64,000 nucleotides of DNA, from positions 1-64,000 of the IMG/VR virus record IMGVR_UViG_3300045977_000235; one strand, given 5' to 3'. Source of the DNA: a virus. Each line of letters begins with the position of its first letter. Within the stretch, counting starts at the first letter, position 1. This document shows positions 1-64,000 of this stretch, in pieces. The notes beneath the pieces are model-generated. The model was not told the origin of the DNA. It saw only the letters and a list, made by a program, of their open reading frames with translations, and ran no database searches. Made by a program: the position numbers and the translations under genes.

Positions 1-3000
1 CATTTGGGAACTACCAATACCAAAACCATATTTTGCTAGTATTGTATCATATAAATTAATTTTCTGTCCTGTCCACGTTCCAAACGATAACACACCAGTA
101 TCCAAAAGAGTCATGCGCCAAGTTGGAGCAGCAGCACCTATTGATGTTGTTGCAAAAGCTATGCGTGTTCCTAATGTTGTTGCGGTATGTGTTTCACTTG
201 CATATGCACGTATATAGGCTGTCATTACAGTGGGACTTAAATTCGTATCATTACTATGAAAATCAATACCATTTAGAAGGTTATCTGTTGCAATAGCAAC
301 ACGTTGGGATGTTAATATCAAACCAGCATCTGTTACATTATTGTTCCCTACGTGAAGAACTGTTGTTGGTACAGATACACCTATCCCAACAAAACCGTCT
401 TGTGTAATTCTCATTCTTTCAGTAAGAGAACCTGAAACTGGAGGGGAAGTATAAAAAATCAAAACTCCACCTGCTCTACCCTCAGCATCTACTGATTCAA
501 TTCGTGTATCAATACGAGACATATAGTTCCATTGATCAGCAGTATTTGCAGCATTCCGTACATATGCTTGTGAACCGTAATAAGAAACATAATCTAATTC
601 TGCAACTCGTAGAGGAACAGCACGTGTACCACGTGATTTTCGTGTTACATGAAAATAACCCGTTGCAACAGCATCATGGCGTTCAAAGTAGTTTGCAATA
701 CCAAGTACATTCAATGTTTCATAAGGATCAGCCATACCAAAACCTATATAATCACCTAATACATGAATCACCCCTGATTCTGTTCGCACATGTAAAGATG
801 CCGTTCCTGCTGTTGCATCACGATCTGCGGCCCAAAGCTGTACCATATCAACAGGAGAAGTCGTTGGAGCAGTCCCAATATTGATCCCAAACGTAAAACT
901 TGCTGAGGTTCCTGCATCATTTGCTGTCCCAAGTATAATATTTTTCGATAAGGCTTTAACACGTAACACTGGAGAAAACGTGACACCATCAGCACTACTC
1001 ATTCCGCCAATAGACACACCAGTTGTAGAGGCGGAATCAGATCCAAAAATTTGCAAGGTATTACCGCCGCCAAATACCATCCCATATTTACTATTACCGC
1101 TTTCATTGAGAGTAATCTTGTTCCCACTAACCATATTCAAAGAGCCATCAGATTTAAGTGTCATACGGAGAGTAGGAGTAGTTGCCCCTACTGCTGTTGT
1201 AGCAAAAGTCATTCTCGTCCCTAGTGTTGTAGCAGTATGTGTCTCATCAGCCAAAGCACGAACATATGCAGTCATTTGTCCTGGTGAGGTTAAATTCGTG
1301 TCGTTACTCCAAAAATCCGCCCCGCCTATAACATTATCAACAACAAGGGCAATACGTTGTGAACCAAGAATTAATTGTCCTGTTGTTAAATTTTCATTGG
1401 TCAGGTGTAAACGTGCTTTTGGATCAGTCATACCTATACCTAACCAACCTTCTTGGGTAAGGCGCATTTTTTCTGTAATTGTGCCTGAGACACCAGGATT
1501 CGTATAAAATACTAAACGTCCACCAATACGTCCTTGGGCATCAATGCTATCCACACTCATATCAATAAGACCAACACTAATATTCGCCATAGCAGTATCA
1601 GTACTGTTGCGTGCATATCCGTAGCTAATCCATCGGCCAATACCATCGTTATCAATCACTCCTTCAGGTGCAACAACAGTCCCACGTGCTTTAATCATCT
1701 GAAGATCAGTCGCAACAGTAGATGTATTGTACATTTCAGTCCGAAATCCAGATCTGGCAGAATTAGACCCAACAACATGCATAGCACGAAGCGGATCAAC
1801 AACGCCAATACCAACAGCAGTAGGTAAAATGGTCATAATAGGTGTAAATGTTACACCATCCGTAGTATCCATAGTACCTAGTTGAATATTTCCTGTTGTT
1901 GCTGAAAATACCTGAAGGACTCCAGAGGCAAGCCCCAAACCGTAGCGAGCAGCAACACCATCACCATAGAGGAGGATCTTCTGACCAAGTTCAGCACTAA
2001 ACACTAGACGAGCATTCGTTGAACTTGATTGTCCAAGCCCTATTCTATCAAATTGAACATTTAAAGCTTTTATTGCCCCTGCAACTTCAAAAGCTACAGT
2101 GGGTGCCGTTGTTCCAATACCAACTTTATCTCCAAATACGTGTGAGGTACCATCTTCTGTGCGTATATGTAATCCTGCTTTTCCTGCTACAGCATTAGTG
2201 TCAGCAGTCCACATTTGCACTGTATCAGCGGGTGACGTTGTAGGTGCTGTTCCTGCAAATAATGCAAAAACACGTGCTGCACTTGTCCCATAAGTTTTTG
2301 TTCCTAAACCAACATTCCCACTTGTACCATTAATAGACAGTCTGTTTGTAAATGTGGTTCCATCAGCAGTAGACATACTTCCAATATCTACTGTACCAGT
2401 TGATTGTGAGAACACTTGCATAACACCAGAAGCAACTCCTAAACCGTTACGTGTAGTTATTCCGTTACCATATAATAATAGTTTTTGTCCGACTTCGGCC
2501 AAAAATGTTAATCGTGCATCGGCTGTAGCGGGTGTTCCTAATCCAAGTCGATCAAGTTGTGAACTTGAAGCAGATCCTATACCCAAATTTGCTTGGGTTG
2601 TTGCAACATCACTTACCTTTAATGCGCCAATAACATCTAATGCTGCTGTAGGATTTGTTGTTCCTATTCCTACCATATCTCCAAATACATGCGAAGTTCC
2701 ATCTTCAGTCCGTAAATGTAGTGATCCTTTGCCTGCTGTCGCATTTCTATCTGCACTCCATAATTGAACTGTATCTGCTGGTGATGTTGTTGGAGCTACA
2801 CCATTAAATAATGCAAATGTCCGTGTTGCACCTGTACCAAATGTACCAGTACCAACACCTACATTACCGCTTGTTCCATACACACTTAATCGTGAAGTAA
2901 ATGTTATTCCATCTACTGTACTCATAGATCCTAATTCAACACTTGCAGCACCAGCACCAAAAACCTGTAATGCCGCAGCAGCCACAGCTAAACCATAACG

Positions 3001-5106
3001 TGAACCTACTGCATCACCAGATAATAAAATCTTTTGTGCGACCCCAGCAGCAAAAAGAAGTGGTGCAGATGCAGTTGGGGCAATGCCTAAACCTAATCGT
3101 GTAAACTGTACATCATTTGTTGTTCCTAAACCAATATTTGTTCGTGTTGTTGTTGGATCACTAACGTTTATTGCACCAACAACATCAAGAGCAAAACCAG
3201 GTGTGACTGTCCCAATACCTACTCTATCACCAAACACATGAGACGTACCATCTTCAGTACGTAAGTGTAATGATGCTTTTCCTGCTGTAGCTGCTCTATC
3301 AGCACTCCACATTTGAATAGCATCAGCAGGTGACGTAGTGGGAGCAGTACCAGAACCAATGACAACACCTTGTACTAAATTTGTGCCAACAGATGCAACA
3401 TTAATAATAAAATTTGCATCTTTGTCTATCGACACTGTTTTACCAAACACTCCTGCATTTGCTACAGAAAATGATAAAATACCTGAAGTGTCTGCTGAAC
3501 CTCTTGCACCTGATATTCTTGCTACTTCAAAACTTGTGCCCGTAAAATTTTCATTATTAAAAGATAATAGTGTACCAAAATTAGGACTTAATACATCTGT
3601 TGTTGCTTTTACACGTAAATTCAATACGTTCCACAAATTACTTGATGATGTAGCATTCTTTGTAATCCGTTGTGACCCTACAACATCTAATTCAGACAAT
3701 GGAGTTAAATTATTTAATCCGACATAATCACTGAACACATGCGTAGCACCACTTTCAGATCGTATAAAAAGCCCTGTTTTACCTCCTACTCCACCACGAT
3801 ATGCAGCCCATAATTGTACCATATTTAATGGTGACGTACTTGGAGCAACACCTAATCCAAGACCTAATACAGCTTGAGCACCAGTACCAAATGTTGTTGT
3901 TTTAAGTCCTAGATTATTTGATGTTGAATCATAATGTAATTGTGCATCTGCACTTAACGTATATTGATCTGACCAAATCGTAATTGAATTTGTACTTCCA
4001 GATCCATGAATACCTGCAAGATTAAATTGTACATAAATTTCAGCATTATTTGAAATATTTGCTGCACCTGTACTCACAAAAGTCACAGGAATTGTTCTAT
4101 ATGTTCCAACATCTGTAAGAGTTCCTGATACGGTATATCGAATAGATTTTGATGAATCAACTCTATCTTGTATATAAATCGTATCACCAACATCTAAATC
4201 ATCTAAAAGGATACTTGAATCTGTACCACCACTACTTACTTCTGTAATATACATTTCTGTTGCAGAACTATAATCTGTATTATTTACCGCTATACTTTGT
4301 GCGGCTGGAGGAGTTACAGTTGATGTAGACCATTTCCATATACCTGACGTTGTTCCACCTGCACTACCAGCAGTCATAGAAACCCATGCATCATTAATTC
4401 GGCCTTCAATATCTGCTCCTGTAAATCGTATCGTTCCATTAGCTAACAAAGCTGTTGTGCCAAGTTTAATTCCACCTACAACTTCTAATGCTTCAGCAGG
4501 AGCTACTGTCCCTATACCTACACGATCTCCTAGTACGTGCTGTGTACCATCTTCTGCTCTCACGTGTAATGATGTTTTTCCTGGTGTACCTGCTCTATCT
4601 GCTGCCCACATTTGTATAGCATTTACAGGATTCGTACTTGGACCAATACCTAATGCAATAACAATACCATGATTTAATAATGTTCCTGCTGCTGCACCAC
4701 CAACAAGAAGATTTCGTGCAATAGTTAAATCAACAATACCGTCAACATTATTCGTGTCTGTAATAATGATCCCACTATCTTGTAATGATGTTCCTGTTGA
4801 ACCATTCCATCTCACAATAGCATTGTCTGTAGACGCACCAGGAAAACCACCACCAGCACCACCTATGGTATCAAAACGTTCTGCGACTGTACTATAAACA
4901 CCTGAAGGTGATGTACCTAATTCAGTTTGTATAGCAATAATCGCATCTATCACATCATTCATAAATTCTGCATCTACTCTTGACTGACTATCGGCAATGG
5001 GATTAGGACCATTCGTATAATCACTTTTACCCCCGCCACTGACATACAACAATGTGTCTAGGGTAACTGGATAAGAGGTAGATGTGCCACTACCAAGAGC
5101 ACCCAT
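1..5106 (-). CDS. Giant repeat-rich tail fibre protein (partial, runs off left edge)
   Basis: The minus frame is open from an ATG at 5106 to base 1 without a stop, giving the first 1702 residues; the C-terminus lies outside the window. It opens MGALGSGTSTSYPVTLDTLL and then carries at least six diverged copies of a ~60-residue module with the pattern PTTSPADTVQMWSADR, a SLHLRTEDGTSHVFGD core, and VGIGT..P..ALDVVGA. Modules centre near bases 4550, 3770, 3270, 2720, 2170 and 800; shorter VGIG..P units occur near 1800, 1420 and 370. Such repeats are known from long side or tail fibres that often end in an S74-type intramolecular chaperone, which would be off-window here. It follows the gpJ-like gene, the usual place for a fibre. 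Role: probably receptor binding. Function is inferred from repeats and position. Confidence 0.85.
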   Translation of the reverse strand, partial: MGALGSGTSTSYPVTLDTLLYVSGGGKSDYTNGPNPIADSQSRVDAEFMNDVIDAIIAIQTELGTSPSGVYSTVAERFDTIGGAGGGFPGASTDNAIVRWNGSTGTSLQDSGIIITDTNNVDGIVDLTIARNLLVGGAAAGTLLNHGIVIALGIGPSTNPVNAIQMWAADRAGTPGKTSLHVRAEDGTQHVLGDRVGIGTVAPAEALEVVGGIKLGTTALLANGTIRFTGADIEGRINDAWVSMTAGSAGGTTSGIWKWSTSTVTPPAAQSIAVNNTDYSSATEMYITEVSSGGTDSSILLDDLDVGDTIYIQDRVDSSKSIRYTVSGTLTDVGTYRTIPVTFVSTGAANISNNAEIYVQFNLAGIHGSGSTNSITIWSDQYTLSADAQLHYDSTSNNLGLKTTTFGTGAQAVLGLGLGVAPSTSPLNMVQLWAAYRGGVGGKTGLFIRSESGATHVFSDYVGLNNLTPLSELDVVGSQRITKNATSSSNLWNVLNLRVKATTDVLSPNFGTLLSFNNENFTGTSFEVARISGARGSADTSGILSFSVANAGVFGKTVSIDKDANFIINVASVGTNLVQGVVIGSGTAPTTSPADAIQMWSADRAATAGKASLHLRTEDGTSHVFGDRVGIGTVTPGFALDVVGAINVSDPTTTRTNIGLGTTNDVQFTRLGLGIAPTASAPLLFAAGVAQKILLSGDAVGSRYGLAVAAAALQVFGAGAASVELGSMSTVDGITFTSRLSVYGTSGNVGVGTGTFGTGATRTFALFNGVAPTTSPADTVQLWSADRNATAGKGSLHLRTEDGTSHVFGDMVGIGTTNPTAALDVIGALKVSDVATTQANLGIGSASSSQLDRLGLGTPATADARLTFLAEVGQKLLLYGNGITTRNGLGVASGVMQVFSQSTGTVDIGSMSTADGTTFTNRLSINGTSGNVGLGTKTYGTSAARVFALFAGTAPTTSPADTVQMWTADTNAVAGKAGLHIRTEDGTSHVFGDKVGIGTTAPTVAFEVAGAIKALNVQFDRIGLGQSSSTNARLVFSAELGQKILLYGDGVAARYGLGLASGVLQVFSATTGNIQLGTMDTTDGVTFTPIMTILPTAVGIGVVDPLRAMHVVGSNSARSGFRTEMYNTSTVATDLQMIKARGTVVAPEGVIDNDGIGRWISYGYARNSTDTAMANISVGLIDMSVDSIDAQGRIGGRLVFYTNPGVSGTITEKMRLTQEGWLGIGMTDPKARLHLTNENLTTGQLILGSQRIALVVDNVIGGADFWSNDTNLTSPGQMTAYVRALADETHTATTLGTRMTFATTAVGATTPTLRMTLKSDGSLNMVSGNKITLNESGNSKYGMVFGGGNTLQIFGSDSASTTGVSIGGMSSADGVTFSPVLRVKALSKNIILGTANDAGTSASFTFGINIGTAPTTSPVDMVQLWAADRDATAGTASLHVRTESGVIHVLGDYIGFGMADPYETLNVLGIANYFERHDAVATGYFHVTRKSRGTRAVPLRVAELDYVSYYGSQAYVRNAANTADQWNYMSRIDTRIESVDAEGRAGGVLIFYTSPPVSGSLTERMRITQDGFVGIGVSVPTTVLHVGNNNVTDAGLILTSQRVAIATDNLLNGIDFHSNDTNLSPTVMTAYIRAYASETHTATTLGTRIAFATTSIGAAAPTWRMTLLDTGVLSFGTWTGQKINLYDTILAKYGFGIGSSQM

Positions 5107-5135
5107 GTAATTCTCCTTTACAAAAAATCATACAT

Positions 5136-5196
5136 ATTAAATTATTTAATATGTAACAAACCATTCAAACATTATATTCCAATTAAATTATTTAAT
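5136..5196. repeat. Pair of 15-bp ATTAAATTATTTAAT palindromes in the gpJ-fibre gap
   Basis: The 91-base gap between the gpJ-like gene and the fibre gene holds two perfect copies of the window-wide palindrome, at 5136-5150 and 5182-5196. The second lies next to the stop codon of the gpJ-like gene. This is the only gap between adjacent genes with two copies 46 bases apart. See the family entry at 3704-63552. Confidence 0.9.
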
Positions 5197-5197
5197 C

Positions 5198-8100
5198 TTA
5201 TGTTGCTGCTGCAAATCCATAAATCATCACCCGTACCCATGTTACACTTGATGTATTACTATCTTCTATATTATAAAGTTTAATAGGGATAGTTGTACCT
5301 GCTGATATTGCTCCCATCATTCGCGTGCGTGTATTATAAACAACTGCATTATTACCACTTGCACCATAACGTGATCCTTCAGCATCCGGTTCATCAAGTA
5401 AATAAATCCAATGTTCTTGCCCATCATAAAAATACGTTACTGCTAATTCATTTGGTTCATTTGCTACAGCAAATTCTGCTGTAATCGTAGCTATTGCCAT
5501 AGCATCTGCAATAAAAATTTCTCCTACATGTACACCTGATGCAGAATAAGGAACATTATTCGCATATAAAAAGTTCCCACTTAACCGTAAGTTATCCCCA
5601 AAACCATCTAATGTTGTAGCTGATACTCCTGCTGTTGGGCTTTCAGGGTGAAACGTACTTACATTCCCTGCATAATCAAATGACCGTATCCAATAATACC
5701 ATGTTTCTAAATTGCCTAAACCTGTATGTGAATAAGTAACTGCACCATTAAATACAGAACTAATTTTTGTTGCTGCTGCCCGATTATTTGTACGTGATGC
5801 CCAAATTTCTACACCATCAAAATCTAAAACAGTAGGATTCGACCATAATAATTCAATCGCTCGTATACCACCTTCGGCTGTTAAACCTACTGAAGCAGCA
5901 GGTGGAGTTACATCAATATTTGTAACTGTGATGGTCACTTGTAATAAACCATCATAATTAGGTGTCCCACGAACAGAAATAGGTACGACTCTATATTGAA
6001 TAATCGTTCCTACAGGTGGAGCAAGTTCTTTATATTGAAAAGCATACTGTCCTGTTATAGATCCTACTAAGTTAAAACCAGAAAGATTATCAAAATTTTC
6101 AGATCCTGATTCAGCAGCAAGAAATTCTCCTACATTTAATGATCCTGCTACAGCACTTCCTTCAACATATCGTCTATAAATCAAACCACCACCATATACA
6201 CCATATTTTACACCTGGATTTATTCTCCGTGCATCTTCCACTTGCATGACATCCCATTCAAGAACAATAAAATTATTTAAGTTTCCTGTAGCATCGCGGA
6301 AAATTTCTTCAAATCCCATTAATTGTATTAAAGGTGGAGGTGGACCATCAGGTTTAATTAAATGTGATGGACTCGGTAATAACGTTGCAGTAAATGGATC
6401 AAACACACTTGCATTATGTTCAACACCAGTAACTGTAATAATAAAATCACTAGCACGTTCAACCTTTGTTATACGGAATAATTTAAAAGCTGTATTAAAT
6501 GGTTCTGCTCTCCCAAATGCCCATTGAGTATAACCTTCAGATGGAGTAAATGTTAAATCAGGTTCTGATGCTTCTAATTCAAGTACACGTGTATTAACTG
6601 TTCCTGTTGAAGCTGGATTATGGAGCAATCGAACATTTTGTACATCATCCTTGTTTTGTAAAAACACATGATAAATACCACCAGGAGCAAAAGGAACTTC
6701 AGAATCAAGGACAATAGTACGTCTATTTGTTACTATATCATCTCCATAATCTTCTACCACTCTACCAGACCATCCGTATCCAGGTAATGGGTGTGAAAAT
6801 TGTATCACATCCATAATTTCAAAAATCATCCCTGCAATATTCATTGTAAATTCTACTACTTGTTTTTGATAGCGCCGAGAAACTAAATTAAATGCCGTTT
6901 CTCTTTCTACTTCACTAGGACGTGCAATAGAACGAAATTCTAATGAACTTTTATTCACTAAATAAGGCCAATCTTCTACTTTAGGATATACTAAAACATC
7001 TTGTTCATAGTCATCCTCAGCATTTGCATATCGACATTCTAGGACGTTCACATCATCAGCATCTCGTACATATGCTAAATTTACAGAGTCTCTAATTGTT
7101 GATGCCCATGTAATTAATTGAACAGGAGCACTATCTTGTGCAGTTTTTACTTTCCATAATCCGCCAGTTTTTACTAAAACTGACCGTGATGGCATTAATA
7201 TCTCATCAACAACTTGTGGTGCATCTGTATCAGAATCAATAACAAAACTTATAATTGATCGTCTTTCTTGAAAATCAACTTCACCATCATCGTCACTATC
7301 AACATCAACTAATTCATTACAATAACTTGCATAGGCAATAAATGATGCAAGGTCTATTTCTTCATCTGCTATACCTAGTCCGTATCGTGTATTCGTCAAA
7401 AAATCCATTAAACACCACGATGGATTATCAGAATATATAGGAGTATTCAAAAAAGATCCTACTCGAACTTTTTTTCCTTTAACAATAACTGTAGCATTGG
7501 GCAAAGAACCTTGTAAATTTTCTGTTGCAACAATACGTAAACCGTATATAGCTGTATTAGGAAATGTTTCTGTTGTATCAACTATTTCAGATATTTTTGA
7601 TAAATATGGTTTAAATTCAGATTGATCATCATCATATTTTGCACTTACAAATTGTATAGTAATATCATAAACATCAAGAGGAAGATTTTCTACCTTAATA
7701 GGACGATGAACAATTTTCTTTTGATCTGTATCTGTTGATACTTGTATAGGACCAACCCATCCACCAGGACTACTTTGACCTTTATAACTATATGACCATG
7801 TAGATACATTATTTGCACGTGCGCCAGTTTTTGTATCTATATGATACAATCCAGCAGCAAAATCTACATGAATAATAAAACCATTGACTTCTGTTAATGT
7901 TGTATAGTTTACAGGTTCTTCTGAAAATTCGATATTCCCTTGATCAAACGTATTTTTTGATTGTGTGAAAAAAGGTATTTTTGTTTGTGTTGGTGTACCT
8001 AAACGTGAATCTAAAGCAATTTGTTGATAGTTGCTAATAGGTTGATCGTTAATCTCTATTGTATCTAATTCAAATTCTTCTATCTCACCTTCACCTACAG

Positions 8101-8605
8101 CAATAAGCATATGGAGAGTAGGATCTTGTATAGTAAACTCATTATTGTTTGTGCGTTCTTCTACAAATGCTGTTAATAATTGTCCACCTACTCTATGTCG
8201 TCCATAGATAATAGGGACTACGTTTCCTGGTCCCTGTGTTGTTTTAATACCTGCCCAACTAAAACTTGATCCTTCTTTATCTGGCGGCTCAAATTTAGGC
8301 GGCTTTACAGGGAACAATAAATTCATTACAACACTTAATACAACTGAAATGATAATAGAAATAGCAATCATAATAAGAAAAGGAATACCTATTTTACCTG
8401 ATACAACTATTTCACAATCTTTAGGAGGTAAATAAAGATCTTTTTCTTCTATATACGTTCCATTAATAGCTATATTAAGTTTTTCTAAATCATAATCATT
8501 AAAAATCTCATGAAGATATAGATCTTCTTCTACAACATATTCTCTTGTATGATACTCTCCTGTCATTGATTTGAAAGGACTCATTATAAGTTTTATTTTA
8601 TTCAT
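5198..8605 (-). CDS. Tail tip / host-specificity protein, gpJ-like with gpI-like N-terminus
   Basis: 1135 aa. Residues ~1-72 look like a small beta-grasp domain of the kind found in lambda gpI (basic start, ends before a hydrophobic stretch). Residues ~73-97 are a strong hydrophobic segment. The gpJ-type signature NVVPIIYGRHRVGGQLL follows at ~128. The middle holds the long beta-rich tip region. Around residues 890-990 there is a fibronectin-III-like domain (VEIWASR, WYYWIRSFDYAGN). In lambda, gpJ forms the tail tip and contacts the receptor. The gene follows the NlpC/P60 gene with a short overlap, as gpK-gpI-gpJ do, and precedes the fibre gene. The start has GAGGATT upstream at usual spacing. 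The gpI-gpJ fusion reading is inference. Confidence 0.88.
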   Translation of the reverse strand: MNKIKLIMSPFKSMTGEYHTREYVVEEDLYLHEIFNDYDLEKLNIAINGTYIEEKDLYLPPKDCEIVVSGKIGIPFLIMIAISIIISVVLSVVMNLLFPVKPPKFEPPDKEGSSFSWAGIKTTQGPGNVVPIIYGRHRVGGQLLTAFVEERTNNNEFTIQDPTLHMLIAVGEGEIEEFELDTIEINDQPISNYQQIALDSRLGTPTQTKIPFFTQSKNTFDQGNIEFSEEPVNYTTLTEVNGFIIHVDFAAGLYHIDTKTGARANNVSTWSYSYKGQSSPGGWVGPIQVSTDTDQKKIVHRPIKVENLPLDVYDITIQFVSAKYDDDQSEFKPYLSKISEIVDTTETFPNTAIYGLRIVATENLQGSLPNATVIVKGKKVRVGSFLNTPIYSDNPSWCLMDFLTNTRYGLGIADEEIDLASFIAYASYCNELVDVDSDDDGEVDFQERRSIISFVIDSDTDAPQVVDEILMPSRSVLVKTGGLWKVKTAQDSAPVQLITWASTIRDSVNLAYVRDADDVNVLECRYANAEDDYEQDVLVYPKVEDWPYLVNKSSLEFRSIARPSEVERETAFNLVSRRYQKQVVEFTMNIAGMIFEIMDVIQFSHPLPGYGWSGRVVEDYGDDIVTNRRTIVLDSEVPFAPGGIYHVFLQNKDDVQNVRLLHNPASTGTVNTRVLELEASEPDLTFTPSEGYTQWAFGRAEPFNTAFKLFRITKVERASDFIITVTGVEHNASVFDPFTATLLPSPSHLIKPDGPPPPLIQLMGFEEIFRDATGNLNNFIVLEWDVMQVEDARRINPGVKYGVYGGGLIYRRYVEGSAVAGSLNVGEFLAAESGSENFDNLSGFNLVGSITGQYAFQYKELAPPVGTIIQYRVVPISVRGTPNYDGLLQVTITVTNIDVTPPAASVGLTAEGGIRAIELLWSNPTVLDFDGVEIWASRTNNRAAATKISSVFNGAVTYSHTGLGNLETWYYWIRSFDYAGNVSTFHPESPTAGVSATTLDGFGDNLRLSGNFLYANNVPYSASGVHVGEIFIADAMAIATITAEFAVANEPNELAVTYFYDGQEHWIYLLDEPDAEGSRYGASGNNAVVYNTRTRMMGAISAGTTIPIKLYNIEDSNTSSVTWVRVMIYGFAAAT

Positions 8606-9122
8606 TTAATGAATCCTCATATATTGTTCTGTATCGCCAAAAATTTTCTTTTTCTATTGTTGCTTTACGTAACATTATTGAACGTGCGTTTTCTATAAGT
8701 TCACGTGCTTGATCATCATATTCTTCTCCGAATATTCTTGGCCGAACAATTTGATAAATATGTCGTTTATATTGTTGTATTTTCCCTATACATACTCCAG
8801 TAGGTTGAATACAATGCACAAATTCTGTTGTGTTGAGTACAATACCACAATGATCAACTGGATACAATACCGTATGAAGAAGTAACATATCCCATTGTTG
8901 TAATTTTTCCCAAGGAAATTCCCAACCGTACTCTTTACAATAATATTCAAAGAATTTTTGTGTATTATCAGGAGCATAATTTGACATATCTAAATCTAAA
9001 CCTTCATTATATAAAGCCCGTGTTATTTCATAACAATCCATACCTATATCACTACCACGTTCTTTATATGGTGTACCTATATATTTTGTGATTAAATTAT
9101 TTAAGTCTGGTACTGTTTTCAT
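8598..9122 (-). CDS. NlpC/P60 cysteine peptidase tail protein, gpK-like
   Basis: 174 aa. The catalytic Cys is in GMDCYEITRAL (C30), and the His is in DHCGIVL (H91), the two marks of NlpC/P60 peptidases; H103 in FVHC may be the third polar residue. In lambda-like phages the equivalent (gpK) is a tail-tip hydrolase that can cut cell-wall peptides during DNA entry. Its place just before the gpJ-like gene fits. A copy of the dispersed palindrome (9091-9105) lies within codons 7-11 and is read as LNNLI. The start has GAGAGAAC upstream. Confidence 0.88.
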   Translation of the reverse strand: MKTVPDLNNLITKYIGTPYKERGSDIGMDCYEITRALYNEGLDLDMSNYAPDNTQKFFEYYCKEYGWEFPWEKLQQWDMLLLHTVLYPVDHCGIVLNTTEFVHCIQPTGVCIGKIQQYKRHIYQIVRPRIFGEEYDDQARELIENARSIMLRKATIEKENFWRYRTIYEDSLNE

Positions 9123-9133
9123 ATTGTTCTCTC

Positions 9134-9832
9134 TTATAGTCTTTTATAGGATGAATATATTGATTCAGATACTATTTCAGGTGAAGTAAAAATTGTATGC
9201 CATAATTGACACGTTTGACTTCGACAAATATCACTATCAGTAAATGTTACAATTGGTACAGGTAACTGTAATTGTCCTATCTTTCGTATCACAAAAGATA
9301 AACCATTTTCTACAAAAATATCGCTTTGTGAGAGATCACCTGTAATAACAACTTTACTTCCTTCACCTATGCGGGTAAGGATTAAATGAAGTTCTTCTTT
9401 TGTAAGATTTTGTGAATCATCTATAATAATAAATGAGTTCCGTAAAGTAGAACCACGTAAATACATTACAGGATACGTATATATAGTCCCGTTGTTTCTT
9501 CCATCATAATATTTTGCGCCTAATTTTTCTTCTAAGACTTCTAATATTGGTGTTGCCCAAGGCTCCATTTTTTCTTGAGCATCACCAGGAAGAAATCCTA
9601 TCGGCCTACTAGCAGGTACAGTAGGACGTATGATTGTTATGCGTTCTACTTCACCTTTGTAATAATATTCACATGCTAAAGATGATGGTATATATGTTTT
9701 CCCTGTACCTGGACTACCTATTGCTAATGTAACAACTGAAGAATGTATGGCTTTGATATATTCCTTTTGAGTTTGATTTAAAGCCCGAACAGATTCAAAT
9801 TTCGTATATCCACTACCATTGTTTTTCCCCAT
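9134..9832 (-). CDS. phoH: PhoH-like ATPase
   Basis: 232 aa from the ATG at 9832, preferred over an upstream ATG at 9865 because AAGGAAG precedes it at good spacing. The P-loop is GSPGTGKT (39-46), the Walker B-like motif is FIIIDDSQN (~134-142), and ITGDLSQSD follows. IIRPTVPASRPIGFLPGD is the typical PhoH stretch after the P-loop. PhoH proteins are P-loop ATPases, often helicase-like, widespread in phages; their role in infection is unclear. Unusually, it lies between tail genes and a zinc-ribbon gene, inside the late operon. Confidence 0.88.
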   Translation of the reverse strand: MGKNNGSGYTKFESVRALNQTQKEYIKAIHSSVVTLAIGSPGTGKTYIPSSLACEYYYKGEVERITIIRPTVPASRPIGFLPGDAQEKMEPWATPILEVLEEKLGAKYYDGRNNGTIYTYPVMYLRGSTLRNSFIIIDDSQNLTKEELHLILTRIGEGSKVVITGDLSQSDIFVENGLSFVIRKIGQLQLPVPIVTFTDSDICRSQTCQLWHTIFTSPEIVSESIYSSYKRL

Positions 9833-9857
9833 AGACTTCCTTATAAAACAAATTGCC

Positions 9858-10577
9858 TTACACAAATATTCCTTGTAATGATTCTTCTATATGATTAGAA
9901 GGATTACAATTTACACAAATAAACTTATCATCATTAAATAATTTAATCATTTCCTTTTCTGCAAATTCATTATTACATAATGAACATGTATATAATATTT
10001 TTTCTTTCTTATATTCAATACCAATACTTCCCCGATATTTTTTTAAATATATTGCCCAACATTCTTTACAAATATAATAATGATAATAATATCCTTTTCT
10101 ATTATCTTTCTGTCTGTAAAAATCATCTATATCTTTTATTTCAAAACACATATTACATTTTTTTTCACCAGTTTCAAATACAAACTTTTTTCTATATATT
10201 CGTGTCCTATAATGATAATCCATCATTATTTTTGTACGGCATATTTTACATTGACTTTCTTTTTTAAATGGTTCTATACGAGACGTAAAAAATTCATCTA
10301 TATATTTTTCTGTATTACATATTGTACATATTTTCATACCACTATTAATAGCTTTTCTTCGTTCTTGTATACCGTGTTTTCTTCGCCATTGTAAAAAATA
10401 ATCTGGATTATCTTTATTAAATTTTTTATAATATTTTAATAATCTTCCATCATCCTTTCGTCGATATTCATACATACATTGTTTACAATAATCATATATA
10501 CCTAAAGGACGTGATTTAGCTTTTGTATATTCTGTAAAAAATTTATATCGTAAACACATACCACAACGTTTTTTCAT
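9858..10577 (-). CDS. Multi-zinc-ribbon protein, possible nucleic-acid binding
   Basis: 239 aa, basic, with four spaced Cys-pair modules: C5xxC8 with CKQC ~31-34; CTIC (~84-87) with CKIC (~109-112); CNMC (~140) with CKEC; CSLC (~195) with CVNC (~222). Each has the layout KxCxxC...F..Y...C..C seen in zinc-ribbon domains that accompany phage HNH nucleases, but no HNH catalytic motif is visible. A palindrome copy (9933-9947) is read as IKLFN near the C-terminus. It overlaps the longer potential start of phoH. Its function is unknown; DNA or RNA binding is a guess from the metal sites and charge. Confidence 0.7.
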   Translation of the reverse strand: MKKRCGMCLRYKFFTEYTKAKSRPLGIYDYCKQCMYEYRRKDDGRLLKYYKKFNKDNPDYFLQWRRKHGIQERRKAINSGMKICTICNTEKYIDEFFTSRIEPFKKESQCKICRTKIMMDYHYRTRIYRKKFVFETGEKKCNMCFEIKDIDDFYRQKDNRKGYYYHYYICKECWAIYLKKYRGSIGIEYKKEKILYTCSLCNNEFAEKEMIKLFNDDKFICVNCNPSNHIEESLQGIFV

Positions 10578-10589
10578 GACTTTTATTCT

Positions 10590-11249
10590 TTATTGTAAAC
10601 TATATAATGATGTTTGATCAAATTGTATATATGGAATACCACCAGTAAAAGAACTCATCTGAACACCTAATCCTTCTGCAATACCAGCAGTATGAGCTAA
10701 TCCAGTAGGATCTATATGTGTCAATCGAACAGCTAAATCAGAAAAATCTGTTGCTGCTCCTGAAGAAATAGCAAAATATACTCCACCTAAATTTGCTATA
10801 TCAACAATCCATTCAGCCATAAAAGCAAAAGTCGTTCCTAAAGTTACCCATGATGATGCTTCAAGAGTTGCAATTGATAAACCAGATCCTAAAGTTTGTC
10901 CTGTTAATCGCCATATTGTAAAATCACTTAGAATATACTGGTATCCTAAAAAATAACCATTCGGACTTCCTATACTCATATCATTAGCACTTTGCAAACA
11001 CACTATACCATACCTATTTGCATTAGCACCACCAGTAGCACTTGTATTAGTTCGTATAAGTGTACGCATTCTCCCTTGTTCAATACCTTTTGTCCGTCCA
11101 CTTGCAACAGTAACTACACCATTACCAGGATCTCCAGCAGAATTATTAAGTAATGCTTTTAATGAACTTGTTCCTATAATTGGATTAACAAGATCTAATG
11201 AAAAATTTATGCGAGCATTCGCAGTAAAAAATTGCCAATCTGAAAACAC
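10590..11249 (-). CDS. Beta-rich virion protein, paralogue of the 12.4-15.0 kb family
   Basis: 219 aa. It shares the family pattern: SDWQFF near the start, KGIEQGRMRTLI at ~70-81, GIVCLQSANDMS, MAEWIVDIANLGGVYFA at ~145-162, FSDLAVRLTH, and a C-terminal FDQTSLYSLQ. The N-terminal third is more diverged than in the four tandem copies. The pattern (Gly/Ser/Thr-rich, alternating strands, no enzyme motif) suggests a beta-sandwich, LamG-like or other carbohydrate-binding fold. That is inference. It lies between the gpL-like gene and the zinc-ribbon gene. Confidence 0.75.
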   Translation of the reverse strand: MFSDWQFFTANARINFSLDLVNPIIGTSSLKALLNNSAGDPGNGVVTVASGRTKGIEQGRMRTLIRTNTSATGGANANRYGIVCLQSANDMSIGSPNGYFLGYQYILSDFTIWRLTGQTLGSGLSIATLEASSWVTLGTTFAFMAEWIVDIANLGGVYFAISSGAATDFSDLAVRLTHIDPTGLAHTAGIAEGLGVQMSSFTGGIPYIQFDQTSLYSLQ

Positions 11250-11265
11250 ATTATACCTCCATTTT

Positions 11266-11790
11266 CTATCTTACACGCCTTGGTATATTTGCAAAACCAC
11301 CAGATCTAACATAACGTCTACTAGGAACAATCTTTTTTAAACTTAATCCTTCCCATTGACATTCAAAACTGACATTAAATAAATCAGTACGTGCATTGAG
11401 TATCACAAATTTATCATTACTATTTATTGGTGTTAATGCCGGATTTACTGTATTGACTACCCATATTGTCACTATCCATAATGGATCTAATACAGAAGTC
11501 CAAAATTCTTCTAATAATGCAATAACTGCTCTATCAATATTTGCTGTACTTAGTGTTAATCTTTTTAATTCTGAAGCACTATTATGTTCAACACTTCCTA
11601 ACTTAAATGGATATGGAGTAAATTCAATGCTATTAAATATTATCGGTTCATTATGATCTGTTACAGATCGTGATCCAAATATATCAGGATTTGTTGCAGT
11701 TCTAAATTGTAATAATAAACAATGAACCCAAGGTGTTGTTACGTGTAATTCATTTTTAAGTCTAATCAACTCCAAAGGCCATGTAATCAA
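11266..11790 (-). CDS. Minor tail protein, lambda gpL-like
   Basis: 174 aa. The central stretch IIFNSIEFTPYPFKLGSVEH followed by LKRLTLSTANIDRAV matches the hallmark of gpL/DUF1833-type tail-tip proteins. The N-terminal part describes an HCLLLQF strand. The basic end SRRYVRSGGFANIPRRVR also fits the family. In lambda, gpL belongs to the tail tip complex between gpM and gpK. Here the order gpM-like, gpL-like, gpK-like is kept although other genes are inserted. Confidence 0.75.
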   Translation of the reverse strand: MITWPLELIRLKNELHVTTPWVHCLLLQFRTATNPDIFGSRSVTDHNEPIIFNSIEFTPYPFKLGSVEHNSASELKRLTLSTANIDRAVIALLEEFWTSVLDPLWIVTIWVVNTVNPALTPINSNDKFVILNARTDLFNVSFECQWEGLSLKKIVPSRRYVRSGGFANIPRRVR

Positions 11791-11817
11791 TTCTCTACCT
11801 CCTACCGATTAAATTAT

Positions 11818-12402
11818 TTAATAATATCGTTCAACTATTCTACATTTTAAATTATAATATCCTAAATTATCTATATCACGCCCGACAAGTTTTTCAGATC
11901 CTTCATATCCAACTTCATCTATAATGAGTCCCATATACGGAAAAAATATTCGTACTCCACCACCACTTATGTATTCTCCATTTCCTAACACACCAAGGAG
12001 TTCAAATGTTGTTCCATTGATATATTTTGCTCTATGTGTCCCATTTGCAGCAGTATTTCCTAACACACCAGTAATTGTAACTTTATCTAAATCTAATATA
12101 TTATGGTGAAATTCTGTTTCAACGGTTACTGGTTCTGTATTTGATACCATAACTATGTTCTGTGCAAATGGATACGTCCATTGAAATGATAAAACTGGAC
12201 CTCTTTGTGAACGTATAAAACGTTCTATAACATTCTTTTTATCGGCTGATAATCCCTTCCATTCTAATTCATATGCCCGTTTCGGTCGAATATGCCGTGG
12301 TCGAGTTTGATATAAATGTTTCTGATGGGTAGATTCTAACCACGGATCATGTATAGAAATAGGACTTACTTCTGATAATGGTATATTAGGAAATACAGGC
12401 AT
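11818..12402 (-). CDS. Minor tail protein, gpM/DUF2460-like, with inserted FCCH-like domain (copy 2)
   Basis: 194 aa. The outer part has the gpM-like layout: RAYELEWKGLS..KK..IERFI, FQWTYPF, and a C-terminal YNLKCRIVERYY. Between them (~92-150) sits an inserted beta module, NILDLDKVTITGVLGNTAANG...TTFELLGVLGNGEYISGGG, resembling the E1 FCCH-like repeats common in phage structural proteins. The gene at 15067 has the same build, so this is a diverged duplicate. Its stop codon lies inside a palindrome copy (11808-11822). Confidence 0.7.
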   Translation of the reverse strand: MPVFPNIPLSEVSPISIHDPWLESTHQKHLYQTRPRHIRPKRAYELEWKGLSADKKNVIERFIRSQRGPVLSFQWTYPFAQNIVMVSNTEPVTVETEFHHNILDLDKVTITGVLGNTAANGTHRAKYINGTTFELLGVLGNGEYISGGGVRIFFPYMGLIIDEVGYEGSEKLVGRDIDNLGYYNLKCRIVERYY

Positions 12403-12418
12403 AGCAATATATAACTCC

Positions 12419-13060
12419 TTATCCTAAATTATATAATTGAGTTTGATCAAATGAAACTATTGCATTAGTAGCTGTTAGATACCCACGTAAATAAACACCT
12501 TCATTATTACTTGATACTAATTTACCTTCAGATCCATCTGTTAATTGTGTTAATAATGCTAAATCAGAAAAATTAATCGCAGTTCCTTTTTTCAATGCAA
12601 AATAGATACCACCTATATTTGTAAGATCAACAATCCATTCAATTTGCATTCCGTAAACGGTATTTTGAGTAAGAGTTGTTGAAGCAGTAATTAAAGGAGT
12701 AGCACTAACATTACTTAATGTACTAAAATCTCCTCTTGTTAAACTATAAGAACCTGACATAAGAAATTCAAAACGATAAAATTGTCCATTGATTGTTCCT
12801 ATGTTATCTGCACTTCCCATACACACCAAACCAAATCCGTATCCATTTCCAGAAGAACTTTTTGGTTGTACAAGTGTACGTAGTCGTCCTTGTTCTAATC
12901 CTTTTGCTAATCCGCTCACATCTGTAGGAGTTAAATATCCTATTTGTGTTGAAGCTGTTGATGTTAAAGTTAATGAAGCAGCACCAACAATAGGAGAACT
13001 ACTGTCTATTGCAGCAGTCATAGTAGCTGATAAATTCTTATTCCATTGCGCGAAAGACAA
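12419..13060 (-). CDS. Beta-rich virion protein, tandem family member 1
   Basis: 213 aa. It begins MSFAQWNKNLS and shows all family marks: SPIVGAASLTL, KGLEQGRLRTL, GYGFGLVCMGSADNIG, FYRFEF, MQIEWIVDLTNIGGIYFALKKGTA, FSDLALLTQL, GVYLRGY and a terminal FDQTQLYNLG. It is closest to the copy at 13730 (shared GSADNIG and LTDS/G). It has no enzyme motif, signal peptide or membrane segment. It is probably a virion surface or tail-tip-associated beta-sandwich protein; this follows only from fold appearance and operon position. Confidence 0.78.
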   Translation of the reverse strand: MSFAQWNKNLSATMTAAIDSSSPIVGAASLTLTSTASTQIGYLTPTDVSGLAKGLEQGRLRTLVQPKSSSGNGYGFGLVCMGSADNIGTINGQFYRFEFLMSGSYSLTRGDFSTLSNVSATPLITASTTLTQNTVYGMQIEWIVDLTNIGGIYFALKKGTAINFSDLALLTQLTDGSEGKLVSSNNEGVYLRGYLTATNAIVSFDQTQLYNLG

Positions 13061-13071
13061 TGTATTTCTCC

Positions 13072-13719
13072 TTAAATCATTTCATATAATTGAGTGCTAT
13101 TAAAAAGCGTTCTTACTCCTGGTGACGCAGATCCATATGCCCGTAGATACAAACCTTCTGAACTACTCGTTGTTAAAATTCCAGCACCAGTATTTATCAT
13201 TTGTGTTACAACGGTCATATCAGAAAAATCAGTAGCTGTTCCTTTTCTCGTTACTAAATAAACTCCCCCTAAATTTGTAATATCTGCAATCCATTCCATT
13301 TCCATACTTCCAGCTACATTTAATGTAACAGTTTGCGTAGAAGAAGCTAAAGTAGTCCCTGGAATATCTGCACTTAAAGAACTTGTAGTTGCACGTGACA
13401 ATGTATATGCTGAATTAGAACGTAATTCATATCTATAAAAAGCACCACTATTATTTACTAAATCATCCAAACTTCCCATACACACTATACCAAATCCACA
13501 TGTATTACTTCCTCCTAATGTTAATTTAAATAACGTCCGTAATTTTCCTCTCTCTAAACCCTGTGCTAAACCACTTGCATCTAAAGGTGTTGTATACGTA
13601 GCTTGACCTATCCCATGTGCTTCTAAGCATAAAGAAGATGATGCTAAAATAGGAGAAAGATATTGTATGTATATTCCGCTATTTACCTGTAGATATTTAC
13701 CCCATTGAGAAAACGACAA
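13072..13719 (-). CDS. Beta-rich virion protein, tandem family member 2
   Basis: 215 aa, MSFSQWGKYLQ start. Family marks include GLERGKLRTLFKL, CGFGIVCMGSLDD, FYRYEL, MEMEWIADITNLGGVYLVTRKGTA, FSDMTVVTQM, GLYLRAYGSA and a terminal FNSTQLYEMI. It is closer to the copy at 14389 (KLRTL, VVxxQV/M, LYEFV/MI) than to its other neighbours. The four tandem copies therefore alternate between two subtypes, as if a two-gene unit had been duplicated. Eleven bases separate it from the preceding copy. Confidence 0.78.
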   Translation of the reverse strand: MSFSQWGKYLQVNSGIYIQYLSPILASSSLCLEAHGIGQATYTTPLDASGLAQGLERGKLRTLFKLTLGGSNTCGFGIVCMGSLDDLVNNSGAFYRYELRSNSAYTLSRATTSSLSADIPGTTLASSTQTVTLNVAGSMEMEWIADITNLGGVYLVTRKGTATDFSDMTVVTQMINTGAGILTTSSSEGLYLRAYGSASPGVRTLFNSTQLYEMI

Positions 13720-13729
13720 TTGTATCTCC

Positions 13730-14377
13730 TTATGCTAATAAGAAAAGTTGTGTATTATCAAATGAAACTTTTGCTTCTGAAACTGAAGTATATCCGCGTA
13801 AATATATACCTTCACCAGCACTTGTTATGAGTTGTTGATAATTTGAATCTGTTAATTGACTTAATAATGCTAAGTCAGAAAAATTCGTAGCAGTTCCTTT
13901 TTTAAGAGATATATACACCCCACCTAAATTTACTTGATCAGCAACCCATTCCATTTCCATACTGTATATTGTATTTACAGTTAAAGTCGTTGCTGTACTA
14001 CTTATTAATACTGTACCAGGAGTACCAGTAGCTAATGTATTACCGTTTGCTCTGACAAGGCCATAAGATCCTGTACTAAAAAATTCAAAACGGTAAAAAT
14101 CACCATTTGATGTCCCTATGTTATCGGCGCTTCCCATACACACTAACCCAAATCCATACCCATTTGTCATTGTACTTCGTGGTCTTGTTAATGTTCGTAA
14201 TCGTCCTTGTTCAATACCTTTTGTTAAACCACTAACATTTGTAGGAGTTAAATATGCAACATCAGATCCACCAGTTGATGTTAAAGTTAATGAATATGCT
14301 CCAACAATAGGAGAAGTATTATCTATAAGAGCAGTCATTGTACCTGACAAATGTTTATTCCATTGAGAAAAAGACAA
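13730..14377 (-). CDS. Beta-rich virion protein, tandem family member 3
   Basis: 215 aa, MSFSQWNKHLSG start. It shows KGIEQGRLRTL, GYGFGLVCMGSADNIG, FYRFEF, MEMEWVADQVNLGGVYISLKKGTA, FSDLALLSQL, GIYLRGYTS and a terminal FDNTQLFLLA. It is of the same subtype as member 1. The translation signal is GGAGATAC-like, as in the other copies, and the gaps between copies are equally short (11-12 bases), which supports tandem duplication. Confidence 0.78.
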   Translation of the reverse strand: MSFSQWNKHLSGTMTALIDNTSPIVGAYSLTLTSTGGSDVAYLTPTNVSGLTKGIEQGRLRTLTRPRSTMTNGYGFGLVCMGSADNIGTSNGDFYRFEFFSTGSYGLVRANGNTLATGTPGTVLISSTATTLTVNTIYSMEMEWVADQVNLGGVYISLKKGTATNFSDLALLSQLTDSNYQQLITSAGEGIYLRGYTSVSEAKVSFDNTQLFLLA

Positions 14378-14388
14378 TGTATCTCTCC

Positions 14389-15039
14389 TTATACAAACTC
14401 ATATAATTGGGTAGTATCAAATAACACTCTTACAGCCCCTCCAGAGGTATATCCCCTCAAATAAATACCTTCAGAATTACTTGTTCCTAAAACTTGTGCT
14501 CCCATATCCAATACTTGTCCTAAAACAACCATATTAGAAAAATCTATAGCAGTTCCTTTTCGTATTACTAAAGATACTCCACCTAAATTTACTGGATCAG
14601 CTACCCATTCAATTTCTATACCATATGTTACATTTTGAGCAATACCTGTTGAACCAGAATTTAATGTTACATTAGGACTTCCTACATTTAATATATTAGT
14701 ATTTGATCGTGCTAAAGCATAGGTTCCATTTGAAAATAATTCATACCTATAAAAAGGACCAGCAGTCGTAACAATAGTCTCTGAAACTACCATAATAACA
14801 AGACCGAATCCACAACCATTACTTGTACTTGATTTTAAATTTACCAAAGTCCGTAATTTTCCTTTTTCTATTCCTTTTGTAAAGCCACTTGTATTAGAAG
14901 GTGTTAAATATAAAGCTGCACTAGCCGTGACAGAATTTAAAGCTACTGACGCTAGTCCACCAATAGGTGTAGCTAAATCTAAAGCTACGGAAGTATATAT
15001 ACTGTCTGATACATTTTTATTCCATTGAGCGAACGACAA
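14389..15039 (-). CDS. Beta-rich virion protein, tandem family member 4
   Basis: 216 aa, MSFAQWNKNVSD start. It shows KGIEKGKLRTLVNL, GCGFGLVIM (the otherwise conserved C-M-G-S is changed here to IMVVS), FYRYEL, IEIEWVADPVNLGGVSLVIRKGTA, FSNMVVLGQV, GIYLRGYTSG and a terminal FDTTQLYEFV. It is the first copy transcribed after the gpM-like gene. A palindrome copy (15052-15066) lies directly upstream of its translation start region. Confidence 0.78.
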   Translation of the reverse strand: MSFAQWNKNVSDSIYTSVALDLATPIGGLASVALNSVTASAALYLTPSNTSGFTKGIEKGKLRTLVNLKSSTSNGCGFGLVIMVVSETIVTTAGPFYRYELFSNGTYALARSNTNILNVGSPNVTLNSGSTGIAQNVTYGIEIEWVADPVNLGGVSLVIRKGTAIDFSNMVVLGQVLDMGAQVLGTSNSEGIYLRGYTSGGAVRVLFDTTQLYEFV

Positions 15040-15066
15040 AATATCACCTCCATTAAATTATTTAAT

Positions 15067-15669
15067 CTATAGCAAATCATTTACCTTGAATATTTCTTGA
15101 AGTGTTACTGCTAAAGTATACACTCCTCTATCATCTATATCAGGGCCAAGTGTTTTACCAAAACCAGCAAAAAAATCTTCATCAGATGTTACACGGATAT
15201 TCGGAAGATACAATTTTGCTGTTCCTCCACCTGCATATGTTCCTGTACCACTTGATCCTACTAATTGAAATGAAGTAGCTGTGACATTTTGTATTGTAAA
15301 CGTTCCATTTGCTCCTGTGTTACCTGTTACACCTGCTACAATAACTGTATCACCTGTATACAAGTTATGTGTATATGCTGTTGTTATCGTAATAGGTGTT
15401 GTTTCTGGTGCATTGACTATTGTAAATCCATAAGGATACGTCCATTGTATAATAGATCCAGCCAAGTGTACATCTACAAGAAATTTAATAAATCTATTCT
15501 TTTGTGCGGCAGTTAAATACACATATTCAAGATCCCATTTTCTTAATCCTCTTGAATATTGTGATTCAGTATAGGTGTAACCACTATCGTATAATATTTC
15601 CTTAAAAACCTCTATCAGTTTAACAGGATTAATACGAGAAGGTAAAGGACTTCCAGGCCATGCAACCAT
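15067..15669 (-). CDS. Minor tail protein, gpM/DUF2460-like, with inserted FCCH-like domain (copy 1)
   Basis: 200 aa. It follows the tape measure gene, exactly where lambda has gpM. Outer parts: LRKWDLEYVYLTAAQKNRFIKF, IQWTYPYGF and a C-terminal GVYTLAVTLQEIF. An inserted module at ~93-150 (LYTGDTVIVAGVTGNTGANGTF...SFQLVGSSGTGTYAGGGTA) has the FCCH-like pattern. It is the paralogue of the gene at 11818. gpM-type proteins are part of the tail-tip baseplate. Confidence 0.72.
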   Translation of the reverse strand: MVAWPGSPLPSRINPVKLIEVFKEILYDSGYTYTESQYSRGLRKWDLEYVYLTAAQKNRFIKFLVDVHLAGSIIQWTYPYGFTIVNAPETTPITITTAYTHNLYTGDTVIVAGVTGNTGANGTFTIQNVTATSFQLVGSSGTGTYAGGGTAKLYLPNIRVTSDEDFFAGFGKTLGPDIDDRGVYTLAVTLQEIFKVNDLL

Positions 15670-15681
15670 TTTTATCTCTCC

Positions 15682-18600
15682 TTATCGTGCCTTTGCAACA
15701 CCTTTAACAGATCTATACACTGAACCCCTACTTTCTAAATCTTCATTGATTGTGTTAATGATAGCCTTCTTGTCTCTCGCCATTGATTCTGCTTTACCTT
15801 TTTCTACAACGTTAATAATAGTTACTTCAAATGGATGATCAGATGGACCTCCCATATCCATACCTGTATTCATTCCACCATATATTGAAACAGGTACAGT
15901 ACCATTTTGGAGAGGTATTACTGCTTCTGGACCTCTTTCTGCTAATCGTGATACTGTAGGTCTAGTAAGCACTCCACCTTGGGCTTTTGCTGGCATTGAT
16001 GTTACAAAGTTTCCAGTTAAACCTGTACTAAATGATTGTCCTAATCTCTGTCCAATAGTCCCACCTGCACCACCTGCACCACCAACAATACTCAAAATAA
16101 TGAACTGTGCTACAGCTTGAATAACAAATTTAATGATGATTTTTAGTAGTTCCTTCAATGTTTGTTTATATTCTTCTTTTGTTGTTTTAACACCTATAAC
16201 CATATTTCCTAGTGCTTCACCAATTTGATCTGAAACACCCATAATAGTATCAGCAAGTTTTTTCCATACTTTTTCTTCTTCTTTTGCGTTTTTATCTGCT
16301 ACTTTCATTGCGGCATCTAATTTTGTTTTACCTGTCGTCCAAATATCCATAGCATTTGCTGCACTAATTAAATCATCTCTTGCTTGCTGTACTTGTGGTG
16401 AACCTTCTCCAAATATTTTATACATACCTAATAATGAAAATGTTGCAATATCTACTTGTGATTTAAGATACGCCTGAGTATCACCTAAAGCACCAAATTC
16501 TTCTTCTGCTTCTACGGTTTTTAATTTTATTTTATCCATTAAATCCGCATATTTTTCTTCTCCTTTTGCTTGAGCTAATGCTTCTTCTTCAGCAGTTATT
16601 CTATCTGCCAAACTTTTAACTGCTGGTGAAGTTTCACCTAATAATTTAATTAAAGCCCTATGTGCAGTATTTAATGCTGTTATACGTTGTTGTATAGCAT
16701 TCACTTTGTCTGCATATGTTCCACCATGAATAGCAGCATTATCAAATGATGCATTCAATGTTTCCATTATTTTCTTTTGTGCATCGGCAGCTTTTGAATC
16801 TGCTAATGCTGTTTGTAATTCTTTTATTTTTGCTGTTAAACTCGCTACTTCGGTTTTATTATCACCACCAGCTTTTAAAACTTCTCGTAATCGAGACTCA
16901 TATGCATTTAATTCAGTTTGTATTGATTCTGTTGTAACACCTAATAATTGTTGTTCTCTTGTTAATGCAGCAGTAGTCGCTTTAAAATCATTACTATCTT
17001 TTATAGCTTTTTTTGTTACATTTGTATATTTATCTAATGCTGCTTCGTTTTCTTTATATTGCTGTCCAACTTTTGTGAGAATATTTTTTGCTGTATCATC
17101 ATTTACTGCTGCAATATCATCTAATGCCTTTTTTAAATGCTTACTTTTTTCTCGTAACCTATCTTCTTCATCACCTGTTGCTTTAAATTTTTTCTCAACA
17201 ATTTCTAATGATTTTGCAAGTTCATTATATAATTTTTGTGATTCTGTCGGGGGCATACCAGCTACTGCTGTAGGTGCAGCTTTTCCTTTAGGAGCAGGAG
17301 CAGGTGTAGGTGCTGCTGCTGCTTGCTCTCTTGGATCAGTCTCTTGTACAGTAAGTGGTTTTGGTGGATTTGCAACCATAGTATCATATTTTTTACGTAC
17401 TACAATAAGATCTTCGTTTTTCTTTATTTCCTTATCAATATTTGCAAGTGTATTACCCCATTCAAAATGAATAACAGATTTCTTTCTTGATTCTATAATT
17501 TCTTCTTTTTTCTTTTTCAATCCATCAAGTGTTTCAGTATATTTTTCAACAGTATCTAAACCTTTTATCTCAATTTGAAGCGCGGGCATATTTTGATATT
17601 TGGTTTCAATCTCTTTAAGTTGTTTTTTAATTTCTTCGCCTTGTGCCCATTGACTACCAGGATCTCCACCTTGTTCTTTTGCAAGTTTAGCTTGCCCTTC
17701 TTTTAATTTCCTTACTTGTTCAATCAACGATTTTTCATCTGCCCCTGCTGCTTCTGCTTGCCGTAATGCTGTTTGCGCTTTACGCGCTTCATTTGCCTCT
17801 GCTCGCATCAATCCCATTGCTTTTGCAGTTTTATGTGCCCATGATTCCGTATCTTGTAAATGATCACGAAGGGTTATAAGACCAGCAATGCCTGCTGCTG
17901 CCCATCCAGCAGGTGTCATACTAAGAAAAGCAAGTCGTACTAAACCTGCTACTTTTATGACCGTATACATTGTTCCAATTATAGCTAAAAATTCAGCACC
18001 CATACTCACAAGACTTTTTACTGCATCTACTGTTGCTGGATCAAGAGTCAATATAGCAGCAACTAAATCTCGTATTTGTGTTATTGTTTTTGTAATAGCT
18101 CCACCAACATCAGATAATAATACGTTTGAAACCGTTTTCAACGTATTCATCAAAATCTTCCATTGATCTGACATACCTTGTGTTGCTACTTGCATTTGTT
18201 TTGCAAGTGTATCTGTTTTTATTCCTGCGGCAGCAATAGCCTGTCCATAAACATCTACTGCTCCACCTGTTTGCTGTAACACACGACTAATACGTTGTGA
18301 ATCAAGTCCTAATACATCTAATTTTTCATGTAAAGTTGTTAAACCACCTGGATCATTCGCTAATTTACTTGTAGCCATGAAAAACTTTTGTAAAAGTTGA
18401 CTTGGATCAGTTTTTTGTAATTCTACAAATGCTTCACGTGTTAATCCTGTCATTTCAGCAAGAGTTTGCAATTCTTTTCCGCCATTTGTTACTGCTGCGG
18501 CTATAACTTCTGCTAATTCAGACATAGCAGTACCACCAGCTTCAGCATTGATATTAGCGGCTCTCATTGCACCAGACCATGCAATAATTTGTTCTTTATT

Positions 18601-19515
18601 TAATCCAATAGCTTTACCTGATTGTGCCCATCGTGAAGCTAATTGCATGATTTCTGTTTGATTTGTTGTCAATGCATCTGAAACATTTGTAGCTATATTT
18701 GCTGTTTCACGTAATTTATCGTGTCCTTCTCCTAATACAGAATTAAATCGTGCAATCTTTATTAATGTTTCTGTCGCTGAAGTACCCATAGCAAGCTGTA
18801 AATCAGATGCAGTTTTTAATGCCTGACTAAATTCATTTGCAGGTACACCCATACGAACAAGTTCTTGTGCCAAACTTGATAATTCACTTGTTGCTAAAGG
18901 AACTGTTGTACTTATCTGTCGAAAAGCCTCAGTTACTTTACCAAATTCTTCTGGTTTAACAAGTTTCAAAACTTGATTTAATTGATGCTCAAAATCAGCA
19001 AAACTTGATATAATTGTTTTTGCAGCAAACCCTGCTGATATACTCCCTAAAGCAGTCCGTAAACTCATTGAACCAGTTTCAACTGATTTCATCTTACTTT
19101 GTGTTTGGCCTAAAGCATTATTGACATTATTTAAAGCAGTAGGTGCTGTTTGTCCTACATGTGTAGCGGCTTGAGCAACTTTATTTAATGCTCCTGCTAC
19201 ACCATTCAAAGAATTTAATGATGCACCACCTATTTTTGTTAATATAGCATCTAATTTTGTAAAAGAATTTGCAACAGTACCTAAAATAGCTGATTGATTT
19301 TTTAATACTGTTGCTGTTTGTGCGCTAATTTGACTAAATGAAGTAAGGTGGGGAGAAATAGCTGTAAGTGCTTTTCCAAATATTTTTCCAGCAGCTTCAG
19401 AATCATATAAAGCCTTATTGAGTCCTGCAAGTGCAGCTATAGCTTGACGAACAGAATCAACAAATCCTGTTGAATTTCCAGTAAATTTAACTGCAACATG
19501 TCCTACTATAGCCAT
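15682..19515 (-). CDS. Tail tape measure protein (lambda gpH-like)
   Basis: 1277 aa, the longest complete gene in the window, in the position after the G/G-T chaperones. The N-terminal region has the TP901-type core (FADFEHQLNQVLKLVKPEEF, then LSSLAQELVRMGVPANEFSQ at ~210-235). Hydrophobic segments occur at ~505-550 and near the C-terminus (LLKIIIKFVIQAVAQFIILSI). Residues ~560-1040 are highly charged and heptad-like, a long helical ruler. The tail ends with GLTGNFVTSMPAKAQGGVL...RGPEAVIPL, a common end of tape measure proteins. It sets tail length and is thought to assist DNA passage. No copy of the dispersed palindrome occurs in this 3.8-kb gene. Confidence 0.93.
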   Translation of the reverse strand: MAIVGHVAVKFTGNSTGFVDSVRQAIAALAGLNKALYDSEAAGKIFGKALTAISPHLTSFSQISAQTATVLKNQSAILGTVANSFTKLDAILTKIGGASLNSLNGVAGALNKVAQAATHVGQTAPTALNNVNNALGQTQSKMKSVETGSMSLRTALGSISAGFAAKTIISSFADFEHQLNQVLKLVKPEEFGKVTEAFRQISTTVPLATSELSSLAQELVRMGVPANEFSQALKTASDLQLAMGTSATETLIKIARFNSVLGEGHDKLRETANIATNVSDALTTNQTEIMQLASRWAQSGKAIGLNKEQIIAWSGAMRAANINAEAGGTAMSELAEVIAAAVTNGGKELQTLAEMTGLTREAFVELQKTDPSQLLQKFFMATSKLANDPGGLTTLHEKLDVLGLDSQRISRVLQQTGGAVDVYGQAIAAAGIKTDTLAKQMQVATQGMSDQWKILMNTLKTVSNVLLSDVGGAITKTITQIRDLVAAILTLDPATVDAVKSLVSMGAEFLAIIGTMYTVIKVAGLVRLAFLSMTPAGWAAAGIAGLITLRDHLQDTESWAHKTAKAMGLMRAEANEARKAQTALRQAEAAGADEKSLIEQVRKLKEGQAKLAKEQGGDPGSQWAQGEEIKKQLKEIETKYQNMPALQIEIKGLDTVEKYTETLDGLKKKKEEIIESRKKSVIHFEWGNTLANIDKEIKKNEDLIVVRKKYDTMVANPPKPLTVQETDPREQAAAAPTPAPAPKGKAAPTAVAGMPPTESQKLYNELAKSLEIVEKKFKATGDEEDRLREKSKHLKKALDDIAAVNDDTAKNILTKVGQQYKENEAALDKYTNVTKKAIKDSNDFKATTAALTREQQLLGVTTESIQTELNAYESRLREVLKAGGDNKTEVASLTAKIKELQTALADSKAADAQKKIMETLNASFDNAAIHGGTYADKVNAIQQRITALNTAHRALIKLLGETSPAVKSLADRITAEEEALAQAKGEEKYADLMDKIKLKTVEAEEEFGALGDTQAYLKSQVDIATFSLLGMYKIFGEGSPQVQQARDDLISAANAMDIWTTGKTKLDAAMKVADKNAKEEEKVWKKLADTIMGVSDQIGEALGNMVIGVKTTKEEYKQTLKELLKIIIKFVIQAVAQFIILSIVGGAGGAGGTIGQRLGQSFSTGLTGNFVTSMPAKAQGGVLTRPTVSRLAERGPEAVIPLQNGTVPVSIYGGMNTGMDMGGPSDHPFEVTIINVVEKGKAESMARDKKAIINTINEDLESRGSVYRSVKGVAKAR

Positions 19516-19538
19516 AGAACTACCTCATTCCGATTAAA

Positions 19539-19820
19539 TTATTTAACCTTTCCTACTTGTTCTCGTAAAACTTGCAATGACTGTTTCCAATCAGCCTTTG
19601 TCTCTTTTTTACCACGATAATCATGGAGCATAAAATCATCAAATTTTGGTTTAGCTCCTTTTCCTGTACTCCAACTTGTTACCATAACATATGCTCCTAA
19701 AGCATATCTTCTATCTGTACGTTCTTCGGCATTTAAATATCGTTTCATAATCGAATCAAATTCTACCGGAGTAATAGACCAGAAAAATTCATCAGTTAAA
19801 CCTAAATCAAAAATAGCCAT
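19539..19820 (-). CDS. Tail assembly chaperone T part (expressed as G-T frameshift fusion)
   Basis: The ATG at 19820 gives 93 aa, but no Shine-Dalgarno precedes it. The frame is open further upstream to just after a TGA at 19901-19899, inside the end of gene G. Reading after a -1 slip at CCCTTTA (19886-19880) gives DPRHFWLNIWSMAIFDLGL and then the whole T part, a 235-aa G-T protein. In lambda, gpG and gpGT chaperone tape measure assembly and are made by the same kind of slip. The motif FFWSITPVEFDSIMKRY is typical for GT C-terminal parts. The stop codon lies in a palindrome copy at 19533. Confidence 0.75.
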   Translation of the reverse strand: MAIFDLGLTDEFFWSITPVEFDSIMKRYLNAEERTDRRYALGAYVMVTSWSTGKGAKPKFDDFMLHDYRGKKETKADWKQSLQVLREQVGKVK

Positions 19821-19858
19821 AGACCATATGTTTAACCAAAAGTGTCTAGGATCTTTGT

Positions 19859-20245
19859 CTAATTCTCCGTCAGATTCTCTAAAGGGACAGTTTCTACCTC
19901 ATCATCCTTTGGAATAGATGCAGCAATAGCTTCACTTACAGCCATAATGACTCTTGAAAGATCTGCAAAAAGCAAATTATCTCCAACTCTATCTAAAGTA
20001 AGTTTTGGATCTTCATGAAGTAACCCTGACCATACTAAAATAAGAAGATCTGTAAGAGAAATTTGTGTAAAATCTACAGTCTCTTTATCAACAAACATAG
20101 CCATGTTTTTAAAGACTTCTAATGCTGTGGTGGGTGTTCCTTTTAGTTTGGTAAGTTCTAATTCTGCTTTCATGAACGCATTCCAATTATAAAGCAAATG
20201 ACGTTCTTTTTCTAACATAAATGGTACGGTTTGTATTACTGGCAT
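19859..20245 (-). CDS. Tail assembly chaperone G
   Basis: 128 aa from the ATG at 20245, chosen because GGAGG stands six bases upstream. A longer frame to 20350 would begin with hydrophobic residues and would read through a palindrome copy (20277-20291). The protein is helical and acidic, with KLKGTPTTALEVFKNMAMF and LTDLLILVWSGLLHEDPKLTLD, the look of phage/GTA tail assembly chaperones. It lies between the tail tube and tape measure genes, the fixed place of gpG. A fraction of ribosomes is predicted to slip at its end to make G-T. Confidence 0.82.
   Translation of the reverse strand: MPVIQTVPFMLEKERHLLYNWNAFMKAELELTKLKGTPTTALEVFKNMAMFVDKETVDFTQISLTDLLILVWSGLLHEDPKLTLDRVGDNLLFADLSRVIMAVSEAIAASIPKDDEVETVPLENLTEN
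19862..19898 (-). promoter_or_regulatory. Programmed -1 ribosomal frameshift window with slippery CCCTTTA
   Basis: On the minus strand, gene G reads GTC CCT TTA before its stop. This makes the canonical X-XXY-YYZ heptamer C-CCT-TTA at 19886-19880. The -1 frame is open only between TGA codons at 19904-19899 and the G stop at 19861, so any slip must happen in these ~37 bases. CCCTTTA is the only canonical heptamer there. The slip joins G residue 122 to 113 T-frame residues. Confidence 0.75.
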
Positions 20246-20374
20246 TTTATACCTCCATAAAATAAATCTCAATGTAATTAAATAATTTAATCGAAAACAG
20301 AATCCTTTATATTTTATATATAATCTCTTTATAAAACATAAAGGATTCATTATTTATTCCATCTGTTATATTAA

Positions 20375-20818
20375 TTATACTCCAGTAAATGTAGGTTCTC
20401 CAGTTACACGTAACCTAGATGTGAATGCAAGCTTATCTTCAACATCAGCAGTATGTGTTACTTCAACTGTTATTGCCTTAAATTCAAACTGTGTATTATC
20501 AGGATCAGGAAAAACTAACTGATAATTTCGTTGTGTGCCTTCATCAAATAACCATAACATACCTGTGTTTATCGTCATATCATGTGTTGCTGATGCAGGA
20601 ATGTAGTTTCCTTCAAGCGTAATTTCCATACTCTTTAAACCACGTACAAATTCTCGCCATGCATCAAGAGAATCGTGACTCGTTACATCTAATTCATCTG
20701 CTGTTAATGACGATGTAATAGAACTAATTTCAGCAACCGCTGTAAATGTTTCTGTCCCTGTTTGTCCATTACCAACTTTTAAAATTGTACCCCATGCGTG
20801 TAAACCTAAACTTGCCAT
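20375..20818 (-). CDS. Major tail tube protein
   Basis: 147 aa. It begins MASLGLHAWGTILKVGNG. The core SSLTADELDVTSHDSLDAWREFVRGLKSMEITLEGN is the signature of siphovirus tail tube proteins, and VEDKLAFTSRLRVTGEP closes the beta barrel. It lies directly before the G/G-T chaperones. A close relative with an added C-terminal repeat region is encoded at 23530, so the phage carries two tube-type proteins. This copy is the likelier main tube subunit because of its position and compact size. Confidence 0.85.
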   Translation of the reverse strand: MASLGLHAWGTILKVGNGQTGTETFTAVAEISSITSSLTADELDVTSHDSLDAWREFVRGLKSMEITLEGNYIPASATHDMTINTGMLWLFDEGTQRNYQLVFPDPDNTQFEFKAITVEVTHTADVEDKLAFTSRLRVTGEPTFTGV

Positions 20819-20864
20819 AAATCATACCCTTTCACTTAAATAATTTAATAACCATAAAGAAGAA

Positions 20865-21029
20865 TTATTCTTCTTCTACCGAATCCTTTTCAATATCTTC
20901 TGAGTTGATACACAATTGCCGTATTTCTTCATAGACTTCATCACTAATAGCTTTTTCATTATGTAAACTTGTTGCTGTTTCATAAATCGCTTGAACTAAT
21001 TCACTTTTAGAACTCATTTCATTCAACAT
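20865..21029 (-). CDS. Small acidic protein of unknown function
   Basis: 54 aa from the ATG at 21029, which has GGAAG upstream and overlaps the end of the tail-terminator-like gene by 11 bases; an ATG at 21017 is also possible. It has no recognised family. The C-terminus is acidic (EDIEKDSVEEE), and the rest is predicted helical (SELVQAIYETATSLHNEKA). It is placed between tail terminator and tail tube genes, so it may be a small assembly factor. That is inferred from position only. Confidence 0.5.
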   Translation of the reverse strand: MLNEMSSKSELVQAIYETATSLHNEKAISDEVYEEIRQLCINSEDIEKDSVEEE

Positions 21030-21414
21030 CTTTACACACTTCCATATAAAAAATAATGAATACGTTTCTTTGTGGATCAATCTCATTAAAATATGGTGGA
21101 TGTTCAGGTTTACATGCTAAGTAACGTACTCCATTTATTGTTTGATTATGTACTGCGCCGAACAATTTATAAACTCCTTGAGCAGTATTTCTTGCTACTT
21201 CATATCGTGGATTTTTTACCCAAACTATAAGCCGTGGTTCTTCATATCGCATTTGTGGTTCTTCAAGTGTATAAAATACGTCATAACCATATTCTTCTGT
21301 AATAGCAATATATGCAGCAGGTTCGCTCGGTAACACACCTAAAAAAATGGTAGATCCTAATTGACCAAACCCATTTTCCTGAAGATATAAAGCTAAATCA
21401 TCTAATACACTCAT
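21019..21414 (-). CDS. Tail terminator / minor tail-completion protein
   Basis: 131 aa. MSVLDDLALYLQENGFGQLGSTIFLGVLP followed by AAYIAITEEYG and RYEEPRLIVWVKNPRYEVARNTAQGVYKLF is the pattern of phage minor capsid / tail terminator proteins (SPP1 gp17 and lambda gpU-like role). The terminator ring ends the tail tube and joins it to the head. The order connector, closure, gp10-like, terminator, tube supports the call. Confidence 0.72.
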   Translation of the reverse strand: MSVLDDLALYLQENGFGQLGSTIFLGVLPSEPAAYIAITEEYGYDVFYTLEEPQMRYEEPRLIVWVKNPRYEVARNTAQGVYKLFGAVHNQTINGVRYLACKPEHPPYFNEIDPQRNVFIIFYMEVCKDVE

Positions 21415-21423
21415 ATATTTCTT

Positions 21424-21858
21424 TCATTTTATTATAGATAACAAGTTCATCATAGCTGCATATAAATCACGTTGGACATTCTCTATTTCTGCATCAAAAG
21501 GATCTGATAAATAATGTGCTTGTGTTTGGCCTTTATGTCGAATGATTTTACCTGTTCGTCCATCAATAACTCTATCATGAACCACTAATGCATAAGGTAC
21601 AAACGGATTTTTCCCAAAACTTACTTCAACAACATGACTTGTTGATGAAGGACTTGTGTATATATCAAGTCTTGCACTACGTTTTAAATCTCCATAACGT
21701 ATTGGTACAAGAACCTTTGCATTACGTAACACTAATTTTGCTTTTTTTACTAAAACTTCATGTACAGTTTCTGGCCCTTTTTTCTGTATTGTACTTAAAC
21801 GATTTTTTAAAGGAAGTAATCCTTCAATTTTCGTTGTAACACTAGCTGCACGTGGCAT
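21424..21858 (-). CDS. HK97 gp10-like head-tail joining protein
   Basis: 144 aa, basic. The stretch RNAKVLVPIRYGDLKRSARLD, followed by VSFGKNPFVPYALVVHDR and HYLSDPFDAEIENV, is the classic HK97 gp10 pattern (a residue run ending in YA.VVHE plus a C-terminal FL..P helix). Members of this family act at the neck or in tail completion. It is one base from the preceding gene, indicating translational coupling. Confidence 0.82.
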   Translation of the reverse strand: MPRAASVTTKIEGLLPLKNRLSTIQKKGPETVHEVLVKKAKLVLRNAKVLVPIRYGDLKRSARLDIYTSPSSTSHVVEVSFGKNPFVPYALVVHDRVIDGRTGKIIRHKGQTQAHYLSDPFDAEIENVQRDLYAAMMNLLSIIK

Positions 21859-22191
21859 TTATTCACCTGCTCGTCTACCAACAATACAACTAATATATTC
21901 TACACTACTACCTGGACCTCTTTGTTTAAATAATTGAAGTATTGGAAATTGAGGACCATCAAGAAGTGTTATTCTATCATTCAATTTTACTGGTGGATTA
22001 CCATAAAAATACACAGTAGCTCGTTGTAATAATGTGCTTCTATCATCTTCTGCTGATTCTTCATTACGTTCTTCTTGTCGGCCTTTATAAACTACTGGTG
22101 GACCAAACGTATCATTACCATATTCATCTGTACCACTATATGGTTCAACAGTAATATCATGTGTAAATAATGTACTTAATACCCAACTCAT
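21859..22191 (-). CDS. Head closure / stopper protein
   Basis: 110 aa. It begins MSWVLSTLFTHDITVEPYSG, then DEYGNDTFGPPVVYKGRQEER and VYFYGNPPVKLNDRITLLDG. This matches the SPP1 gp16-like head-tail stopper family (a small beta barrel with a DxYGN...F......KGR motif). It lies between the connector adaptor and the gp10-like gene, the expected order for neck genes. Confidence 0.75.
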   Translation of the reverse strand: MSWVLSTLFTHDITVEPYSGTDEYGNDTFGPPVVYKGRQEERNEESAEDDRSTLLQRATVYFYGNPPVKLNDRITLLDGPQFPILQLFKQRGPGSSVEYISCIVGRRAGE

Positions 22192-22219
22192 ATTACATCC
22201 TTATTAAATAATTTAATCA

Positions 22220-22855
22220 CTACACAAATTTACCATAAGACGTAATAATATATGAAATACTAATAGGCCAGCTTCCACCACCTACACTACTCCCACTTCC
22301 TGTCAAATCAAAATATGAAATTGAATAGTTCCCTAATGATTCACGTCTTACACCAGGATTTGAACGAGTTACACCTTCTCCTGGTACTCCCATTATTGCA
22401 ATCATATCTAAACATGCTTGCTCAAGATCTAATAATTCTGCATCATGAACACCTTCAAGGTATCCTCCAGTATACGTAACTGCAATGTTTCGTATCCCAC
22501 GTGAAAATACAGATTGTGGTAAATAGAGAAAACCAGGATCTAAAATCTTTAATTGACTTAAATCTGTAACAATAATGGTTTCTATTAACGTGTTTACATC
22601 ATCATAAATAAGAAGTTCATCAACATCTGTAACAGGATAATTACGTAAAGTTAAAAATTCAGGTTGTAATTCTACTCCATCATATTTTTCATTTGTATAA
22701 AGTCGGCTTTTAAGTTTTCTAGCTGTTAATGCTTCTAAACGTGCTGATGCAGCATTAATAGCCGCTTCTATTTGAGGCACTAATGTTCCTGGTGTTAAAT
22801 TAAATGCTTCTTCTACAGCAGCTACAGTTGTTAATGCCCAAGGTTGTAATGCCAT
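22220..22855 (-). CDS. Head-tail connector adaptor protein
   Basis: 211 aa. An N-terminal helical bundle (IEAAINAASARLEALTARKLKSRLY) is followed by LTLRNYPVTDVDELLI, YLPQSVFSRGIRNIAVTYTGGY and a helical DLEQACLDMIAIM. This is the HK97 gp6 / SPP1 gp15-like adaptor layout that docks under the portal. SD AGGAAAG stands before the start. A palindrome copy (22203-22217) lies directly after its stop codon. Confidence 0.8.
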   Translation of the reverse strand: MALQPWALTTVAAVEEAFNLTPGTLVPQIEAAINAASARLEALTARKLKSRLYTNEKYDGVELQPEFLTLRNYPVTDVDELLIYDDVNTLIETIIVTDLSQLKILDPGFLYLPQSVFSRGIRNIAVTYTGGYLEGVHDAELLDLEQACLDMIAIMGVPGEGVTRSNPGVRRESLGNYSISYFDLTGSGSSVGGGSWPISISYIITSYGKFV

Positions 22856-22872
22856 ATACTTTCCTATAATAG

Positions 22873-23529
22873 CTAAAGTGATAACGATACTTCTAAATTA
22901 TCAAAAAGAACGGTTGCAGAAGTTACACCAATTTCACTACGAACAAAAAACATTTCATTTGTTGTTACAATATGCCCACTTGTATCAACAACAGATATAA
23001 TTGGCTCCAAATCTGTAAAATCTAATTCAAAACCCCTTTTAATCTTAATTTCTACACCAGATCCATTTACAGCCCATAATACTTCCATTGCATATGGTTT
23101 ATTAAAACCTGTTTCTCCTGCTACTACTGGACCACCTACTAATGTTCCTGTACTATATAATGTTTCGCCAGTTACTTTTCGTAAATAAATAAAATGACTT
23201 CCACCAGTATCAGGATTTAATCGTACACCAGTATAATAAAAATTATTTAATCCAGTAAGCATATTTTGAGCAGAACACATAAAGCATAAACCAGCACGTA
23301 AATATGTTGCAGAACCTGTACCAGTACCTGCTTTTATATTAACTAAAAATCTATATCGTGCAGACGTTAATCCGTGTGGTAAAGGAGTTGTGGGTATTGC
23401 AGTATGAACTTTATTTTCTGCAAATGTTTGAATTAAACAAGAACCTGTTCCAGCAATAACATCATCATATATGCCTGTTCTACATAATCCATCGCCAATA
23501 TTTGTAATCCATTGTTCTGTAAAAGTCAT
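22873..23529 (-). CDS. Beta-rich virion protein, diverged paralogue near the neck genes
   Basis: 218 aa. It begins MTFTEQWITNIGDG and keeps the family frame: YRFLVNIKAGTG, RAGLCFMCSAQNM, YAMEVLWAVNGSGVEIKIKRG, DFTDLEPIISVVD and a terminal VLFDNLEVSLSL. It aligns with the 12.4-15.0 kb set but is the most diverged member and lies 8 kb away, between connector and second tube-type gene. Function unknown; a virion beta-sandwich protein is suggested by sequence pattern and operon. Confidence 0.7.
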   Translation of the reverse strand: MTFTEQWITNIGDGLCRTGIYDDVIAGTGSCLIQTFAENKVHTAIPTTPLPHGLTSARYRFLVNIKAGTGTGSATYLRAGLCFMCSAQNMLTGLNNFYYTGVRLNPDTGGSHFIYLRKVTGETLYSTGTLVGGPVVAGETGFNKPYAMEVLWAVNGSGVEIKIKRGFELDFTDLEPIISVVDTSGHIVTTNEMFFVRSEIGVTSATVLFDNLEVSLSL

Positions 23530-24321
23530 TTAACTCTCCCATGTTTCTATATATTGGCTTGTTCCACTTGGGATAGTCATAGTATTGTTCCACGATTCAA
23601 TGTATGCAGAACTCCAACTTCCTTCATATTCCCATGTTTCTAAATATTGACTTGTACTTGTATATGTGGGAGGTTCCCATGTTTCAATATATCGACTTGT
23701 TTCAGTTGTTGTACCATAATCCCAACTATCAAAATATTCTAATGTCCATGTTTTATCTTGACCATAATCCCAATCATCAAAATATGCTAATATCCACGTT
23801 TTTCCTTGATCATAATCCCATGTATCAGTATATTGAAGAACAAATTCACCGAAATCAAAAGGTGCATAATTAAAATCTTCTGACCATAAAAGAACAAACA
23901 ATTCAGCTTCTGTTACAATACCTGAAACACGAAATCTTCCTGAAAAACGTATTGCATCTTCGACATCATTTACCCACGTATATTCAGGTAATAATGCAGT
24001 AAACGTTAAAGGATCTCCTTCACGAAATCGTATACGTAATATTGCAAAAGTTTTTGCATCAAATAAAAAACCTAATCCATAGGTTTCATCAAATCCATGT
24101 GAAGCATTATCTATAATTAAATTACCTTCTAATAGAACTTCGGCACTTTTTAAACCCCTTGCATATTCACGCCATGCGTCTAATGATTCATGATGGGTTA
24201 AATCTAATTCATCGGCAGAAAAATTCATTCCTATAACAGACAATTCAATTATAGGAATAAATTGTGTTCCATCATAAATTTCAAGAGTAGAACCATGTGC
24301 ATGAAACGCTTCACTTGGCAT
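23530..24321 (-). CDS. Second tail-tube-like protein with C-terminal Trp repeats
   Basis: 263 aa. Residues 1-~150 parallel the tube protein at 20375: HAHGSTLEIYDG, FSADELDLTHHESLDAWREY, ARGLKSAEVLLEGN, VEDAIRFSGRFRVSG. Residues ~160-263 carry seven short repeats starting with an aromatic residue and a D/E-x-W core: YTDTWDY, YFDDWDY, YFDSWDY, YIETWEP, YLETWEY, YIESWNN, YIETWES. These resemble decorations displayed on the outside of a tube. Whether it co-assembles with the main tube protein, replaces it, or forms part of the neck cannot be read from sequence. Confidence 0.75.
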   Translation of the reverse strand: MPSEAFHAHGSTLEIYDGTQFIPIIELSVIGMNFSADELDLTHHESLDAWREYARGLKSAEVLLEGNLIIDNASHGFDETYGLGFLFDAKTFAILRIRFREGDPLTFTALLPEYTWVNDVEDAIRFSGRFRVSGIVTEAELFVLLWSEDFNYAPFDFGEFVLQYTDTWDYDQGKTWILAYFDDWDYGQDKTWTLEYFDSWDYGTTTETSRYIETWEPPTYTSTSQYLETWEYEGSWSSAYIESWNNTMTIPSGTSQYIETWES

Positions 24322-24324
24322 AAA

Positions 24325-24576
24325 TTATAGTTTCCTCACTTTAGGTACTTTTTTCACAACAACTTCTTCAGATTCCTCTACAATAGGTTCTTCAACTACA
24401 ACTTCTTCTACTGGCGTTTCTTCTGCTTTTTCTGGCTCTTTATCACCATCCACTTTTTCAAACCATGATGGAAAAAGTTCTAACCATTCTTGTGCTTGTG
24501 GATCATCAATAATATCATCTTTATAATACACTTTGTCTGGCGTACTAAATGATTTATACACTAACTTTATCTTCAT
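24325..24576 (-). CDS. Small structural-operon protein with acidic E/V-rich tail
   Basis: 83 aa from the ATG at 24576, chosen over 24594 because GAGGT precedes it. The N-terminal part, MKIKLVYKSFSTPDKVYYKDDIIDDPQAQEWLELFPSW in outline, looks like a small folded domain. The C-terminal part is a run of EE/VV units (EEVVVEEP, EESEEVVVKK) ending in a basic VRKL. Such tails occur in small head-associated phage proteins. No family recognised. It overlaps the upstream gene by 23 bases. Confidence 0.55.
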   Translation of the reverse strand: MKIKLVYKSFSTPDKVYYKDDIIDDPQAQEWLELFPSWFEKVDGDKEPEKAEETPVEEVVVEEPIVEESEEVVVKKVPKVRKL

Positions 24577-24862
24577 CGTGTACCTCACATTCACATGTTT
24601 TGTTTTTCATTTCTTGCACAAAAAGATCCATAATATTTTTAGGAGCACTATTCATAATATAATATGTTACTTTTCCATAATCTTTTTTCAAAACAAGTTC
24701 ATTTGATTCTGTTAAAAGCAACCGATTATTTTTATCCATACAAAAATACTCAACCCATCCACAAATATTACATGCTGCAATACAATTATCAACAAGAAAT
24801 CCATCTTTATATACTTGAACGTAACCAGCATATAATGGAGTTTTTGTGACAGAAATAAACAT
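24554..24862 (-). CDS. Hypothetical Cys-containing protein
   Basis: 102 aa. CNICGWVEYFC in the middle and a C-terminal CECEVH could form a metal site, but the pattern fits no family I recognise. A basic patch (LVLKKDYGKVTYYI) separates them. The SD before the ATG at 24862 is GGAGAT-like. It sits among small genes between the capsid gene and the second tube-type gene. Confidence 0.5.
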   Translation of the reverse strand: MFISVTKTPLYAGYVQVYKDGFLVDNCIAACNICGWVEYFCMDKNNRLLLTESNELVLKKDYGKVTYYIMNSAPKNIMDLFVQEMKNKTCECEVHDEDKVSV

Positions 24863-24888
24863 ATAATAAATCTCCTTTTATAAACTAT

Positions 24889-25035
24889 TTATTTCTTACC
24901 ATATTTATCAACTGTTACAGGAAAACAATCATTACATAAAACTGCACCTTCACTCCATAATGTTCCAGCAGTTAATAGTACGTATTGATCAGCAACAGAT
25001 TTTATTTTACGACACCATATACACCATAGTCGCAT
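24889..25035 (-). CDS. 48-aa zinc-ribbon protein
   Basis: ATG at 25035, TAA at 24889, with GGTGAT upstream. MRLWCIWCRKI has one CxxC pair and LCNDCFP the second, with ~30 residues between them. This is the simplest zinc-ribbon layout. Function unknown. It is directly downstream of the HNH gene and co-directional with it. Confidence 0.55.
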   Translation of the reverse strand: MRLWCIWCRKIKSVADQYVLLTAGTLWSEGAVLCNDCFPVTVDKYGKK

Positions 25036-25043
25036 AATATCAC

Positions 25044-25532
25044 CTAAGAGTTTTCTAATAATTTATGTTTTATGACAATCTTTTTACACAATTCAAAAAA
25101 TTCTTCTTGGGTAAGAACACTTTTTGCTCTATTACACGTCCAGCAACACGGTATAACATTTTCTTTAATGTATCCTTTATCTGGATCTACTCTATCAAGT
25201 CCTACTCTATCTGTTGGTCCCGTACCTGGAGAATCCCCACAATAAAAACATGGTAAAAAGATTAAATTATTTAATTCGTCTTGTGTGAGACTAAATTCTA
25301 ATTCACGTTTTTTAGCAGAGTTTACATATTCTGCATATGTAAATTGTAGAAAGTTTTCTTCTTTATACTTCTGGCGTTTTTCTCTATCGACAATCAATCG
25401 TGCTTCTCTACATGAAACACATTCAGGATGGAAAAGACTGATACGTTTAATATACGTATCAAAATATTCTTCTGAAAGAGGATAGTCATTCATACAAGTT
25501 TTACATTGTTGAACTTCTAAAGCATCTATCAT
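25044..25532 (-). CDS. HNH endonuclease
   Basis: 162 aa. An N-terminal zinc ribbon (CKTC ~10-13, CVSC ~38-41) is followed by the HNH core: CFYCG (95-99), GLDRVDPDKGYIKENVIPCC (111-130) and WTCNRAKSVLTQEEF. This is the common phage HNH form with DR in place of DH. It is placed just after the capsid gene; it could be a homing nuclease or a packaging-linked nuclease as in HK97-type phages, where HNH usually lies beside the terminase. A palindrome copy (25261-25275) within the gene is read as LNNLI. Confidence 0.85.
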   Translation of the reverse strand: MIDALEVQQCKTCMNDYPLSEEYFDTYIKRISLFHPECVSCREARLIVDREKRQKYKEENFLQFTYAEYVNSAKKRELEFSLTQDELNNLIFLPCFYCGDSPGTGPTDRVGLDRVDPDKGYIKENVIPCCWTCNRAKSVLTQEEFFELCKKIVIKHKLLENS

Positions 25533-25560
25533 AGCATATTATACCTCTCTTTCCTCTCCG

Positions 25561-25632
25561 AGTTTTATAAAAGGGCAGAACATAAGAAAAGGAGAGGAAC
25601 TTTCCTTATTTCTCTTGGCCTAGAGTCTGCCC
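25561..25632 (-). terminator. Hairpin terminator after the major capsid gene
   Basis: On the minus strand GGGCAGA (25632-25626) pairs with TCTGCCC (25579-25573), with an inner purine/pyrimidine stem, followed by TTTTATAAAA. It lies between the capsid and HNH genes. It is probably a partial terminator giving more capsid than downstream transcript. Confidence 0.6.
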
Positions 25633-25686
25633 TATATACAACAATTATTTAACTATGTCTATTCCAACATGATTAAATAATTTAAT

Positions 25687-27132
25687 TTATGGAACTACTG
25701 CAATTCCCATAGCAGCAACTGGTTGAGTTGTCATATCATGTAAACTATTAAAGTCCAAACGTGATTTTGCAATCAATGCTACTTGATCAGTAAGAGGAAG
25801 TGGCATTTCAATCACTTGAACAGTTCGTACAGTACCATAAACCATAGCAGTATGATTTACAATATTTACAGTGCTCGTAGTATTTGGACCTGCTACAGTA
25901 TTAAATCCAGTAGCAGCTACATCATTACGTACAAACTCAGAAACAATTACAGGAATACCATCAAACATTCCAAGTTGTCCGGTTTTTACAACAGCATCAT
26001 TACCGAAGCGATCTACGGTAGTAACATCTGCTAATTGCAAAAAAGACTTTAAGTACACAGCAGGGCTACAAATCATAGCTAATTGATCTGGATTCACGCC
26101 ATATTTACCCATTTTAGCGCGTAAATTACGTAAACCTGCTTGATCAAAAGTTGCTAAAGAAATAGTCGTATCTACGGCTGGTTTAATAGCCATAACACGA
26201 TAGCCGTCCCATGCAGTACGTGGATCTGTTGCAGGAGTACCTGTAGCAACATCGTTGTCCTCATGAGTAGCGGTTGTACTACCGTTAATAGTAGCAGTTT
26301 CGATAGCATTAGCTAAAGACATAACAAGTTCATCACGGGCAAAAGGAAGAATAGCCACAATAGAATCTTCTTCTTCCTCAGTAGAGAAAATGGTAAGAGC
26401 ACCAATACCTACTGCCACAAATTGCACATTACGGGTTCCTGGTGTCATTGCAGGAATCATATTTGCCTGAGTCATAACGTTATCTGTATTACGTTCTGCA
26501 ACCTTAAAACCCATTGGTAATGCAGCAACACGAACAGGTAAAGTATATGGGCTACGTGGCATAGTGATGTTACGATGCAATGCAGCAACACGCAAAGCAA
26601 GAGCAATACGATCTTGCAATTCTGCACTAAATTCAGATGGAATAAATTCCAAACCAGTACCAGCACCAGTTGTACTTAATGCACGTTGCAAAATTTGAGT
26701 TTCACGTTGAAATTGTTCAAAATACTTCAAGCTACGTGCTACTTGATCAAAAGTAACATTCGCCATAAGTTGACGATTTTGAACCATTGTTTTATACTTA
26801 TAGTATGTCAACATATATAGATAATCTGAACGTTCTTGAAGTCCACGTAAACAATAATCATCTTTATGTGGGCGAGTTTTATGAATTAAATCATTAAAAT
26901 CCACACGACCATAATTTCTGATTAAATGAGATACTTCAGGAGTATCAGCATCAATATTTGTTTCACCTTTGCGAGACATAGCTGCTTGAACATCAGTCAA
27001 TTTGGTTGTTAAATCGTGTACAGCACGTTCTACAACTTCTTGACGTTCAGACAAAGAAGTGGTAGATGTTTCTAAAGCTAATTTTGCATCAGCTACAGTC
27101 TTAGATAAAAGAGCAATCGCATTTTGATCCAT
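25687..27132 (-). CDS. Major capsid protein (HK97 fold)
   Basis: 481 aa. The N-terminal ~120 residues are helical and charged (a delta-domain-like scaffold: KTVADAKLALETS, ERQEVVERAVHDLTTKLTDVQAA), probably cut off by the protease encoded next to it. The HK97-type core follows: EFIPSEFSAELQDRI, AILPFARDELVMSLANAIETATINGS, DQLAMICSPAVYLKSFLQLADV, GQLGMFDGIPVIVSEFV and a C-terminal DFNSLHDMTTQPVA. Order portal-protease-capsid is standard. SD AAAGGACT precedes the start; a terminator-like hairpin and a palindrome copy follow the stop. Confidence 0.92.
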   Translation of the reverse strand: MDQNAIALLSKTVADAKLALETSTTSLSERQEVVERAVHDLTTKLTDVQAAMSRKGETNIDADTPEVSHLIRNYGRVDFNDLIHKTRPHKDDYCLRGLQERSDYLYMLTYYKYKTMVQNRQLMANVTFDQVARSLKYFEQFQRETQILQRALSTTGAGTGLEFIPSEFSAELQDRIALALRVAALHRNITMPRSPYTLPVRVAALPMGFKVAERNTDNVMTQANMIPAMTPGTRNVQFVAVGIGALTIFSTEEEEDSIVAILPFARDELVMSLANAIETATINGSTTATHEDNDVATGTPATDPRTAWDGYRVMAIKPAVDTTISLATFDQAGLRNLRAKMGKYGVNPDQLAMICSPAVYLKSFLQLADVTTVDRFGNDAVVKTGQLGMFDGIPVIVSEFVRNDVAATGFNTVAGPNTTSTVNIVNHTAMVYGTVRTVQVIEMPLPLTDQVALIAKSRLDFNSLHDMTTQPVAAMGIAVVP

Positions 27133-27154
27133 ATATTAGTCCTTTCTTAGTAAG

Positions 27155-28303
27155 TTACACTAAAGCCACAATTTGATTACAAGATTCCATAATATCTCGT
27201 AACATCTTATCATACTCATCGGAAGTCTTATCATCCTCATCAGTTTTAATTGGTGGATCTTGTTTTACAACAGATTTCACCATTTTTAACGATTCTTCAA
27301 GTGGTATACCACAATCATTTAATGTCAAAAGAATGTTATCCTCCGATACAAGATGTTTTCTTAGAAAAGAAATTACTTGGAGAGAAGTCCATTGTTTATG
27401 AGCAAAATCTGGTGGCAAAACCTGTCCATATTCATCATAATGCTTACTTAAATGATCATAAGCATGTTGAGCACCTTCAATATCTTTTGTTGCGCCGTTT
27501 ATACGGGCTAATCCCATACACACTGCTTCAAAAGATGTTACTATATTCCCGTTCTCTATCATATGATGTGGTGCATATTCACCATACGCATATGCATAGG
27601 TATTTGCTGTCTCTGTTGATAGAGCGATTAAAATATCCCAAGGTGTATTTGTAAATGCATAAGGTACATAAGGAACTATTTTTTCATCATCAGAAGTTTT
27701 TTCTATATACTGAAGTGAAGAAATTAAATTATTTAATTCGTTCACTTTTTGTAATATTTCTTCAACTGGCGTAATTTTTGTTTCAATAATTCCAATGAGT
27801 TTCAAAAATTGTTCATCAATACTTTTACGTACTGCACCAGCATTCATAGGTATTCCAACAAGAGAATATTCAACTAATTCGCTTTCTAAAATCCTTTGTG
27901 GAGGAAACATCTGTGCCCAAATATCGTCTTTGTCTTTTGATTCTATATCTTCAACCTTTAAAGGAATCAAACCAACCGAACACGCATTTAAAAAACCAGT
28001 ATTCCACAAATTCTTTATCCTATCTGCATGAACATCGCCCTCTGCAAAAACAAATTTGCTTTCTAATTTATGCATAAAGGTTTTCATAGACGTTGCTTTA
28101 GCAATAGGCGCACTACCAACAACAGGATCTCTACCATGCTGAAATAGAACTACAGGATTATTACTTAAATATTTATCATATTTAATTCCTGTACTTACAA
28201 TAACATCACCACTTCTATCTTCTTGATCAGTGCTTATAATCACTCCATATTCTTCTTCATTTCGTTGCTTTTCAACAACATACGAATATTCTTTATATTT
28301 CAT
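27155..28303 (-). CDS. Prohead protease (HK97/S78 type) with C-terminal extension
   Basis: 382 aa. The protease domain occupies ~1-165. The catalytic His is in LFQHGRDPVVG (H56), the Ser is in ACSVGLIPLKV (S109), and VEYSLVGIPMNAGA follows, all typical of HK97-family prohead proteases. The C-terminal ~200 residues form a separate helical domain (FEAVCMGLARINGATKDIEGAQHAYDHLSKHYDEYG) ending in an acidic tail; this part may serve as scaffold, as in some fused forms. A palindrome copy at 27723 is read as LNNLI in the linker. Confidence 0.88.
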   Translation of the reverse strand: MKYKEYSYVVEKQRNEEEYGVIISTDQEDRSGDVIVSTGIKYDKYLSNNPVVLFQHGRDPVVGSAPIAKATSMKTFMHKLESKFVFAEGDVHADRIKNLWNTGFLNACSVGLIPLKVEDIESKDKDDIWAQMFPPQRILESELVEYSLVGIPMNAGAVRKSIDEQFLKLIGIIETKITPVEEILQKVNELNNLISSLQYIEKTSDDEKIVPYVPYAFTNTPWDILIALSTETANTYAYAYGEYAPHHMIENGNIVTSFEAVCMGLARINGATKDIEGAQHAYDHLSKHYDEYGQVLPPDFAHKQWTSLQVISFLRKHLVSEDNILLTLNDCGIPLEESLKMVKSVVKQDPPIKTDEDDKTSDEYDKMLRDIMESCNQIVALV

Positions 28304-28372
28304 AGAATTTCACCTTCCTTTACAAAATTAACAACAATGCATTTCCATTTTCTATAAAATTAAATAATTTAA

Positions 28373-29752
28373 TTATTGCCTTTCACTATCTGGTGCATCT
28401 TCGCCTTCATTTCCTACTGTTTGGCCCGCGTTATCATCATCTTCATCACTTGGTTCTGGCCTAGTGTTAGAATCTGGTCTTTGTTCAGCACCTCCAGGTC
28501 CAGTATTTTGTTCTGATAAATTTTTAGCTTCATCTATACGCATTAACGTACTTAGAATGAATCTTTCTTCACCTGCTTCTTTATCTTCCAAAGGAGCTAA
28601 TTTAAGTCCCATTCGTGCTTCATTTACACTCACTAGACCGTTTTGAAATCTTATACGCATTTGTGTTTCTTTTTCTAACTCATTTACGTATTCTGGTAAT
28701 TCTTCTATATCAAATGATGCTTCTAAATTCGGAGCTATGTATCTCAATAATAATGTATCTAAATCACTTGCTAATCCTCTCATCATGGGCAATACTCTTG
28801 TATATAAAAAAAGTTGTAACTGTTCTTTCAAATTTGAGTAATCCCCATCTTCTAAACCCATAATAGCAGGTCCACTACGTTGTCCAGAAATAATATCTTG
28901 TCTATTTACTTTACGAGCATCTGTTAATTCAAGATCTTTCAAATCAGACGATATAGGATTATACTTCAATCCACCATGAAGAATAATAGGACTAAATGCT
29001 CCCCTAAGTTTTTGTCTAAACTGTATGAACTTCTTTTCAAGTCGTTCTATCTGTGTATCAGATAAGAAAATATCTGTACTAAATACACCATCTGGTCTTG
29101 CATTGTTCTCATAAAATTTGATCTGGTACTGTAAAGCAAGTAAATCTGCTGCAATACTAAGTTGTGCAGGACTAATAGATGACATTCCATAAAAAGAATC
29201 TGTAGGATGGAATGCTTTAAAATGCACAATATTATCTACTCGAAATATTACAGGATCTCCTGTACCTCTCCCTTTTGGATAATACCGATATTCCTTGATT
29301 AAATTATTTTTATCTGGTACAATTTCCATGAGATCTGGCCGAATAACATAAATAAATTCTGGTTTACTTTTGCTAGGTGTTATTTCCCAATAACAATCAC
29401 CACACAAACGTAAAAAAGATACAGTAGCTTCCCATAATCTAAAACGTGACATCCAAGGATTAGGATGTCTTAATGGTTCCATAATTTTATCATAGGTTAA
29501 ATCTGTTATCTTTTTTGCTTGTTTCTTATATATTTTTAATGGTATTTGGGCTGAAACTTCTGCAATAACACTTACAGCATTATATACCCATATAGATTTT
29601 TCATATGTTTGCATAAGTGTAGAATCATCTTCACGTGGAAGTAAGCCTAATTTACGTGAACCTTGCTCACTAAAAGCAGCATCTACAGTTACTTCCGTAC
29701 CTAATGTTCTCTCTAAACGAGACACAAATTTATGTGAAGCTAAACCTAACAT
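28373..29752 (-). CDS. Portal protein (HK97 type)
   Basis: 459 aa. It shows VYNAVSVIAEVSAQIPLKIYKK near the N-terminus, EATVSFLRLCGDCYWEI, IVHFKAFHPTDSFYGMSSISPAQ, FIQFRQKLRGAFSPIIL, and the C-terminal LVSVNEARMGLKLAPLEDKEAGE, all standard for phage_portal family proteins of HK97 type. The last ~50 residues are acidic and disordered. The portal forms the dodecameric DNA channel at one capsid vertex. A weakened palindrome near 29298 is read as NNLIKEY. SD AAAGGTAT precedes the start. Confidence 0.92.
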   Translation of the reverse strand: MLGLASHKFVSRLERTLGTEVTVDAAFSEQGSRKLGLLPREDDSTLMQTYEKSIWVYNAVSVIAEVSAQIPLKIYKKQAKKITDLTYDKIMEPLRHPNPWMSRFRLWEATVSFLRLCGDCYWEITPSKSKPEFIYVIRPDLMEIVPDKNNLIKEYRYYPKGRGTGDPVIFRVDNIVHFKAFHPTDSFYGMSSISPAQLSIAADLLALQYQIKFYENNARPDGVFSTDIFLSDTQIERLEKKFIQFRQKLRGAFSPIILHGGLKYNPISSDLKDLELTDARKVNRQDIISGQRSGPAIMGLEDGDYSNLKEQLQLFLYTRVLPMMRGLASDLDTLLLRYIAPNLEASFDIEELPEYVNELEKETQMRIRFQNGLVSVNEARMGLKLAPLEDKEAGEERFILSTLMRIDEAKNLSEQNTGPGGAEQRPDSNTRPEPSDEDDDNAGQTVGNEGEDAPDSERQ

Positions 29753-29761
29753 AATATACCT

Positions 29762-29980
29762 TTAAATTAATCGGCCAAGTTTTAGAATTAACATTAATGA
29801 AAATGATGTTGTCCACAAAGCAACATTAAATAAACCTGTATAATATAAAAATCGTGTTATGAAAGGAGCATTATGTTCTAGCACTGACGTATAAACAATC
29901 CAAACAGAATATGCCGTAAATGCAAAATACAACAACAAACCAAATCCTAATAACAAATCAGGAATAACAGGAAGTATCAT
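29762..29980 (-). CDS. Small two-helix membrane protein between terminase and portal
   Basis: 72 aa from the ATG at 29980, preceded by GGAGA at good spacing; an earlier in-frame ATG (30031) would read through the palindrome at 30000-30014 and is rejected. Two membrane segments are visible: LPVIPDLLLGFGLLLYFAFTAYSV in outline, and TGLFNVALWTTSFSLMLILK. It could be a holin or another inner-membrane protein. No family recognised. Confidence 0.55.
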   Translation of the reverse strand: MILPVIPDLLLGFGLLLYFAFTAYSVWIVYTSVLEHNAPFITRFLYYTGLFNVALWTTSFSLMLILKLGRLI

Positions 29981-30052
29981 ATATAATCTCCTACGTTCAA
30001 TTAAATAATTTAATGTTGTATATAGGAACAATCCTATTAGTAGATTTATTCC

Positions 30053-31846
30053 CTATTCATAAAAGAAGTTCAACAGCATTTGTTGTTGACTCTTGAGTAG
30101 TATATCTACTATTTCCTCCGTAGATTTTGTCCGAAAATCTTCAGTACCCATATTACTAAAATGCACATCAACACCAGTTATAACATTTTGAGCAAGTTTA
30201 CAATAACTTTCTGCATGTAGCCAATGGTCAGCACCTTTATTTGTCCATATGAATCGTTCATCTTCTTGTATGCGCGTTGATGATGTTAAATGTTTAAAAT
30301 AATCTCCCTGATAGATTTCTTTACTGTTATATGGAAGTACAAATTTTTGTGTTAATACTTCTTCTAACAATGAATCTAAAGCAGGAGTTCTTTTTGCTCG
30401 CATAAACTGTCGATCTTTGTTCACGACAACATTTTGTGTATTAGAATCTTGAACATGATAATCACACAACCATACAATGTCACTATGATCTTGTTGAAAC
30501 TCTCTTGCTTTACGTTGTTCAGGTTCTGCATCAATACACATAACAGACACACTGTACCTGTTAATAATTTCAGTTAATGAAGAAAAATCTGCAAGAGCAC
30601 CAACAAACAATAATCGTCTTTCACCATTCTCTAATAACTCCCGTACAACAACATGAAGTGTACCACCGACATCAACTCCTGCTACAACTGTATTTGATCC
30701 AGCATAATCGAATTGAAAAGGATATTGTTGTTGACATAGCGACAACATACCTTCAGTTATCTTAAAACCAGATCTATTAAATGGTAAACCAAGTCTATTA
30801 TTATAAAACAATTGTAACTTCGATAAATTATCTTTTATTTCTAAATATTCAGTCCACATTTCTTCTAATGTCACTGTTGAGCTATAAATTTGAGAAAGTG
30901 TGTATCCAGATCGTTTACTAATTAAATTTTGTTTTGACCATTGTCCTCTACCGTATCTATCTATTTTAGTTCCACATTCTATACAAATCGGCCAAATAAT
31001 TTGACTTGTAGAACCTGTATATGTCGTATCACGTAATGTCACACCAAACTCAGTTTCATTGACAACATTCAAAAACCAATCAAGATTATAAAATCGTTTG
31101 CATTTCGTACACCATACTTCCCATACTTTTTGATCTGACTCTTTATATAATTTATCTATCCCAAAATCTTCTGTTGTTGGATTACCTATCCATCTTTGAT
31201 ATTTATGTTCTGATGCTTGCAATCTATCAGGAACAAGAGCAAGATTTTTTTGATCACATAAATCTACTTCATCAATAATCACAAAATCAGCAGGAAACGA
31301 TACAAAATCATCAGCAGCATTAGAACCTAAAAATCGTATCATGCCTTTTCCAAGTTCTTTGATACCCAAGTTATCTATAGAACCTACATGATCTTTATAA
31401 TACTTGACAGCATTAAGAACTTTATTCACTCTTTCAGCTACAAAACCATCACGTGTTTTTGTTTTTGTTAAGATATATGCTCCAGACCATCCTAATTCCA
31501 TCGTCATATAGAGAATATCTACAACAGCCCATTCGCTTATGCCTACTTGTACAGCTTTACGGATAACAATTTCTTTTGCTTCATCAGCATATAACTGTCT
31601 TAGATAATCCCTTCTGTACCATGAAAGAGGTTCTAACTTATGTGTTCTATGATAATTTTGTGTAAAACTCCATCTACTTAGTGCTTTCCCTTCACGTAAT
31701 TTTGCTTTTTGATCTAATAAAGCAAGTAATTTATCTCTTGCTTCTTGTGGCAGTTCTTTTAAAAACTGTTGTGGTGTTTTCTTTATACCACTTTGCAATA
31801 AATATGCTTGCAAAACACTAAATTGATTATGTTCTGATTCAGACAT
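30053..31846 (-). CDS. Terminase large subunit (GpA/lambda type)
   Basis: 597 aa. The ATPase half has a deviant P-loop, IRKAVQVGISEWA (~94-106), and Walker B FVIIDEVDLCD (~187-197). A zinc site (CTKC...CIEC, ~245-290) links to the nuclease half with VVAGVDVGGTLHVVV, MCIDAEPEQRKAREF and a C-terminal GADHWLHAESYC. This layout is that of the phage_GPA family (lambda gpA). It packages genomic DNA and cuts it at the ends. It follows the small subunit by 7 bases. Confidence 0.92.
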   Translation of the reverse strand: MSESEHNQFSVLQAYLLQSGIKKTPQQFLKELPQEARDKLLALLDQKAKLREGKALSRWSFTQNYHRTHKLEPLSWYRRDYLRQLYADEAKEIVIRKAVQVGISEWAVVDILYMTMELGWSGAYILTKTKTRDGFVAERVNKVLNAVKYYKDHVGSIDNLGIKELGKGMIRFLGSNAADDFVSFPADFVIIDEVDLCDQKNLALVPDRLQASEHKYQRWIGNPTTEDFGIDKLYKESDQKVWEVWCTKCKRFYNLDWFLNVVNETEFGVTLRDTTYTGSTSQIIWPICIECGTKIDRYGRGQWSKQNLISKRSGYTLSQIYSSTVTLEEMWTEYLEIKDNLSKLQLFYNNRLGLPFNRSGFKITEGMLSLCQQQYPFQFDYAGSNTVVAGVDVGGTLHVVVRELLENGERRLLFVGALADFSSLTEIINRYSVSVMCIDAEPEQRKAREFQQDHSDIVWLCDYHVQDSNTQNVVVNKDRQFMRAKRTPALDSLLEEVLTQKFVLPYNSKEIYQGDYFKHLTSSTRIQEDERFIWTNKGADHWLHAESYCKLAQNVITGVDVHFSNMGTEDFRTKSTEEIVDILLKSQQQMLLNFFYE

Positions 31847-31853
31847 AACTCTC

Positions 31854-32432
31854 CTAATTCAAATAGTCTTGTACGTTTTTATCACTTTCTTGTATTTCTT
31901 TTGCTTGCTCGTTTAATAGATGGAAAATATTTGCATCCACAGCTTCTTCTTCAGTTTCCTTAGAAGGTTCATAGAATTTTCTGCCCCAATCTTCAGTATT
32001 CCGTCTTTCTAAGTACCATGCACCAGCTTGCCATGATGGAGCACTATATTTTCTTTCTATGACAGCACCATCTTTTCCTTTTAATTCTCGTTCAGATAAA
32101 ACAATTCCACCTTCAGCGGCTTTTTTCATCATACGAATTAAATCTATCTGTGCTAATGCTTCTGATTGTTCTATTTTTTGAGCAAGTAATTTACATAAAG
32201 TCATATCAACATCTTTAGCTACTTCTTTTCCTGTTCCTATACGCATCCATCGTGTTAAAGTAGCATAAGAAACTCCTACTGCTTTTGCTACTGTTTTTTT
32301 AGGAACACCATCACGCACATATGTACAAATTTCTGTAATTAATGCTTCTGTTAAAACAGATTCACTTAAAGCAGCTTCTATATAACTAATTTTTTCAAGA
32401 AGTTGTACATTTGTTTTCTTAATGACTGGCAT
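31854..32432 (-). CDS. Terminase small subunit
   Basis: 192 aa. A helix-turn-helix near residues 42-66 (GVPKKTVAKAVGVSYATLTRWM) is followed by a helical region (IEQSEALAQIDLIRMMKKAAEGG) and RKYSAPSWQAGAWYLERRNTEDWGRKF, a pattern shared by phage small terminases. It is the first gene of the leftward structural operon and binds packaging-site DNA. The gap upstream of it (32433-32651) separates it from the rightward operon. Confidence 0.87.
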   Translation of the reverse strand: MPVIKKTNVQLLEKISYIEAALSESVLTEALITEICTYVRDGVPKKTVAKAVGVSYATLTRWMRIGTGKEVAKDVDMTLCKLLAQKIEQSEALAQIDLIRMMKKAAEGGIVLSERELKGKDGAVIERKYSAPSWQAGAWYLERRNTEDWGRKFYEPSKETEEEAVDANIFHLLNEQAKEIQESDKNVQDYLN

Positions 32433-32488
32433 ATTTTTCTTTCATAAATAGTTCTGCTTACGCAACTTATACTTCTTACAATTCATAT

Positions 32489-32508
32489 ACATAAGATACA
32501 CCTTATGT
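32489..32508. repeat. Inverted repeat ACATAAG-N6-CTTATGT in the divergent promoter region
   Basis: A 7-bp inverted repeat with a 6-base spacer, between the terminase gene (leftward) and the consensus promoter of the rightward operon. It could be an operator for the leftward transcript. No other evidence. Confidence 0.4.
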
Positions 32509-32551
32509 TTTATAATTAACAGGGGGGTTAAACATCTTTTTATTTTGCCTC

Positions 32552-32580
32552 TTGACAAAACTCTTAATAGGGTGTATAAT
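32552..32580 (+). promoter_or_regulatory. Consensus sigma-70-type promoter of the rightward operon
   Basis: TTGACA at 32552-32557, 17-base spacer, TATAAT at 32575-32580: a perfect match to the bacterial housekeeping consensus, the only one I found in the window. The start of transcription is expected near 32586-32588, which falls within the palindrome at 32584-32598. It drives the plus-strand genes from 32652. Confidence 0.88.
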
Positions 32581-32583
32581 TAT

Positions 32584-32598
32584 ATTAAATAATTTAAT
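32584..32598. promoter_or_regulatory. Palindrome copy at the predicted transcription start: likely operator
   Basis: A perfect ATTAAATAATTTAAT copy starts 3 bases after the -10 box, so it covers about -3 to +12. A bound dimer here would block open-complex formation. This placement is the best local evidence that the dispersed family is bound by a repressor or silencer. A further variant copy (32676-32690, CTTAAATTATTTAAG) lies ~90 bases downstream inside the first gene. Confidence 0.65.
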
Positions 32599-32651
32599 AG
32601 GTAAAATTTTGCAAAGGATATTAACATGTAAAATTCAATAAAGGATACAAT

Positions 32652-32894
32652 ATGCTAGAGGATATTTTTAATGCACTTAAATTATTTAAGAAGATAGATC
32701 CTGTTTGTCCGATTTTTTTAAAGTTTGAAAAAAATTATGGGTATTTTTGTATTGAGTTTAAGCATATGCTTTTAGCCGAAGGATTTTATAGTGAAAGTTT
32801 TTATAAAGATGTTATTGTTCCATTACAAGAATATGGATGGATTGAACTTGAAGAAGGTGTATTGGCATATGCATTATTAGTAGAAGGAGAATAA
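32652..32894 (+). CDS. Hypothetical protein, first gene of the rightward operon
   Basis: 80 aa, MLEDIFNALKLFKKIDPVCP start; the KLF residues come from a variant palindrome. The rest (FYKDVIVPLQEYGWIELEEGVLAYALL) resembles a small winged-helix-like fold by pattern (helix, then strand pair), but this is weak. AAGGAT precedes the ATG. As the first gene after a strong, probably repressed promoter it could be a regulator. Confidence 0.6.
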   Translation: MLEDIFNALKLFKKIDPVCPIFLKFEKNYGYFCIEFKHMLLAEGFYSESFYKDVIVPLQEYGWIELEEGVLAYALLVEGE

Positions 32895-32895
32895 T

Positions 32896-33081
32896 GTGCA
32901 AACAGAAAGTAGACGAATATTTTTAGTATGTCCTAAATGTGGCATTCCTACACCTTATGTTTATACATTCACAAAAGCAAAACAACGTATTTTAGAAAAA
33001 AGAGCAATTAAGTGTGAAAAATGTAAAGATGATTTACAAGTACAACTCGATCTTCAATCAGGATACGTTAAAGTTGTTTAG
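32896..33081 (+). CDS. Zinc-ribbon protein with GTG start
   Basis: 61 aa. The start is GTG at 32896 with GGAGA five bases upstream; the overlapping ATG at 32894 is in another frame that soon stops. CPKCG (12-16) and CEKC (~40-43) form a zinc ribbon. The function is unknown. Confidence 0.62.
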   Translation: MQTESRRIFLVCPKCGIPTPYVYTFTKAKQRILEKRAIKCEKCKDDLQVQLDLQSGYVKVV

Positions 33082-33089
33082 GAGGATTT

Positions 33090-33467
33090 TTGAATCATAG
33101 AAACGTTTGTGAACTTTTACCTATTTTAGCAGAAGATCATCCACAAACAGCAGGACAAAAAATAGTAGCGTGGTTAGGTTTTGATAAGAAATATGTTTTT
33201 GGATACAATAGATTCAAAACACATCCATTACAAAAACAATTTTCTCATAATAAAAATAGAATCTATCTTCATGCAGAAGTAGACGCTATAACAAAATTTA
33301 TCTCTCAATATGTTGAAATCTGGAAAGCTACTATGGTTGTCTGTAGAGTATCATTAGGAGATTTAGCTGCATGTAAACCTTGTGAATCATGTATAAGGGC
33401 TATTGTGGCATTTAACATTAAACGAGTATATTATTCAACAAATGAAGGAGATTTTATTAGATTATGA
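33090..33467 (+). CDS. Cytidine/deoxycytidylate deaminase-like protein
   Basis: 125 aa, start TTG at 33090 with GGAGG four bases upstream. The zinc-dependent deaminase motifs are HAEVDAI (H61-A62-E63) and ACKPCESC (P97-C98-E99-S100-C101). It is short compared with typical dCMP deaminases (~150-190) and lacks an obvious nucleotide-binding extension, so the substrate is open: dCMP, cytidine, or a base in DNA or RNA. dCMP deaminase would feed dTTP synthesis. It overlaps the next gene by ATGA. Confidence 0.8.
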   Translation: MNHRNVCELLPILAEDHPQTAGQKIVAWLGFDKKYVFGYNRFKTHPLQKQFSHNKNRIYLHAEVDAITKFISQYVEIWKATMVVCRVSLGDLAACKPCESCIRAIVAFNIKRVYYSTNEGDFIRL

Positions 33468-33685
33468 GAAAAGGATCTGGTTACGATTTTGATAAAGAAG
33501 AAAACATCATCACTGGTTTGTGTGCTAATAAACAGTGTCAGAAACGCTATTACGTTCCTTCTGTACGTACACCTGTCATAGAAGCAACGGATTATGAAGT
33601 ACATGTTGAAGGAAGTTTTATGGCGCATAGTCAACAATTTTGCTCATATGAGTGTAGGCATATATGGATGAAAGGAAACCCTTAA
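33464..33685 (+). CDS. Cys-pair protein of unknown function
   Basis: 73 aa, coupled by ATGA to the deaminase. LCANKQCQKRYYVPS (C20, C25) and FCSYECRHIW (C60, C64) may bind one metal ion. The C-terminal CSYECRHIWM resembles the end of FCS/treble-clef zinc fingers. Its role is unknown. Confidence 0.55.
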   Translation: MRKGSGYDFDKEENIITGLCANKQCQKRYYVPSVRTPVIEATDYEVHVEGSFMAHSQQFCSYECRHIWMKGNP

Positions 33686-33867
33686 AACAAGTATCTTTTT
33701 TAGATTTATCTTCTTTTCTTCAAACAAAAAAAGTAACAATGAAAGAATATGCATTATGTGATAGTATTCAACATCATTATTATATGGCCGATAAACTCAT
33801 TGCATTACTTATATATACAAATGAAACACGACAATTTACTGCATACATTACAGAGGATACATTATGA
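33664..33867 (+). CDS. Hypothetical small protein
   Basis: 67 aa, overlapping both neighbours (22 bases at the start; ATGA at the end). It begins MDERKPLKQVSFLDLSSFL and ends ETRQFTAYITEDTL. The middle IQHHYYMADKLIALLIYTN is amphipathic. No family recognised; overlaps at both ends support translation. Confidence 0.5.
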   Translation: MDERKPLKQVSFLDLSSFLQTKKVTMKEYALCDSIQHHYYMADKLIALLIYTNETRQFTAYITEDTL

Positions 33868-34070
33868 TAGATTATTTTGGACGAACATATAAACCTGGAG
33901 ATACCGTCTATTATGTAGCATGTACATGGAACAAACATCTTGAAGCAAATCATGGTAAAGTAGTAAAAGTCCATAAAACAACACTTACGTTACAAACAAA
34001 ATCTGGTAATGTTGTTCTACGTGCTCCACAACGACATGTTATTTTACAGGAGTCTTATGTTTCCCATTGA
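33864..34070 (+). CDS. Small beta-rich protein, SH3/KOW-like appearance
   Basis: 68 aa. YKPGDTVYYVACTWNKHLEANHGKVVKVHKTTLTLQTKSG reads as short strands with a G-D-V start and GKVVKV turn, as in small SH3-like barrels. The family is not recognised. ATGA coupling to the preceding gene. Confidence 0.55.
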   Translation: MIDYFGRTYKPGDTVYYVACTWNKHLEANHGKVVKVHKTTLTLQTKSGNVVLRAPQRHVILQESYVSH

Positions 34071-34278
34071 ATGGAAAGAAATACAAAAAGGTAATATGTA
34101 CAGAAAAATAACATTATGTGGAAACGATTATAGTATTTCTACATATTCAACGTCTTTTACAGGAGATGGACCTGATTACTACATCAATCAACATTTACTT
34201 AACACAATGGAATATCATGTACCTTATATGCGTTATGAATTATATAATCATTACTTACGCATACTTTCTGAGGATTAA
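34057..34278 (+). CDS. Hypothetical protein
   Basis: 73 aa from the ATG at 34057, chosen because AGGAG precedes it; it overlaps the previous gene's end. Aromatic-rich (YYINQHLLNTMEYHVPYMRYELYNHYLRIL). No family recognised. A perfect 17-bp palindrome follows at 34273-34289. Confidence 0.5.
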   Translation: MFPIEWKEIQKGNMYRKITLCGNDYSISTYSTSFTGDGPDYYINQHLLNTMEYHVPYMRYELYNHYLRILSED

Positions 34279-34304
34279 ATTATTTAATCTATAAGGATAG
34301 ACAT

Positions 34305-34886
34305 ATGGCTAAAATAGGAATAGATCTTGATGGAGTTCTTTTTGATTTTGTTTCGGCTTTTACACAAGCAACCATGACAATCCTTGGTGTAAAACTTCCT
34401 ATGTACGATAGAGAATATTTTCCTTCACGATGGGATTGGTCAGCACAATATCTTAATGAAGATCAAAACACAATCATATGGTCCCACGTTACCAGTAGTA
34501 GTACATTTTGGACGAATGTTTCAACATATGAATGGACACGAACAGCATTAAATGCTTTACTCAACAACAATCAACATGAGGTATATTTTATTACATGCCG
34601 AATGACTACAAATAAAGATGTTTCAGTTAAAACACAAACTGAAAAAGCATTACGAAAATTAAATGTTGTCAATCCAACTGTACTTATTGTGAAAGAATAC
34701 ACAGAAAAATGTCCACTTGTGAACGCACTTCATTTAGATGTTTTTATTGATGATAGAACAGAAACACTTAATCTTCTTCAAGAAGAATGTCCCGATACAC
34801 GAATTGTCTGTTTAATGCAACCTTGGAATACAGAATTTACTGGAGAGAAAATTACCCATCTTCCCTTATTTATTTCATCGTTATAA
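34305..34886 (+). CDS. 5'(3')-deoxyribonucleotidase-like HAD phosphatase
   Basis: 193 aa. IGIDLDGVLFDF carries the HAD nucleophile pair D7/D9. A cap segment with WDWSAQYL and FWTNV follows, then VYFITCRM (motif II, T), VLIVKEYTEKCPLVNAL (motif III Lys region) and LDVFIDDRTETLNLL (motif IV DD). This order is that of the NT5C family, which removes phosphate from deoxynucleoside monophosphates. It would adjust dNMP pools with the deaminase upstream. Cytosolic; no signal peptide. Confidence 0.8.
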   Translation: MAKIGIDLDGVLFDFVSAFTQATMTILGVKLPMYDREYFPSRWDWSAQYLNEDQNTIIWSHVTSSSTFWTNVSTYEWTRTALNALLNNNQHEVYFITCRMTTNKDVSVKTQTEKALRKLNVVNPTVLIVKEYTEKCPLVNALHLDVFIDDRTETLNLLQEECPDTRIVCLMQPWNTEFTGEKITHLPLFISSL

Positions 34887-34895
34887 GGAAACATT

Positions 34896-35048
34896 ATGCC
34901 TTTACCAGCACCTAAACCTAATGAAAAGAAAGATGACTTTCTAAAAAGATGTATGGGAAACCCTACAATGAATCAAGATTTTCCTGATAATAAACAACGA
35001 TATGCAGTTTGTAATAATCTTTGGGCAAAGAAAAAACCTAAAAAATAA
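34896..35048 (+). CDS. 50-aa phage protein of the RCM-small-protein type
   Basis: MPLPAPKPNEKKDDFLKRCM is followed by GNPTMNQDFPDNKQRYAVCN and a basic end. The pattern P.P..NE...DF..RCM....M...FP...QR.AVC...W is a familiar small phage protein or protein N-terminus, often next to head genes. AAGGAAAC precedes the ATG. It pairs with the capsid-associated gene just downstream, which suggests a head-related role; function unproven. Confidence 0.72.
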   Translation: MPLPAPKPNEKKDDFLKRCMGNPTMNQDFPDNKQRYAVCNNLWAKKKPKK

Positions 35049-35059
35049 AGGAAACATAT

Positions 35060-35470
35060 ATGGCTTTAGTTACAATAACTGGTAGTCAAGTTCTTTCTGG
35101 ATCTGGTGCGACATTTATTGATGCATTATCCGCAACAACTTTAACTGCTGGAGATATAGTTTATATCAATACGGCTGGAAAATTTGCATTAGCACGTAAT
35201 GATCTTACTTCTGTCGAAGCAAGAGCTACAGGTATAGCCTTACATGCAGCATCTGCAAATCAACCTATGAGAGTACAAACAAGTGGTACTATAACGCTTG
35301 GTGCAGGAGCAGCACCTGCTTCTGGTGCAATATTCGCACTTGCGAATACTCCAGGTGGAATTTGGCTTGTTAGTGATATAGTAGCAGGACAACAGGTAAC
35401 ACTTGTAGGTATAGGAATAGGAACAAATCAAATAATTCTAAACGTATTCCCAAGTGGAGTAGTAAAATAA
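35060..35470 (+). CDS. Capsid decoration-like protein (DUF2190-like appearance)
   Basis: 136 aa, Ala/Gly/Thr-rich and all-beta by pattern: TTLTAGDIVYINTAGKFALARND, EARATGIALHAASANQPMRVQTSGTITLGAG, GGIWLVSDIVAGQQVTLVGIGI. The A.GIAL..A...QP..V.TSG.ITLGA stretch is typical of small phage capsid-cement proteins. It is encoded away from the structural operon, on the other strand, which is unusual. It may stabilise the capsid or decorate the virion. Confidence 0.65.
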   Translation: MALVTITGSQVLSGSGATFIDALSATTLTAGDIVYINTAGKFALARNDLTSVEARATGIALHAASANQPMRVQTSGTITLGAGAAPASGAIFALANTPGGIWLVSDIVAGQQVTLVGIGIGTNQIILNVFPSGVVK

Positions 35471-35473
35471 ACT

Positions 35474-35686
35474 ATGACACTACCAGAATTTTTCAGGGAA
35501 TTAAATAATTTAATCGCAGAGATAGGAGATGAACGAGTCAACAGTCATTATTCTCTTATTCCTTCATTACATATTGTTGATGAAGAAAATAATAATTATG
35601 AAATAGATTCTCTTGAACCACAATTACTTTTTGGTTGTAATTGTTGGGCTGGAGTTACCATTTTTCTAAAGAAAAAGGAGATGTAA
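35474..35686 (+). CDS. Hypothetical protein
   Basis: 70 aa, starting MTLPEFFRELNNLIAEIGDE; the LNNLI is the reading of a palindrome copy at 35500-35514. The C-terminal part has LFGCNCWAGVTIFLKKKEM. No family recognised. Four bases separate it from the preceding gene and four from the tRNA. Confidence 0.5.
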   Translation: MTLPEFFRELNNLIAEIGDERVNSHYSLIPSLHIVDEENNNYEIDSLEPQLLFGCNCWAGVTIFLKKKEM

Positions 35687-35690
35687 TTAT

Positions 35691-35762
35691 TGCGCTATAA
35701 TACAATTGGTAGTATGCGTGACTGTTAATCACGTTATGTAGGTTCGAGTCCTACTGGCGCAG
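35691..35762 (+). tRNA. tRNA-Asn (anticodon GTT)
   Basis: Cloverleaf drawn by hand: acceptor TGCGCTA/TGGCGCA (one T-G pair), D-stem ATAC/GTAT, anticodon stem CGTGA/TCACG with loop CTGTTAA (anticodon GTT at 35724-35726), T-stem GTAGG/CCTAC with loop TTCGAGT, discriminator G. CCA is not encoded. Asn codons AAT/AAC are very frequent in this AT-rich genome, which may explain why the phage keeps this tRNA. It is the only tRNA I could find. Confidence 0.92.
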
Positions 35763-35783
35763 TAGACATTAAAGGATAGAATT

Positions 35784-36392
35784 ATGAACGAGTTATATAT
35801 TACTTCAGATACCCATTATGGTCACGTAAATATGGTAAAAGGAACATCAACATGGGACGACAAGAGTAAATGTCGTCTATTTGATACGATGGAAGAACAT
35901 AATGAAACGCTTATTCAAAACATCAATGCCATAGTCAAAGACAATGATATACTATATCATGTTGGTGATTTTGCTATGGGCAAAAAAGAGAATGTACAAT
36001 TATTTAGAGAAAGATTAAATGTTAAAACAATCTTTCTTGTTCGTGGCAATCATGATTATGCTTGGGCAAAAGGTACAAAATTTCCTGAGTTATATAGGTT
36101 GTTTACAGAAATTCGTGATATAAAAAATGTGAAAGTAGGAAAAGATTTAATTATTTTATGTCACTTCCTTTTTGCAACATGGGAGAATATGTCAAGAGGT
36201 TCTATGATGTTACATGGGCATTTACATTCAACACCACAAACAAAATGGAGGAAAGGGAGAGCATTAGATATTGGTATTGATGGTTCTGAAGAATTTCGAC
36301 CATATCATCTTGTAGATGAAATTATTCCTTTTCTTAAAGAAAAACCCATTGAAGGGTTTATTGTTAATGACTATCATGTAAAAAATTCATAA
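35784..36392 (+). CDS. Calcineurin-like metallophosphoesterase
   Basis: 202 aa. Metal-site motifs in order: DTH (9-11, in TSDTHYGH), GD (61-62, HVGDFAMG), GNHD (88-91), CH (126-127) and GHLH (145-148). This is a complete small phage-type phosphoesterase of the YfcE/phosphodiesterase kind. The substrate is unknown; a role in 2',3'-phosphate removal during RNA repair is possible, given the RNA ligase at 59058, but they are not in one operon. AAAGGATAG precedes the start. Confidence 0.87.
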   Translation: MNELYITSDTHYGHVNMVKGTSTWDDKSKCRLFDTMEEHNETLIQNINAIVKDNDILYHVGDFAMGKKENVQLFRERLNVKTIFLVRGNHDYAWAKGTKFPELYRLFTEIRDIKNVKVGKDLIILCHFLFATWENMSRGSMMLHGHLHSTPQTKWRKGRALDIGIDGSEEFRPYHLVDEIIPFLKEKPIEGFIVNDYHVKNS

Positions 36393-36401
36393 GGAGAATT
36401 T

Positions 36402-36698
36402 ATGGATACGATGACTTATCATGTTTTAGATTATGATGAACTTGAAGATCTTATTAAAGAACATTATCCTTTTATTGAAGATTATAATTTTATTGCCTGT
36501 GAAGAATCATCTAATGATACTTCACATACTTATGATAATATTTCGGCGGAAAGTTGGGATCAATATGATGATGAACAATGGGAGATTGATATTGTGAAAG
36601 ATAAGCAATATGATTTTGCTGTAGAAGTTTTCCTAAGAAAACTCTGTAAAGATGGACATATTGAACCAGGAAACTATTTGATTCATGTTTGTTGGTAA
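36402..36698 (+). CDS. Acidic hypothetical protein
   Basis: 98 aa, strongly acidic (DYDELEDLIKEHYPFIEDY; EESSNDTSHTYDN; DQYDDEQWEIDI). The central part is predicted helix then strand. Acidic phage proteins of this size include DNA mimics, but nothing specific supports that here. AAGGAG precedes the ATG. Confidence 0.6.
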   Translation: MDTMTYHVLDYDELEDLIKEHYPFIEDYNFIACEESSNDTSHTYDNISAESWDQYDDEQWEIDIVKDKQYDFAVEVFLRKLCKDGHIEPGNYLIHVCW

Positions 36699-36703
36699 AA
36701 AAC

Positions 36704-36732
36704 TTGCATTAATTCATTCGATATGGTACAAT
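36704..36732 (+). promoter_or_regulatory. Probable internal promoter of the rightward operon
   Basis: TTGCAT (36704-36709), 17-base spacer, TACAAT (36727-36732), in the gap before the gene at 36751. The -10 matches five of six consensus bases, the -35 three of six. GAGGGAGG follows as ribosome site. No palindrome copy overlaps it, unlike the main promoter. Confidence 0.5.
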
Positions 36733-36750
36733 TAATAGAGGGAGGTACAT

Positions 36751-37410
36751 ATGCTACATTTAAAAAAGACAGGGTTACTATACAATACAAAATGGATCTA
36801 TGATAAAGAAAAAGAAGAAGGAGAATATAAAGAATACGATGTGACAATGACTCCACAGCTTTATTTATTTAATGAATGTGAAATTGATGAAGGAGTAACA
36901 TTACGAGATTTGTTTCTTTTTATGAAACGTCATATAGAATTTTTTGATTTAATCATAACAAATTGGTGTAAAGAAATAGTGGAGGAAGGATTATCTTCTG
37001 TAAGCACACCAGAAGATGAAAAAGACATAGAATACCTTGAGGTATACAAATTATTGACTGTAGAAGAAAATCAAACTGATGGAATGACACGGGCAAATTT
37101 TCATGGTATAGGTTTTCCTGATGCAAACAATGAACGTATTCATTGGGGTGTATCACTTTCTTCTTCAAGTACCCTTATTGATTTACCATTACAACTTAAT
37201 ACAACGTGTGATGTGTATAAAGACTATGAAATGACACCTTATCTTACTTTACCTAACATTTCATACACACTTATAGAAGTTATTTATGGAATTATTTGGG
37301 AACTCTCTTTCTTTGGAGGTCCACAAGAACGACAAGAGAAAAAAGAAGAATTAGATTCTATGGTAGATGATCTTGAACTAGAAGAACCACAAGGAGAGGA
37401 AGCAGCATAA
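36751..37410 (+). CDS. Hypothetical phage protein with acidic C-terminus
   Basis: 219 aa. It contains YDVTMTPQLYLFNECEIDEGVTLRDLFLFMKRHIEFFDLIITNWC, a pattern seen in uncharacterised phage proteins: a short strand region followed by a helix pair. The C-terminus is acidic (KKEELDSMVDDLELEEPQGEE). It has its own probable promoter and an excellent ribosome site (GGGAGG). Function unknown. It overlaps the next gene by TAATG. Confidence 0.6.
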   Translation: MLHLKKTGLLYNTKWIYDKEKEEGEYKEYDVTMTPQLYLFNECEIDEGVTLRDLFLFMKRHIEFFDLIITNWCKEIVEEGLSSVSTPEDEKDIEYLEVYKLLTVEENQTDGMTRANFHGIGFPDANNERIHWGVSLSSSSTLIDLPLQLNTTCDVYKDYEMTPYLTLPNISYTLIEVIYGIIWELSFFGGPQERQEKKEELDSMVDDLELEEPQGEEAA

Positions 37411-37829
37411 TGCAGTTTTATCATGTTACGGCTGCAATTTCATGTTACTGTGATAAATGTAAAAAGATAGTACGAGTCATTGTTGAAGCAAAAATGTATG
37501 GTGGGTATCATATGGTTCTATATTGTCCAGAAGATTATTGTGCTAATGGTGTAAACTCTCTCTATTTTTATAATGATCAAACAGTACGACTTTGTAAAAT
37601 ACAACCACGTAATAAAGATAGGATTATTAGTTTACAAATCGTACCACTTGAAGGAGAAAAATATGCAACAAAAGGAGAAGAAGAAGGTTATATACGCTGT
37701 GAAATTATAGGAGATGTTGAATATATCGTTTCCTCATGGGAAACAGGACAATTTGATGATGATTGGAATGCATTACGACAACGAGCATTAAAAGGTTTTA
37801 ATGAAAATTATGGTATCACAAACTATTAA
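37410..37829 (+). CDS. Zinc-ribbon hypothetical protein
   Basis: 139 aa. CYCDKCKKIVRVIVEAKMYGG and LYCPEDYCANG make a possible four-Cys metal site within the first 50 residues. The remainder is beta-rich (IISLQIVPLEGEKYATKGE). It is coupled upstream through TAATG. No family recognised. Confidence 0.55.
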   Translation: MQFYHVTAAISCYCDKCKKIVRVIVEAKMYGGYHMVLYCPEDYCANGVNSLYFYNDQTVRLCKIQPRNKDRIISLQIVPLEGEKYATKGEEEGYIRCEIIGDVEYIVSSWETGQFDDDWNALRQRALKGFNENYGITNY

Positions 37830-38142
37830 ACTCGATGATTACTTAAATTATTTAATCAATTTACCTCTATCAACTGTTCATACTAAACTTACAGAACTCT
37901 TGGCCGATTGTTTACATGAAAAGAAAAATATTGAATTATGTTCATGGATGAACTGTATTCATTTTTTCTTAAATTATGATGTAACTGATAAAGACGTTCA
38001 TATATCGCTTACTCGTAACAATACTATCATGATCAAAATATCTCTTAATGAAGGAGTAGTATCTATTGAATGTTTAGATGATGTGTTTTATATTCAACTT
38101 AATGAAGATAGATGGTTTCTTCCAGTAGAGGGCAACAAATGA
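37801..38142 (+). CDS. Hypothetical protein
   Basis: 113 aa. The ATG at 37801 has AAAGG five bases upstream and overlaps the previous gene by 29 bases; an ATG at 37810 is an alternative. TIKLDDYLNYLINLPLSTVH contains LNYLI from a variant palindrome (37842-37856). The middle KKNIELCSWMNCIHFFLNY and a beta-rich end are all that can be seen. ATGA coupling to the next gene. Confidence 0.52.
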   Translation: MKIMVSQTIKLDDYLNYLINLPLSTVHTKLTELLADCLHEKKNIELCSWMNCIHFFLNYDVTDKDVHISLTRNNTIMIKISLNEGVVSIECLDDVFYIQLNEDRWFLPVEGNK

Positions 38143-38543
38143 CGTTATTTAAAAAGGAAGTATTCATTTCACATGCAGGATTAAAGCTTCCTTGGAAAGT
38201 TGAATGTGATGCACTAGGGGAACATGATTGGATATGTTTAGCATCCATTGCCTATGAACTTCTCCCTAAAGATCCGTATATAATCGACTATATACCTACT
38301 GGCGGTAAACGATTTGCTGAAGCATTTCGTTTACAATATCAACCTTATGAAGCACATACTTGTAAATGCGTGCTTATTTTTGATGATGTGTATACAACAG
38401 GACAAAGTATGGAAGAAAGGAAAGAACTTTGGTTAAAACTTGGTAGAGATTATGTTATCCGTGGTTGTGTTGCTTTTGCTCGTACTGCTCCTCCTGCATG
38501 GATTAAACCTATCTGGCTTTATGGAGTTCATTTAAATGACTGA
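38139..38543 (+). CDS. Phosphoribosyltransferase-like protein
   Basis: 134 aa from the ATG at 38139 (ATGA overlap with the previous gene and GAGGG upstream). The PRPP-loop motif VLIFDDVYTTGQSMEE lies at ~75-90, preceded by YIPTGGKRFAEAF, which fits the type I phosphoribosyltransferase fold. It is short for a full enzyme (usual 170-220). The substrate is unknown; purine or pyrimidine salvage is possible. The neighbour downstream starts within its last codons. Confidence 0.7.
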   Translation: MTLFKKEVFISHAGLKLPWKVECDALGEHDWICLASIAYELLPKDPYIIDYIPTGGKRFAEAFRLQYQPYEAHTCKCVLIFDDVYTTGQSMEERKELWLKLGRDYVIRGCVAFARTAPPAWIKPIWLYGVHLND

Positions 38544-39039
38544 ACAGACTATTACAAATACAATTTCTATTCATACACAAAAACCTTATTGTGTCTATAC
38601 GCATACGTATAACAATACAATTTTTTATGTGGGCAAAGGACGATCTGATAGACCTTTTAAAATGTCTCAAAGAAATGTTGTATGGAAAAATTACGTATCA
38701 ACTATACCATCTTATGATATTCAAATTGTCTATTGGGCAAATAATAATACAGAAGCATTAAAAGAAGAAAAAAGACTCATTCATAAATATCATCCATTGT
38801 GTAACAAGTTGCTCAATGGACACACACAACGTACATGGCAGAAGCAAGTACGTACAATGGAGAAACATGCAGTACGTGTACATACTGCACGTCAACCAAT
38901 GGCACAACCAAAAACCCCTAGCTTCTTTTCAAAGATGATAGGATGTTTTTCACAATTATTTAAAACACAAAGCAGTAATTTTACTGCAACAGCTTCACCA
39001 GTTGTTACTGATATGTTAAAAAGTACATTCTTAAAATAA
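38536..39039 (+). CDS. GIY-YIG nuclease domain protein
   Basis: 167 aa. YCVYTHTYNNTIFYVGKGRSDRP at 18-40 contains the GIY-YIG core (here VYT...YVG), with the catalytic Arg region RSDR and the Glu in EALKEEKRLIHKY (~70-80). The rest of the protein (basic, Thr-rich, a hydrophobic stretch SFFSKMIGCFSQLF) is unique. Small GIY-YIG proteins in phages are often homing nucleases or DNA-processing enzymes. It overlaps the upstream gene by 8 bases. Confidence 0.78.
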   Translation: MTEQTITNTISIHTQKPYCVYTHTYNNTIFYVGKGRSDRPFKMSQRNVVWKNYVSTIPSYDIQIVYWANNNTEALKEEKRLIHKYHPLCNKLLNGHTQRTWQKQVRTMEKHAVRVHTARQPMAQPKTPSFFSKMIGCFSQLFKTQSSNFTATASPVVTDMLKSTFLK

Positions 39040-39057
39040 TTTAGAAAGGATTTTAGA

Positions 39058-39261
39058 ATGAAATGCGCTACTGAAAAGAAATGGACTGACAAAAATCTGG
39101 CGTGCAAACTAGGACTACATGCCTACAAAGTTATAGATGGTTCAATGACATTAATACCTGTGACTCCAGCATCACTCATATGTCATAATATCACAATACA
39201 TCGGTATATTTATAATGAAAAATGCAAGAAGTGTTGTAAAAAACGTGTAAGTTCTTATTAA
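39058..39261 (+). CDS. Cys/Lys-rich hypothetical protein
   Basis: 67 aa. The N-terminal CATEKKWTDKNLACKLGLH and C-terminal NEKCKKCCKKRVSSY could bind metal together. LHAYKVIDGSMTLIPVTP lies between. No family recognised. AAAGGATTTTAGA precedes the ATG. A palindrome copy (39257-39271) covers its stop codon. Confidence 0.5.
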   Translation: MKCATEKKWTDKNLACKLGLHAYKVIDGSMTLIPVTPASLICHNITIHRYIYNEKCKKCCKKRVSSY

Positions 39262-39279
39262 ATAATTTAATCAGAAAGA

Positions 39280-39471
39280 GTGTCAACATGTATGATCTAT
39301 CCACTTACCTACGAAGAATATTGTGTTGGCAATCGTATACGCATCAAAGTAATAACACCTGACAAGAGTATTACAACAGAGTACCCCAAAGGCTATAGTC
39401 TCACGTATAAAAAATGGACAGTTGATGAAATATTTGATAAAATTTACCAGGAGGAGCAAGAGAACACATGA
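39280..39471 (+). CDS. Hypothetical small protein
   Basis: 63 aa if started at GTG 39280; the ATG at 39292 (59 aa) is equally possible. RIRIKVITPDKSITTEYPKG and KKWTVDEIFDKIYQEEQ suggest a small alpha-beta protein. It overlaps the nucleotidyltransferase gene by ATGA, which supports translation. Confidence 0.48.
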   Translation: MSTCMIYPLTYEEYCVGNRIRIKVITPDKSITTEYPKGYSLTYKKWTVDEIFDKIYQEEQENT

Positions 39472-40190
39472 CTGAACAAGAACTACTACCATTCTTATTG
39501 TTTAAGTGTCAAGTAGGATCTTACTTGTATGGTTGTAGTATTGATACAAGTGATACTGATTATATGGGAGTGTTTGTACCACCACTTGATTATACTTTCG
39601 GCTTTCAACATATTGAACATGTTGAATGTCGAACGAATCCATCATCTTCTGGCCGAAAAAATATTCAAGAAGATAAAGATTGCATATATTTTACACTTCC
39701 TAAATTTATATTTCTTTGTATGAATGCAAGTCCTACATTATTAGAATTATTTTTTGTAAAAGAATTTGAATATTGTAATGAATATGGGCGATTGTTGTTA
39801 CAAAATAGATCGTTATTCCTCAGTAAAAAGATCAAACAAACATTTCTTGGATACGTTAAATCACAGCAAGAACAGCTATTCAAGGGTGATGCAATGTTGA
39901 ATTATTACTACAATCCAAAAGTAGCGTACCATATAGTACGATTACTTGAAGAATGCTATCAACTCTTGCATTATCAGTATATAAACTTTCCTCTTAAAAA
40001 TGCTGCTGAACTACGAAAAATACGGTTAGGGATGCTTTCATTAAATAATTTAACCGATATAATAGATAATTATATGACTACAATCAATACAGTAGAAACA
40101 TATCTTCCTGATGAACCAGATAAGAAAAATTTACAAGACCTTCAGAAGCGTATTATGTGGGACTATGCAGTAAAAGAGATGGATATATGA
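39468..40190 (+). CDS. Predicted nucleotidyltransferase (YcgL/pol-beta type)
   Basis: 240 aa. VGSYLYGCSIDTSDTDYMGVFVPP (16-39) has the GS...G and S-D-x-D catalytic pattern of minimal nucleotidyltransferases. FTLPKFIFLCMNASPTLLELFF follows as in the DNA polymerase beta superfamily YcgL group, linked with RNA repair in bacteria. The C-terminal half is helical. With RNA ligase, phosphoesterase and tRNA elsewhere in the window it might serve tRNA repair, but this is inference. A variant palindrome at 40040 is read as LNNLT. Confidence 0.78.
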   Translation: MTEQELLPFLLFKCQVGSYLYGCSIDTSDTDYMGVFVPPLDYTFGFQHIEHVECRTNPSSSGRKNIQEDKDCIYFTLPKFIFLCMNASPTLLELFFVKEFEYCNEYGRLLLQNRSLFLSKKIKQTFLGYVKSQQEQLFKGDAMLNYYYNPKVAYHIVRLLEECYQLLHYQYINFPLKNAAELRKIRLGMLSLNNLTDIIDNYMTTINTVETYLPDEPDKKNLQDLQKRIMWDYAVKEMDI

Positions 40191-40573
40191 ACAAATATTA
40201 TCATGCACTCTCCTCTGTAAAAAAGTGGGGAGGTCACATAGACGACTATATGAAGTATCATGCATTCTTTGATCAAACTAAAAATCATATTGCAGATCAA
40301 CGACACAGATTGATATTACATAACTCATTCGGTATTGATTTGTTAGAACAGACTTATGGTGTGTACTTTATTAATAGTGCTGGTAAAGAAGTACCAGTAC
40401 GTAAAATAGGAGAGCAACATGTACTAGAAGATTTAGGACAAATACCCTCACTCTATGAGTGTTTGTTACACACTCCAGATCAATCATGGTTAGGTGGAAT
40501 TATACGACATAGACAGTTAGTAATTGTATCAGATGACATATTTACACATGCATATGAAAAGGAGAATCTATGA
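40187..40573 (+). CDS. DUF6915-like protein
   Basis: 128 aa from the ATG at 40187 (ATGA overlap). It begins MNKYYHALSSVKKWGGHIDD; YMKYHAFFDQTKNHIADQRHRLILHNSFGIDLLEQTYG follows. This YHA.SS...GG....Y...H..FD..K...AD.RHR...H...G matches the uncharacterised phage/bacterial family I know as DUF6915. Conserved His residues suggest a metal site. Function unknown. Confidence 0.65.
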   Translation: MNKYYHALSSVKKWGGHIDDYMKYHAFFDQTKNHIADQRHRLILHNSFGIDLLEQTYGVYFINSAGKEVPVRKIGEQHVLEDLGQIPSLYECLLHTPDQSWLGGIIRHRQLVIVSDDIFTHAYEKENL

Positions 40574-40956
40574 CTACTATATATATCGTTTCAGAAAAAT
40601 TGTCAGAATATAATGATGAAGTCTATGTGTTTCATGAAGGTAATCAAGGGAAACCTATCAAAGCCTATACAAATAGAGAACCAGCAGAAGAATTGTGTTT
40701 CACACTAAACTGGCAATGGCTACTTGATAATGCAGATCCAGAGAAAAATGAATATTGCCAGTATGAATATCGTTTTGAAGATATGTTTTTTGGAAAAGCA
40801 TGGGACTATCTACAAGACTATGAACTTACACATGAAAGTGATTTAATACGTTTTTCAGCAAAATGTACAGATTGTATTCCAATGGATGTTAAGAAGTACA
40901 TTGCAGAACATTCAATTGCACCGTATTTGGTGATGGAGTGTACACTATATGGGTAG
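40570..40956 (+). CDS. Hypothetical protein
   Basis: 128 aa, ATGA-coupled upstream. It starts TTIYIVSEKLSEYNDEVYVFHEGNQGKPIKAYTNREPAEELC in outline, which looks like a small alpha-beta domain often seen in phage proteins (strand, DGEV-like turn, helix starting at AEE). Middle part acidic. No specific family. Confidence 0.52.
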   Translation: MTTIYIVSEKLSEYNDEVYVFHEGNQGKPIKAYTNREPAEELCFTLNWQWLLDNADPEKNEYCQYEYRFEDMFFGKAWDYLQDYELTHESDLIRFSAKCTDCIPMDVKKYIAEHSIAPYLVMECTLYG

Positions 40957-41134
40957 TATGACAGAGTGGAGTGTGTGTTTGAAGGGTGAAATCTATCTGA
41001 CCATCCAAGCACGGAGCAAAGAAGAAGCAATCAATTGTGCTTTTAAATGTATCAAGGAAGTACCAGGATACTTCAAAGTGAGAGAAACATTATGTGAGTC
41101 ATTAGATTTCAAAGATGATGACGATGATGTATGA
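40949..41134 (+). CDS. Small protein with acidic Asp tail
   Basis: 61 aa. EWSVCLKGEIYLTIQARSKEEAINCAFKCIKEVPGYF reads as strand-strand-helix, the same kind of small fold as many phage DUFs (A.S.EEA...A). The last residues are DFKDDDDDV. It overlaps the upstream gene by 8 bases; a start at 40958 is possible. Confidence 0.5.
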   Translation: MGSMTEWSVCLKGEIYLTIQARSKEEAINCAFKCIKEVPGYFKVRETLCESLDFKDDDDDV

Positions 41135-41166
41135 TCCAATTAAATTATTTAATAAGGAGTCCACCT

Positions 41167-41454
41167 ATGTTTTTAGGAATACCATTTTTAGAAATATTGT
41201 TGATGTTACAAATCAGTTGTATGCCCCCAAATATAGAGGGCAATATGCTGGTGTTCAAAGAGTGTAGGGCATTGCATCCTGCGGTTATATCGTGTATGAC
41301 TGTGGGCAACACAGAAGTCATATTTCGACACGATTTAATGATTATGGCCTATGATCCTGAACCTGGTAATCTCAAAGCTGGCTACTATGAACGTACTTCT
41401 CCGGCCACTTGTGAATGGAAATATACAAGCATGGAGAAGAAACAAGATACATAA
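41167..41454 (+). CDS. Small exported or membrane-anchored protein, possible lysis-related
   Basis: 95 aa from the ATG at 41167, which has GGAG upstream; an earlier ATG at 41131 would read through the palindrome at 41139-41153. MFLGIPFLEILLMLQISCMPP is a hydrophobic start ending in a Cys at residue 18, resembling an imperfect lipoprotein signal. The rest has four more Cys and is soluble. Two further membrane/secreted proteins follow, so an envelope role such as spanin-like lysis is possible but unproven. Confidence 0.5.
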   Translation: MFLGIPFLEILLMLQISCMPPNIEGNMLVFKECRALHPAVISCMTVGNTEVIFRHDLMIMAYDPEPGNLKAGYYERTSPATCEWKYTSMEKKQDT

Positions 41455-41469
41455 TGAAAGGAAAGAACT

Positions 41470-41646
41470 ATGGAACCAAAAGATGTTGTACCCTATCTTC
41501 AGAAGAAAATTGAAAAACTATTCAAAGAACCACCTGCTCTATTGAAGGAACCTTATTTATTCTATACGCTTGCTTCTATCCCATTGTGTATTGTAGGAGG
41601 AACACTACTCTATCGTTTACTCTGTAAGAAGAAAGATACCGTGTGA
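41470..41646 (+). CDS. 58-aa membrane protein
   Basis: ATG at 41470 with AAAGGAAAG upstream; stop TGA 41644-41646 overlaps the next gene's GTG. Residues 1-28 are charged and amphipathic (KKIEKLFKEPPALLKEP); residues ~30-50 are a membrane helix (FYTLASIPLCIVGGTLLYRL), followed by a short basic tail CKKKDTV. A bitopic small protein; holin or other membrane role is a guess. Confidence 0.6.
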   Translation: MEPKDVVPYLQKKIEKLFKEPPALLKEPYLFYTLASIPLCIVGGTLLYRLLCKKKDTV

Positions 41647-41969
41647 AATACACATACCAGTACGTGTACGTGCTATCATTATTACTCCTGAGTATATTCT
41701 TTTCTCCTGTATCTTCTGCTACACTAACATGGACGTATAATGATAATCTTCATGAAGGATTTATCATTTTTCGACGACAAGCAGGTACAGGATACATATG
41801 GCAAGAAATACAGAGAGTGGATAAAAACACGCTCAAATATGTGGATCAACATAATGATGTGTTGTATTGCTACTATGTCAAAGCCTATGCTGGTACACGT
41901 ATATCAGCACGGAGCAATATAGCATGTATGACGGTAATCAATCCTACAGATTTGGTGATACAAGAATAG
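41643..41969 (+). CDS. Secreted fibronectin-III-like protein
   Basis: 108 aa, start GTG at 41643 within GTGTGA of the upstream gene. A clear signal peptide (VLSLLLLSIFFSPVSSA) ends before ATLTWTYNDN. The mature part reads as one FN3 domain: LTWTYND...GFIIFRRQAGTGYIWQEIQRV..NTLKYVDQ....YCYYVKAYAGTRISARSN. FN3 domains in phages usually sit in virion proteins; a stand-alone secreted form is uncommon. It is the last gene before the terminator. Confidence 0.7.
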   Translation: MKYTYQYVYVLSLLLLSIFFSPVSSATLTWTYNDNLHEGFIIFRRQAGTGYIWQEIQRVDKNTLKYVDQHNDVLYCYYVKAYAGTRISARSNIACMTVINPTDLVIQE

Positions 41970-41988
41970 AGACAAGTTCCTTGTCTCT
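41968..41988 (+). terminator. Hairpin directly after the rightward operon
   Basis: AGAGACAA-GTTCC-TTGTCTCT, 8-bp stem with 5-base loop, immediately after the last stop codon. There is no U-run, so it may protect the 3' end or pause polymerase before the stronger terminator at 42036. Confidence 0.5.
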
Positions 41989-42035
41989 TAAAAAGAGATA
42001 AAATTTCGGGGAACATAATATATATAAAAATAATT

Positions 42036-42068
42036 ATGGAGAGATAAATATATCTCTCCATTTTTTTC
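42036..42068 (+). terminator. Strong intrinsic terminator of the rightward operon
   Basis: ATGGAGAGATA-AATA-TATCTCTCCAT is a perfect 11-bp stem with a 4-base loop, followed by TTTTTTT. It ends the plus-strand operon. A palindrome copy follows at 42095-42109. Confidence 0.88.
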
Positions 42069-42109
42069 TTTGAAAAATTCTAGTGAATAGTGGTATTAAA
42101 TTATTTAAT

Positions 42110-43609
42110 TTTTAAAATATTTTTACAAAAAATTTTAGAAAATTTTTAGAAAATTTTTAGACAAAAAACAAATATACACTCGCCCTGACCCCCTCTGTCA
42201 TTTATTTGACAGACCCCCTGAGCCATAGTCACATAGCTAAACGCCTATGCATCTATCATCTCTTTTTTATATTAGACCTTAGCTATACATCTATATGGTC
42301 CTTCGTTATACATCTAATAAGACCTTAGTTAAGTACCTATATGTTATATAGCTAAGGACCATATAAGTATATACACATATAGCTAAGGACCGATATGTAT
42401 ACTAAAAGTCTAAAATGAGAATGAGAATCACTATGAGTCCTTAGTTAAACACCTATATATTCTCTGTATCATAATGATACAGTATTACATATGTATTACA
42501 TTGTGTATAACATGTATTACATATGTAATATCATCTGATATTATCAGATATATATACTCTTTTATCTGATAATAGTACCATGTATTACACCATATAATAT
42601 ATGTAATATATAAATACACTCTACATATTTTACAAAGTAAAAGCTTACATATAGCGTGTTACGTATACGTAACATACTAAACGTTTACACAGTACATAAT
42701 ATGTAAACGTTATGATACGTTTACATAATAACGTAAACGTATTGATACATAGTGCATACGTATGCATACGTAGTAATATGTAAACGTTATAGTATCTTTA
42801 TGTTATAAACAACGTTGTTTACGTATACGAAACACCATACACGTATGCATATGGTGTCTTATGTAAACAACAAAGCACAATACAATACTAAGGTATACAT
42901 ATATGGTGTTATATATACATATGCTTTCATATGAAAGCACTATACTCTATATGTAAACATTATGTATCATTCGTTTACTTAGTAAACGTTTACACTCTAT
43001 ATGTATACATATATAGTAATACGTAAACGTTATAGGATATATGTCTCTTTTTATCTTCTCTTATTCTATTATTATCCTCTCTTTATATATTATATAGAGG
43101 ATAGTATCGTATGTTATGCTCTTATTAGTAGAGCATATATGCTCTCTTATAAAGAGCATAGTGTATCTGTAGTACTTATAGAGAAAGAGAGTATTACTAT
43201 AGAACATAGGCGATTAAATTATTTAATCTGTAGTCTTGTAGTGTGCTCTTATGGTGTAGTAAATACGTAGTCTACAATATGCCTCTATAATGCCGTTTTT
43301 TATGTATACGTATTGAAAATAAGACGTTTTTTTAATAGGTGAGTATGTTTGTATGTCTTTATTAAAAAACAAGCTATATGCTCGTATAAGAGCATTATTG
43401 ACATATACACGTTTTATACAAGATCTGTATAAACCTTATACAAGTCTTATATAAATCTTGTATAAGACCTATACATAATGACAAATCATTATCAATACAT
43501 AGCAAAATGAAAGAGCATAAAAACAAGGTGAGTTTACAAAGTAAACTCTACAAGTACATATAGACTCTATACAAGAGTCTTGTACTTGCTCTTATGCTCT
43601 TATAGCTTT
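42110..43609. other. Non-coding convergent region dense in palindromes and GTAAAC iterations
   Basis: About 1.5 kb between the ends of two converging operons, with no credible gene. It holds many different palindromes: CTGTATCATAATGATACAG (42464-42482), ATCTGATATTATCAGAT (42533-42549), TGTTACGTATACGTAACA (42657-42674), TAAACAACGTTGTTTA (42806-42821), TGCTTTCATATGAAAGCA (42922-42939), CGTTTACTTAGTAAACG (42972-42988) and AGAGCATATATGCTCT (43130-43145). Repeats of AYGTAAACGT lie at 42701, 42731, 42778 and 43021. Words related to CCTTAGCTATA and CCTATATGGTCCTT recur at 42240-42450. A window-wide palindrome copy is at 43213. Since no promoter is needed here, a replication origin or a protein-loading locus is plausible. 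Confidence 0.6.
42701..43038 (+). repeat. Iteron-like direct repeats AYGTAAACGTTAT
   Basis: ATGTAAACGTTATGATAC (42701-42718), ACGTAAACGTATTGATAC (42731-42748), ATGTAAACGTTATAGTAT (42778-42795) and ACGTAAACGTTATAGGAT (43021-43038) align as direct repeats. Further GTAAAC/GTTTAC half-sites occur between them on both strands (about ten in 360 bases). This looks like a set of binding sites for an initiator or similar protein. Confidence 0.5.
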
Positions 43610-43632
43610 ACTTGCTTATTTCATAAGCAAGT
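43610..43632 (-). terminator. Hairpin abutting the end of the leftward operon
   Basis: ACTTGCTTAT-TTC-ATAAGCAAGT, a 10-bp stem with a 3-base loop, begins at the base after the last stop codon. There is no clear U-run on the minus strand, so it is either a weak terminator or a transcript 3'-end stabiliser. Confidence 0.5.
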
Positions 43633-44091
43633 TTATTGCTTATACAAGACACCATACACGAATCCTGTACTATCTTCTATGATACATATACTATGGTATG
43701 GTTCTAAACATGGGTATATTTCCATGTCATCTATATCTATCTCAATTTCTGTTACTGTACCGTTTTCTCCTAAAGCAATTATTTCCCCTATACCATCTAA
43801 AGACAATAGATGAAAATAAGCAACATATGCTTGCTCATTTTCATATTTACCTGGAGAAACAATCCTACCATCTACTATTCTATAGTCTTTTTCTATTTGC
43901 TCTTTTAATGTTTGCCCGAATTTTTCATTGTGTAGCATATGCTCTTTTTCCTCTCTTTTAATTGTTTCTTGTAGCTCTTGATAGAGTCTTATGTCGTTAC
44001 CATATGGATCATCATACTCTGCATTTTCATGGTAGAGCATACTGTTATCCTCTCTTGACAATGGCATAGTGTAGTAGTCAAAGTACTGCAT
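43633..44091 (-). CDS. Hypothetical protein, last gene of the middle leftward operon
   Basis: 152 aa. A charged helical first half (LYQELQETIKREEKEHMLHNEKFGQTLKEQIEKDYRIVDG) is followed by a beta-rich acidic half (IGEIIALGENGTVTEIEIDIDDMEIYP). No family recognised. Gene style (SD AGAGGATAC, dense stop/start spacing) matches its neighbours. Confidence 0.55.
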   Translation of the reverse strand: MQYFDYYTMPLSREDNSMLYHENAEYDDPYGNDIRLYQELQETIKREEKEHMLHNEKFGQTLKEQIEKDYRIVDGRIVSPGKYENEQAYVAYFHLLSLDGIGEIIALGENGTVTEIEIDIDDMEIYPCLEPYHSICIIEDSTGFVYGVLYKQ

Positions 44092-44112
44092 TGCTCTGTA
44101 TCCTCTCTTGTA

Positions 44113-44310
44113 TTAAGTACCGCAAATAATACAAGGATAATAGATGCAATGCTTGTTTGTTACGTTGTACTGTACTTTACAAGCAGTACAAAGCATACAA
44201 TCTGTACATTGATACTGTTTTGCTTTGCAGTCTTTTTCCTCTGGTACATCGCTTGCTTGCTCTTTTTGTTGAGCAAGCAATAAGTGTAGTTTATTGAGAC
44301 TTATTTGCAT
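44113..44310 (-). CDS. Cys-rich small protein
   Basis: 65 aa. CKAKQYQCTDCMLCTACKVQY and CIYYPCIICGT give nine Cys in the last 40 residues, so one or two zinc sites are likely. The N-terminal part is helical (SLNKLHLLLAQQKEQA). AGAGGATAAAA precedes the ATG. Function unknown. Confidence 0.55.
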   Translation of the reverse strand: MQISLNKLHLLLAQQKEQASDVPEEKDCKAKQYQCTDCMLCTACKVQYNVTNKHCIYYPCIICGT

Positions 44311-44316
44311 TGTCTT

Positions 44317-44595
44317 TTATCCTCTATAGGCGAATTTTTTATCTGTCGTATAGTAGACGTACTGCGCCAATCTTTCCTTGTAGTTTCGTAGTATGCCTCT
44401 GTTTATATTGTCTTGAGTCCATCTGCTTTGTTTGTCATATGATGGTATGCTTGTATGGCAGAGTTTTTTAAACATGCTATATGCTTTATTAGAAGCAATT
44501 TCCAGAGTATCACAAGACTCTATATCCTTGTATGTTATCAAGTCTTGTGTACTTGCTACACTGTACCCTAAAGCATAGTGTGTTTTCTGTGACAT
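44317..44595 (-). CDS. GYS-type small protein, paralogue 1
   Basis: 92 aa. YALGYSVASTQDLITYKDI near the start and GILRNYKERLAQY near the end match its two upstream neighbours, which share GYSxGxxIAS.QDL and GI..NY..RI. The middle contains MFKKLCHTSIPSYD. The function is unknown; three adjacent copies suggest recent tandem duplication. Confidence 0.58.
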   Translation of the reverse strand: MSQKTHYALGYSVASTQDLITYKDIESCDTLEIASNKAYSMFKKLCHTSIPSYDKQSRWTQDNINRGILRNYKERLAQYVYYTTDKKFAYRG

Positions 44596-44671
44596 TGTAA
44601 AAGTATCCTCTATAAATTGTTGTTTTATATGTTGCTCTATACACTTGCTTATAAAACAACATATACACTTG

Positions 44672-45001
44672 CTACAGACTTGCTTGTAGTCTGTTTATTC
44701 TACTTGTGTAATTTGCCCGAATTCCTCTCACTATGCCACAAGAGTACACACTAAAGACGTTATACTGTCTTGTCTCTTGTAGTGTCTTGAGTACCTTATA
44801 CAATGCATCTGCCATTGTATCGAATTCAGTATAGCAGAGCTTATAGAATACCTCTCTTGCTTCTAAAGACGTTGTAATAGTACCGTAGTGTGACCATGTT
44901 ACAGTATAAGGTACTTGTTTCCCTTGTATGATTAAATCTTGCCAAGACGCAATTGCAAAGCCTTGACTATATCCTTGTCTGTAGATGTCTCTTTTTGTCA
45001 T
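44672..45001 (-). CDS. GYS-type small protein, paralogue 2
   Basis: 109 aa from the ATG at 45001 (an ATG at 45034 lacks a ribosome site). DIYRQGYSQGFAIASWQDLI and IVRGIRANYTSRINRL are shared with paralogues 1 and 3; EVFYKLCYTEFDTMADALYKVL is the conserved middle. Function unknown. Confidence 0.6.
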   Translation of the reverse strand: MTKRDIYRQGYSQGFAIASWQDLIIQGKQVPYTVTWSHYGTITTSLEAREVFYKLCYTEFDTMADALYKVLKTLQETRQYNVFSVYSCGIVRGIRANYTSRINRLQASL

Positions 45002-45027
45002 GCGCTTTTTTCCTTGTCGTGTTATAA

Positions 45028-45052
45028 AGAGCATATGATAGACATATGCTCT
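45028..45052. repeat. Intergenic hairpin AGAGCATATG-N5-CATATGCTCT
   Basis: A perfect 10-bp stem directly upstream of the gene at 44672 and downstream of the gene at 45066. It is one of a set of AGAGCA/TGCTCT hairpins in the 43-54 kb operon. Confidence 0.6.
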
Positions 45053-45065
45053 TGCTCTTGTTTGC

Positions 45066-45407
45066 TTACTTACTCTTTAATGCTTTTATCCTCTCTTTAT
45101 AGTTTTTCTTAATACCTGCCGCTATACCATCATCAAAAACAAGCCAGACATCATAAGATTTGCTTTCTTGTGTCTCGTTTAATGCTTGTGCAGTAAACTC
45201 GAAAGGTGAGTATTCTCTATTCATTTCCTCTGCATCATAGCAGAGCAAGTAAAACAGATCTTCTCTGTCTGTATTGTCGTTTACAGTCTCAATACAAGCA
45301 TTGTAGATGTGTTTAGGTACTTTATCACCTATAGATGGTAAGTCTTGATAGGATGCTATCATGTAACCTCTACTGTACCCTATGCTGTAAATGTATCGCT
45401 TATTCAT
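45066..45407 (-). CDS. GYS-type small protein, paralogue 3
   Basis: 113 aa from the ATG at 45407, which overlaps the upstream stop as TAATG; an ATG three codons earlier is too close to the AGAGG. YIYSIGYSRGYMIASYQDLPS, DLFYLLCYDAEEMN and GIAAGIKKNYKERIKAL align with paralogues 1 and 2. Function unknown. Confidence 0.6.
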   Translation of the reverse strand: MNKRYIYSIGYSRGYMIASYQDLPSIGDKVPKHIYNACIETVNDNTDREDLFYLLCYDAEEMNREYSPFEFTAQALNETQESKSYDVWLVFDDGIAAGIKKNYKERIKALKSK

Positions 45408-45661
45408 TATTTGCATACCTCTTGCTGTATTGTGTGCATTCTCTGTCGTAAAGAATCAAGTACCTTGCCAGTGTAACAATGAAACGATGGTATAGTGTCT
45501 GTAATGCTTGTTTGCTCTATATAGTACCTTTCCATTGCATATTGATAACACTCTACTCCTACCATGCAAAACAAGTCTGCAATGTATCCTCTATAAGTAC
45601 TTTTCTTGCTTTCATAGTGGTCAATTGCTTTGCGTGCTATTGTCTCGTTACTGCTCTGCAT
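45407..45661 (-). CDS. Hypothetical small protein
   Basis: 84 aa from the ATG at 45661, overlapping the end of the upstream gene; the frame is open to 45712. YRGYIADLFCMVGVECYQYAMERYYIEQTSI is amphipathic helix. No family recognised. Coupled to both neighbours. Confidence 0.5.
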   Translation of the reverse strand: MQSSNETIARKAIDHYESKKSTYRGYIADLFCMVGVECYQYAMERYYIEQTSITDTIPSFHCYTGKVLDSLRQRMHTIQQEVCK

Positions 45662-45836
45662 TGTTGAGTATCCTACGATAGATGATTCTGTAGTATGCTG
45701 TATACGGTGCATTTATACGGTAGTCTTTTAGATTGTCTCTTGCTTCTTTTCTGCTTTCACTACAGCAAAGATCTTCCCACCTATCATAAAAACCTTGGAC
45801 AACGTAGCAGTACAAGTACTTGTTTGCTCTTTTCAT
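45648..45836 (-). CDS. Small conserved phage-type protein (YVVQG...W type)
   Basis: 62 aa. YCYVVQGFYDRWEDLCCSESRKEARDNLKDYRINAP and RIIYRRI follow a pattern (Y.VQG.Y..GWE.V...E...EA...LK.YR.NEP...R...RR) that I recognise from many phage and plasmid small proteins of unknown function. It may be a small alpha-beta domain. The 17-bp palindrome at 45860 lies upstream. Confidence 0.65.
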   Translation of the reverse strand: MKRANKYLYCYVVQGFYDRWEDLCCSESRKEARDNLKDYRINAPYTAYYRIIYRRILNNAEQ

Positions 45837-45980
45837 TGTGTGCTCTCTTTCCTTGTAGGATTAAATTATTTAATCTGTACTGTGCTCTGTACCGTACTTA
45901 CTTGTTACGGTACAGAGTATGCTTTTTTCGCTCTACAATGCCTCTATTTTACGTTGTAATGTTTGCCCTATACTTTCCTA

Positions 45981-45996
45981 TGCTCTCATGAGAGCA
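45981..45996. repeat. 16-bp palindrome TGCTCTCATGAGAGCA
   Basis: Perfect palindrome in the gap between the genes at 45648 and 46014, next to a TACGGTACAG inverted repeat around 45890-45920. It belongs to the AGAGCA/TGCTCT set. Confidence 0.6.
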
Positions 45997-46013
45997 ATGC
46001 ACTATAGAGCATT

Positions 46014-46421
46014 CTAGGCTGTTTTTTCGGCCATTGTAGACGTATATGCTTGTGGCACAGTAAAGAGCTTGCTTGTATCTTTACGCCAGACATAAGCGCC
46101 AGAGTGCAAGCAATTATCGTATATATAGAAGTAATCAATTGCTTTGTACTCTGGCGTATCAATTGCAAGTCTCTTGCCGTTTACGACATAAGAAAACACA
46201 AGCTTATGCCATATGTCTTTAGCTTTACAGTCTTTATATCCTCTAATGTACTCTTTCATGTATAAAGGTAGTCTATTATAGTCATCTGTCATTAGTACAA
46301 TTTCCAGATACTTGTTAGTAATCTGCTTGCCAGAGTAACAGTAAAGCTCTGCATTGCAGTATATATCATCTATACGTGCTAGCATTCTGTCTTTTATGTT
46401 GAGCATTCTATCTTTACGCAT
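46014..46421 (-). CDS. Hypothetical protein
   Basis: 135 aa. RDIWHKLVFSYVVNGKRLAIDTPEYKAIDYFYIYD-like central region (CKAKDIWHKLVFSY) with an N-terminal basic helix (MRKDRMLNIKDRMLARIDD). Aromatic-rich. No family recognised. It overlaps the upstream gene by 8 bases and has GAGGAAAAC before the ATG. Confidence 0.52.
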   Translation of the reverse strand: MRKDRMLNIKDRMLARIDDIYCNAELYCYSGKQITNKYLEIVLMTDDYNRLPLYMKEYIRGYKDCKAKDIWHKLVFSYVVNGKRLAIDTPEYKAIDYFYIYDNCLHSGAYVWRKDTSKLFTVPQAYTSTMAEKTA

Positions 46422-46620
46422 TGCTTTTGTTTTCCTCTTGTAGAGCTTGTCTGCATTCTACGAATTTTACATTGTTAGTGTTTAGGTAGTGAGTAAGCAA
46501 GTATTCGATATAGTCTATAGTCTCAAGATTGCTATGCATATTGAGACTTTCTCTTGCCACAATAAGAGCTTTATCAATGGCTCTTACTAAAGCTCTATAG
46601 TCTGCATTATATCGTTTCAT
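46414..46620 (-). CDS. Hypothetical small helical protein
   Basis: 68 aa from the ATG at 46620, inside the end of the upstream gene; a start at 46665 is possible. ADYRALVRAIDKALIVARESL and ETIDYIEYLLTHYLNT look like two helices. No family recognised. Confidence 0.48.
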   Translation of the reverse strand: MKRYNADYRALVRAIDKALIVARESLNMHSNLETIDYIEYLLTHYLNTNNVKFVECRQALQEENKSNA

Positions 46621-46816
46621 AATAAGACTCGTTACTACCTTTGTGCTCTTTAATAATATCGCCATTCTCTAATAAGTAAACGCTTTCATTGGCACATCTA
46701 CCATATGCAGACTTACTATGGTCAAGGTATATGTTAAACGTCAACAGAGCTTGTCTTTTATTGTTTGTCGTAAAGACGAATCCTACGTTACCAACTAGCA
46801 CACTATACCGATCCAT
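46607..46816 (-). CDS. Small conserved phage-type protein (VLVGNVG...GR type)
   Basis: 69 aa. YSVLVGNVGFVFTTNNKRQALLTFNIYLDHSKSAYGRCANESVYLLENGDIIKEHKG fits a pattern common in phage genomes (YSVLVGN.G.V......A...F..Y...S....GR...E.V.L...G.I..E). It is an alpha-beta mini-domain of unknown role. Confidence 0.65.
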   Translation of the reverse strand: MDRYSVLVGNVGFVFTTNNKRQALLTFNIYLDHSKSAYGRCANESVYLLENGDIIKEHKGSNESYYETI

Positions 46817-46886
46817 TTTGCTTTCCCTTATATGATGCTATCATGGTACTTGCTTATGATTTGCTATACCATGATAGCGTTTTGCT

Positions 46887-47168
46887 TTAGTTCTCTACAC
46901 TGTAGAGCTTTCTTGCTTTATACTTCTTAACAAGGTTATTGTACTCTCTTGCTTGTAAATGCAATTGCTCTATAGGCAATATATCCTCTCTTATTAAGTC
47001 ATGTTCAAGATTACTCGTTTGGCTTGTATTTGTCTCGTAACAAGACTCTACTCTATAGCATTCCTCTTGCGTGTTATAGTGGTATACCATAACGAGTCTA
47101 TAAGGTTTACCATCTGTATCATTATTCCTACGTACTACTTGATAGAACCAGATATTACTTTGTGCCAT
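46887..47168 (-). CDS. Hypothetical protein
   Basis: 93 aa. WFYQVVRRNNDTDGKPYRLVMVYHYNTQEECYRVESCYE is a strand pair with a turn, then a helix (EQLHLQAREYNNLVKKYKARKL). AAAGGTAAAGC precedes the ATG. A long inverted repeat around a GGTA/TACC core lies just upstream of 46887, after the stop (46835-46875). Confidence 0.5.
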   Translation of the reverse strand: MAQSNIWFYQVVRRNNDTDGKPYRLVMVYHYNTQEECYRVESCYETNTSQTSNLEHDLIREDILPIEQLHLQAREYNNLVKKYKARKLYSVEN

Positions 47169-47174
47169 TATGCT

Positions 47175-47462
47175 TTACCTTTCCCTTGCCATTGATAGGA
47201 TCTGCAAATAATCTACTTGCGATTCGATAGCATGAGATACTAGATCCATGATAAACCAAGCATTGTGTAACATATGGGTCTGCATTTTAGGAGGTATTGT
47301 CTTTTCTACTTCTTGCTCTATATAGTTTTTCAATGTCGATACTTTATCCTCTCTTGTACTTTTTGCTAGTTTTTCCAGATACGGTAAATGTACCTTGTCA
47401 TTATTTAACCATAGGCTAACAATGAAAGTCTCAAAATTTGTCATACTCTGGTATTCTGCCAT
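47175..47462 (-). CDS. Small conserved phage-type protein (NFET..VSLWL type)
   Basis: 95 aa. MTNFETFIVSLWLNNDK is the start of a small family (N.ET..V.LWL.N) frequent in phages, similar to what is called DUF7249. The rest is helical (LPYLEKLAKSTR; TLKNYIEQEVEKTIPPK). Function unknown. GAGGAAAAG precedes the ATG. Confidence 0.62.
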   Translation of the reverse strand: MAEYQSMTNFETFIVSLWLNNDKVHLPYLEKLAKSTREDKVSTLKNYIEQEVEKTIPPKMQTHMLHNAWFIMDLVSHAIESQVDYLQILSMARER

Positions 47463-47476
47463 TGTTTGCTTTTCCT

Positions 47477-47632
47477 CTATTTGTCGTTACCGTATACGCA
47501 AGTCTGCTCTTTTACTACTTCCATATGCAATGTATGCATTCTCGTTTCATAGTAAATATTCATATGCATAATAGCGGCATATGACAGTACTACAAAAAGA
47601 GCAAGTACACTTGTCTTGATAGCAAATAGCAT
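47477..47632 (-). CDS. 51-aa membrane protein
   Basis: ATG at 47632 with AAGGAAAAC upstream. MLFAIKTSVLALFVVLSYAA is a signal anchor; the rest (YYETRMHTLHMEVVKEQTCVYGNDK) would lie outside the cytoplasm with one Cys. No family recognised. Confidence 0.55.
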   Translation of the reverse strand: MLFAIKTSVLALFVVLSYAAIMHMNIYYETRMHTLHMEVVKEQTCVYGNDK

Positions 47633-47650
47633 TTTGTTTTCCTTGTGTAG

Positions 47651-47682
47651 TGAGAGCATAGCAAGCAAGTACTATGCTCTCA
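47651..47682. repeat. Intergenic hairpin TGAGAGCATAG...CTATGCTCTCA next to a palindrome
   Basis: An 11-bp stem with a 10-base loop between the helicase gene and the small membrane gene. A GATTAAATTATTTAACC palindrome follows two bases later at 47684. It is a member of the AGAGCA/TGCTCT hairpin set. Confidence 0.65.
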
Positions 47683-47689
47683 GATTAAA

Positions 47690-49711
47690 TTATTTAACCT
47701 CTTTATAGAGAATAGCATACATATGTACTGGGATTTGTTTATGATACTTGCGTAACATTTTCAATGCCGCAGTAATCTGTTTACTTGTTAGCTTGTCTCT
47801 TTCAGCAAGAGATCTGCCAAATTTGCCGTCTAATTTGTTGTATCCTATATCATTCTTCTCTGTAGCTTGATCCAGGTTTCGATTGTCCAGAAAACGACAA
47901 GCAGAAAGTACCGTATCATGGATCTGCTTTGTATACGTTACCTCTTGCACCGTAGTCTGTACCGTAGTTTTTCCTACTGTGCTCTGCAATACCGTGTTTT
48001 TGGTGTCTGGCGTAGTCTGTACTGCGTTTTGTTTCTCTACCTTGCCAGAGTATAGGGTACTTGATTTGCTATGCTCAGATTGGCTTGTAGAGCTTTTTTC
48101 TCGTATAGGTTTATCCTCTCGTATCGTGACCTTGTTATCAAGTACTGCGTTTATAACACGGTACTTGTTAATAAAAGCTCTGATAAAAAGATTGTCCAGA
48201 GTGTTAGGTATTACAAGGTACTGTGCTAGTACTGCGTTTTTCTGTCCTATACGTAACAGTCTATCCTCTGCTTGTATGTTCAATAATGGTGACCATTCTG
48301 CCTCTACAAAGATTGCAATAGATGATCTAGTAAGCGTAAAGCCTACGCCTATCGCTCCTATAGTGCCTACAAGTACTACTATTTGTCCATCTTGAAATTG
48401 TTCTATAGTCTCTTGTCGTTTCTTAGGTGACACACTACCATCTAAAAAGATAGTATTAAAGTACTCTGCAATTTTAGCACCAACCTCTTTATGGTGAGTA
48501 AAGATTACTAATGGTGTAGTACTGCTCTCTTGTACTACCTTTATATGTTCTATAGCAGGATTAACTTTTGCTTTGCCAAGTTTTGCTCTTTCCTCTGCTA
48601 TATCCTCAAAACTTATCTTGTACTTGCGTAATACTTCTTGAAAAGTATCTGGATCTAGATCTGTTAATTCCTCTATATTGAAAGGTAAGCTACTATCTTT
48701 ATATGTCGATTGTAGCTCTATTATTTGCCTTGTCTTTTCTGGCAAATCTTTTAGAACTTCGTCTTTAGTCCTACGAATCATAATTTTACTGCGTAGTAAG
48801 CTCTGCAATTCGGATTCGTTACTACTACCTTTATTATTCCAACCATACCGACCTTGACTAGCAGAGCAATACCTTTTTTCGTAGTATGATTTGCTATCGA
48901 ATAGCTTTGCATTATGAACAATCGGCCATAGTTCTATAGGACGATTCAAGACAGGAGATCCTGTCATATATAGTACTTGTGTACCATACTCAACAATGCC
49001 ATTGATAGCAGGTATTGTATTGTATGTTCTGGTAATCGGATCGAATTCCTTATGTTCTGGTTTTCCTATAATTGCTTTAGTACGTTGTATATCTGGATTC
49101 TTTAGTAAATGGGATTCGTCACAGATTACTAGATCCCAAGGATGACAGAGCTTGTCATATAAAGCTACAGCAAGATCGTAGCTTATGATAACAATACCGC
49201 TATCTGCTACTCTGTCAGTACTTCTTGTTACAAGACAATACTTGTGTGCATCTACAAGCCAAGAAAAAGACTCGTATAACCAGTTAAGCTTGAGACTACT
49301 AGGGCAAACAATCAAGATGTCTTGATAACCTTTATAGTTTATCAAGCCAAGAGCTTGAATAGTCTTACCAATTCCCATGTCGTCAGCAAGTAGACATACT
49401 GGCTTGTCAAGCAAGTATTCTATACCTGCTATCTGATACGAGTAGTATTGCTTGTCTGCATTGCATGGTACTTGTAGATTGCTTGTAGTAGCATAGGACG
49501 CTTTTAAGGTATTGATAAACGGTAGCAGATTGTCTCTTGTTTCCTTGTCTGCATATGCAATTAGATGCATAGCATTCGCGGCATTAGTGGTATACCATAC
49601 CTTTCTGGCATAGTCGAAACGCATATTTGCCTTGTGTGCTAGCATTCTCTCGTTATAGTCGCAAGTAAAGACATACTCCGAATCTTTCATTGTTAGTATA
49701 GGATCTGCCAT
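47690..49711 (-). CDS. SNF2-type DNA helicase/translocase
   Basis: 673 aa from the ATG at 49711 (AGAGGTAT upstream; an ATG at 49768 is weaker). Motif I is LADDMGIGKTIQALGLI (110-117 DDMGIGKT), Ia LIVCPSSLKLNW, II VICDESHLLKN (DESH ~198-201), III LYMTGSPVLNRPIELW, IV VIFTHHKEVG, V VLVGTIGAIGVGFTLTRS, VI QAEDRLLRIGQKN. This is a complete SNF2 motor of the SMARCAL1/HepA-like subgroup. The last ~150 residues are Thr/Lys-rich, then helical. Such enzymes translocate on duplex DNA and remodel forks or displace proteins. It may work on replication forks or strip proteins from the many palindrome sites. Confidence 0.9.
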   Translation of the reverse strand: MADPILTMKDSEYVFTCDYNERMLAHKANMRFDYARKVWYTTNAANAMHLIAYADKETRDNLLPFINTLKASYATTSNLQVPCNADKQYYSYQIAGIEYLLDKPVCLLADDMGIGKTIQALGLINYKGYQDILIVCPSSLKLNWLYESFSWLVDAHKYCLVTRSTDRVADSGIVIISYDLAVALYDKLCHPWDLVICDESHLLKNPDIQRTKAIIGKPEHKEFDPITRTYNTIPAINGIVEYGTQVLYMTGSPVLNRPIELWPIVHNAKLFDSKSYYEKRYCSASQGRYGWNNKGSSNESELQSLLRSKIMIRRTKDEVLKDLPEKTRQIIELQSTYKDSSLPFNIEELTDLDPDTFQEVLRKYKISFEDIAEERAKLGKAKVNPAIEHIKVVQESSTTPLVIFTHHKEVGAKIAEYFNTIFLDGSVSPKKRQETIEQFQDGQIVVLVGTIGAIGVGFTLTRSSIAIFVEAEWSPLLNIQAEDRLLRIGQKNAVLAQYLVIPNTLDNLFIRAFINKYRVINAVLDNKVTIREDKPIREKSSTSQSEHSKSSTLYSGKVEKQNAVQTTPDTKNTVLQSTVGKTTVQTTVQEVTYTKQIHDTVLSACRFLDNRNLDQATEKNDIGYNKLDGKFGRSLAERDKLTSKQITAALKMLRKYHKQIPVHMYAILYKEVK

Positions 49712-49816
49712 TGTAAATATACCTCTTATTAAACGCAGTAAAGAGAGTAGCATAGTGTACCTTGTCATTATTAAGGTACAAGGTACAAGGTAAATGTACC
49801 TTGTACCATGCCATTG

Positions 49817-50188
49817 TTATCGTATCGTTATGTTGCCTGAAATGCTACCTTTCCTCTCTTTCTTAGGTAGACTTTCTCTTATGATTTGCTCTGTTACCTT
49901 TAGACTTGCACCGTACTTTTCTTGTGCTCTGTCTATATCCTCTTGTGACATACTACAGATCTGATTAAATAATTTAATCGCTCTATCTTGTGAGCAATTG
50001 AGAACGCCACATAAACGAGTAAGAGTATCAATGTTTACTGGCGTTTTTTGGTAGTACGTAGGCAGACCAACTATGATGTCACCTTGCAAGTGTAGCGTTT
50101 CATCTACTGTATATCTACCAGACTTTAGCTTGAGTGTATCTGGTATCTTGATTGCTTTAATTGCAGCATATAGTAAGTCTCTTGTCAT
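49817..50188 (-). CDS. Hypothetical phage protein, small conserved type
   Basis: 123 aa. PDTLKLKSGRYTVDETLHLQGDIIVG is a beta-rich start of a kind repeated in many phage hypotheticals (L.L.G.YTV.E.L...G.I.VG). The helical remainder includes DRAIKLFNQICSMSQEDIDRA, where IKLFN is the reading of a palindrome copy (49964-49978). Function unknown. Confidence 0.62.
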   Translation of the reverse strand: MTRDLLYAAIKAIKIPDTLKLKSGRYTVDETLHLQGDIIVGLPTYYQKTPVNIDTLTRLCGVLNCSQDRAIKLFNQICSMSQEDIDRAQEKYGASLKVTEQIIRESLPKKERKGSISGNITIR

Positions 50189-50205
50189 TAGCTTATACCT
50201 CTATT

Positions 50206-50532
50206 CTAGTGCTGCTTTTTTAACTTGATAGACATGACATCTGCAAGTAAATCTATCATCTCTTGCTTTGGCATTGTCCAACTATCGCCTAAAATACTTT
50301 CATAATGTTTCTCTGTTATGCTGTGCAAGTATTGTATCTGGTTTAATACTTCCTCCCAAGTACTATCTTTATGTATCATATACATAACAGCAAGTTTTGT
50401 TTCTTGCGATGGTACTTTACTTGCTACAGATTGCTTGTGATTTGCTTGTGCTCTTTTTGGCTTTGCTATTACATCTTGAGTACACAAGACAAGAGACACT
50501 ACAAGCAACATAAACACGCAAAACTTTTTCAT
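50206..50532 (-). CDS. Secreted hypothetical protein
   Basis: 108 aa from the ATG at 50532 (AGGGGAAAG upstream). MKKFCVFMLLVVSLVLCTQD followed by VIAK is a signal peptide with a likely cut after VIA; a Cys at 17 does not sit in a good lipobox. The mature part is helical and basic (EVLNQIQYLHSITEKHYESILGD). Periplasmic or membrane-associated role unknown. Confidence 0.6.
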   Translation of the reverse strand: MKKFCVFMLLVVSLVLCTQDVIAKPKRAQANHKQSVASKVPSQETKLAVMYMIHKDSTWEEVLNQIQYLHSITEKHYESILGDSWTMPKQEMIDLLADVMSIKLKKQH

Positions 50533-50551
50533 TCTCTTTCCCCTATGAAAC

Positions 50552-50585
50552 GAGAGCACACAAGCGTATTGTGTAGTGTGCTCTC
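50552..50585. repeat. Intergenic hairpin GAGAGCACAC...GTGTGCTCTC
   Basis: A 10-bp stem with a 14-base loop just upstream of the secreted protein gene at 50206. Member of the AGAGCA/TGCTCT hairpin set. Confidence 0.6.
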
Positions 50586-50647
50586 AGAATACCGTTTTTT
50601 CGTCCTACAATACGCCAAATTTCGATTTGTTTTCCAAGGTAGTGTGT

Positions 50648-50812
50648 TTATACATCTTGAGAAAACAAATCGTTTTTAGGGCAAAACAGAGCATAAAGTA
50701 AAAAAGACTCGTTACACTCAAGACAGAGCAACAAATTTGCTGCATCTACTATTGTGCAAGTATCATCTGTTACTGCTTGCTTGCAATTATCACAAAAGCT
50801 TTTGATTGTCAT
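50648..50812 (-). CDS. 54-aa zinc-ribbon protein
   Basis: ATG at 50812 with AGGAG upstream, TAA at 50648. SFCDNCKQAVTDDTCT has one CxxC and LLCLECNESF a second; a further Cys in LFCPKND. Typical mini zinc ribbon. Function unknown. It lies directly downstream of the ParB-like gene. Confidence 0.58.
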   Translation of the reverse strand: MTIKSFCDNCKQAVTDDTCTIVDAANLLLCLECNESFLLYALFCPKNDLFSQDV

Positions 50813-50836
50813 ATGATGCTACTCCTAAAAAATAAA

Positions 50837-50863
50837 GAGAGCACAGTATCATACTGTGCTCTC
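50837..50863 (-). terminator. Perfect 12-bp hairpin after the ParB-like gene
   Basis: GAGAGCACAGTA-TCA-TACTGTGCTCTC immediately after the ParB-like stop codon. There is little U-run on the minus strand (TTTATTTTTTAGG follows in part), so it could be an intrinsic terminator or a processing signal. Confidence 0.55.
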
Positions 50864-50874
50864 GTATTGTTTAC

Positions 50875-52233
50875 TTATTTGTTGAGCTTTGCAATTTTAT
50901 CATAACAGACTTTCAAGTCTGCTACATAGTCCAGAGTACCATCTTTGGACTTTTCAAAATTGATAAGCATAAGCAAAACATTTTGCAAGCCAACACTTGC
51001 TCTTGCTCTTACTACGTTTGTATTAGCAGACATAAGCAAAGCTTTTACTGCGGGATCTTTCTCTTTAGAGAAGTCTGTACCTAAAGATACTGGCGTATCA
51101 GACCTTGGCGTACTTGATACAGTACCTTTATTTGTTGGTGCATTGTTAGGAGTAGCAGGTACATTGCTTGTGCTAGCAGGTACATTGTTTGTACTTGCTG
51201 GCTTGCTAGTACTTGCTTGTGACTTGCTTGTGCCAGTGTTAGCAGTACTAGCAGATCCCTTCGGTCTGCCTCTTGTACTGCCTTGTGTGCCAGTACCTTG
51301 TTTTGGTGCTTTGTTGCCGTTTTTAATGATTTGCTGTGCTAGTGCATCATTCTGTACTTTAGTCTCTTGTGTAGTGCTATTGTTGCCGTACTTCTTACCT
51401 GTCGCAACAATACTCTGAGCAGTAGTAGCACTAATAAGACCTTTCTCTACTGCCTCTACTACCTCTGGTGTAGCTTGTAACAAGCTAAGCTTTTGTGTAA
51501 CCCAAGGTGCAGTTTTGCCCATTTTGCTAGCTATATCTGCTTGAGTCCATTTATGCTCTTTAATCAAGCAAGCAATACACTCTGCAATTTCCATTGCTTC
51601 TAATGATTTGCCTTGATTGCTTGTAAGATTTGCAAACAAGAGCTTGTCTCTTGCTGTATCCTTGTCTGCATACATAGCAGGTAAACCATTGATAGCAAAA
51701 CCATCTGCTATCAATTCTCTTGCTGCTTGTAAACGTCTGTGACCTTCGGTCAAGTACAGAGTAAATGCACCGTTTACTGTATCTGCATATACCTTGATAG
51801 GAGGAAGATTCGCAGTACCGTTTACCTTGATATAATCTTTCAAGTCTTGCAAATCAAGGTTTTTTCTAGGATTAATACCTGCAATTGTTTGTACTTTGTT
51901 AGGATCGACAAGGAAAGCGTCTAAAGATTGCAAGATACCATTAGACTCTGGCGTAGTGGTAACAGTAGACTTGCTTGCTTTTGGTGTCTTTACTTTAGGC
52001 ATTGTAGCAGTATCCTCTTGAGTAGTGGTAACAGTCTCTTGCACCGTAACAGTAGACTTGTTAGCTTTAGGCGTTTTTGGTGTCTTATTTGCTGGTATGG
52101 TAGCAGTATCCTCTTGTGCAATGATAGACTTTGTTTGACCGTTTACTGTAATCGTAGCAGACTTGAGAGCAGTATCCTCTTGTACGTTGTTAGTAACGAT
52201 AGACACACTAGCAGACTTTTTAACTTTAGGCAT
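50875..52233 (-). CDS. ParB-like DNA-binding protein with AT-hook
   Basis: 452 aa. Residues ~20-100 hold three repeats around QEDTAT(I/M)P...KTPKA.KSTVT. The ParB/Srx core spans ~105-205: IAGINPRKNLD, PPIKVYAD and the box TEGHRRLQAARELI (GHRR 164-167). The helix-turn-helix follows at ~229-249 (WTQADIASKMGKTAPWVTQKLSLL). Residues ~300-380 are Thr/Ser/Asn/Pro-rich and include an AT-hook, RGRPKGS (321-327). The C-terminal ~60 residues form helices and may dimerise. No ParA gene is visible. An AT-hook plus HTH could suit AT-only palindromes, so this is a candidate binder of the dispersed sites, but that link is speculative. SD AAGGATAT. Confidence 0.85.
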   Translation of the reverse strand: MPKVKKSASVSIVTNNVQEDTALKSATITVNGQTKSIIAQEDTATIPANKTPKTPKANKSTVTVQETVTTTQEDTATMPKVKTPKASKSTVTTTPESNGILQSLDAFLVDPNKVQTIAGINPRKNLDLQDLKDYIKVNGTANLPPIKVYADTVNGAFTLYLTEGHRRLQAARELIADGFAINGLPAMYADKDTARDKLLFANLTSNQGKSLEAMEIAECIACLIKEHKWTQADIASKMGKTAPWVTQKLSLLQATPEVVEAVEKGLISATTAQSIVATGKKYGNNSTTQETKVQNDALAQQIIKNGNKAPKQGTGTQGSTRGRPKGSASTANTGTSKSQASTSKPASTNNVPASTSNVPATPNNAPTNKGTVSSTPRSDTPVSLGTDFSKEKDPAVKALLMSANTNVVRARASVGLQNVLLMLINFEKSKDGTLDYVADLKVCYDKIAKLNK

Positions 52234-52257
52234 TGCTTCTATATCCTTGTGAGTAGT

Positions 52258-52284
52258 GAGAGCATAACACTATGCTATGCTCTC
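52258..52284. repeat. Hairpin GAGAGCATA...TATGCTCTC upstream of the ParB-like gene
   Basis: A 9-bp stem with a 9-base loop. It is followed at 52288-52302 by a perfect copy of the dispersed palindrome (GATTAAATTATTTAATC). The same hairpin-plus-palindrome pair stands at 47651-47698. Confidence 0.6.
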
Positions 52285-52324
52285 TTGATTAAATTATTTA
52301 ATCCCTAGCAGATGGACAGTAGTT

Positions 52325-52636
52325 TTATAGGCTTTCTCTTTCTCTGATAAGTTTATCAATACGACAATCAAGATCCATCTTGTATTGCTCTTGCAATGCA
52401 TCCTTGGTAGTCTGCAAAGTCTCAAGCTCTTTTTGCAAGAGCTTTATTCTGTTTTCCCTACACTCAATTGACCTTGTTACCTCTCGCCATTGTTGACGTA
52501 CAGACTTTACAAGGTACTGCTTGCCAGATACATACTTGCTTGCTGGTATTGCTTTCTTGCCAGTATATGCTTTCGTACTAGCAAGCTTGCTGTACATTGT
52601 TGCTGGCATTGTCTCAACAATAGTCTGCTCTTTCAT
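52325..52636 (-). CDS. Coiled-coil protein
   Basis: 103 aa. Residues ~45-103 are a coiled coil (SIECRENRIKLLQKELETLQTTKDALQEQYKMDL). The N-terminal part is basic and Thr/Ala-rich. It lies two genes upstream of the ParB-like gene in the same operon. Function unknown; a partner role is possible. Confidence 0.6.
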   Translation of the reverse strand: MKEQTIVETMPATMYSKLASTKAYTGKKAIPASKYVSGKQYLVKSVRQQWREVTRSIECRENRIKLLQKELETLQTTKDALQEQYKMDLDCRIDKLIRERESL

Positions 52637-52724
52637 CTGCTTTCCCTTATAGTGTAGTGAGCAATTGTTACAAGGTACAAGATACGATTTGCTTATAGTC
52701 TCTTTCCTCTCTTATAGTGTGCTT

Positions 52725-52943
52725 TTACTCTCGCCAGAATTTTGCATAATGTACAAGGCAATAATGGCAGAAAAGATACTCAAGACAAGCAAGCTTGTCT
52801 ATCATCCTAAAGATCCATACTGGCATAGTATAGTGTACTTCTTGCTTTTCCCATTTACAGCAAGTAATACCTTTAAACTCAATATGCCTCTTGTATCTGC
52901 CATTGATAGCGTTTTGTACAAGATACTTGATTCTGTTTTGCAT
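52725..52943 (-). CDS. Hypothetical Cys/aromatic-rich protein
   Basis: 72 aa from the ATG at 52943, preceded by GAGAGGAAAG as in neighbouring genes; a GTG start at 53006 lacks a ribosome site. KGITCCKWEKQEVHYTMPVWIFRMIDKL and CLEYLFCHYCLVHY carry five Cys and several His, possibly metal binding. No family recognised. Confidence 0.45.
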   Translation of the reverse strand: MQNRIKYLVQNAINGRYKRHIEFKGITCCKWEKQEVHYTMPVWIFRMIDKLACLEYLFCHYCLVHYAKFWRE

Positions 52944-53052
52944 TGTGCTTTCCTCTCGCTTGCACTCAAGACAGAGTGCTATGCAATAATTGTACCATTC
53001 GGCCACTAATTAAAGCAAGTAAAGTTTTGATGCTAGCAAATCACTAGCAAGT

Positions 53053-53439
53053 CTACAGAGAAAAGTACATATAATCGCTATATGTACTGTAATGTGTCTG
53101 CTTGTTAAACAGAAAAACAATTGTACCTTCGTGACCTTGTACTGTTACCTCTATATAATTGTTTGTCTCTTTTCTTACTCTGCCATACTGTAAGCTATTA
53201 TCTGCCATACTCTGGATCTTTACTTTTTCCCCTATCATATGTTTGTTAGTAGATACGGTATGCTCTACAGTAGGATGCACTCTTACAAGGTATGGATTAT
53301 TTGCTACTCGCTTGACCTCTATCTTGTCGTTTACCTTTAGACCATAATGCGATCCGTATAATTCCTCTGCTTTACTGTTACGTCTTACTCTCACTACTAC
53401 TCTGCCATTATTTACTGCGATTACTTTAGCTTGTGCCAT
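53053..53439 (-). CDS. QYGRV-domain protein, long form
   Basis: 128 aa, beta-rich. The N-terminal half (AKVIAVNNGRVVVRVRRNSKAEELYG) may be one small barrel. The C-terminal half, GEKVKIQSMADNSLQYGRVRKETNNYIEV...VFLFNKQTHYSTYSDYMYFSL, aligns with two upstream genes (53717, 53905). A short SH3-like or KOW-like fold is suggested by the strand pattern. Function unknown. Confidence 0.6.
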   Translation of the reverse strand: MAQAKVIAVNNGRVVVRVRRNSKAEELYGSHYGLKVNDKIEVKRVANNPYLVRVHPTVEHTVSTNKHMIGEKVKIQSMADNSLQYGRVRKETNNYIEVTVQGHEGTIVFLFNKQTHYSTYSDYMYFSL

Positions 53440-53467
53440 TGTTCATACTCCTATGGTAAATGGAAAA

Positions 53468-53488
53468 AGCACAGTACAATACTGTGCT
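53468..53488. repeat. Intergenic hairpin AGCACAGTA-CAA-TACTGTGCT
   Basis: A perfect 9-bp stem with 3-base loop between the genes at 53053 and 53497. Its stem shares AGCACAGTA with the hairpin at 50837-50863. Confidence 0.6.
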
Positions 53489-53496
53489 CTTGCTAG

Positions 53497-53628
53497 CTAG
53501 TCTCTTGTTTCCTCTTGCTCTCTTTCATCGTTACAAGTAGAGCACACTATAACGATGAAAGAGTAATCTGCATTGTGCTCTACAATATAGGCAGTATTGC
53601 CACAGTCTGGACAACAAAGATCTTCCAT
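53497..53628 (-). CDS. 43-aa zinc-ribbon protein
   Basis: ATG at 53628 with GGGGAAAG upstream, TAG at 53497. MEDLCCPDCGNTAYIVEH has CPDC and VCSTCNDEREQEETRD the second CxxC. A minimal zinc ribbon with an acidic end. Function unknown. Confidence 0.6.
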   Translation of the reverse strand: MEDLCCPDCGNTAYIVEHNADYSFIVIVCSTCNDEREQEETRD

Positions 53629-53639
53629 TATGCTTTCCC

Positions 53640-53717
53640 CTATATATGATTTGCGACAAGAAACAAAACAAGGATAAACAAAACGAGACTTGTACAGACA
53701 ATCCAGAAAGCAGACAT
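53640..53717 (-). CDS. 25-aa membrane peptide
   Basis: ATG at 53717 overlaps the upstream stop as TAATG. The peptide is one hydrophobic helix (SAFWIVCTSLVLFILVLFLV) plus a short tail. Coupling to the upstream gene is the only support for translation beyond the composition. Confidence 0.4.
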   Translation of the reverse strand: MSAFWIVCTSLVLFILVLFLVANHI

Positions 53718-53893
53718 TAGTTTATCCTCTTTACAGTGTAGTACTTGCTATCTTTCTGTACCCTATGTACTACACGCCTATAGTGAAAATGCATTAAAAC
53801 ACGGTAACAGTATCTTTCCTCTCTTATTACTCTACCATACTGTGTCTTACCATCTATAGAGCAAGTAATAGATACTTCGTATTCTGTAAACAT
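53717..53893 (-). CDS. QYGRV-domain small protein
   Basis: 58 aa, ATG at 53893 with GAGAGGAAAG upstream, TAA at 53717. VSITCSIDGKTQYGRVIREERYCYRVLMHFHYRR aligns with the C-terminal half of the protein at 53053 and with 53905 (QYG.V.RE). Basic C-terminus. Function unknown. Confidence 0.55.
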   Translation of the reverse strand: MFTEYEVSITCSIDGKTQYGRVIREERYCYRVLMHFHYRRVVHRVQKDSKYYTVKRIN

Positions 53894-53904
53894 ACTTTCC
53901 TCTC

Positions 53905-54114
53905 TTACTCGTTAGGATACAGAAAAAGATAATCTTGGAAGGTACAACGTAACTGTGAGCTTTTATTAAACCTATACTGTACCTTTCTGTTACCGTAAGA
54001 GGTAAGAGCAATTGTGATATAGTCGCTTGTTTCTCTTACCACTACACCGTATTGCGTGTAACTATCCATTGTTCTAACAGTCTTGATTGTTTGCCCTAAC
54101 AATTGATACTGCAT
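53905..54114 (-). CDS. QYGVV-domain small protein, first gene of the middle leftward operon
   Basis: 69 aa. GQTIKTVRTMDSYTQYGVVVRETSDYITIALTSYG...VQYRFNKSSQLRCTFQDYLFLYPNE aligns along its length with the C-terminal half of the protein at 53053. GATAGGAAAG precedes the ATG. A 17-bp palindrome lies directly upstream at 54132-54148. Confidence 0.6.
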   Translation of the reverse strand: MQYQLLGQTIKTVRTMDSYTQYGVVVRETSDYITIALTSYGNRKVQYRFNKSSQLRCTFQDYLFLYPNE

Positions 54115-54184
54115 TATGCTCTTTCCTATCGGATTAAATTATTTAATCTGAGAGCATACCAGAGTATTGCCTTGTACTCTTTAA

Positions 54185-54249
54185 ACAAGCTTTGTCTTTA
54201 CTCACAGTAAAGTCTGGCGATTCGTAGCACGTGCTACAGATTTGCTTGT
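54185..54249. ncRNA. Structured RNA-like element, copy 1
   Basis: Outer helix ACAAGC/GCTTGT encloses hairpin A (CTTTACT-CAC-AGTAAAG, 54196-54212), a linker TCTGGCGATTCG and hairpin B (TAGCACGTGCTA, 54225-54236), then CAGATTT. The second copy (54300-54369) has the same three helices with different paired bases and the same linker bases. The direction of transcription is unknown; nearby genes run on the minus strand. Confidence 0.6.
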
Positions 54250-54299
54250 AAAGTATGCTCTCTTTCCAGAGTACAGTAGAGTGCTACCACTACTCTTTA

Positions 54300-54369
54300 A
54301 CAAGCTTTGCGATACTCGCAAGTATCGCTTGGTGATCCATAGCATGTAACATGCTACAGTTTTGCTTGT
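54300..54369. ncRNA. Structured RNA-like element, copy 2
   Basis: Outer helix ACAAGC/GCTTGT, hairpin A CGATACT-CGCA-AGTATCG, linker CTTGGTGATCCA, hairpin B TAGCATG-TAA-CATGCTA, then CAGTTTT. Compared with copy 1, hairpin A changes CTTTACT/AGTAAAG to CGATACT/AGTATCG with pairing kept, while TGGYGATYC and CAGNTTT stay constant. ACTCTTTAA precedes both copies. It does not match a tRNA or a riboswitch class I recognise. Confidence 0.6.
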
Positions 54370-55149
54370 ACCTTGTACTCTGTAATGCTCTGCACTATAG
54401 ACTTGCAATCTATAATTGTTGCATTACAAGCAATACCTAAGTCTTATTGTGTGCTTAGTTAATACCTCTCTATACTAGCATGGTATATATTGCTTGTGCT
54501 CTGCAATGTACAGAGTCCAGATAGACAAGAGGTATAGTCTTACAAGGTAAGTTTTGTTTACAAGAGAGCATACCTTAGTATGCTGCATAACAAGTAAACA
54601 ATGTTTGCTCTGCTATTGTCTCTTATCATCTGCTTTTATTTTTTCATCTTGTCTCAAGTACACAATATATATACGCTCTTATCATGGCGTATGCTCTTAT
54701 CATTCGCAAGAGTGTACTTCTATAGTCTTACTTGTTACTCGTATCAATGCACCGTTTACTTTATCAATATGCTATGTTTGCTTATGCAATCTTATAGACT
54801 TACTTATTGATAGGCTTTCCATATGCGTATGCTTTTTAGCTAGCGTCTTATATGATACTTTGCAATGCTATAGGCTGTTATGGTTTGGCGTACCAGAGGA
54901 TAGTATTGCATTGTGTTTTACAATGTTATCTATCCTGCTAGGGTTATCTTAGGCTAACCCTTAGTTTTACCTGCTAGCATACCTCATGCTGTTACTGGCT
55001 CTACTGCTTGAGTACCCTACCAAGTCTCAAGTATGCCTCTACATCTACCGTATGCCTGCTATTTGGTTTTAAAAGAGCAAAAAAATTGTAACAAGTTTAT
55101 CGGAATTAAAGCAAGCAAACTTTAACTGTATTTTTTTTCAATATGTTAT

Positions 55150-55172
55150 GCGGATTAAATTATTTAATCCGC
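55150..55172. repeat. Longest perfect version of the dispersed palindrome (23 bp)
   Basis: The core GATTAAATTATTTAATC is flanked by GCG on the left and CGC on the right, so all 11 bp of each arm pair around a single central T. This may be the highest-affinity site of the family. Confidence 0.85.
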
Positions 55173-55833
55173 TATATTCTGGCGTGTTTTCTAGGCTTTC
55201 CTCCTATGTACCCAAAGGTACGCGCTTGCATATGTTGCAAAGTGTATGCCAAACTATGGCATTATTGATACTCGTTTCTCATTGTGTGCATTTTTTCTGT
55301 TTTGCCCTATATCGTAGTCTGGCATACTTTTTGCTTGTGCGTTTTGCCCTATCGAATGCCGTTTTTTGGTGTCTGTAAAGCTCTATACTGCGTTTTGATG
55401 GTAAGACGTGCTACCATACTGGCATATGCCGAAAAATTGAAAATAGAGAAAGCATACGCATCTTGACTAGCAAGTATGCCATATTGTAATTTTTTCCTCT
55501 CAAGTCTGCATAGTCTGGCATACTTTATGCTGCGTAAAAAAATTGCATTATTGATATTTTTTATCATTCCTCTGCTAACAATAGATCATAGTCACAGCCT
55601 ATTAAAAACAGACTTTTTCATAGAAAAAATTCATAAAAAAATTTTACGAATTTTACCTTGTACTGTCGTTTACATCCTATGCATAACGTTTACACCATAC
55701 GATAAATGTATGCTTTCATCTGTTTTTATCCTCTCTTATTCTACTGTTATCCTCTAATGTCTGCTTTTATCCTCTATCGTATGCTTTTATCGTATAACGT
55801 ATACGATAGTATGCAATCGTATACTTTTGACGG

Positions 55834-56068
55834 ATTAAATAATTTAATCGTTTACATTTTGCGTGTTACGTATACGAAAAGATCCATCTGTAAACTTTAT
55901 TATCATAAAGTTTACAGTCTGGCAGAGTGCAGACTGTTAGCTAAGGTCTTAACAATCTTATAGCTAATCACCTATCGACTTCGGCCATGATTAAATAATT
56001 TAATCTTTCTCATTGTGAGATACTTTTCAAAAATGAAAATGAGAATCAAAAAGATTAAATAATTTAAT
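55834..56068. repeat. Cluster of three perfect palindrome copies
   Basis: Copies at 55834-55848, 55990-56004 and 56054-56068, all with G...C extension and an A centre; a one-mismatch copy follows at 56217-56231. It is the densest cluster in the window and lies in non-coding DNA. Confidence 0.85.
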
Positions 56069-56113
56069 CGCCTATTAAAGATCTTTAAGACCTCATAGTG
56101 AGTACATAAAAAA

Positions 56114-56219
56114 TAATAAGACCGCAACAATAGACTTATAAAGACCGTAGAAATATTGGTATACGCCTATATGGTCCTTAGACGTATAGCTATATATACA
56201 TATTGCTGCGGTCTTTATT
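56114..56219. repeat. Long inverted repeat AATAAGACCGCA...TGCGGTCTTTATT
   Basis: The left arm AATAAGACCGCAACAATA (56114-56132 region) and the right arm TATTGCTGCGGTCTTTATT (56201-56219) are inverted with one mismatch and one extra base, 70 bases apart. The interior holds GACCGTAG and CCTATATGGTCCTTAG words shared with the 42.2-42.5 kb region. The right arm runs into the variant palindrome at 56217. Confidence 0.6.
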
Positions 56220-56231
56220 AAAGAATTTAAT

Positions 56232-56251
56232 CGTGTCAAAATTTTGACACG
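56232..56251. repeat. 20-bp palindrome CGTGTCAAAATTTTGACACG
   Basis: Perfect palindrome, distinct from the dispersed family. Degenerate half-sites follow (TCAAAAATTTTAC, ATTTTGACA, TTTTTTTGACATG up to 56318). It looks like an operator cluster for another regulator. Confidence 0.6.
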
Positions 56252-56484
56252 TCAAAAATTTTACACCTGTTAGAATTTTGACAATAAAGACCTTGTTTTT
56301 ACGTCATTTTTTTGACATGGGGGTTGCGCGTGCGTGCGCGTGTGACGTGTGTGCGAGAGGGATATGTGAGAAAAGAGAAGGTCTTTGGTGGGAGTGTGTG
56401 TATTTTTGGTGAGTGTATAGGAAATTTTATAGAGATATATGTATATAGTATATACATATATACATATATCTGTGTGCGAAATAT

Positions 56485-56904
56485 TTATAAATTTAATTCT
56501 AATTTTAATTTATTATATAGCAAAATTTTTTCTTCTCGTTCACGCTCGGAATTTTTTTCACGGCGCAATAAACTTTTTTCTCTGCGAATTAACCGTGCAA
56601 TCGTTTCATTTTCTGTTTCCATTTGCTTCTGAAAAATCTCACATTCAATCCACATTTCTCCCCATTCTTCTGACATTTTTATTTTCAAAAACTTCCGAGA
56701 ATCACCACTGACTTTGTGAATTTGTGGATAATCTTTTTCCAGGTTGTACTGTAAATCCACAAAAAAATCACGGAAAGAATCATACGTTGCCGTAAAAGTG
56801 TAACGATTCATACAAAAAAGAATCATGTCAATTTGTTTTTCAATTTGTTTGCGTTCTGTTTCAACATTGTACTTTTCTCGGATGAAATTCTCTGTGATTT
56901 CCAT
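56485..56904 (-). CDS. Coiled-coil hypothetical protein
   Basis: 139 aa from the ATG at 56904 (AGGAGAAAATCAC upstream). Helical throughout: NFIREKYNVETERKQIEKQIDMILF and QKQMETENETIARLIRREKSLLRREKNSEREREEK. Its DNA looks different from its neighbours (many GAAAT/ATTTC words), as if acquired separately. Function unknown. The 3' end lies against the second non-coding region. Confidence 0.58.
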   Translation of the reverse strand: MEITENFIREKYNVETERKQIEKQIDMILFCMNRYTFTATYDSFRDFFVDLQYNLEKDYPQIHKVSGDSRKFLKIKMSEEWGEMWIECEIFQKQMETENETIARLIRREKSLLRREKNSEREREEKILLYNKLKLELNL

Positions 56905-57110
56905 GTGATTTTCTCCTGGTTTTCTTTTGAAATGTGTATGGATTTGTGTAGGATTTTCTACAGAAATCAAAACGAAATTGAATTGATTTCTGTAGAAAAT
57001 TGAAATGAAAATGAAATGAAAAATGATCCTATTTCGCTATGCCCCCGCCCATTTTTAGGGTTAAAGTGACTCCCTCTATATATTTCTATTAACAAACAAA
57101 ATTAAATTAT

Positions 57111-57212
57111 TTAATCCTCCCCTATCCGTACTATTAAAAAACATATAGTAAAGAACAATGTCCATAACAAACAGAATACTACGACTCCTAACTCTGGTAT
57201 ATACTTCCTCAT
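57111..57212 (-). CDS. 33-aa membrane peptide
   Basis: ATG at 57212 with AGGGAAAAT upstream; the stop TAA lies inside the palindrome at 57101-57115. MRKYIPELGVVVFCLLWTLF followed by FTICFLIV is one membrane helix. No family recognised. Confidence 0.48.
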   Translation of the reverse strand: MRKYIPELGVVVFCLLWTLFFTICFLIVRIGED

Positions 57213-57219
57213 ATTTTCC

Positions 57220-57336
57220 CTATGAGAATAGGTTCGTGAACACTGTTAGTATATACAGTATAACATAGACTCCACATAATATCAATCCAAAGATAAAGAA
57301 TAATAAAACGTATATACCATTATTATCATCTTTCAT
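57220..57336 (-). CDS. 38-aa membrane peptide
   Basis: ATG at 57336 with AAGG upstream at good spacing, TAG at 57220. MKDDNNGIYVLLFFIFGLIL followed by CGVYVILYILTVF is one long or two short membrane helices. It lies between two co-directional small genes. Confidence 0.48.
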   Translation of the reverse strand: MKDDNNGIYVLLFFIFGLILCGVYVILYILTVFTNLFS

Positions 57337-57345
57337 TGTGCGCCT

Positions 57346-57597
57346 TTATACTTTCCATAGTGGTGTCATCAACATTTGGGTAGCAGTCATATCTCCTACT
57401 TCCTTTGTTCTATCTACAGGATCTAATATTAGGTTCAATGTATCAGGTCTAAGTCCATAAACAATGTATTGATGATCTGATTTATAATCCTGTGCATCAT
57501 GTACAGCAATCAATCCTACTACCATAAACAATTGTCTATTACCATCCTTCTCTGGTGCCTTACCCATGTGCCTCATTATTACCTGACCTGTAATCAT
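57346..57597 (-). CDS. Hypothetical protein
   Basis: 83 aa, with AAGGAGATAT before the ATG. MITGQVIMRHMGKAPEKDGN, then LFMVVGLIAVHDAQDYKSDHQYIVYG, suggests a small beta-rich fold; the end is DRTKEVGDMTATQMLMTPLWKV. No family recognised. Confidence 0.55.
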   Translation of the reverse strand: MITGQVIMRHMGKAPEKDGNRQLFMVVGLIAVHDAQDYKSDHQYIVYGLRPDTLNLILDPVDRTKEVGDMTATQMLMTPLWKV

Positions 57598-57605
57598 ATA
57601 TCTCC

Positions 57606-57680
57606 TTATTCAAATACTAATGTTAGGGTATATAATACACTGACAATAAATATCAACCAGCATACAATGAACAATGCCAT
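57606..57680 (-). CDS. 24-aa membrane peptide (tentative)
   Basis: MALFIVCWLIFIVSVLYTLT followed by LVFE, one hydrophobic helix, ATG at 57680. No clear ribosome site. It fills the gap between two genes; kept only because other tiny membrane peptides occur nearby. Confidence 0.32.
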   Translation of the reverse strand: MALFIVCWLIFIVSVLYTLTLVFE

Positions 57681-57696
57681 GACAATAATGTGTATG

Positions 57697-58020
57697 TTAT
57701 CCCTCACGTTCAGCTACCGTTTCATGTATCGTATAATTAAATCTATCAAGTTCAATATAGAGTCTCTGATAATCTTGTATAGCTTTTCCTAAGTTATGAA
57801 TAGATTGTTTATGATAGGTTATTATATCATAGTCTTTTGCATGGTCGGCAACTATTTTTCCAAGGTCTTTTAACAAGGTATCTAAGTGTTGATACGCTAC
57901 ATTGTATGCATAGTCTAGTGCATCCTTTTCAGTATCAAAATCTTTGCCATAAATACAGTACACATCTTTTGTTCGTTTCTTAATCATAGTCGTATCTTCT
58001 TTAGTAGTAGTGTGAACTTT
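57697..58020 (-). CDS. Hypothetical helical protein
   Basis: 107 aa from the ATG at 58020 (GAGGATGAAG upstream, overlapping the previous gene's end); an ATG at 57987 is an alternative. CIYGKDFDTEKDALDYAYNVAYQHLDTLLKDLGKIVADHAKDYD is largely helical. No family recognised. Confidence 0.52.
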   Translation of the reverse strand, partial: KVHTTTKEDTTMIKKRTKDVYCIYGKDFDTEKDALDYAYNVAYQHLDTLLKDLGKIVADHAKDYDIITYHKQSIHNLGKAIQDYQRLYIELDRFNYTIHETVAEREG

Positions 58021-58258
58021 CATATTCTTCATCCTCTCCCATTTCATCTTCTTCATCATTCTTATCAAAAAGTATGCCCGATGTACCATAATAATACACG
58101 TTAGGTAATACAGTAAACATATAGTATTTATGAAAATCAGGGTGTTTTGTTTTTATAAGTCGTATTGCATCTCTCTTGTCATCGGCGGCAACAATATATA
58201 TGTCTGTATCATAGTAAGTAATCTGCCAAATAAGATACACAGTCTTACCCATACTCAT
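58001..58258 (-). CDS. Small acidic-tail protein
   Basis: 85 aa. VYLIWQITYYDTDIYIVAADDKRDAIRLIKTKHPDFHKYYMF reads as strand, strand, helix: the mini-fold common in phage small proteins (W.I.Y...DIYIV.A....AI..I). The C-terminus is acidic (DKNDEEDEMGEDEEYESS). AAAGGATAAC precedes the ATG. Confidence 0.58.
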   Translation of the reverse strand: MSMGKTVYLIWQITYYDTDIYIVAADDKRDAIRLIKTKHPDFHKYYMFTVLPNVYYYGTSGILFDKNDEEDEMGEDEEYESSHYY

Positions 58259-58261
58259 ATG

Positions 58262-58447
58262 TTATCCTTTTGTACCAAGAGATACCATCTCTCCATCCAT
58301 CTGTATCTCTTGTGTTTGTAATAGACGTTCTACTGTTAAATCAAAATGTAAATCAAAAATAAATTGCAATCGTTCTTTGATGTCGTAGATAGAGAGGCTT
58401 TTATTCTCTATACAAAATTTAATATGTTGTTTTAAAAATTCATGCAT
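58262..58447 (-). CDS. Tandem small helical protein, copy 3
   Basis: 61 aa. FLKQHIKFCIENKSLSIYDIKERLQFIFDLHFDLTVERLLQTQEIQMDGEMVSLGTK follows the same pattern as the next two genes: two helices, a hF(D/A)... helix, then a short strand pair ending ...L.TK. The layout resembles a small winged helix (helix-helix-helix-wing). AAGGAATAAT precedes the ATG. Confidence 0.58.
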   Translation of the reverse strand: MHEFLKQHIKFCIENKSLSIYDIKERLQFIFDLHFDLTVERLLQTQEIQMDGEMVSLGTKG

Positions 58448-58450
58448 ATA

Positions 58451-58639
58451 TTATTCCTTAGTAACAAGGGATGCTACATCATTTGTTATTTGTATTTCTT
58501 CATTCCGTACAAGAAACTCCATTGTAATAGCAAAGTGTGATTCAAAGATATATAGTAACTGCATATGTAATTCTTGAACAGGAACAGATGGATTCTCTTT
58601 CAAAGTATCTAAGATATACCGTATCAACGTGTTATACAT
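58451..58639 (-). CDS. Tandem small helical protein, copy 2
   Basis: 62 aa. LIRYILDTLKENPSVPVQELHMQLLYIFESHFAITMEFLVRNEEIQITNDVASLVTK aligns with copies 1 and 3 (ELH..L...FE.HF......LV...EI.I..D...L.TK). Possible winged-helix regulator. AAAGGATG precedes the ATG. Confidence 0.58.
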   Translation of the reverse strand: MYNTLIRYILDTLKENPSVPVQELHMQLLYIFESHFAITMEFLVRNEEIQITNDVASLVTKE

Positions 58640-58843
58640 TTATACATCCTTTGCAACAAGGTAGACTGTATCATTGACTATAGATACATCTTGTGTCTCT
58701 ACAAGAGACTCCAGTGCTACATCAAAATGAAATTCAAAAGCATTCTGTAGTTCCTGATGGAGTTCAACAAAAGATAAAGAATAATCTTCTTTATCTTCAA
58801 GGGCAGATATGATATAGGCTTGGAGTAATTCATGTAACTTCAT
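58640..58843 (-). CDS. Tandem small helical protein, copy 1
   Basis: 67 aa. LLQAYIISALEDKEDYSLSFVELHQELQNAFEFHFDVALESLVETQDVSIVNDTVYLVAKDV. It is coupled to the upstream gene as TAATG. It aligns with copies 2 and 3; a slightly longer linker follows the first helix. Confidence 0.58.
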   Translation of the reverse strand: MKLHELLQAYIISALEDKEDYSLSFVELHQELQNAFEFHFDVALESLVETQDVSIVNDTVYLVAKDV

Positions 58844-59037
58844 TATACTTTACTTTCTAGTTTTATGATTCTCTTTTGTAGTTCCCCGTTTTCTATGGAG
58901 AGATCGTAGAGTTCTCTTTGTATTCTATGTTCAATCTTCTCTATACGATCTAATAGTTTCTCACAGAAACTTTGGAGTTGTCTTATAGATCTGTACTCCC
59001 ATGAATATTGATGCCCGTAATTCCCATCTAGTTTCAT
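58843..59037 (-). CDS. Small coiled-coil protein
   Basis: 64 aa. RSIRQLQSFCEKLLDRIEKIEHRIQRELYDLSIENGELQKRIIKLESK is one long coiled coil. AGGAGAAC precedes the ATG; the stop overlaps the next gene. It may form dimers with itself or with the small helical proteins downstream. Confidence 0.58.
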   Translation of the reverse strand: MKLDGNYGHQYSWEYRSIRQLQSFCEKLLDRIEKIEHRIQRELYDLSIENGELQKRIIKLESKV

Positions 59038-59057
59038 ATGTTCTCCTATTAAATAAT

Positions 59058-59735
59058 TTAATATCGTACAAGGATATTAGGTTTACCTACCTTGTATAAC
59101 CATTCTTCTCCTTGTGCATTGTGTGCATCCCTATATTGTGGGAATACATATTTACCTACATTCTCTGAATAAGATTCAAGATTGAATCCTTCTGTGTTAC
59201 GAATTACATATCCTTCTAAAGAGTTCTCATGTGTTGAATATGCAGACTTCTTCATTTTCATATCTACCGCAGCTTGTATAGCCTTTACATCATACATGCC
59301 CGTGTAAATAACAGGTACGTGTATAAGATCTAGCTTCTTGATTATCTTCATTGTGTCATAATAAGATAAGCAATAATGCCCTATCCAAATTGAATGAACT
59401 AAAAAATAATCAGGTAACAAATCGTACTCTATAACATGTTGCATGTACATGTTCTCTCCTACGATTCGATACCTTGGATCTAGCTTGTAACAAAGAAGTG
59501 ATTGTAATTGTGCTATGTAATGTGTACTACTGTGCTTCATAGGAGTTAAGCTACGTGTGTGCCAATAATTTTGTGCCACAGTTACACATCCTCCGTCAAC
59601 CTTTTCTGTAACTACTACTTCCTTTTGATTAAATACACTATCGGACTTTAATTGTCTATCACCTTTTGATATGTTAGACCAAGGGAGATGATAGACTCTT
59701 GGATACTTTATTTTCTCTGTCGTTTCTTCTGTCAT
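59058..59735 (-). CDS. RNA ligase (Rnl2-like nucleotidyltransferase)
   Basis: 225 aa from the ATG at 59735, which has AAAGGAAC upstream and overlaps the upstream stop; an earlier ATG (59774) would read through the palindrome at 59748. Motif I is VVTEKVDGGCVTV with the nucleotidyl Lys at K45, motif III near GENMYMQHVI, motif IV SLEGYVIRN, and motif V KYVFPQYR. This is the adenylation core of phage RNA ligases; no extra C-terminal domain is present. A likely role is repair of tRNAs cut by host defences. Confidence 0.85.
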   Translation of the reverse strand: MTEETTEKIKYPRVYHLPWSNISKGDRQLKSDSVFNQKEVVVTEKVDGGCVTVAQNYWHTRSLTPMKHSSTHYIAQLQSLLCYKLDPRYRIVGENMYMQHVIEYDLLPDYFLVHSIWIGHYCLSYYDTMKIIKKLDLIHVPVIYTGMYDVKAIQAAVDMKMKKSAYSTHENSLEGYVIRNTEGFNLESYSENVGKYVFPQYRDAHNAQGEEWLYKVGKPNILVRY

Positions 59736-60502
59736 GTGCGTTCCTTTATTAAATAATTTAATCTTTTTATACAAATATTATAATACTGTTTTTCTTTTTC
59801 TATTCCTATAAATTGCCGATTAAGATTTTGTGCAGCAACTAATGTTGAACCACTACCTGCACAGTTATCAAGAACAATGTCACCCTCATTTGTATAGGTC
59901 TTTATAAGATACTCACAGAGAGCTATAGGTTTTTGTGTAGGTACATAACCTCCTTCACTTTCAGCAGTCCTAAAATATTGTACACTTCTTGGGAAACGTA
60001 AACCTGATTCGTTTTTTAATTCTACTGGTTTACGTTCTCCAGCACCTTTTGATAAGGTTTCGTTGTTCTTACCATTATCTATCCCATAATTATATGGATT
60101 ACCTTTAGTCTTTTGTGGAAAATATCTCATCCATTGTTTTGTATTTTGGGCTGCTGGATATTTAGAGAACACACTGATTATCTCATGTGTTTTCAATGGT
60201 TGAAATCTTGCATGAACATAATTACTTCCTTTTGATTTTTCCCATATCCAATCATACTTAAACAAACGAAGATTAGAAAGTCGTAAATAACTACTAAAAG
60301 GTTCACTACCAAAAAGAAGAATAGCACAATCATCTTTAATGATCCTCTCGTAGTGTTCCCATAACTTATCAAATGGTATAAGAACATCCCATTTGCAAGC
60401 GGTTGTTCCATAAGGTAAATCACAGAGTATCATATCTATTGATTGATCTGGTATATCTCCCATTAATTCTAAACAATCACCTAACCATATTTCTTTCTTC
60501 AT
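59732..60502 (-). CDS. DNA adenine N6-methyltransferase (beta class)
   Basis: 256 aa. Motif IV is CDLPYGTTACKWD (D28-L-P-Y31); VPTQKPIALCEYLIKTYTNEGDIVLDNCAGSGST is motifs X and I near the C-terminus, with FIGIEKEKQYY after it. Motif IV before motif I marks the beta class of amino-methyltransferases. No restriction nuclease gene is adjacent, so this looks like a solitary enzyme for protecting phage DNA. The end, KRLNYLIKERT, includes LNYLI read from the palindrome at 59748-59762. Confidence 0.88.
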   Translation of the reverse strand: MKKEIWLGDCLELMGDIPDQSIDMILCDLPYGTTACKWDVLIPFDKLWEHYERIIKDDCAILLFGSEPFSSYLRLSNLRLFKYDWIWEKSKGSNYVHARFQPLKTHEIISVFSKYPAAQNTKQWMRYFPQKTKGNPYNYGIDNGKNNETLSKGAGERKPVELKNESGLRFPRSVQYFRTAESEGGYVPTQKPIALCEYLIKTYTNEGDIVLDNCAGSGSTLVAAQNLNRQFIGIEKEKQYYNICIKRLNYLIKERT

Positions 60503-60554
60503 ATTTTCCTTTTATTAAATTATTTAATGAGGGGTATTTCTACCCCTCTAGTGT

Positions 60555-60986
60555 TTATGCAGTAAACATTGTCCTTTCAATCTTCTTGAGTTTCCTTTGC
60601 ATCTCCTTGAGAAACTTTAGTACATCATTAAACCCATAGTCATCATTCAACATGATGTGATAGTATGCAACACCATCATTAAACAAGTATCCTGCATGTT
60701 GTTCTAGTTCATCATCTAACCATTCAGTTAGTTCATTATAGAATGGTACAAAAGGATACGTTGTTTCCTTTTCATGCTTGTAGATAGTTGATGCTGCAAG
60801 GTACAAAGCACCAGAGATACACCAGCTACATGCATCCTTGTCTAATGAAACAACAGGTTTTCCTTCTCTATTCCGTGCTTCTGTTTTTTGGCAGAAGGTA
60901 TTAGGGTTCTTATAAAGGTCTAATACAAAGGCAATAACTTTTTGATACGCTTGTGTCTGCTCAAGTGTAATGGTATTCCGAATCAT
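60555..60986 (-). CDS. DUF6197-like protein
   Basis: 143 aa. The pattern AYQKVIAFVLDLY..., DACSWCISGALYLAASTIY, YNELTEWLDDELEQH, LFNDGVAYYHIMLND matches the uncharacterised family I know as DUF6197 (WC..GAL motif, then a ND.......V...F helix). Widespread in phages; function unknown. GGAGAATAAATA precedes the ATG. It is flanked by a palindrome at 60514. Confidence 0.68.
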   Translation of the reverse strand: MIRNTITLEQTQAYQKVIAFVLDLYKNPNTFCQKTEARNREGKPVVSLDKDACSWCISGALYLAASTIYKHEKETTYPFVPFYNELTEWLDDELEQHAGYLFNDGVAYYHIMLNDDYGFNDVLKFLKEMQRKLKKIERTMFTA

Positions 60987-60989
60987 TAT

Positions 60990-61463
60990 TTATTCTCCAG
61001 TAAGACAATTAATATTATTTATTTTATACCTAGAAACATTATAATGGAATGCTTTGTTCTTTTCTATTCCTCCTGTAGTGTGTACTAATAATCGACACCA
61101 TGATTCCTTCGTACTATGTACTATCAATGGGCTTTCTTCTTTATACACTGGCTCTGTGTCTGGACACATAAGCATTGCTGCTAATGTGTTATCTGGATCT
61201 AATATGTTCACACGTAAACATTGTCCTGCACCAACAAGTATCTTTGTTCCATAATAAAATGTATTTGTTTTCTGTGAATGTCTGATGTTTGCAAAAAAAT
61301 ATCTCTTTGCACAATCTGTTGTTCTACATGTTGCTACAGGTACTACATATGCGGATTCTCCATCAGAGGTAGGTATCTTTTCTACAAGGCATTCACCTTG
61401 TACTACACACGTCCATATAAGAGTCACAACAAAAACAGTCATCATCACCAGGAATTTTATCAT
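60990..61463 (-). CDS. Secreted Cys-rich protein
   Basis: 157 aa from the ATG at 61463 (GAAAGGTGAC upstream; a start at 61505 would read through the palindrome at 61477). MIKFLVMMTVFVVTLIWTCV then VQGECLVEKIP is a signal peptide, probably cut after VQG. Mature Cys residues (ECLVEK, TCRTTDCAKR, QCLRV, MCPDTE, WCRLLV, NCLTGE) could form disulfides. An exported protein of unknown role. Confidence 0.65.
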   Translation of the reverse strand: MIKFLVMMTVFVVTLIWTCVVQGECLVEKIPTSDGESAYVVPVATCRTTDCAKRYFFANIRHSQKTNTFYYGTKILVGAGQCLRVNILDPDNTLAAMLMCPDTEPVYKEESPLIVHSTKESWCRLLVHTTGGIEKNKAFHYNVSRYKINNINCLTGE

Positions 61464-61509
61464 GTCACCTTTCTCCATTAAATTATTTAATTTTTTAAAA
61501 CACATACTA

Positions 61510-61785
61510 TCACTTTACCTTTTTCTTCCAACGAGCTAGTTTCTGTTTAGATCCTTCATGCCCTGCATCTTTATTTAACAGTCGTAACATCTTTAATTGT
61601 GCTTCTCGTAATGTAAAATACGTCCATTCTTTTTGTTCTTGTGCATTAATAATAATTACTACATATATTTGTGCGTTCTCTATCCAATCATGTTCCCTTT
61701 GACTATAGAGTGCTACATTCTTTTCTCTTTTTAATTGTTTAAATTCATAGCCTTCACTAGAAAGTTCAATGGGAAGGGTTTGCAT
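61510..61785 (-). CDS. Hypothetical protein
   Basis: 91 aa. LKREKNVALYSQREHDWIENAQIYVVIIINAQEQKEWTYFTLREAQLKMLRLL is a strand pair then helix. The end is very basic (SKQKLARWKKKVK), compatible with nucleic-acid binding. GGAGTAAAA precedes the ATG; a palindrome (61795) lies just upstream. Confidence 0.55.
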   Translation of the reverse strand: MQTLPIELSSEGYEFKQLKREKNVALYSQREHDWIENAQIYVVIIINAQEQKEWTYFTLREAQLKMLRLLNKDAGHEGSKQKLARWKKKVK

Positions 61786-61804
61786 TTTTACTCCATTAAA
61801 TTAT

Positions 61805-61993
61805 TTAATCATTCGATTTGAGATGCACTAACTTATTATCTTTTATTCCTATGATTTCTTCCTTTGATAATGTATCAAATTCCTTTTTAATAATTTGGCC
61901 GACATATTCTAATATCAATGTATTGAATTTCTCTAAAGATATTCCCTTCTGTGCATATGACAACAAGATAGCACGCACATATTCTTTAAGCAT
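61805..61993 (-). CDS. Small helical protein, winged-helix-like
   Basis: 62 aa from the ATG at 61993 (AGGGG six bases upstream; the ATG at 61999 is too close to it). MLKEYVRAILLSYAQKGISL, then FNTLILEYVGQIIKKEFDTLSKEEIIGIKDNKLVHLKSND, has the same helix-helix-helix-strand outline as the three genes at 58262-58843. It is directly downstream of a good promoter, so it could be a regulator. Confidence 0.55.
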   Translation of the reverse strand: MLKEYVRAILLSYAQKGISLEKFNTLILEYVGQIIKKEFDTLSKEEIIGIKDNKLVHLKSND

Positions 61994-62010
61994 ACACATC
62001 CCCTCTATTA

Positions 62011-62039
62011 ATTATATCCCATTGTATCTATTGTTGCAA
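62011..62039 (-). promoter_or_regulatory. Sigma-70-type promoter upstream of the 61805 gene
   Basis: On the minus strand, TTGCAA (62039-62034), 17-base spacer, TATAAT (62016-62011). Transcription would start near 62004, giving a short leader with AGGGG. No palindrome overlaps its start; the nearest copy (61795) lies after the gene. Confidence 0.65.
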
Positions 62040-62046
62040 CATTATT

Positions 62047-62499
62047 TTAAATATTCTCTATTTTCAATTCAAGGAAATCTTGAAAATATCTTGTATTCTT
62101 TTTTGTTTGTTGATTGTATATCATATTACGATCTCTAAATTGTACACCTGTAAGAACATTACCTTCCCAATTTAATAATTGAGACATCCATATATAAGCT
62201 ACTTTTTGTAAATCAAATACAAAAAAAGCCATAATATCAACAGTAGAAAATCGTAGTGTTTTATTATTCTTACGACCATTTACTAAACCAAAACTATATA
62301 CATCTTTCCTTGTTCCATATGTCACCATACGTAACGTACTTTTAACTTGAACTTTATAAATTTTAGATTGATGATCAATTAAAATATCATAAGGTAATCC
62401 TTGATCAGATAAAAATGCATTGTAACCTTTATAAATTAAATCATAACAAACAAAATGTTCTGCTGCTTTTCCTAATTGAAGTTCTGTAGAAAGTGCCAA
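62047..62499 (-). CDS. PD-(D/E)XK nuclease-like protein
   Basis: 150 aa, start TTG at 62499 with GGAGGT four bases upstream. LGKAAEHFVCYDLIYKGYNAFLSDQGLPYDILIDHQSKIYKVQVKST has the E...PYD...(K)VQVKS layout of the PD-(D/E)XK fold (D ~39, Q-V-K ~51-53), like the group I intron-associated / VRR-type nucleases. It follows the Dam-like gene with 9 bases between, a possible nuclease-methylase pair. Confidence 0.72.
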   Translation of the reverse strand: MALSTELQLGKAAEHFVCYDLIYKGYNAFLSDQGLPYDILIDHQSKIYKVQVKSTLRMVTYGTRKDVYSFGLVNGRKNNKTLRFSTVDIMAFFVFDLQKVAYIWMSQLLNWEGNVLTGVQFRDRNMIYNQQTKKNTRYFQDFLELKIENI

Positions 62500-62508
62500 T
62501 AGACCTCC

Positions 62509-63222
62509 TTATATGTTTTCTATATGATAATATACTTCATGGCTTGGTTTATGAGTATGGTTAGAATAACTTTTGCTTATAGTAGTTAAATTATTAAACG
62601 GTAGCCATGTAGCACCAGACTTTTCACACACTATAATTTGTCCCTTTCTTCTACTAATCCATAATGCAAGGTGTTCATAATCTATTTTACTATATCTATA
62701 TTCTGTGCTTATGTTATGTTGATACGGTGGATCTATCATATATGTAGCATACTCTGATGGTATAGGCATACTTTCATATGACCAATTACTTATCTTCCAA
62801 TGGCGTATGTACTGTAACTGTGATGCTATTCTGTGTCGTGTTCGTTCATCCCAAAAGTAACCATTCATATGTTCTCTTGCCCATCGTGATAGTGTCTTGC
62901 GTGGTCTACCAGTACCTTTAGTGAGCCAGAATCGTATCAATAGTTGTGCTTCATGGGAGAGATAGGATACTTCATCTATATGTACCTTCACATCAGGTAG
63001 TGAAAGTATCTCTTGTTCTGATACATGGATCAAATAGTCCCATAGTGTAGCTACATTTTCATCTCTATCATTAAGGATTATTTGTTTGTGTGGATACCGT
63101 AAACTGTATCCTGCGCTGCCACTAAACGGCTCTACAATTATGTCATATTTGGGAGTCGGGTAGTACCTTGCTAATCTGTACTTACTGCCAAAAAAAGAGA
63201 AGAATGCTCGTAGTGTATGCAT
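62509..63222 (-). CDS. Dam-type DNA adenine methyltransferase
   Basis: 237 aa from the ATG at 63222, which overlaps the upstream stop as TAATG. FFGSKYRLARYYP (8-20) is motif X, IIVEPFSGSAGYSLRYP motif I, LNDRDENVATLW motif II, and YMIDPPYQHN motif IV (DPPY 164-167). This is the alpha-class order of Dam/DpnM enzymes. The target cannot be told from sequence. It could mask phage DNA or protect it from the nuclease encoded downstream. Confidence 0.87.
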   Translation of the reverse strand: MHTLRAFFSFFGSKYRLARYYPTPKYDIIVEPFSGSAGYSLRYPHKQIILNDRDENVATLWDYLIHVSEQEILSLPDVKVHIDEVSYLSHEAQLLIRFWLTKGTGRPRKTLSRWAREHMNGYFWDERTRHRIASQLQYIRHWKISNWSYESMPIPSEYATYMIDPPYQHNISTEYRYSKIDYEHLALWISRRKGQIIVCEKSGATWLPFNNLTTISKSYSNHTHKPSHEVYYHIENI

Positions 63223-63425
63223 TAGTCTGTCCATTCTTGTATTTTTTGTTGTATTTCTTTGCGCCCGAAAGGTGATTGACAACGTTGTAAATATTCTTGA
63301 TACGTATTAAAACCTAATGCTTCTGCTAATTCTTGCATCACAACGTATGCTTCATTAACATCTCTTGGCATATAATAGAAGTTCTTTTCTATATCACCCT
63401 CATTTCTCAACCTGAGAATATGCAT
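63222..63425 (-). CDS. Hypothetical small protein
   Basis: 67 aa from the ATG at 63425; no clear ribosome site, and an ATG at 63371 is possible. VNEAYVVMQELAEALGFNTYQEYLQRCQSPFGRKEIQQKIQEW is mostly helical. Coupled to the methyltransferase by TAATG, so it may be its accessory. Confidence 0.5.
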   Translation of the reverse strand: MHILRLRNEGDIEKNFYYMPRDVNEAYVVMQELAEALGFNTYQEYLQRCQSPFGRKEIQQKIQEWTD

Positions 63426-63431
63426 AGTAGG

Positions 63432-63521
63432 TCACAATACACCTTTTGTTGTTGCCCATATAGAAGGATCTAATGTATAGCGATGATGTTTAATATAATG
63501 TTTTTCTTCATAAGACAACAT
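63432..63521 (-). CDS. 29-aa peptide
   Basis: ATG at 63521 with AGGAG seven bases upstream, TGA at 63432. MLSYEEKHYIKHHRYTLDPS then IWATTKGVL; polar with several His. A good ribosome site supports translation; function unknown. Confidence 0.48.
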   Translation of the reverse strand: MLSYEEKHYIKHHRYTLDPSIWATTKGVL

Positions 63522-63547
63522 AACTAATCTCCTAGTGATTAAATTAT

Positions 63548-63676
63548 TTAATCCAGCTTGTCTTTATGATTTTCTTTATACGATGCTGCAAAATTTGCCC
63601 CGACAAATAGCCCTATCAAAAACCCGACAAACAACACAGCAAAAAACATAAACCATACACCTACCATGCTATCCAT
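63548..63676 (-). CDS. 42-aa membrane protein
   Basis: ATG at 63676 with AAGGAA upstream; the stop TAA lies in the palindrome at 63538-63552. MDSMVGVWFMFFAVLFVGFL then IGLFVGANFAAS is one membrane helix; the tail KENHKDKLD is charged. It follows the PEP-CTERM gene directly. Confidence 0.58.
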   Translation of the reverse strand: MDSMVGVWFMFFAVLFVGFLIGLFVGANFAASYKENHKDKLD

Positions 63677-63677
63677 A

Positions 63678-63995
63678 TTATTCCTTTCGTTGAAACAACC
63701 ATTGATATAAACCGAATATTCCTAAACCAGTACCTAGTAGCAGCATTGTTCCTGGTTCTGGTACTGGTGAGATAGGAGGAACATCATCTGGTTTTTCTTT
63801 CTTATCTTTTTTCTCTTTCTTATCATCACTGATATTGTCAAGTGGTTTAGCTATTGCATAGCTTGGTCCAAATTGTACTTTATTCAATCGTAACATACCA
63901 CCTATACCACCTGCTAATGGTTTTGCAGCAGCAGGTGATTCAGGAATATCACGTATAGATGTATTAGAAAACAGTAGAAAAAGTATTCCGGCCAT
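63678..63995 (-). CDS. PEP-CTERM sorting-domain protein
   Basis: 105 aa from the ATG at 63995; the frame may extend past the right edge, so the start is uncertain. The C-terminus has VPEPGTMLLLGTGLGIFGLY followed by QWLFQRKE: a PEP motif, a membrane helix and a basic end, the exact tripartite PEP-CTERM signal recognised by exosortases in Gram-negative bacteria. Before it is a charged Lys/Asp linker (DDKKEKKDKKEKPDD). Known PEP-CTERM proteins are exported and processed at the membrane. A phage-encoded one is unusual. Confidence 0.8.
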   Translation of the reverse strand: MAGILFLLFSNTSIRDIPESPAAAKPLAGGIGGMLRLNKVQFGPSYAIAKPLDNISDDKKEKKDKKEKPDDVPPISPVPEPGTMLLLGTGLGIFGLYQWLFQRKE

Positions 63996-64000
63996 AGTCA

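Follow-up and report, generated by a model that had tools for sequence, protein, structure and literature searches.

A strong consensus promoter with a perfect palindrome lying across its predicted start raises the question of whether the palindrome is an operator that serves this one promoter or part of something that reaches further. The locus lies in a 64,000-nucleotide stretch of viral DNA (hereafter the window), which belongs to a 103,465-base virus record (IMG/VR IMGVR_UViG_3300045977_000235), and comprises the following features:

32552-32557, plus strand, -35 hexamer TTGACA; kept in the relative G002
32575-32580, plus strand, -10 hexamer TATAAT after a 17-base spacer (32558-32574); TATATT in G002
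32583-32599, unstranded, perfect palindrome TATTAAATAATTTAATA covering the predicted start (about -4 to +13); absent here in G002, present in the near-identical contigs L007-L009 and L011
32626-32631, plus strand, start-stop ORF ATGTAA behind AAAGGA, in the leader; absent in G002
32652-32894, plus strand, called first gene of the rightward block, 80 aa, function unassigned
32675-32691, unstranded, second palindrome copy, within the first gene, with a perfect 13-bp core TTAAATTATTTAA at 32677-32689; intact in G002

The palindrome, 17 bp long and perfect about a single centre base, begins two bases past TATAAT, and its extent of -4 to +13 is reckoned from a predicted start at 32587, about 7 bases beyond the -10 box. 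A preliminary description of this DNA had reported a consensus promoter TTGACA-N17-TATAAT, a palindrome across its start site and a second copy in the first gene, and all three are present. No other exact TTGACA-N15-19-TATAAT occurs in the window; as 0.26 such matches are expected by shuffling and 23 of 100 shuffles contained one, the promoter is unremarkable as a bare pattern, and its weight rests on position, conservation and context. It precedes a rightward gene block, opposite in direction to the leftward-running terminase and structural genes, combines TTGACA, a spacing of 17 and TATAAT as expected of a sigma70 promoter upstream of a gene block, and is retained in G002 as TTGACA-17-TATATT. 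Judged from its sequence, it looks like a genuine, conserved and strong sigma70-type promoter that would drive the rightward block. In the leader (32610-32665), the ribosome-binding-site stretch is apparently duplicated ahead of the true start, an arrangement that is absent in G002.

The preliminary description had also spoken of a dispersed motif, and the dispersal turned out to be far above chance, with 49 matches of at most three mismatches in the window where 5.4 are expected (maximum of 11 in 100 shuffles). Over the 103-kb record we found 64 exact copies of the core TTAAATWATTTAA, usually in the longer form ATTAAATWATTTAAT, a number that stands as a minimum for the phage. None of these has C or G at its centre base, only 13 one-mismatch words occur in the record, which is about chance level, and the outer positions -8 and +8 vary largely independently of each other. 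The copies are spaced more evenly than by chance (CV of 0.63 versus 0.98), with none of 5000 shuffles as even, and the outcome was the same for uniform positions and for positions drawn at random from gene starts. For twenty of the 64, the centre falls 11-30 bp ahead of a start codon, where about 2 are expected, and 42 extend at least partly outside coding sequence, where 13% would be expected with genes called by a simple script. Besides those at 32583 and 32675, the copies within the window, all unstranded, are:

3705-3717, array copy TTAAATWATTTAA; intact in G001
5137-5149, array copy; intact in G001
5183-5195, array copy; intact in G001
9092-9104, coding array copy; intact in G001
9934-9946, coding array copy; intact in G001
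11809-11821, array copy before a start codon; intact in G001
15053-15065, array copy before a start codon; intact in G001
19534-19546, array copy before a start codon; from the motif scan
20278-20290, array copy; lost in G001
20836-20848, array copy before a start codon; intact in G001
22204-22216, array copy before a start codon; intact in G001
25262-25274, coding array copy; intact in G001 and G003
25673-25685, array copy; intact in G001 and G003
27724-27736, coding array copy; intact in G003
28360-28372, array copy; intact in G003
30001-30013, array copy before a start codon; intact in G002
34275-34287, array copy before a start codon; intact in G002
35501-35513, coding array copy; intact in G002
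37843-37855, coding array copy; intact in G002
39258-39270, array copy; from the motif scan
40041-40053, coding array copy; from the motif scan
41140-41152, array copy before a start codon; intact in G002
42096-42108, array copy; lost in G002
43214-43226, array copy; from the motif scan
45861-45873, array copy; from the motif scan
47685-47697, array copy; from the motif scan
49965-49977, coding array copy; from the motif scan
52287-52303, array copy GATTAAATTATTTAATC upstream of the ParB-like gene; from the motif scan
54134-54146, array copy before a start codon; from the motif scan
55155-55167, array copy; from the motif scan
55833-56069, three clustered exact copies (55835, 55991, 56055) in non-coding DNA, with a one-mismatch copy at 56218; from the motif scan
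57102-57114, array copy; from the motif scan
59049-59061, array copy before a start codon; from the motif scan
59749-59761, array copy before a start codon; from the motif scan
60515-60527, array copy before a start codon; from the motif scan
61478-61490, array copy; intact in G001
61796-61808, array copy before a start codon; from the motif scan
63539-63551, array copy; from the motif scan

The non-coding stretch 55700-56230, in which array copies cluster together with GTATACG-type repeats, is a possible origin or control region, and the region 43000-57000 differs in composition and has more inverted repeats (hairpins of the AGAGCATAG...CTATGCTCT type) near several array copies. Elsewhere in the window lie four tandem paralogous genes of about 215 aa each (12419-15039) and, at 59058-59735 and 39468-40190, an RNA ligase and an RlaP-type nucleotidyltransferase, possibly phage genes for RNA repair.

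Searches of known phages with megablast and tblastn returned no close relative, and a genome scan returned no terminase relatives. Three relatives, G001, G002 and G003 (78-82% nucleotide identity; 80% for G002), carry the motif at similar density, and aligned copies are intact at 24 of 31 places in G001, 6 of 8 in G002 and 4 of 4 in G003 (together 34 of 43), against 10-14% expected for random 12-position words. Coding copies are preserved as well, and most of the conserved copies are found where genes begin or in their interior, genome-wide; the counterpart of 42-61 kb, including the ParB-like gene, falls outside the sequence recovered for the relatives. As read from these alignments, the array copies are under purifying selection.

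The same core recurs in an unrelated phage, G008 (44.8 kb, about 44% G+C), which was reached by an IMG/VR pattern scan. No nucleotide match to our phage was found in the stretches compared, and what the two clearly share amounts to a DNA polymerase and a DNA methyltransferase domain. G008 has 13 exact core copies at gene boundaries, mostly in the form AGATRA-TTAAATWATTTAA-TYATCT, and its relatives carry the palindrome too; viewed at full length (L097-L099), the 13 copies are AGATRATTAAATWATTTAATYATCT-like palindromes of 25 bp. Even spacing, placement before start codons, preservation in relatives and the shared core in G008 together argue that the array is real and selected, and its copies are probably recognised by a single dimeric DNA-binding protein with genome-wide action.

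Within this array, the copy at 32583 does not behave as a conserved, dedicated operator. A private operator would be expected to stay at its promoter in relatives, and in G002 the start-site palindrome has been replaced while the promoter is retained and the first-gene copy at 32677 is intact. Two further promoters of the record bear on the same point. One, also strong, lies beyond the window on the minus strand (record 88593-88565) and reads TTGACA-17-TATACT, followed after 5 bases by TTAAATAATTTAA; here the site overlaps the start in a geometry nearly identical to that at 32552, and in G001 it lies about 30 bp further downstream. At the other (record 100086, minus strand), the spacer between the -35 and -10 hexamers contains a perfect copy in G001 and a degenerate one in this phage. 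The loss in G002, the shift at 88593 and the difference at 100086 mean that sites recur at promoters, not at fixed ones. The earlier suggestion that an operator blocks initiation here therefore survives in part: the site is placed where a bound protein would occlude the start, the geometry is repeated at the second promoter and a spacer copy occurs at the third in G001, so that a block of initiation at 32587 is plausible; a role as a dedicated, conserved operator is not supported, and looping or roadblock repression through the first-gene copy, as the preliminary description suggested, would be hypothetical. Most likely, the 32583 palindrome belongs to the array as one member among many and is no switch for this promoter alone. 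The preliminary observation stands and its operator reading holds in part, and the array is the more far-reaching result.

As for the protein that might bind it, one gene of the window stands out:

50875-52233, minus strand, ParB/KorB/Noc-family protein of 452 aa, candidate binder, recognised by Pfam, profile and fold matches

This protein matches Pfam HTH_ParB with 49 bits (cut-off 22.6) and KorB with 22.7 bits, has Spo0J and Noc matches in sequence alignment, and its predicted fold finds ParB, Noc, Spo0J or KorB as top matches. In the single-sequence model the HTH part reaches a pLDDT of 64-86 and the N-terminal half is poor, so that the fold matches are supportive only. Of a putative N-terminal CTPase domain, the GxxRR motif is present as GHRR and aligns to Spo0J and Noc, in a part of the protein where the model is poor and Pfam ParB_N gives no match. 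The fused protein of G008, which joins ParB-N and HTH domains to a methyltransferase, matches the window protein in a profile comparison that runs through the HTH (E 3e-5, probability 73%). Apart from the ParB-like protein and the terminase small subunit, no recognisable HTH DNA-binding protein turned up in the record, and a comparison of 92 small proteins with Pfam and PHROG gave no repressor among the families listed. We regard the ParB-like protein as the best candidate binder, with a moderate link to the array. We found neither a ParA partner (PF13614) in the 103-kb record, which may be incomplete, nor an integrase, and recognised no cI-like repressor; the earlier suggestion that the rightward operon is kept off in one state, which requires a repressed state, gains nothing from this gene content.

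Homologues of the window ParB-like protein occur together with dispersed 15-bp palindromes in the phages Milano, 7-7-1 and Lumi, and these palindromes (TACAA-N5-TTGTA and TTACT-N5-AGTAA) share the 5-5-5 layout of the ATTAA-N5-TTAAT of our phage. In Milano (L025) and 7-7-1 (L031), TACAAATNATTTGTA sits in the spacers of 7-9 TTGAC...TATAA promoters and is likely a shared operator of these Agrobacterium phages. The Xylophilus phage Lumi (L030), which has a ParB-like gene, carries TTACT-N5-AGTAA at 21 places, many of them near gene starts (four at the record start duplicate those at the record end). None of ten phages without HTH_ParB has a dispersed palindrome array, these controls being no random sample, as they were found through a scan for one motif copy. 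In the stretches read, no dispersed palindrome appeared in the ParB-bearing phages Versailles, PCA1, MD8, AH2 and LE1, nor at four loci with Milano-type ParB homologues (L135-L138, about 50% identity). By lineage, an array is present in 4 of 9 with ParB against 0 of 10 without it (p 0.03; p 0.07 with the window lineage excluded), an association that is statistically weak and that the ParB-bearing phages and homologue loci without an array keep modest. As a general predictor of palindrome arrays, ParB was rejected, since it fails in L135-L138 and the five known phages. Five aligned ParBs diverged too far from one another to serve for scanning.

The reading we prefer, with a probability of roughly 45%, is that the 64 or more sites serve one strict dimeric protein, most likely the phage's ParB-like protein (50875-52233), which would act genome-wide and shut the 32552 block when bound. 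We infer binding, binder identity and repression along the following lines: a dimer of this single protein would occupy the evenly spaced array and, by loading at many sites, would lower transcription, organise the phage DNA, or both. With 32583 occupied, RNA polymerase would be excluded and the rightward block held down, to be strong when the protein is off, and dimers before start codons or inside genes may impede elongation or act as sliding-clamp loading points, as for KorB. Against this reading stand the methyltransferase fusion of the ParB of G008, the failure of the window protein to match Pfam ParB_N, the start copy missing in G002, and the chance that the array serves a protein of the host, or one of the phage that escaped recognition. 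A far-reaching variant, which we consider rather unlikely, has a lone ParB-family clamp working without ParA from strict loading sites about every 1.5 kb; it would coat or silence the whole viral chromosome and directly switch promoters such as 32552, and the same site would have been reached separately by the unrelated phage with the ParB-methyltransferase fusion.

Other readings change the binder or the level at which the site works. Should the binder be encoded by the host, as a nucleoid, segregation or regulatory factor common to the hosts of this phage and G008, the sites would recruit or titrate it; an identical 13-bp core with different flanks in two phages that share almost no genes would fit, as would the even spacing if the factor were architectural. 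This is a serious, if rather unlikely, rival; the long form matched only two single times across 84,980 bacterial and archaeal genomes, a scan that is silent on the short core since the long form carries the flanks of G008. A low probability likewise attaches to a small, unrecognised phage protein that would bind the array and, as with the stoperators of Cluster A mycobacteriophages, repress transcription or block elongation. The many phage genes of unknown function and the copies before start codons and at promoters leave room for it, but a palindrome cannot have orientation, copies lie deep within structural genes, and no lysogeny genes were recognised. That the site is after all the dedicated operator of the 32552 promoter, as proposed in the preliminary description, with all remaining copies secondary, is improbable: the shared geometry at 32552 and 88593 and the intact site in L007-L009 and L011 agree with it, but the site is lost in G002 and displaced at the second promoter in G001 where promoters and other copies persist. 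The least probable reading places the function in RNA, as an A-U hairpin in the leader immediately before the ribosome-binding site. It would explain why 20 of the 64 copies lie just 5' of a ribosome-binding site on the sense strand; it was rejected on folding energy and invariance, since folding of the copies is very weak (median of -0.8 kcal/mol), which favours recognition as DNA, their letters are invariant instead of showing paired changes, and copies are also found in coding sequence and outside leaders.

Several known systems resemble the array in part. The 22-bp dispersed repeats of phages T1 and Stevie, which are mainly intergenic (PMC4319613), are asymmetric and oriented, whereas the array is palindromic. 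The Start-Associated Sequences of Cluster K mycobacteriophages are repeats just upstream of start codons that are conserved among relatives (PMC3203893), but they are asymmetric and tolerate deviations (GGGATAGGAGCCC), whereas the palindrome described here is positioned 5' of the ribosome-binding site and occurs at promoters and within genes as well. The palindromes of Milano and 7-7-1 are likewise odd and 15 bp long, share AAATNATTT and come with a homologous ParB-like protein, yet they number just 7-9 and sit in TTGAC...TATAA promoter spacers. KorB of RK2, a ParB-family protein and sliding clamp, acts on promoters near to or distant from its palindromic OB sites (PMC11790492), and the predicted fold of the window protein matches ParB, Noc and KorB; in contrast to the KorB, Noc and ParB systems, the array has 64 sites spread evenly over a phage genome, no ParA was found with it, and its binder is a predicted one. 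By analogy, the array appears to work most like the stoperators of Cluster A mycobacteriophages (L5, Bxb1), 20-30 sites of which few lie within promoters and most do not (PMC6550527), with which it shares many short sites of one motif across the phage genome (here 64 exact copies). Stoperators, however, lack symmetry, follow the direction of transcription and are bound by a monomer, their binder being the immunity repressor of a temperate phage, whereas the array is a perfect and unoriented palindrome, for which reason we do not file it as a stoperator system; it also has about twice the copies, free of mismatches, evenly spaced and found deep in genes. Dispersed sites for one protein in phage genomes are known mainly from mycobacteriophage stoperators, and here the site is a strict palindrome whose copies are evenly spaced, selected even within genes and found in two unrelated phage groups. 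This points to a system by which tailed phages control or organise their genome as a whole, and a concrete candidate protein is at hand.
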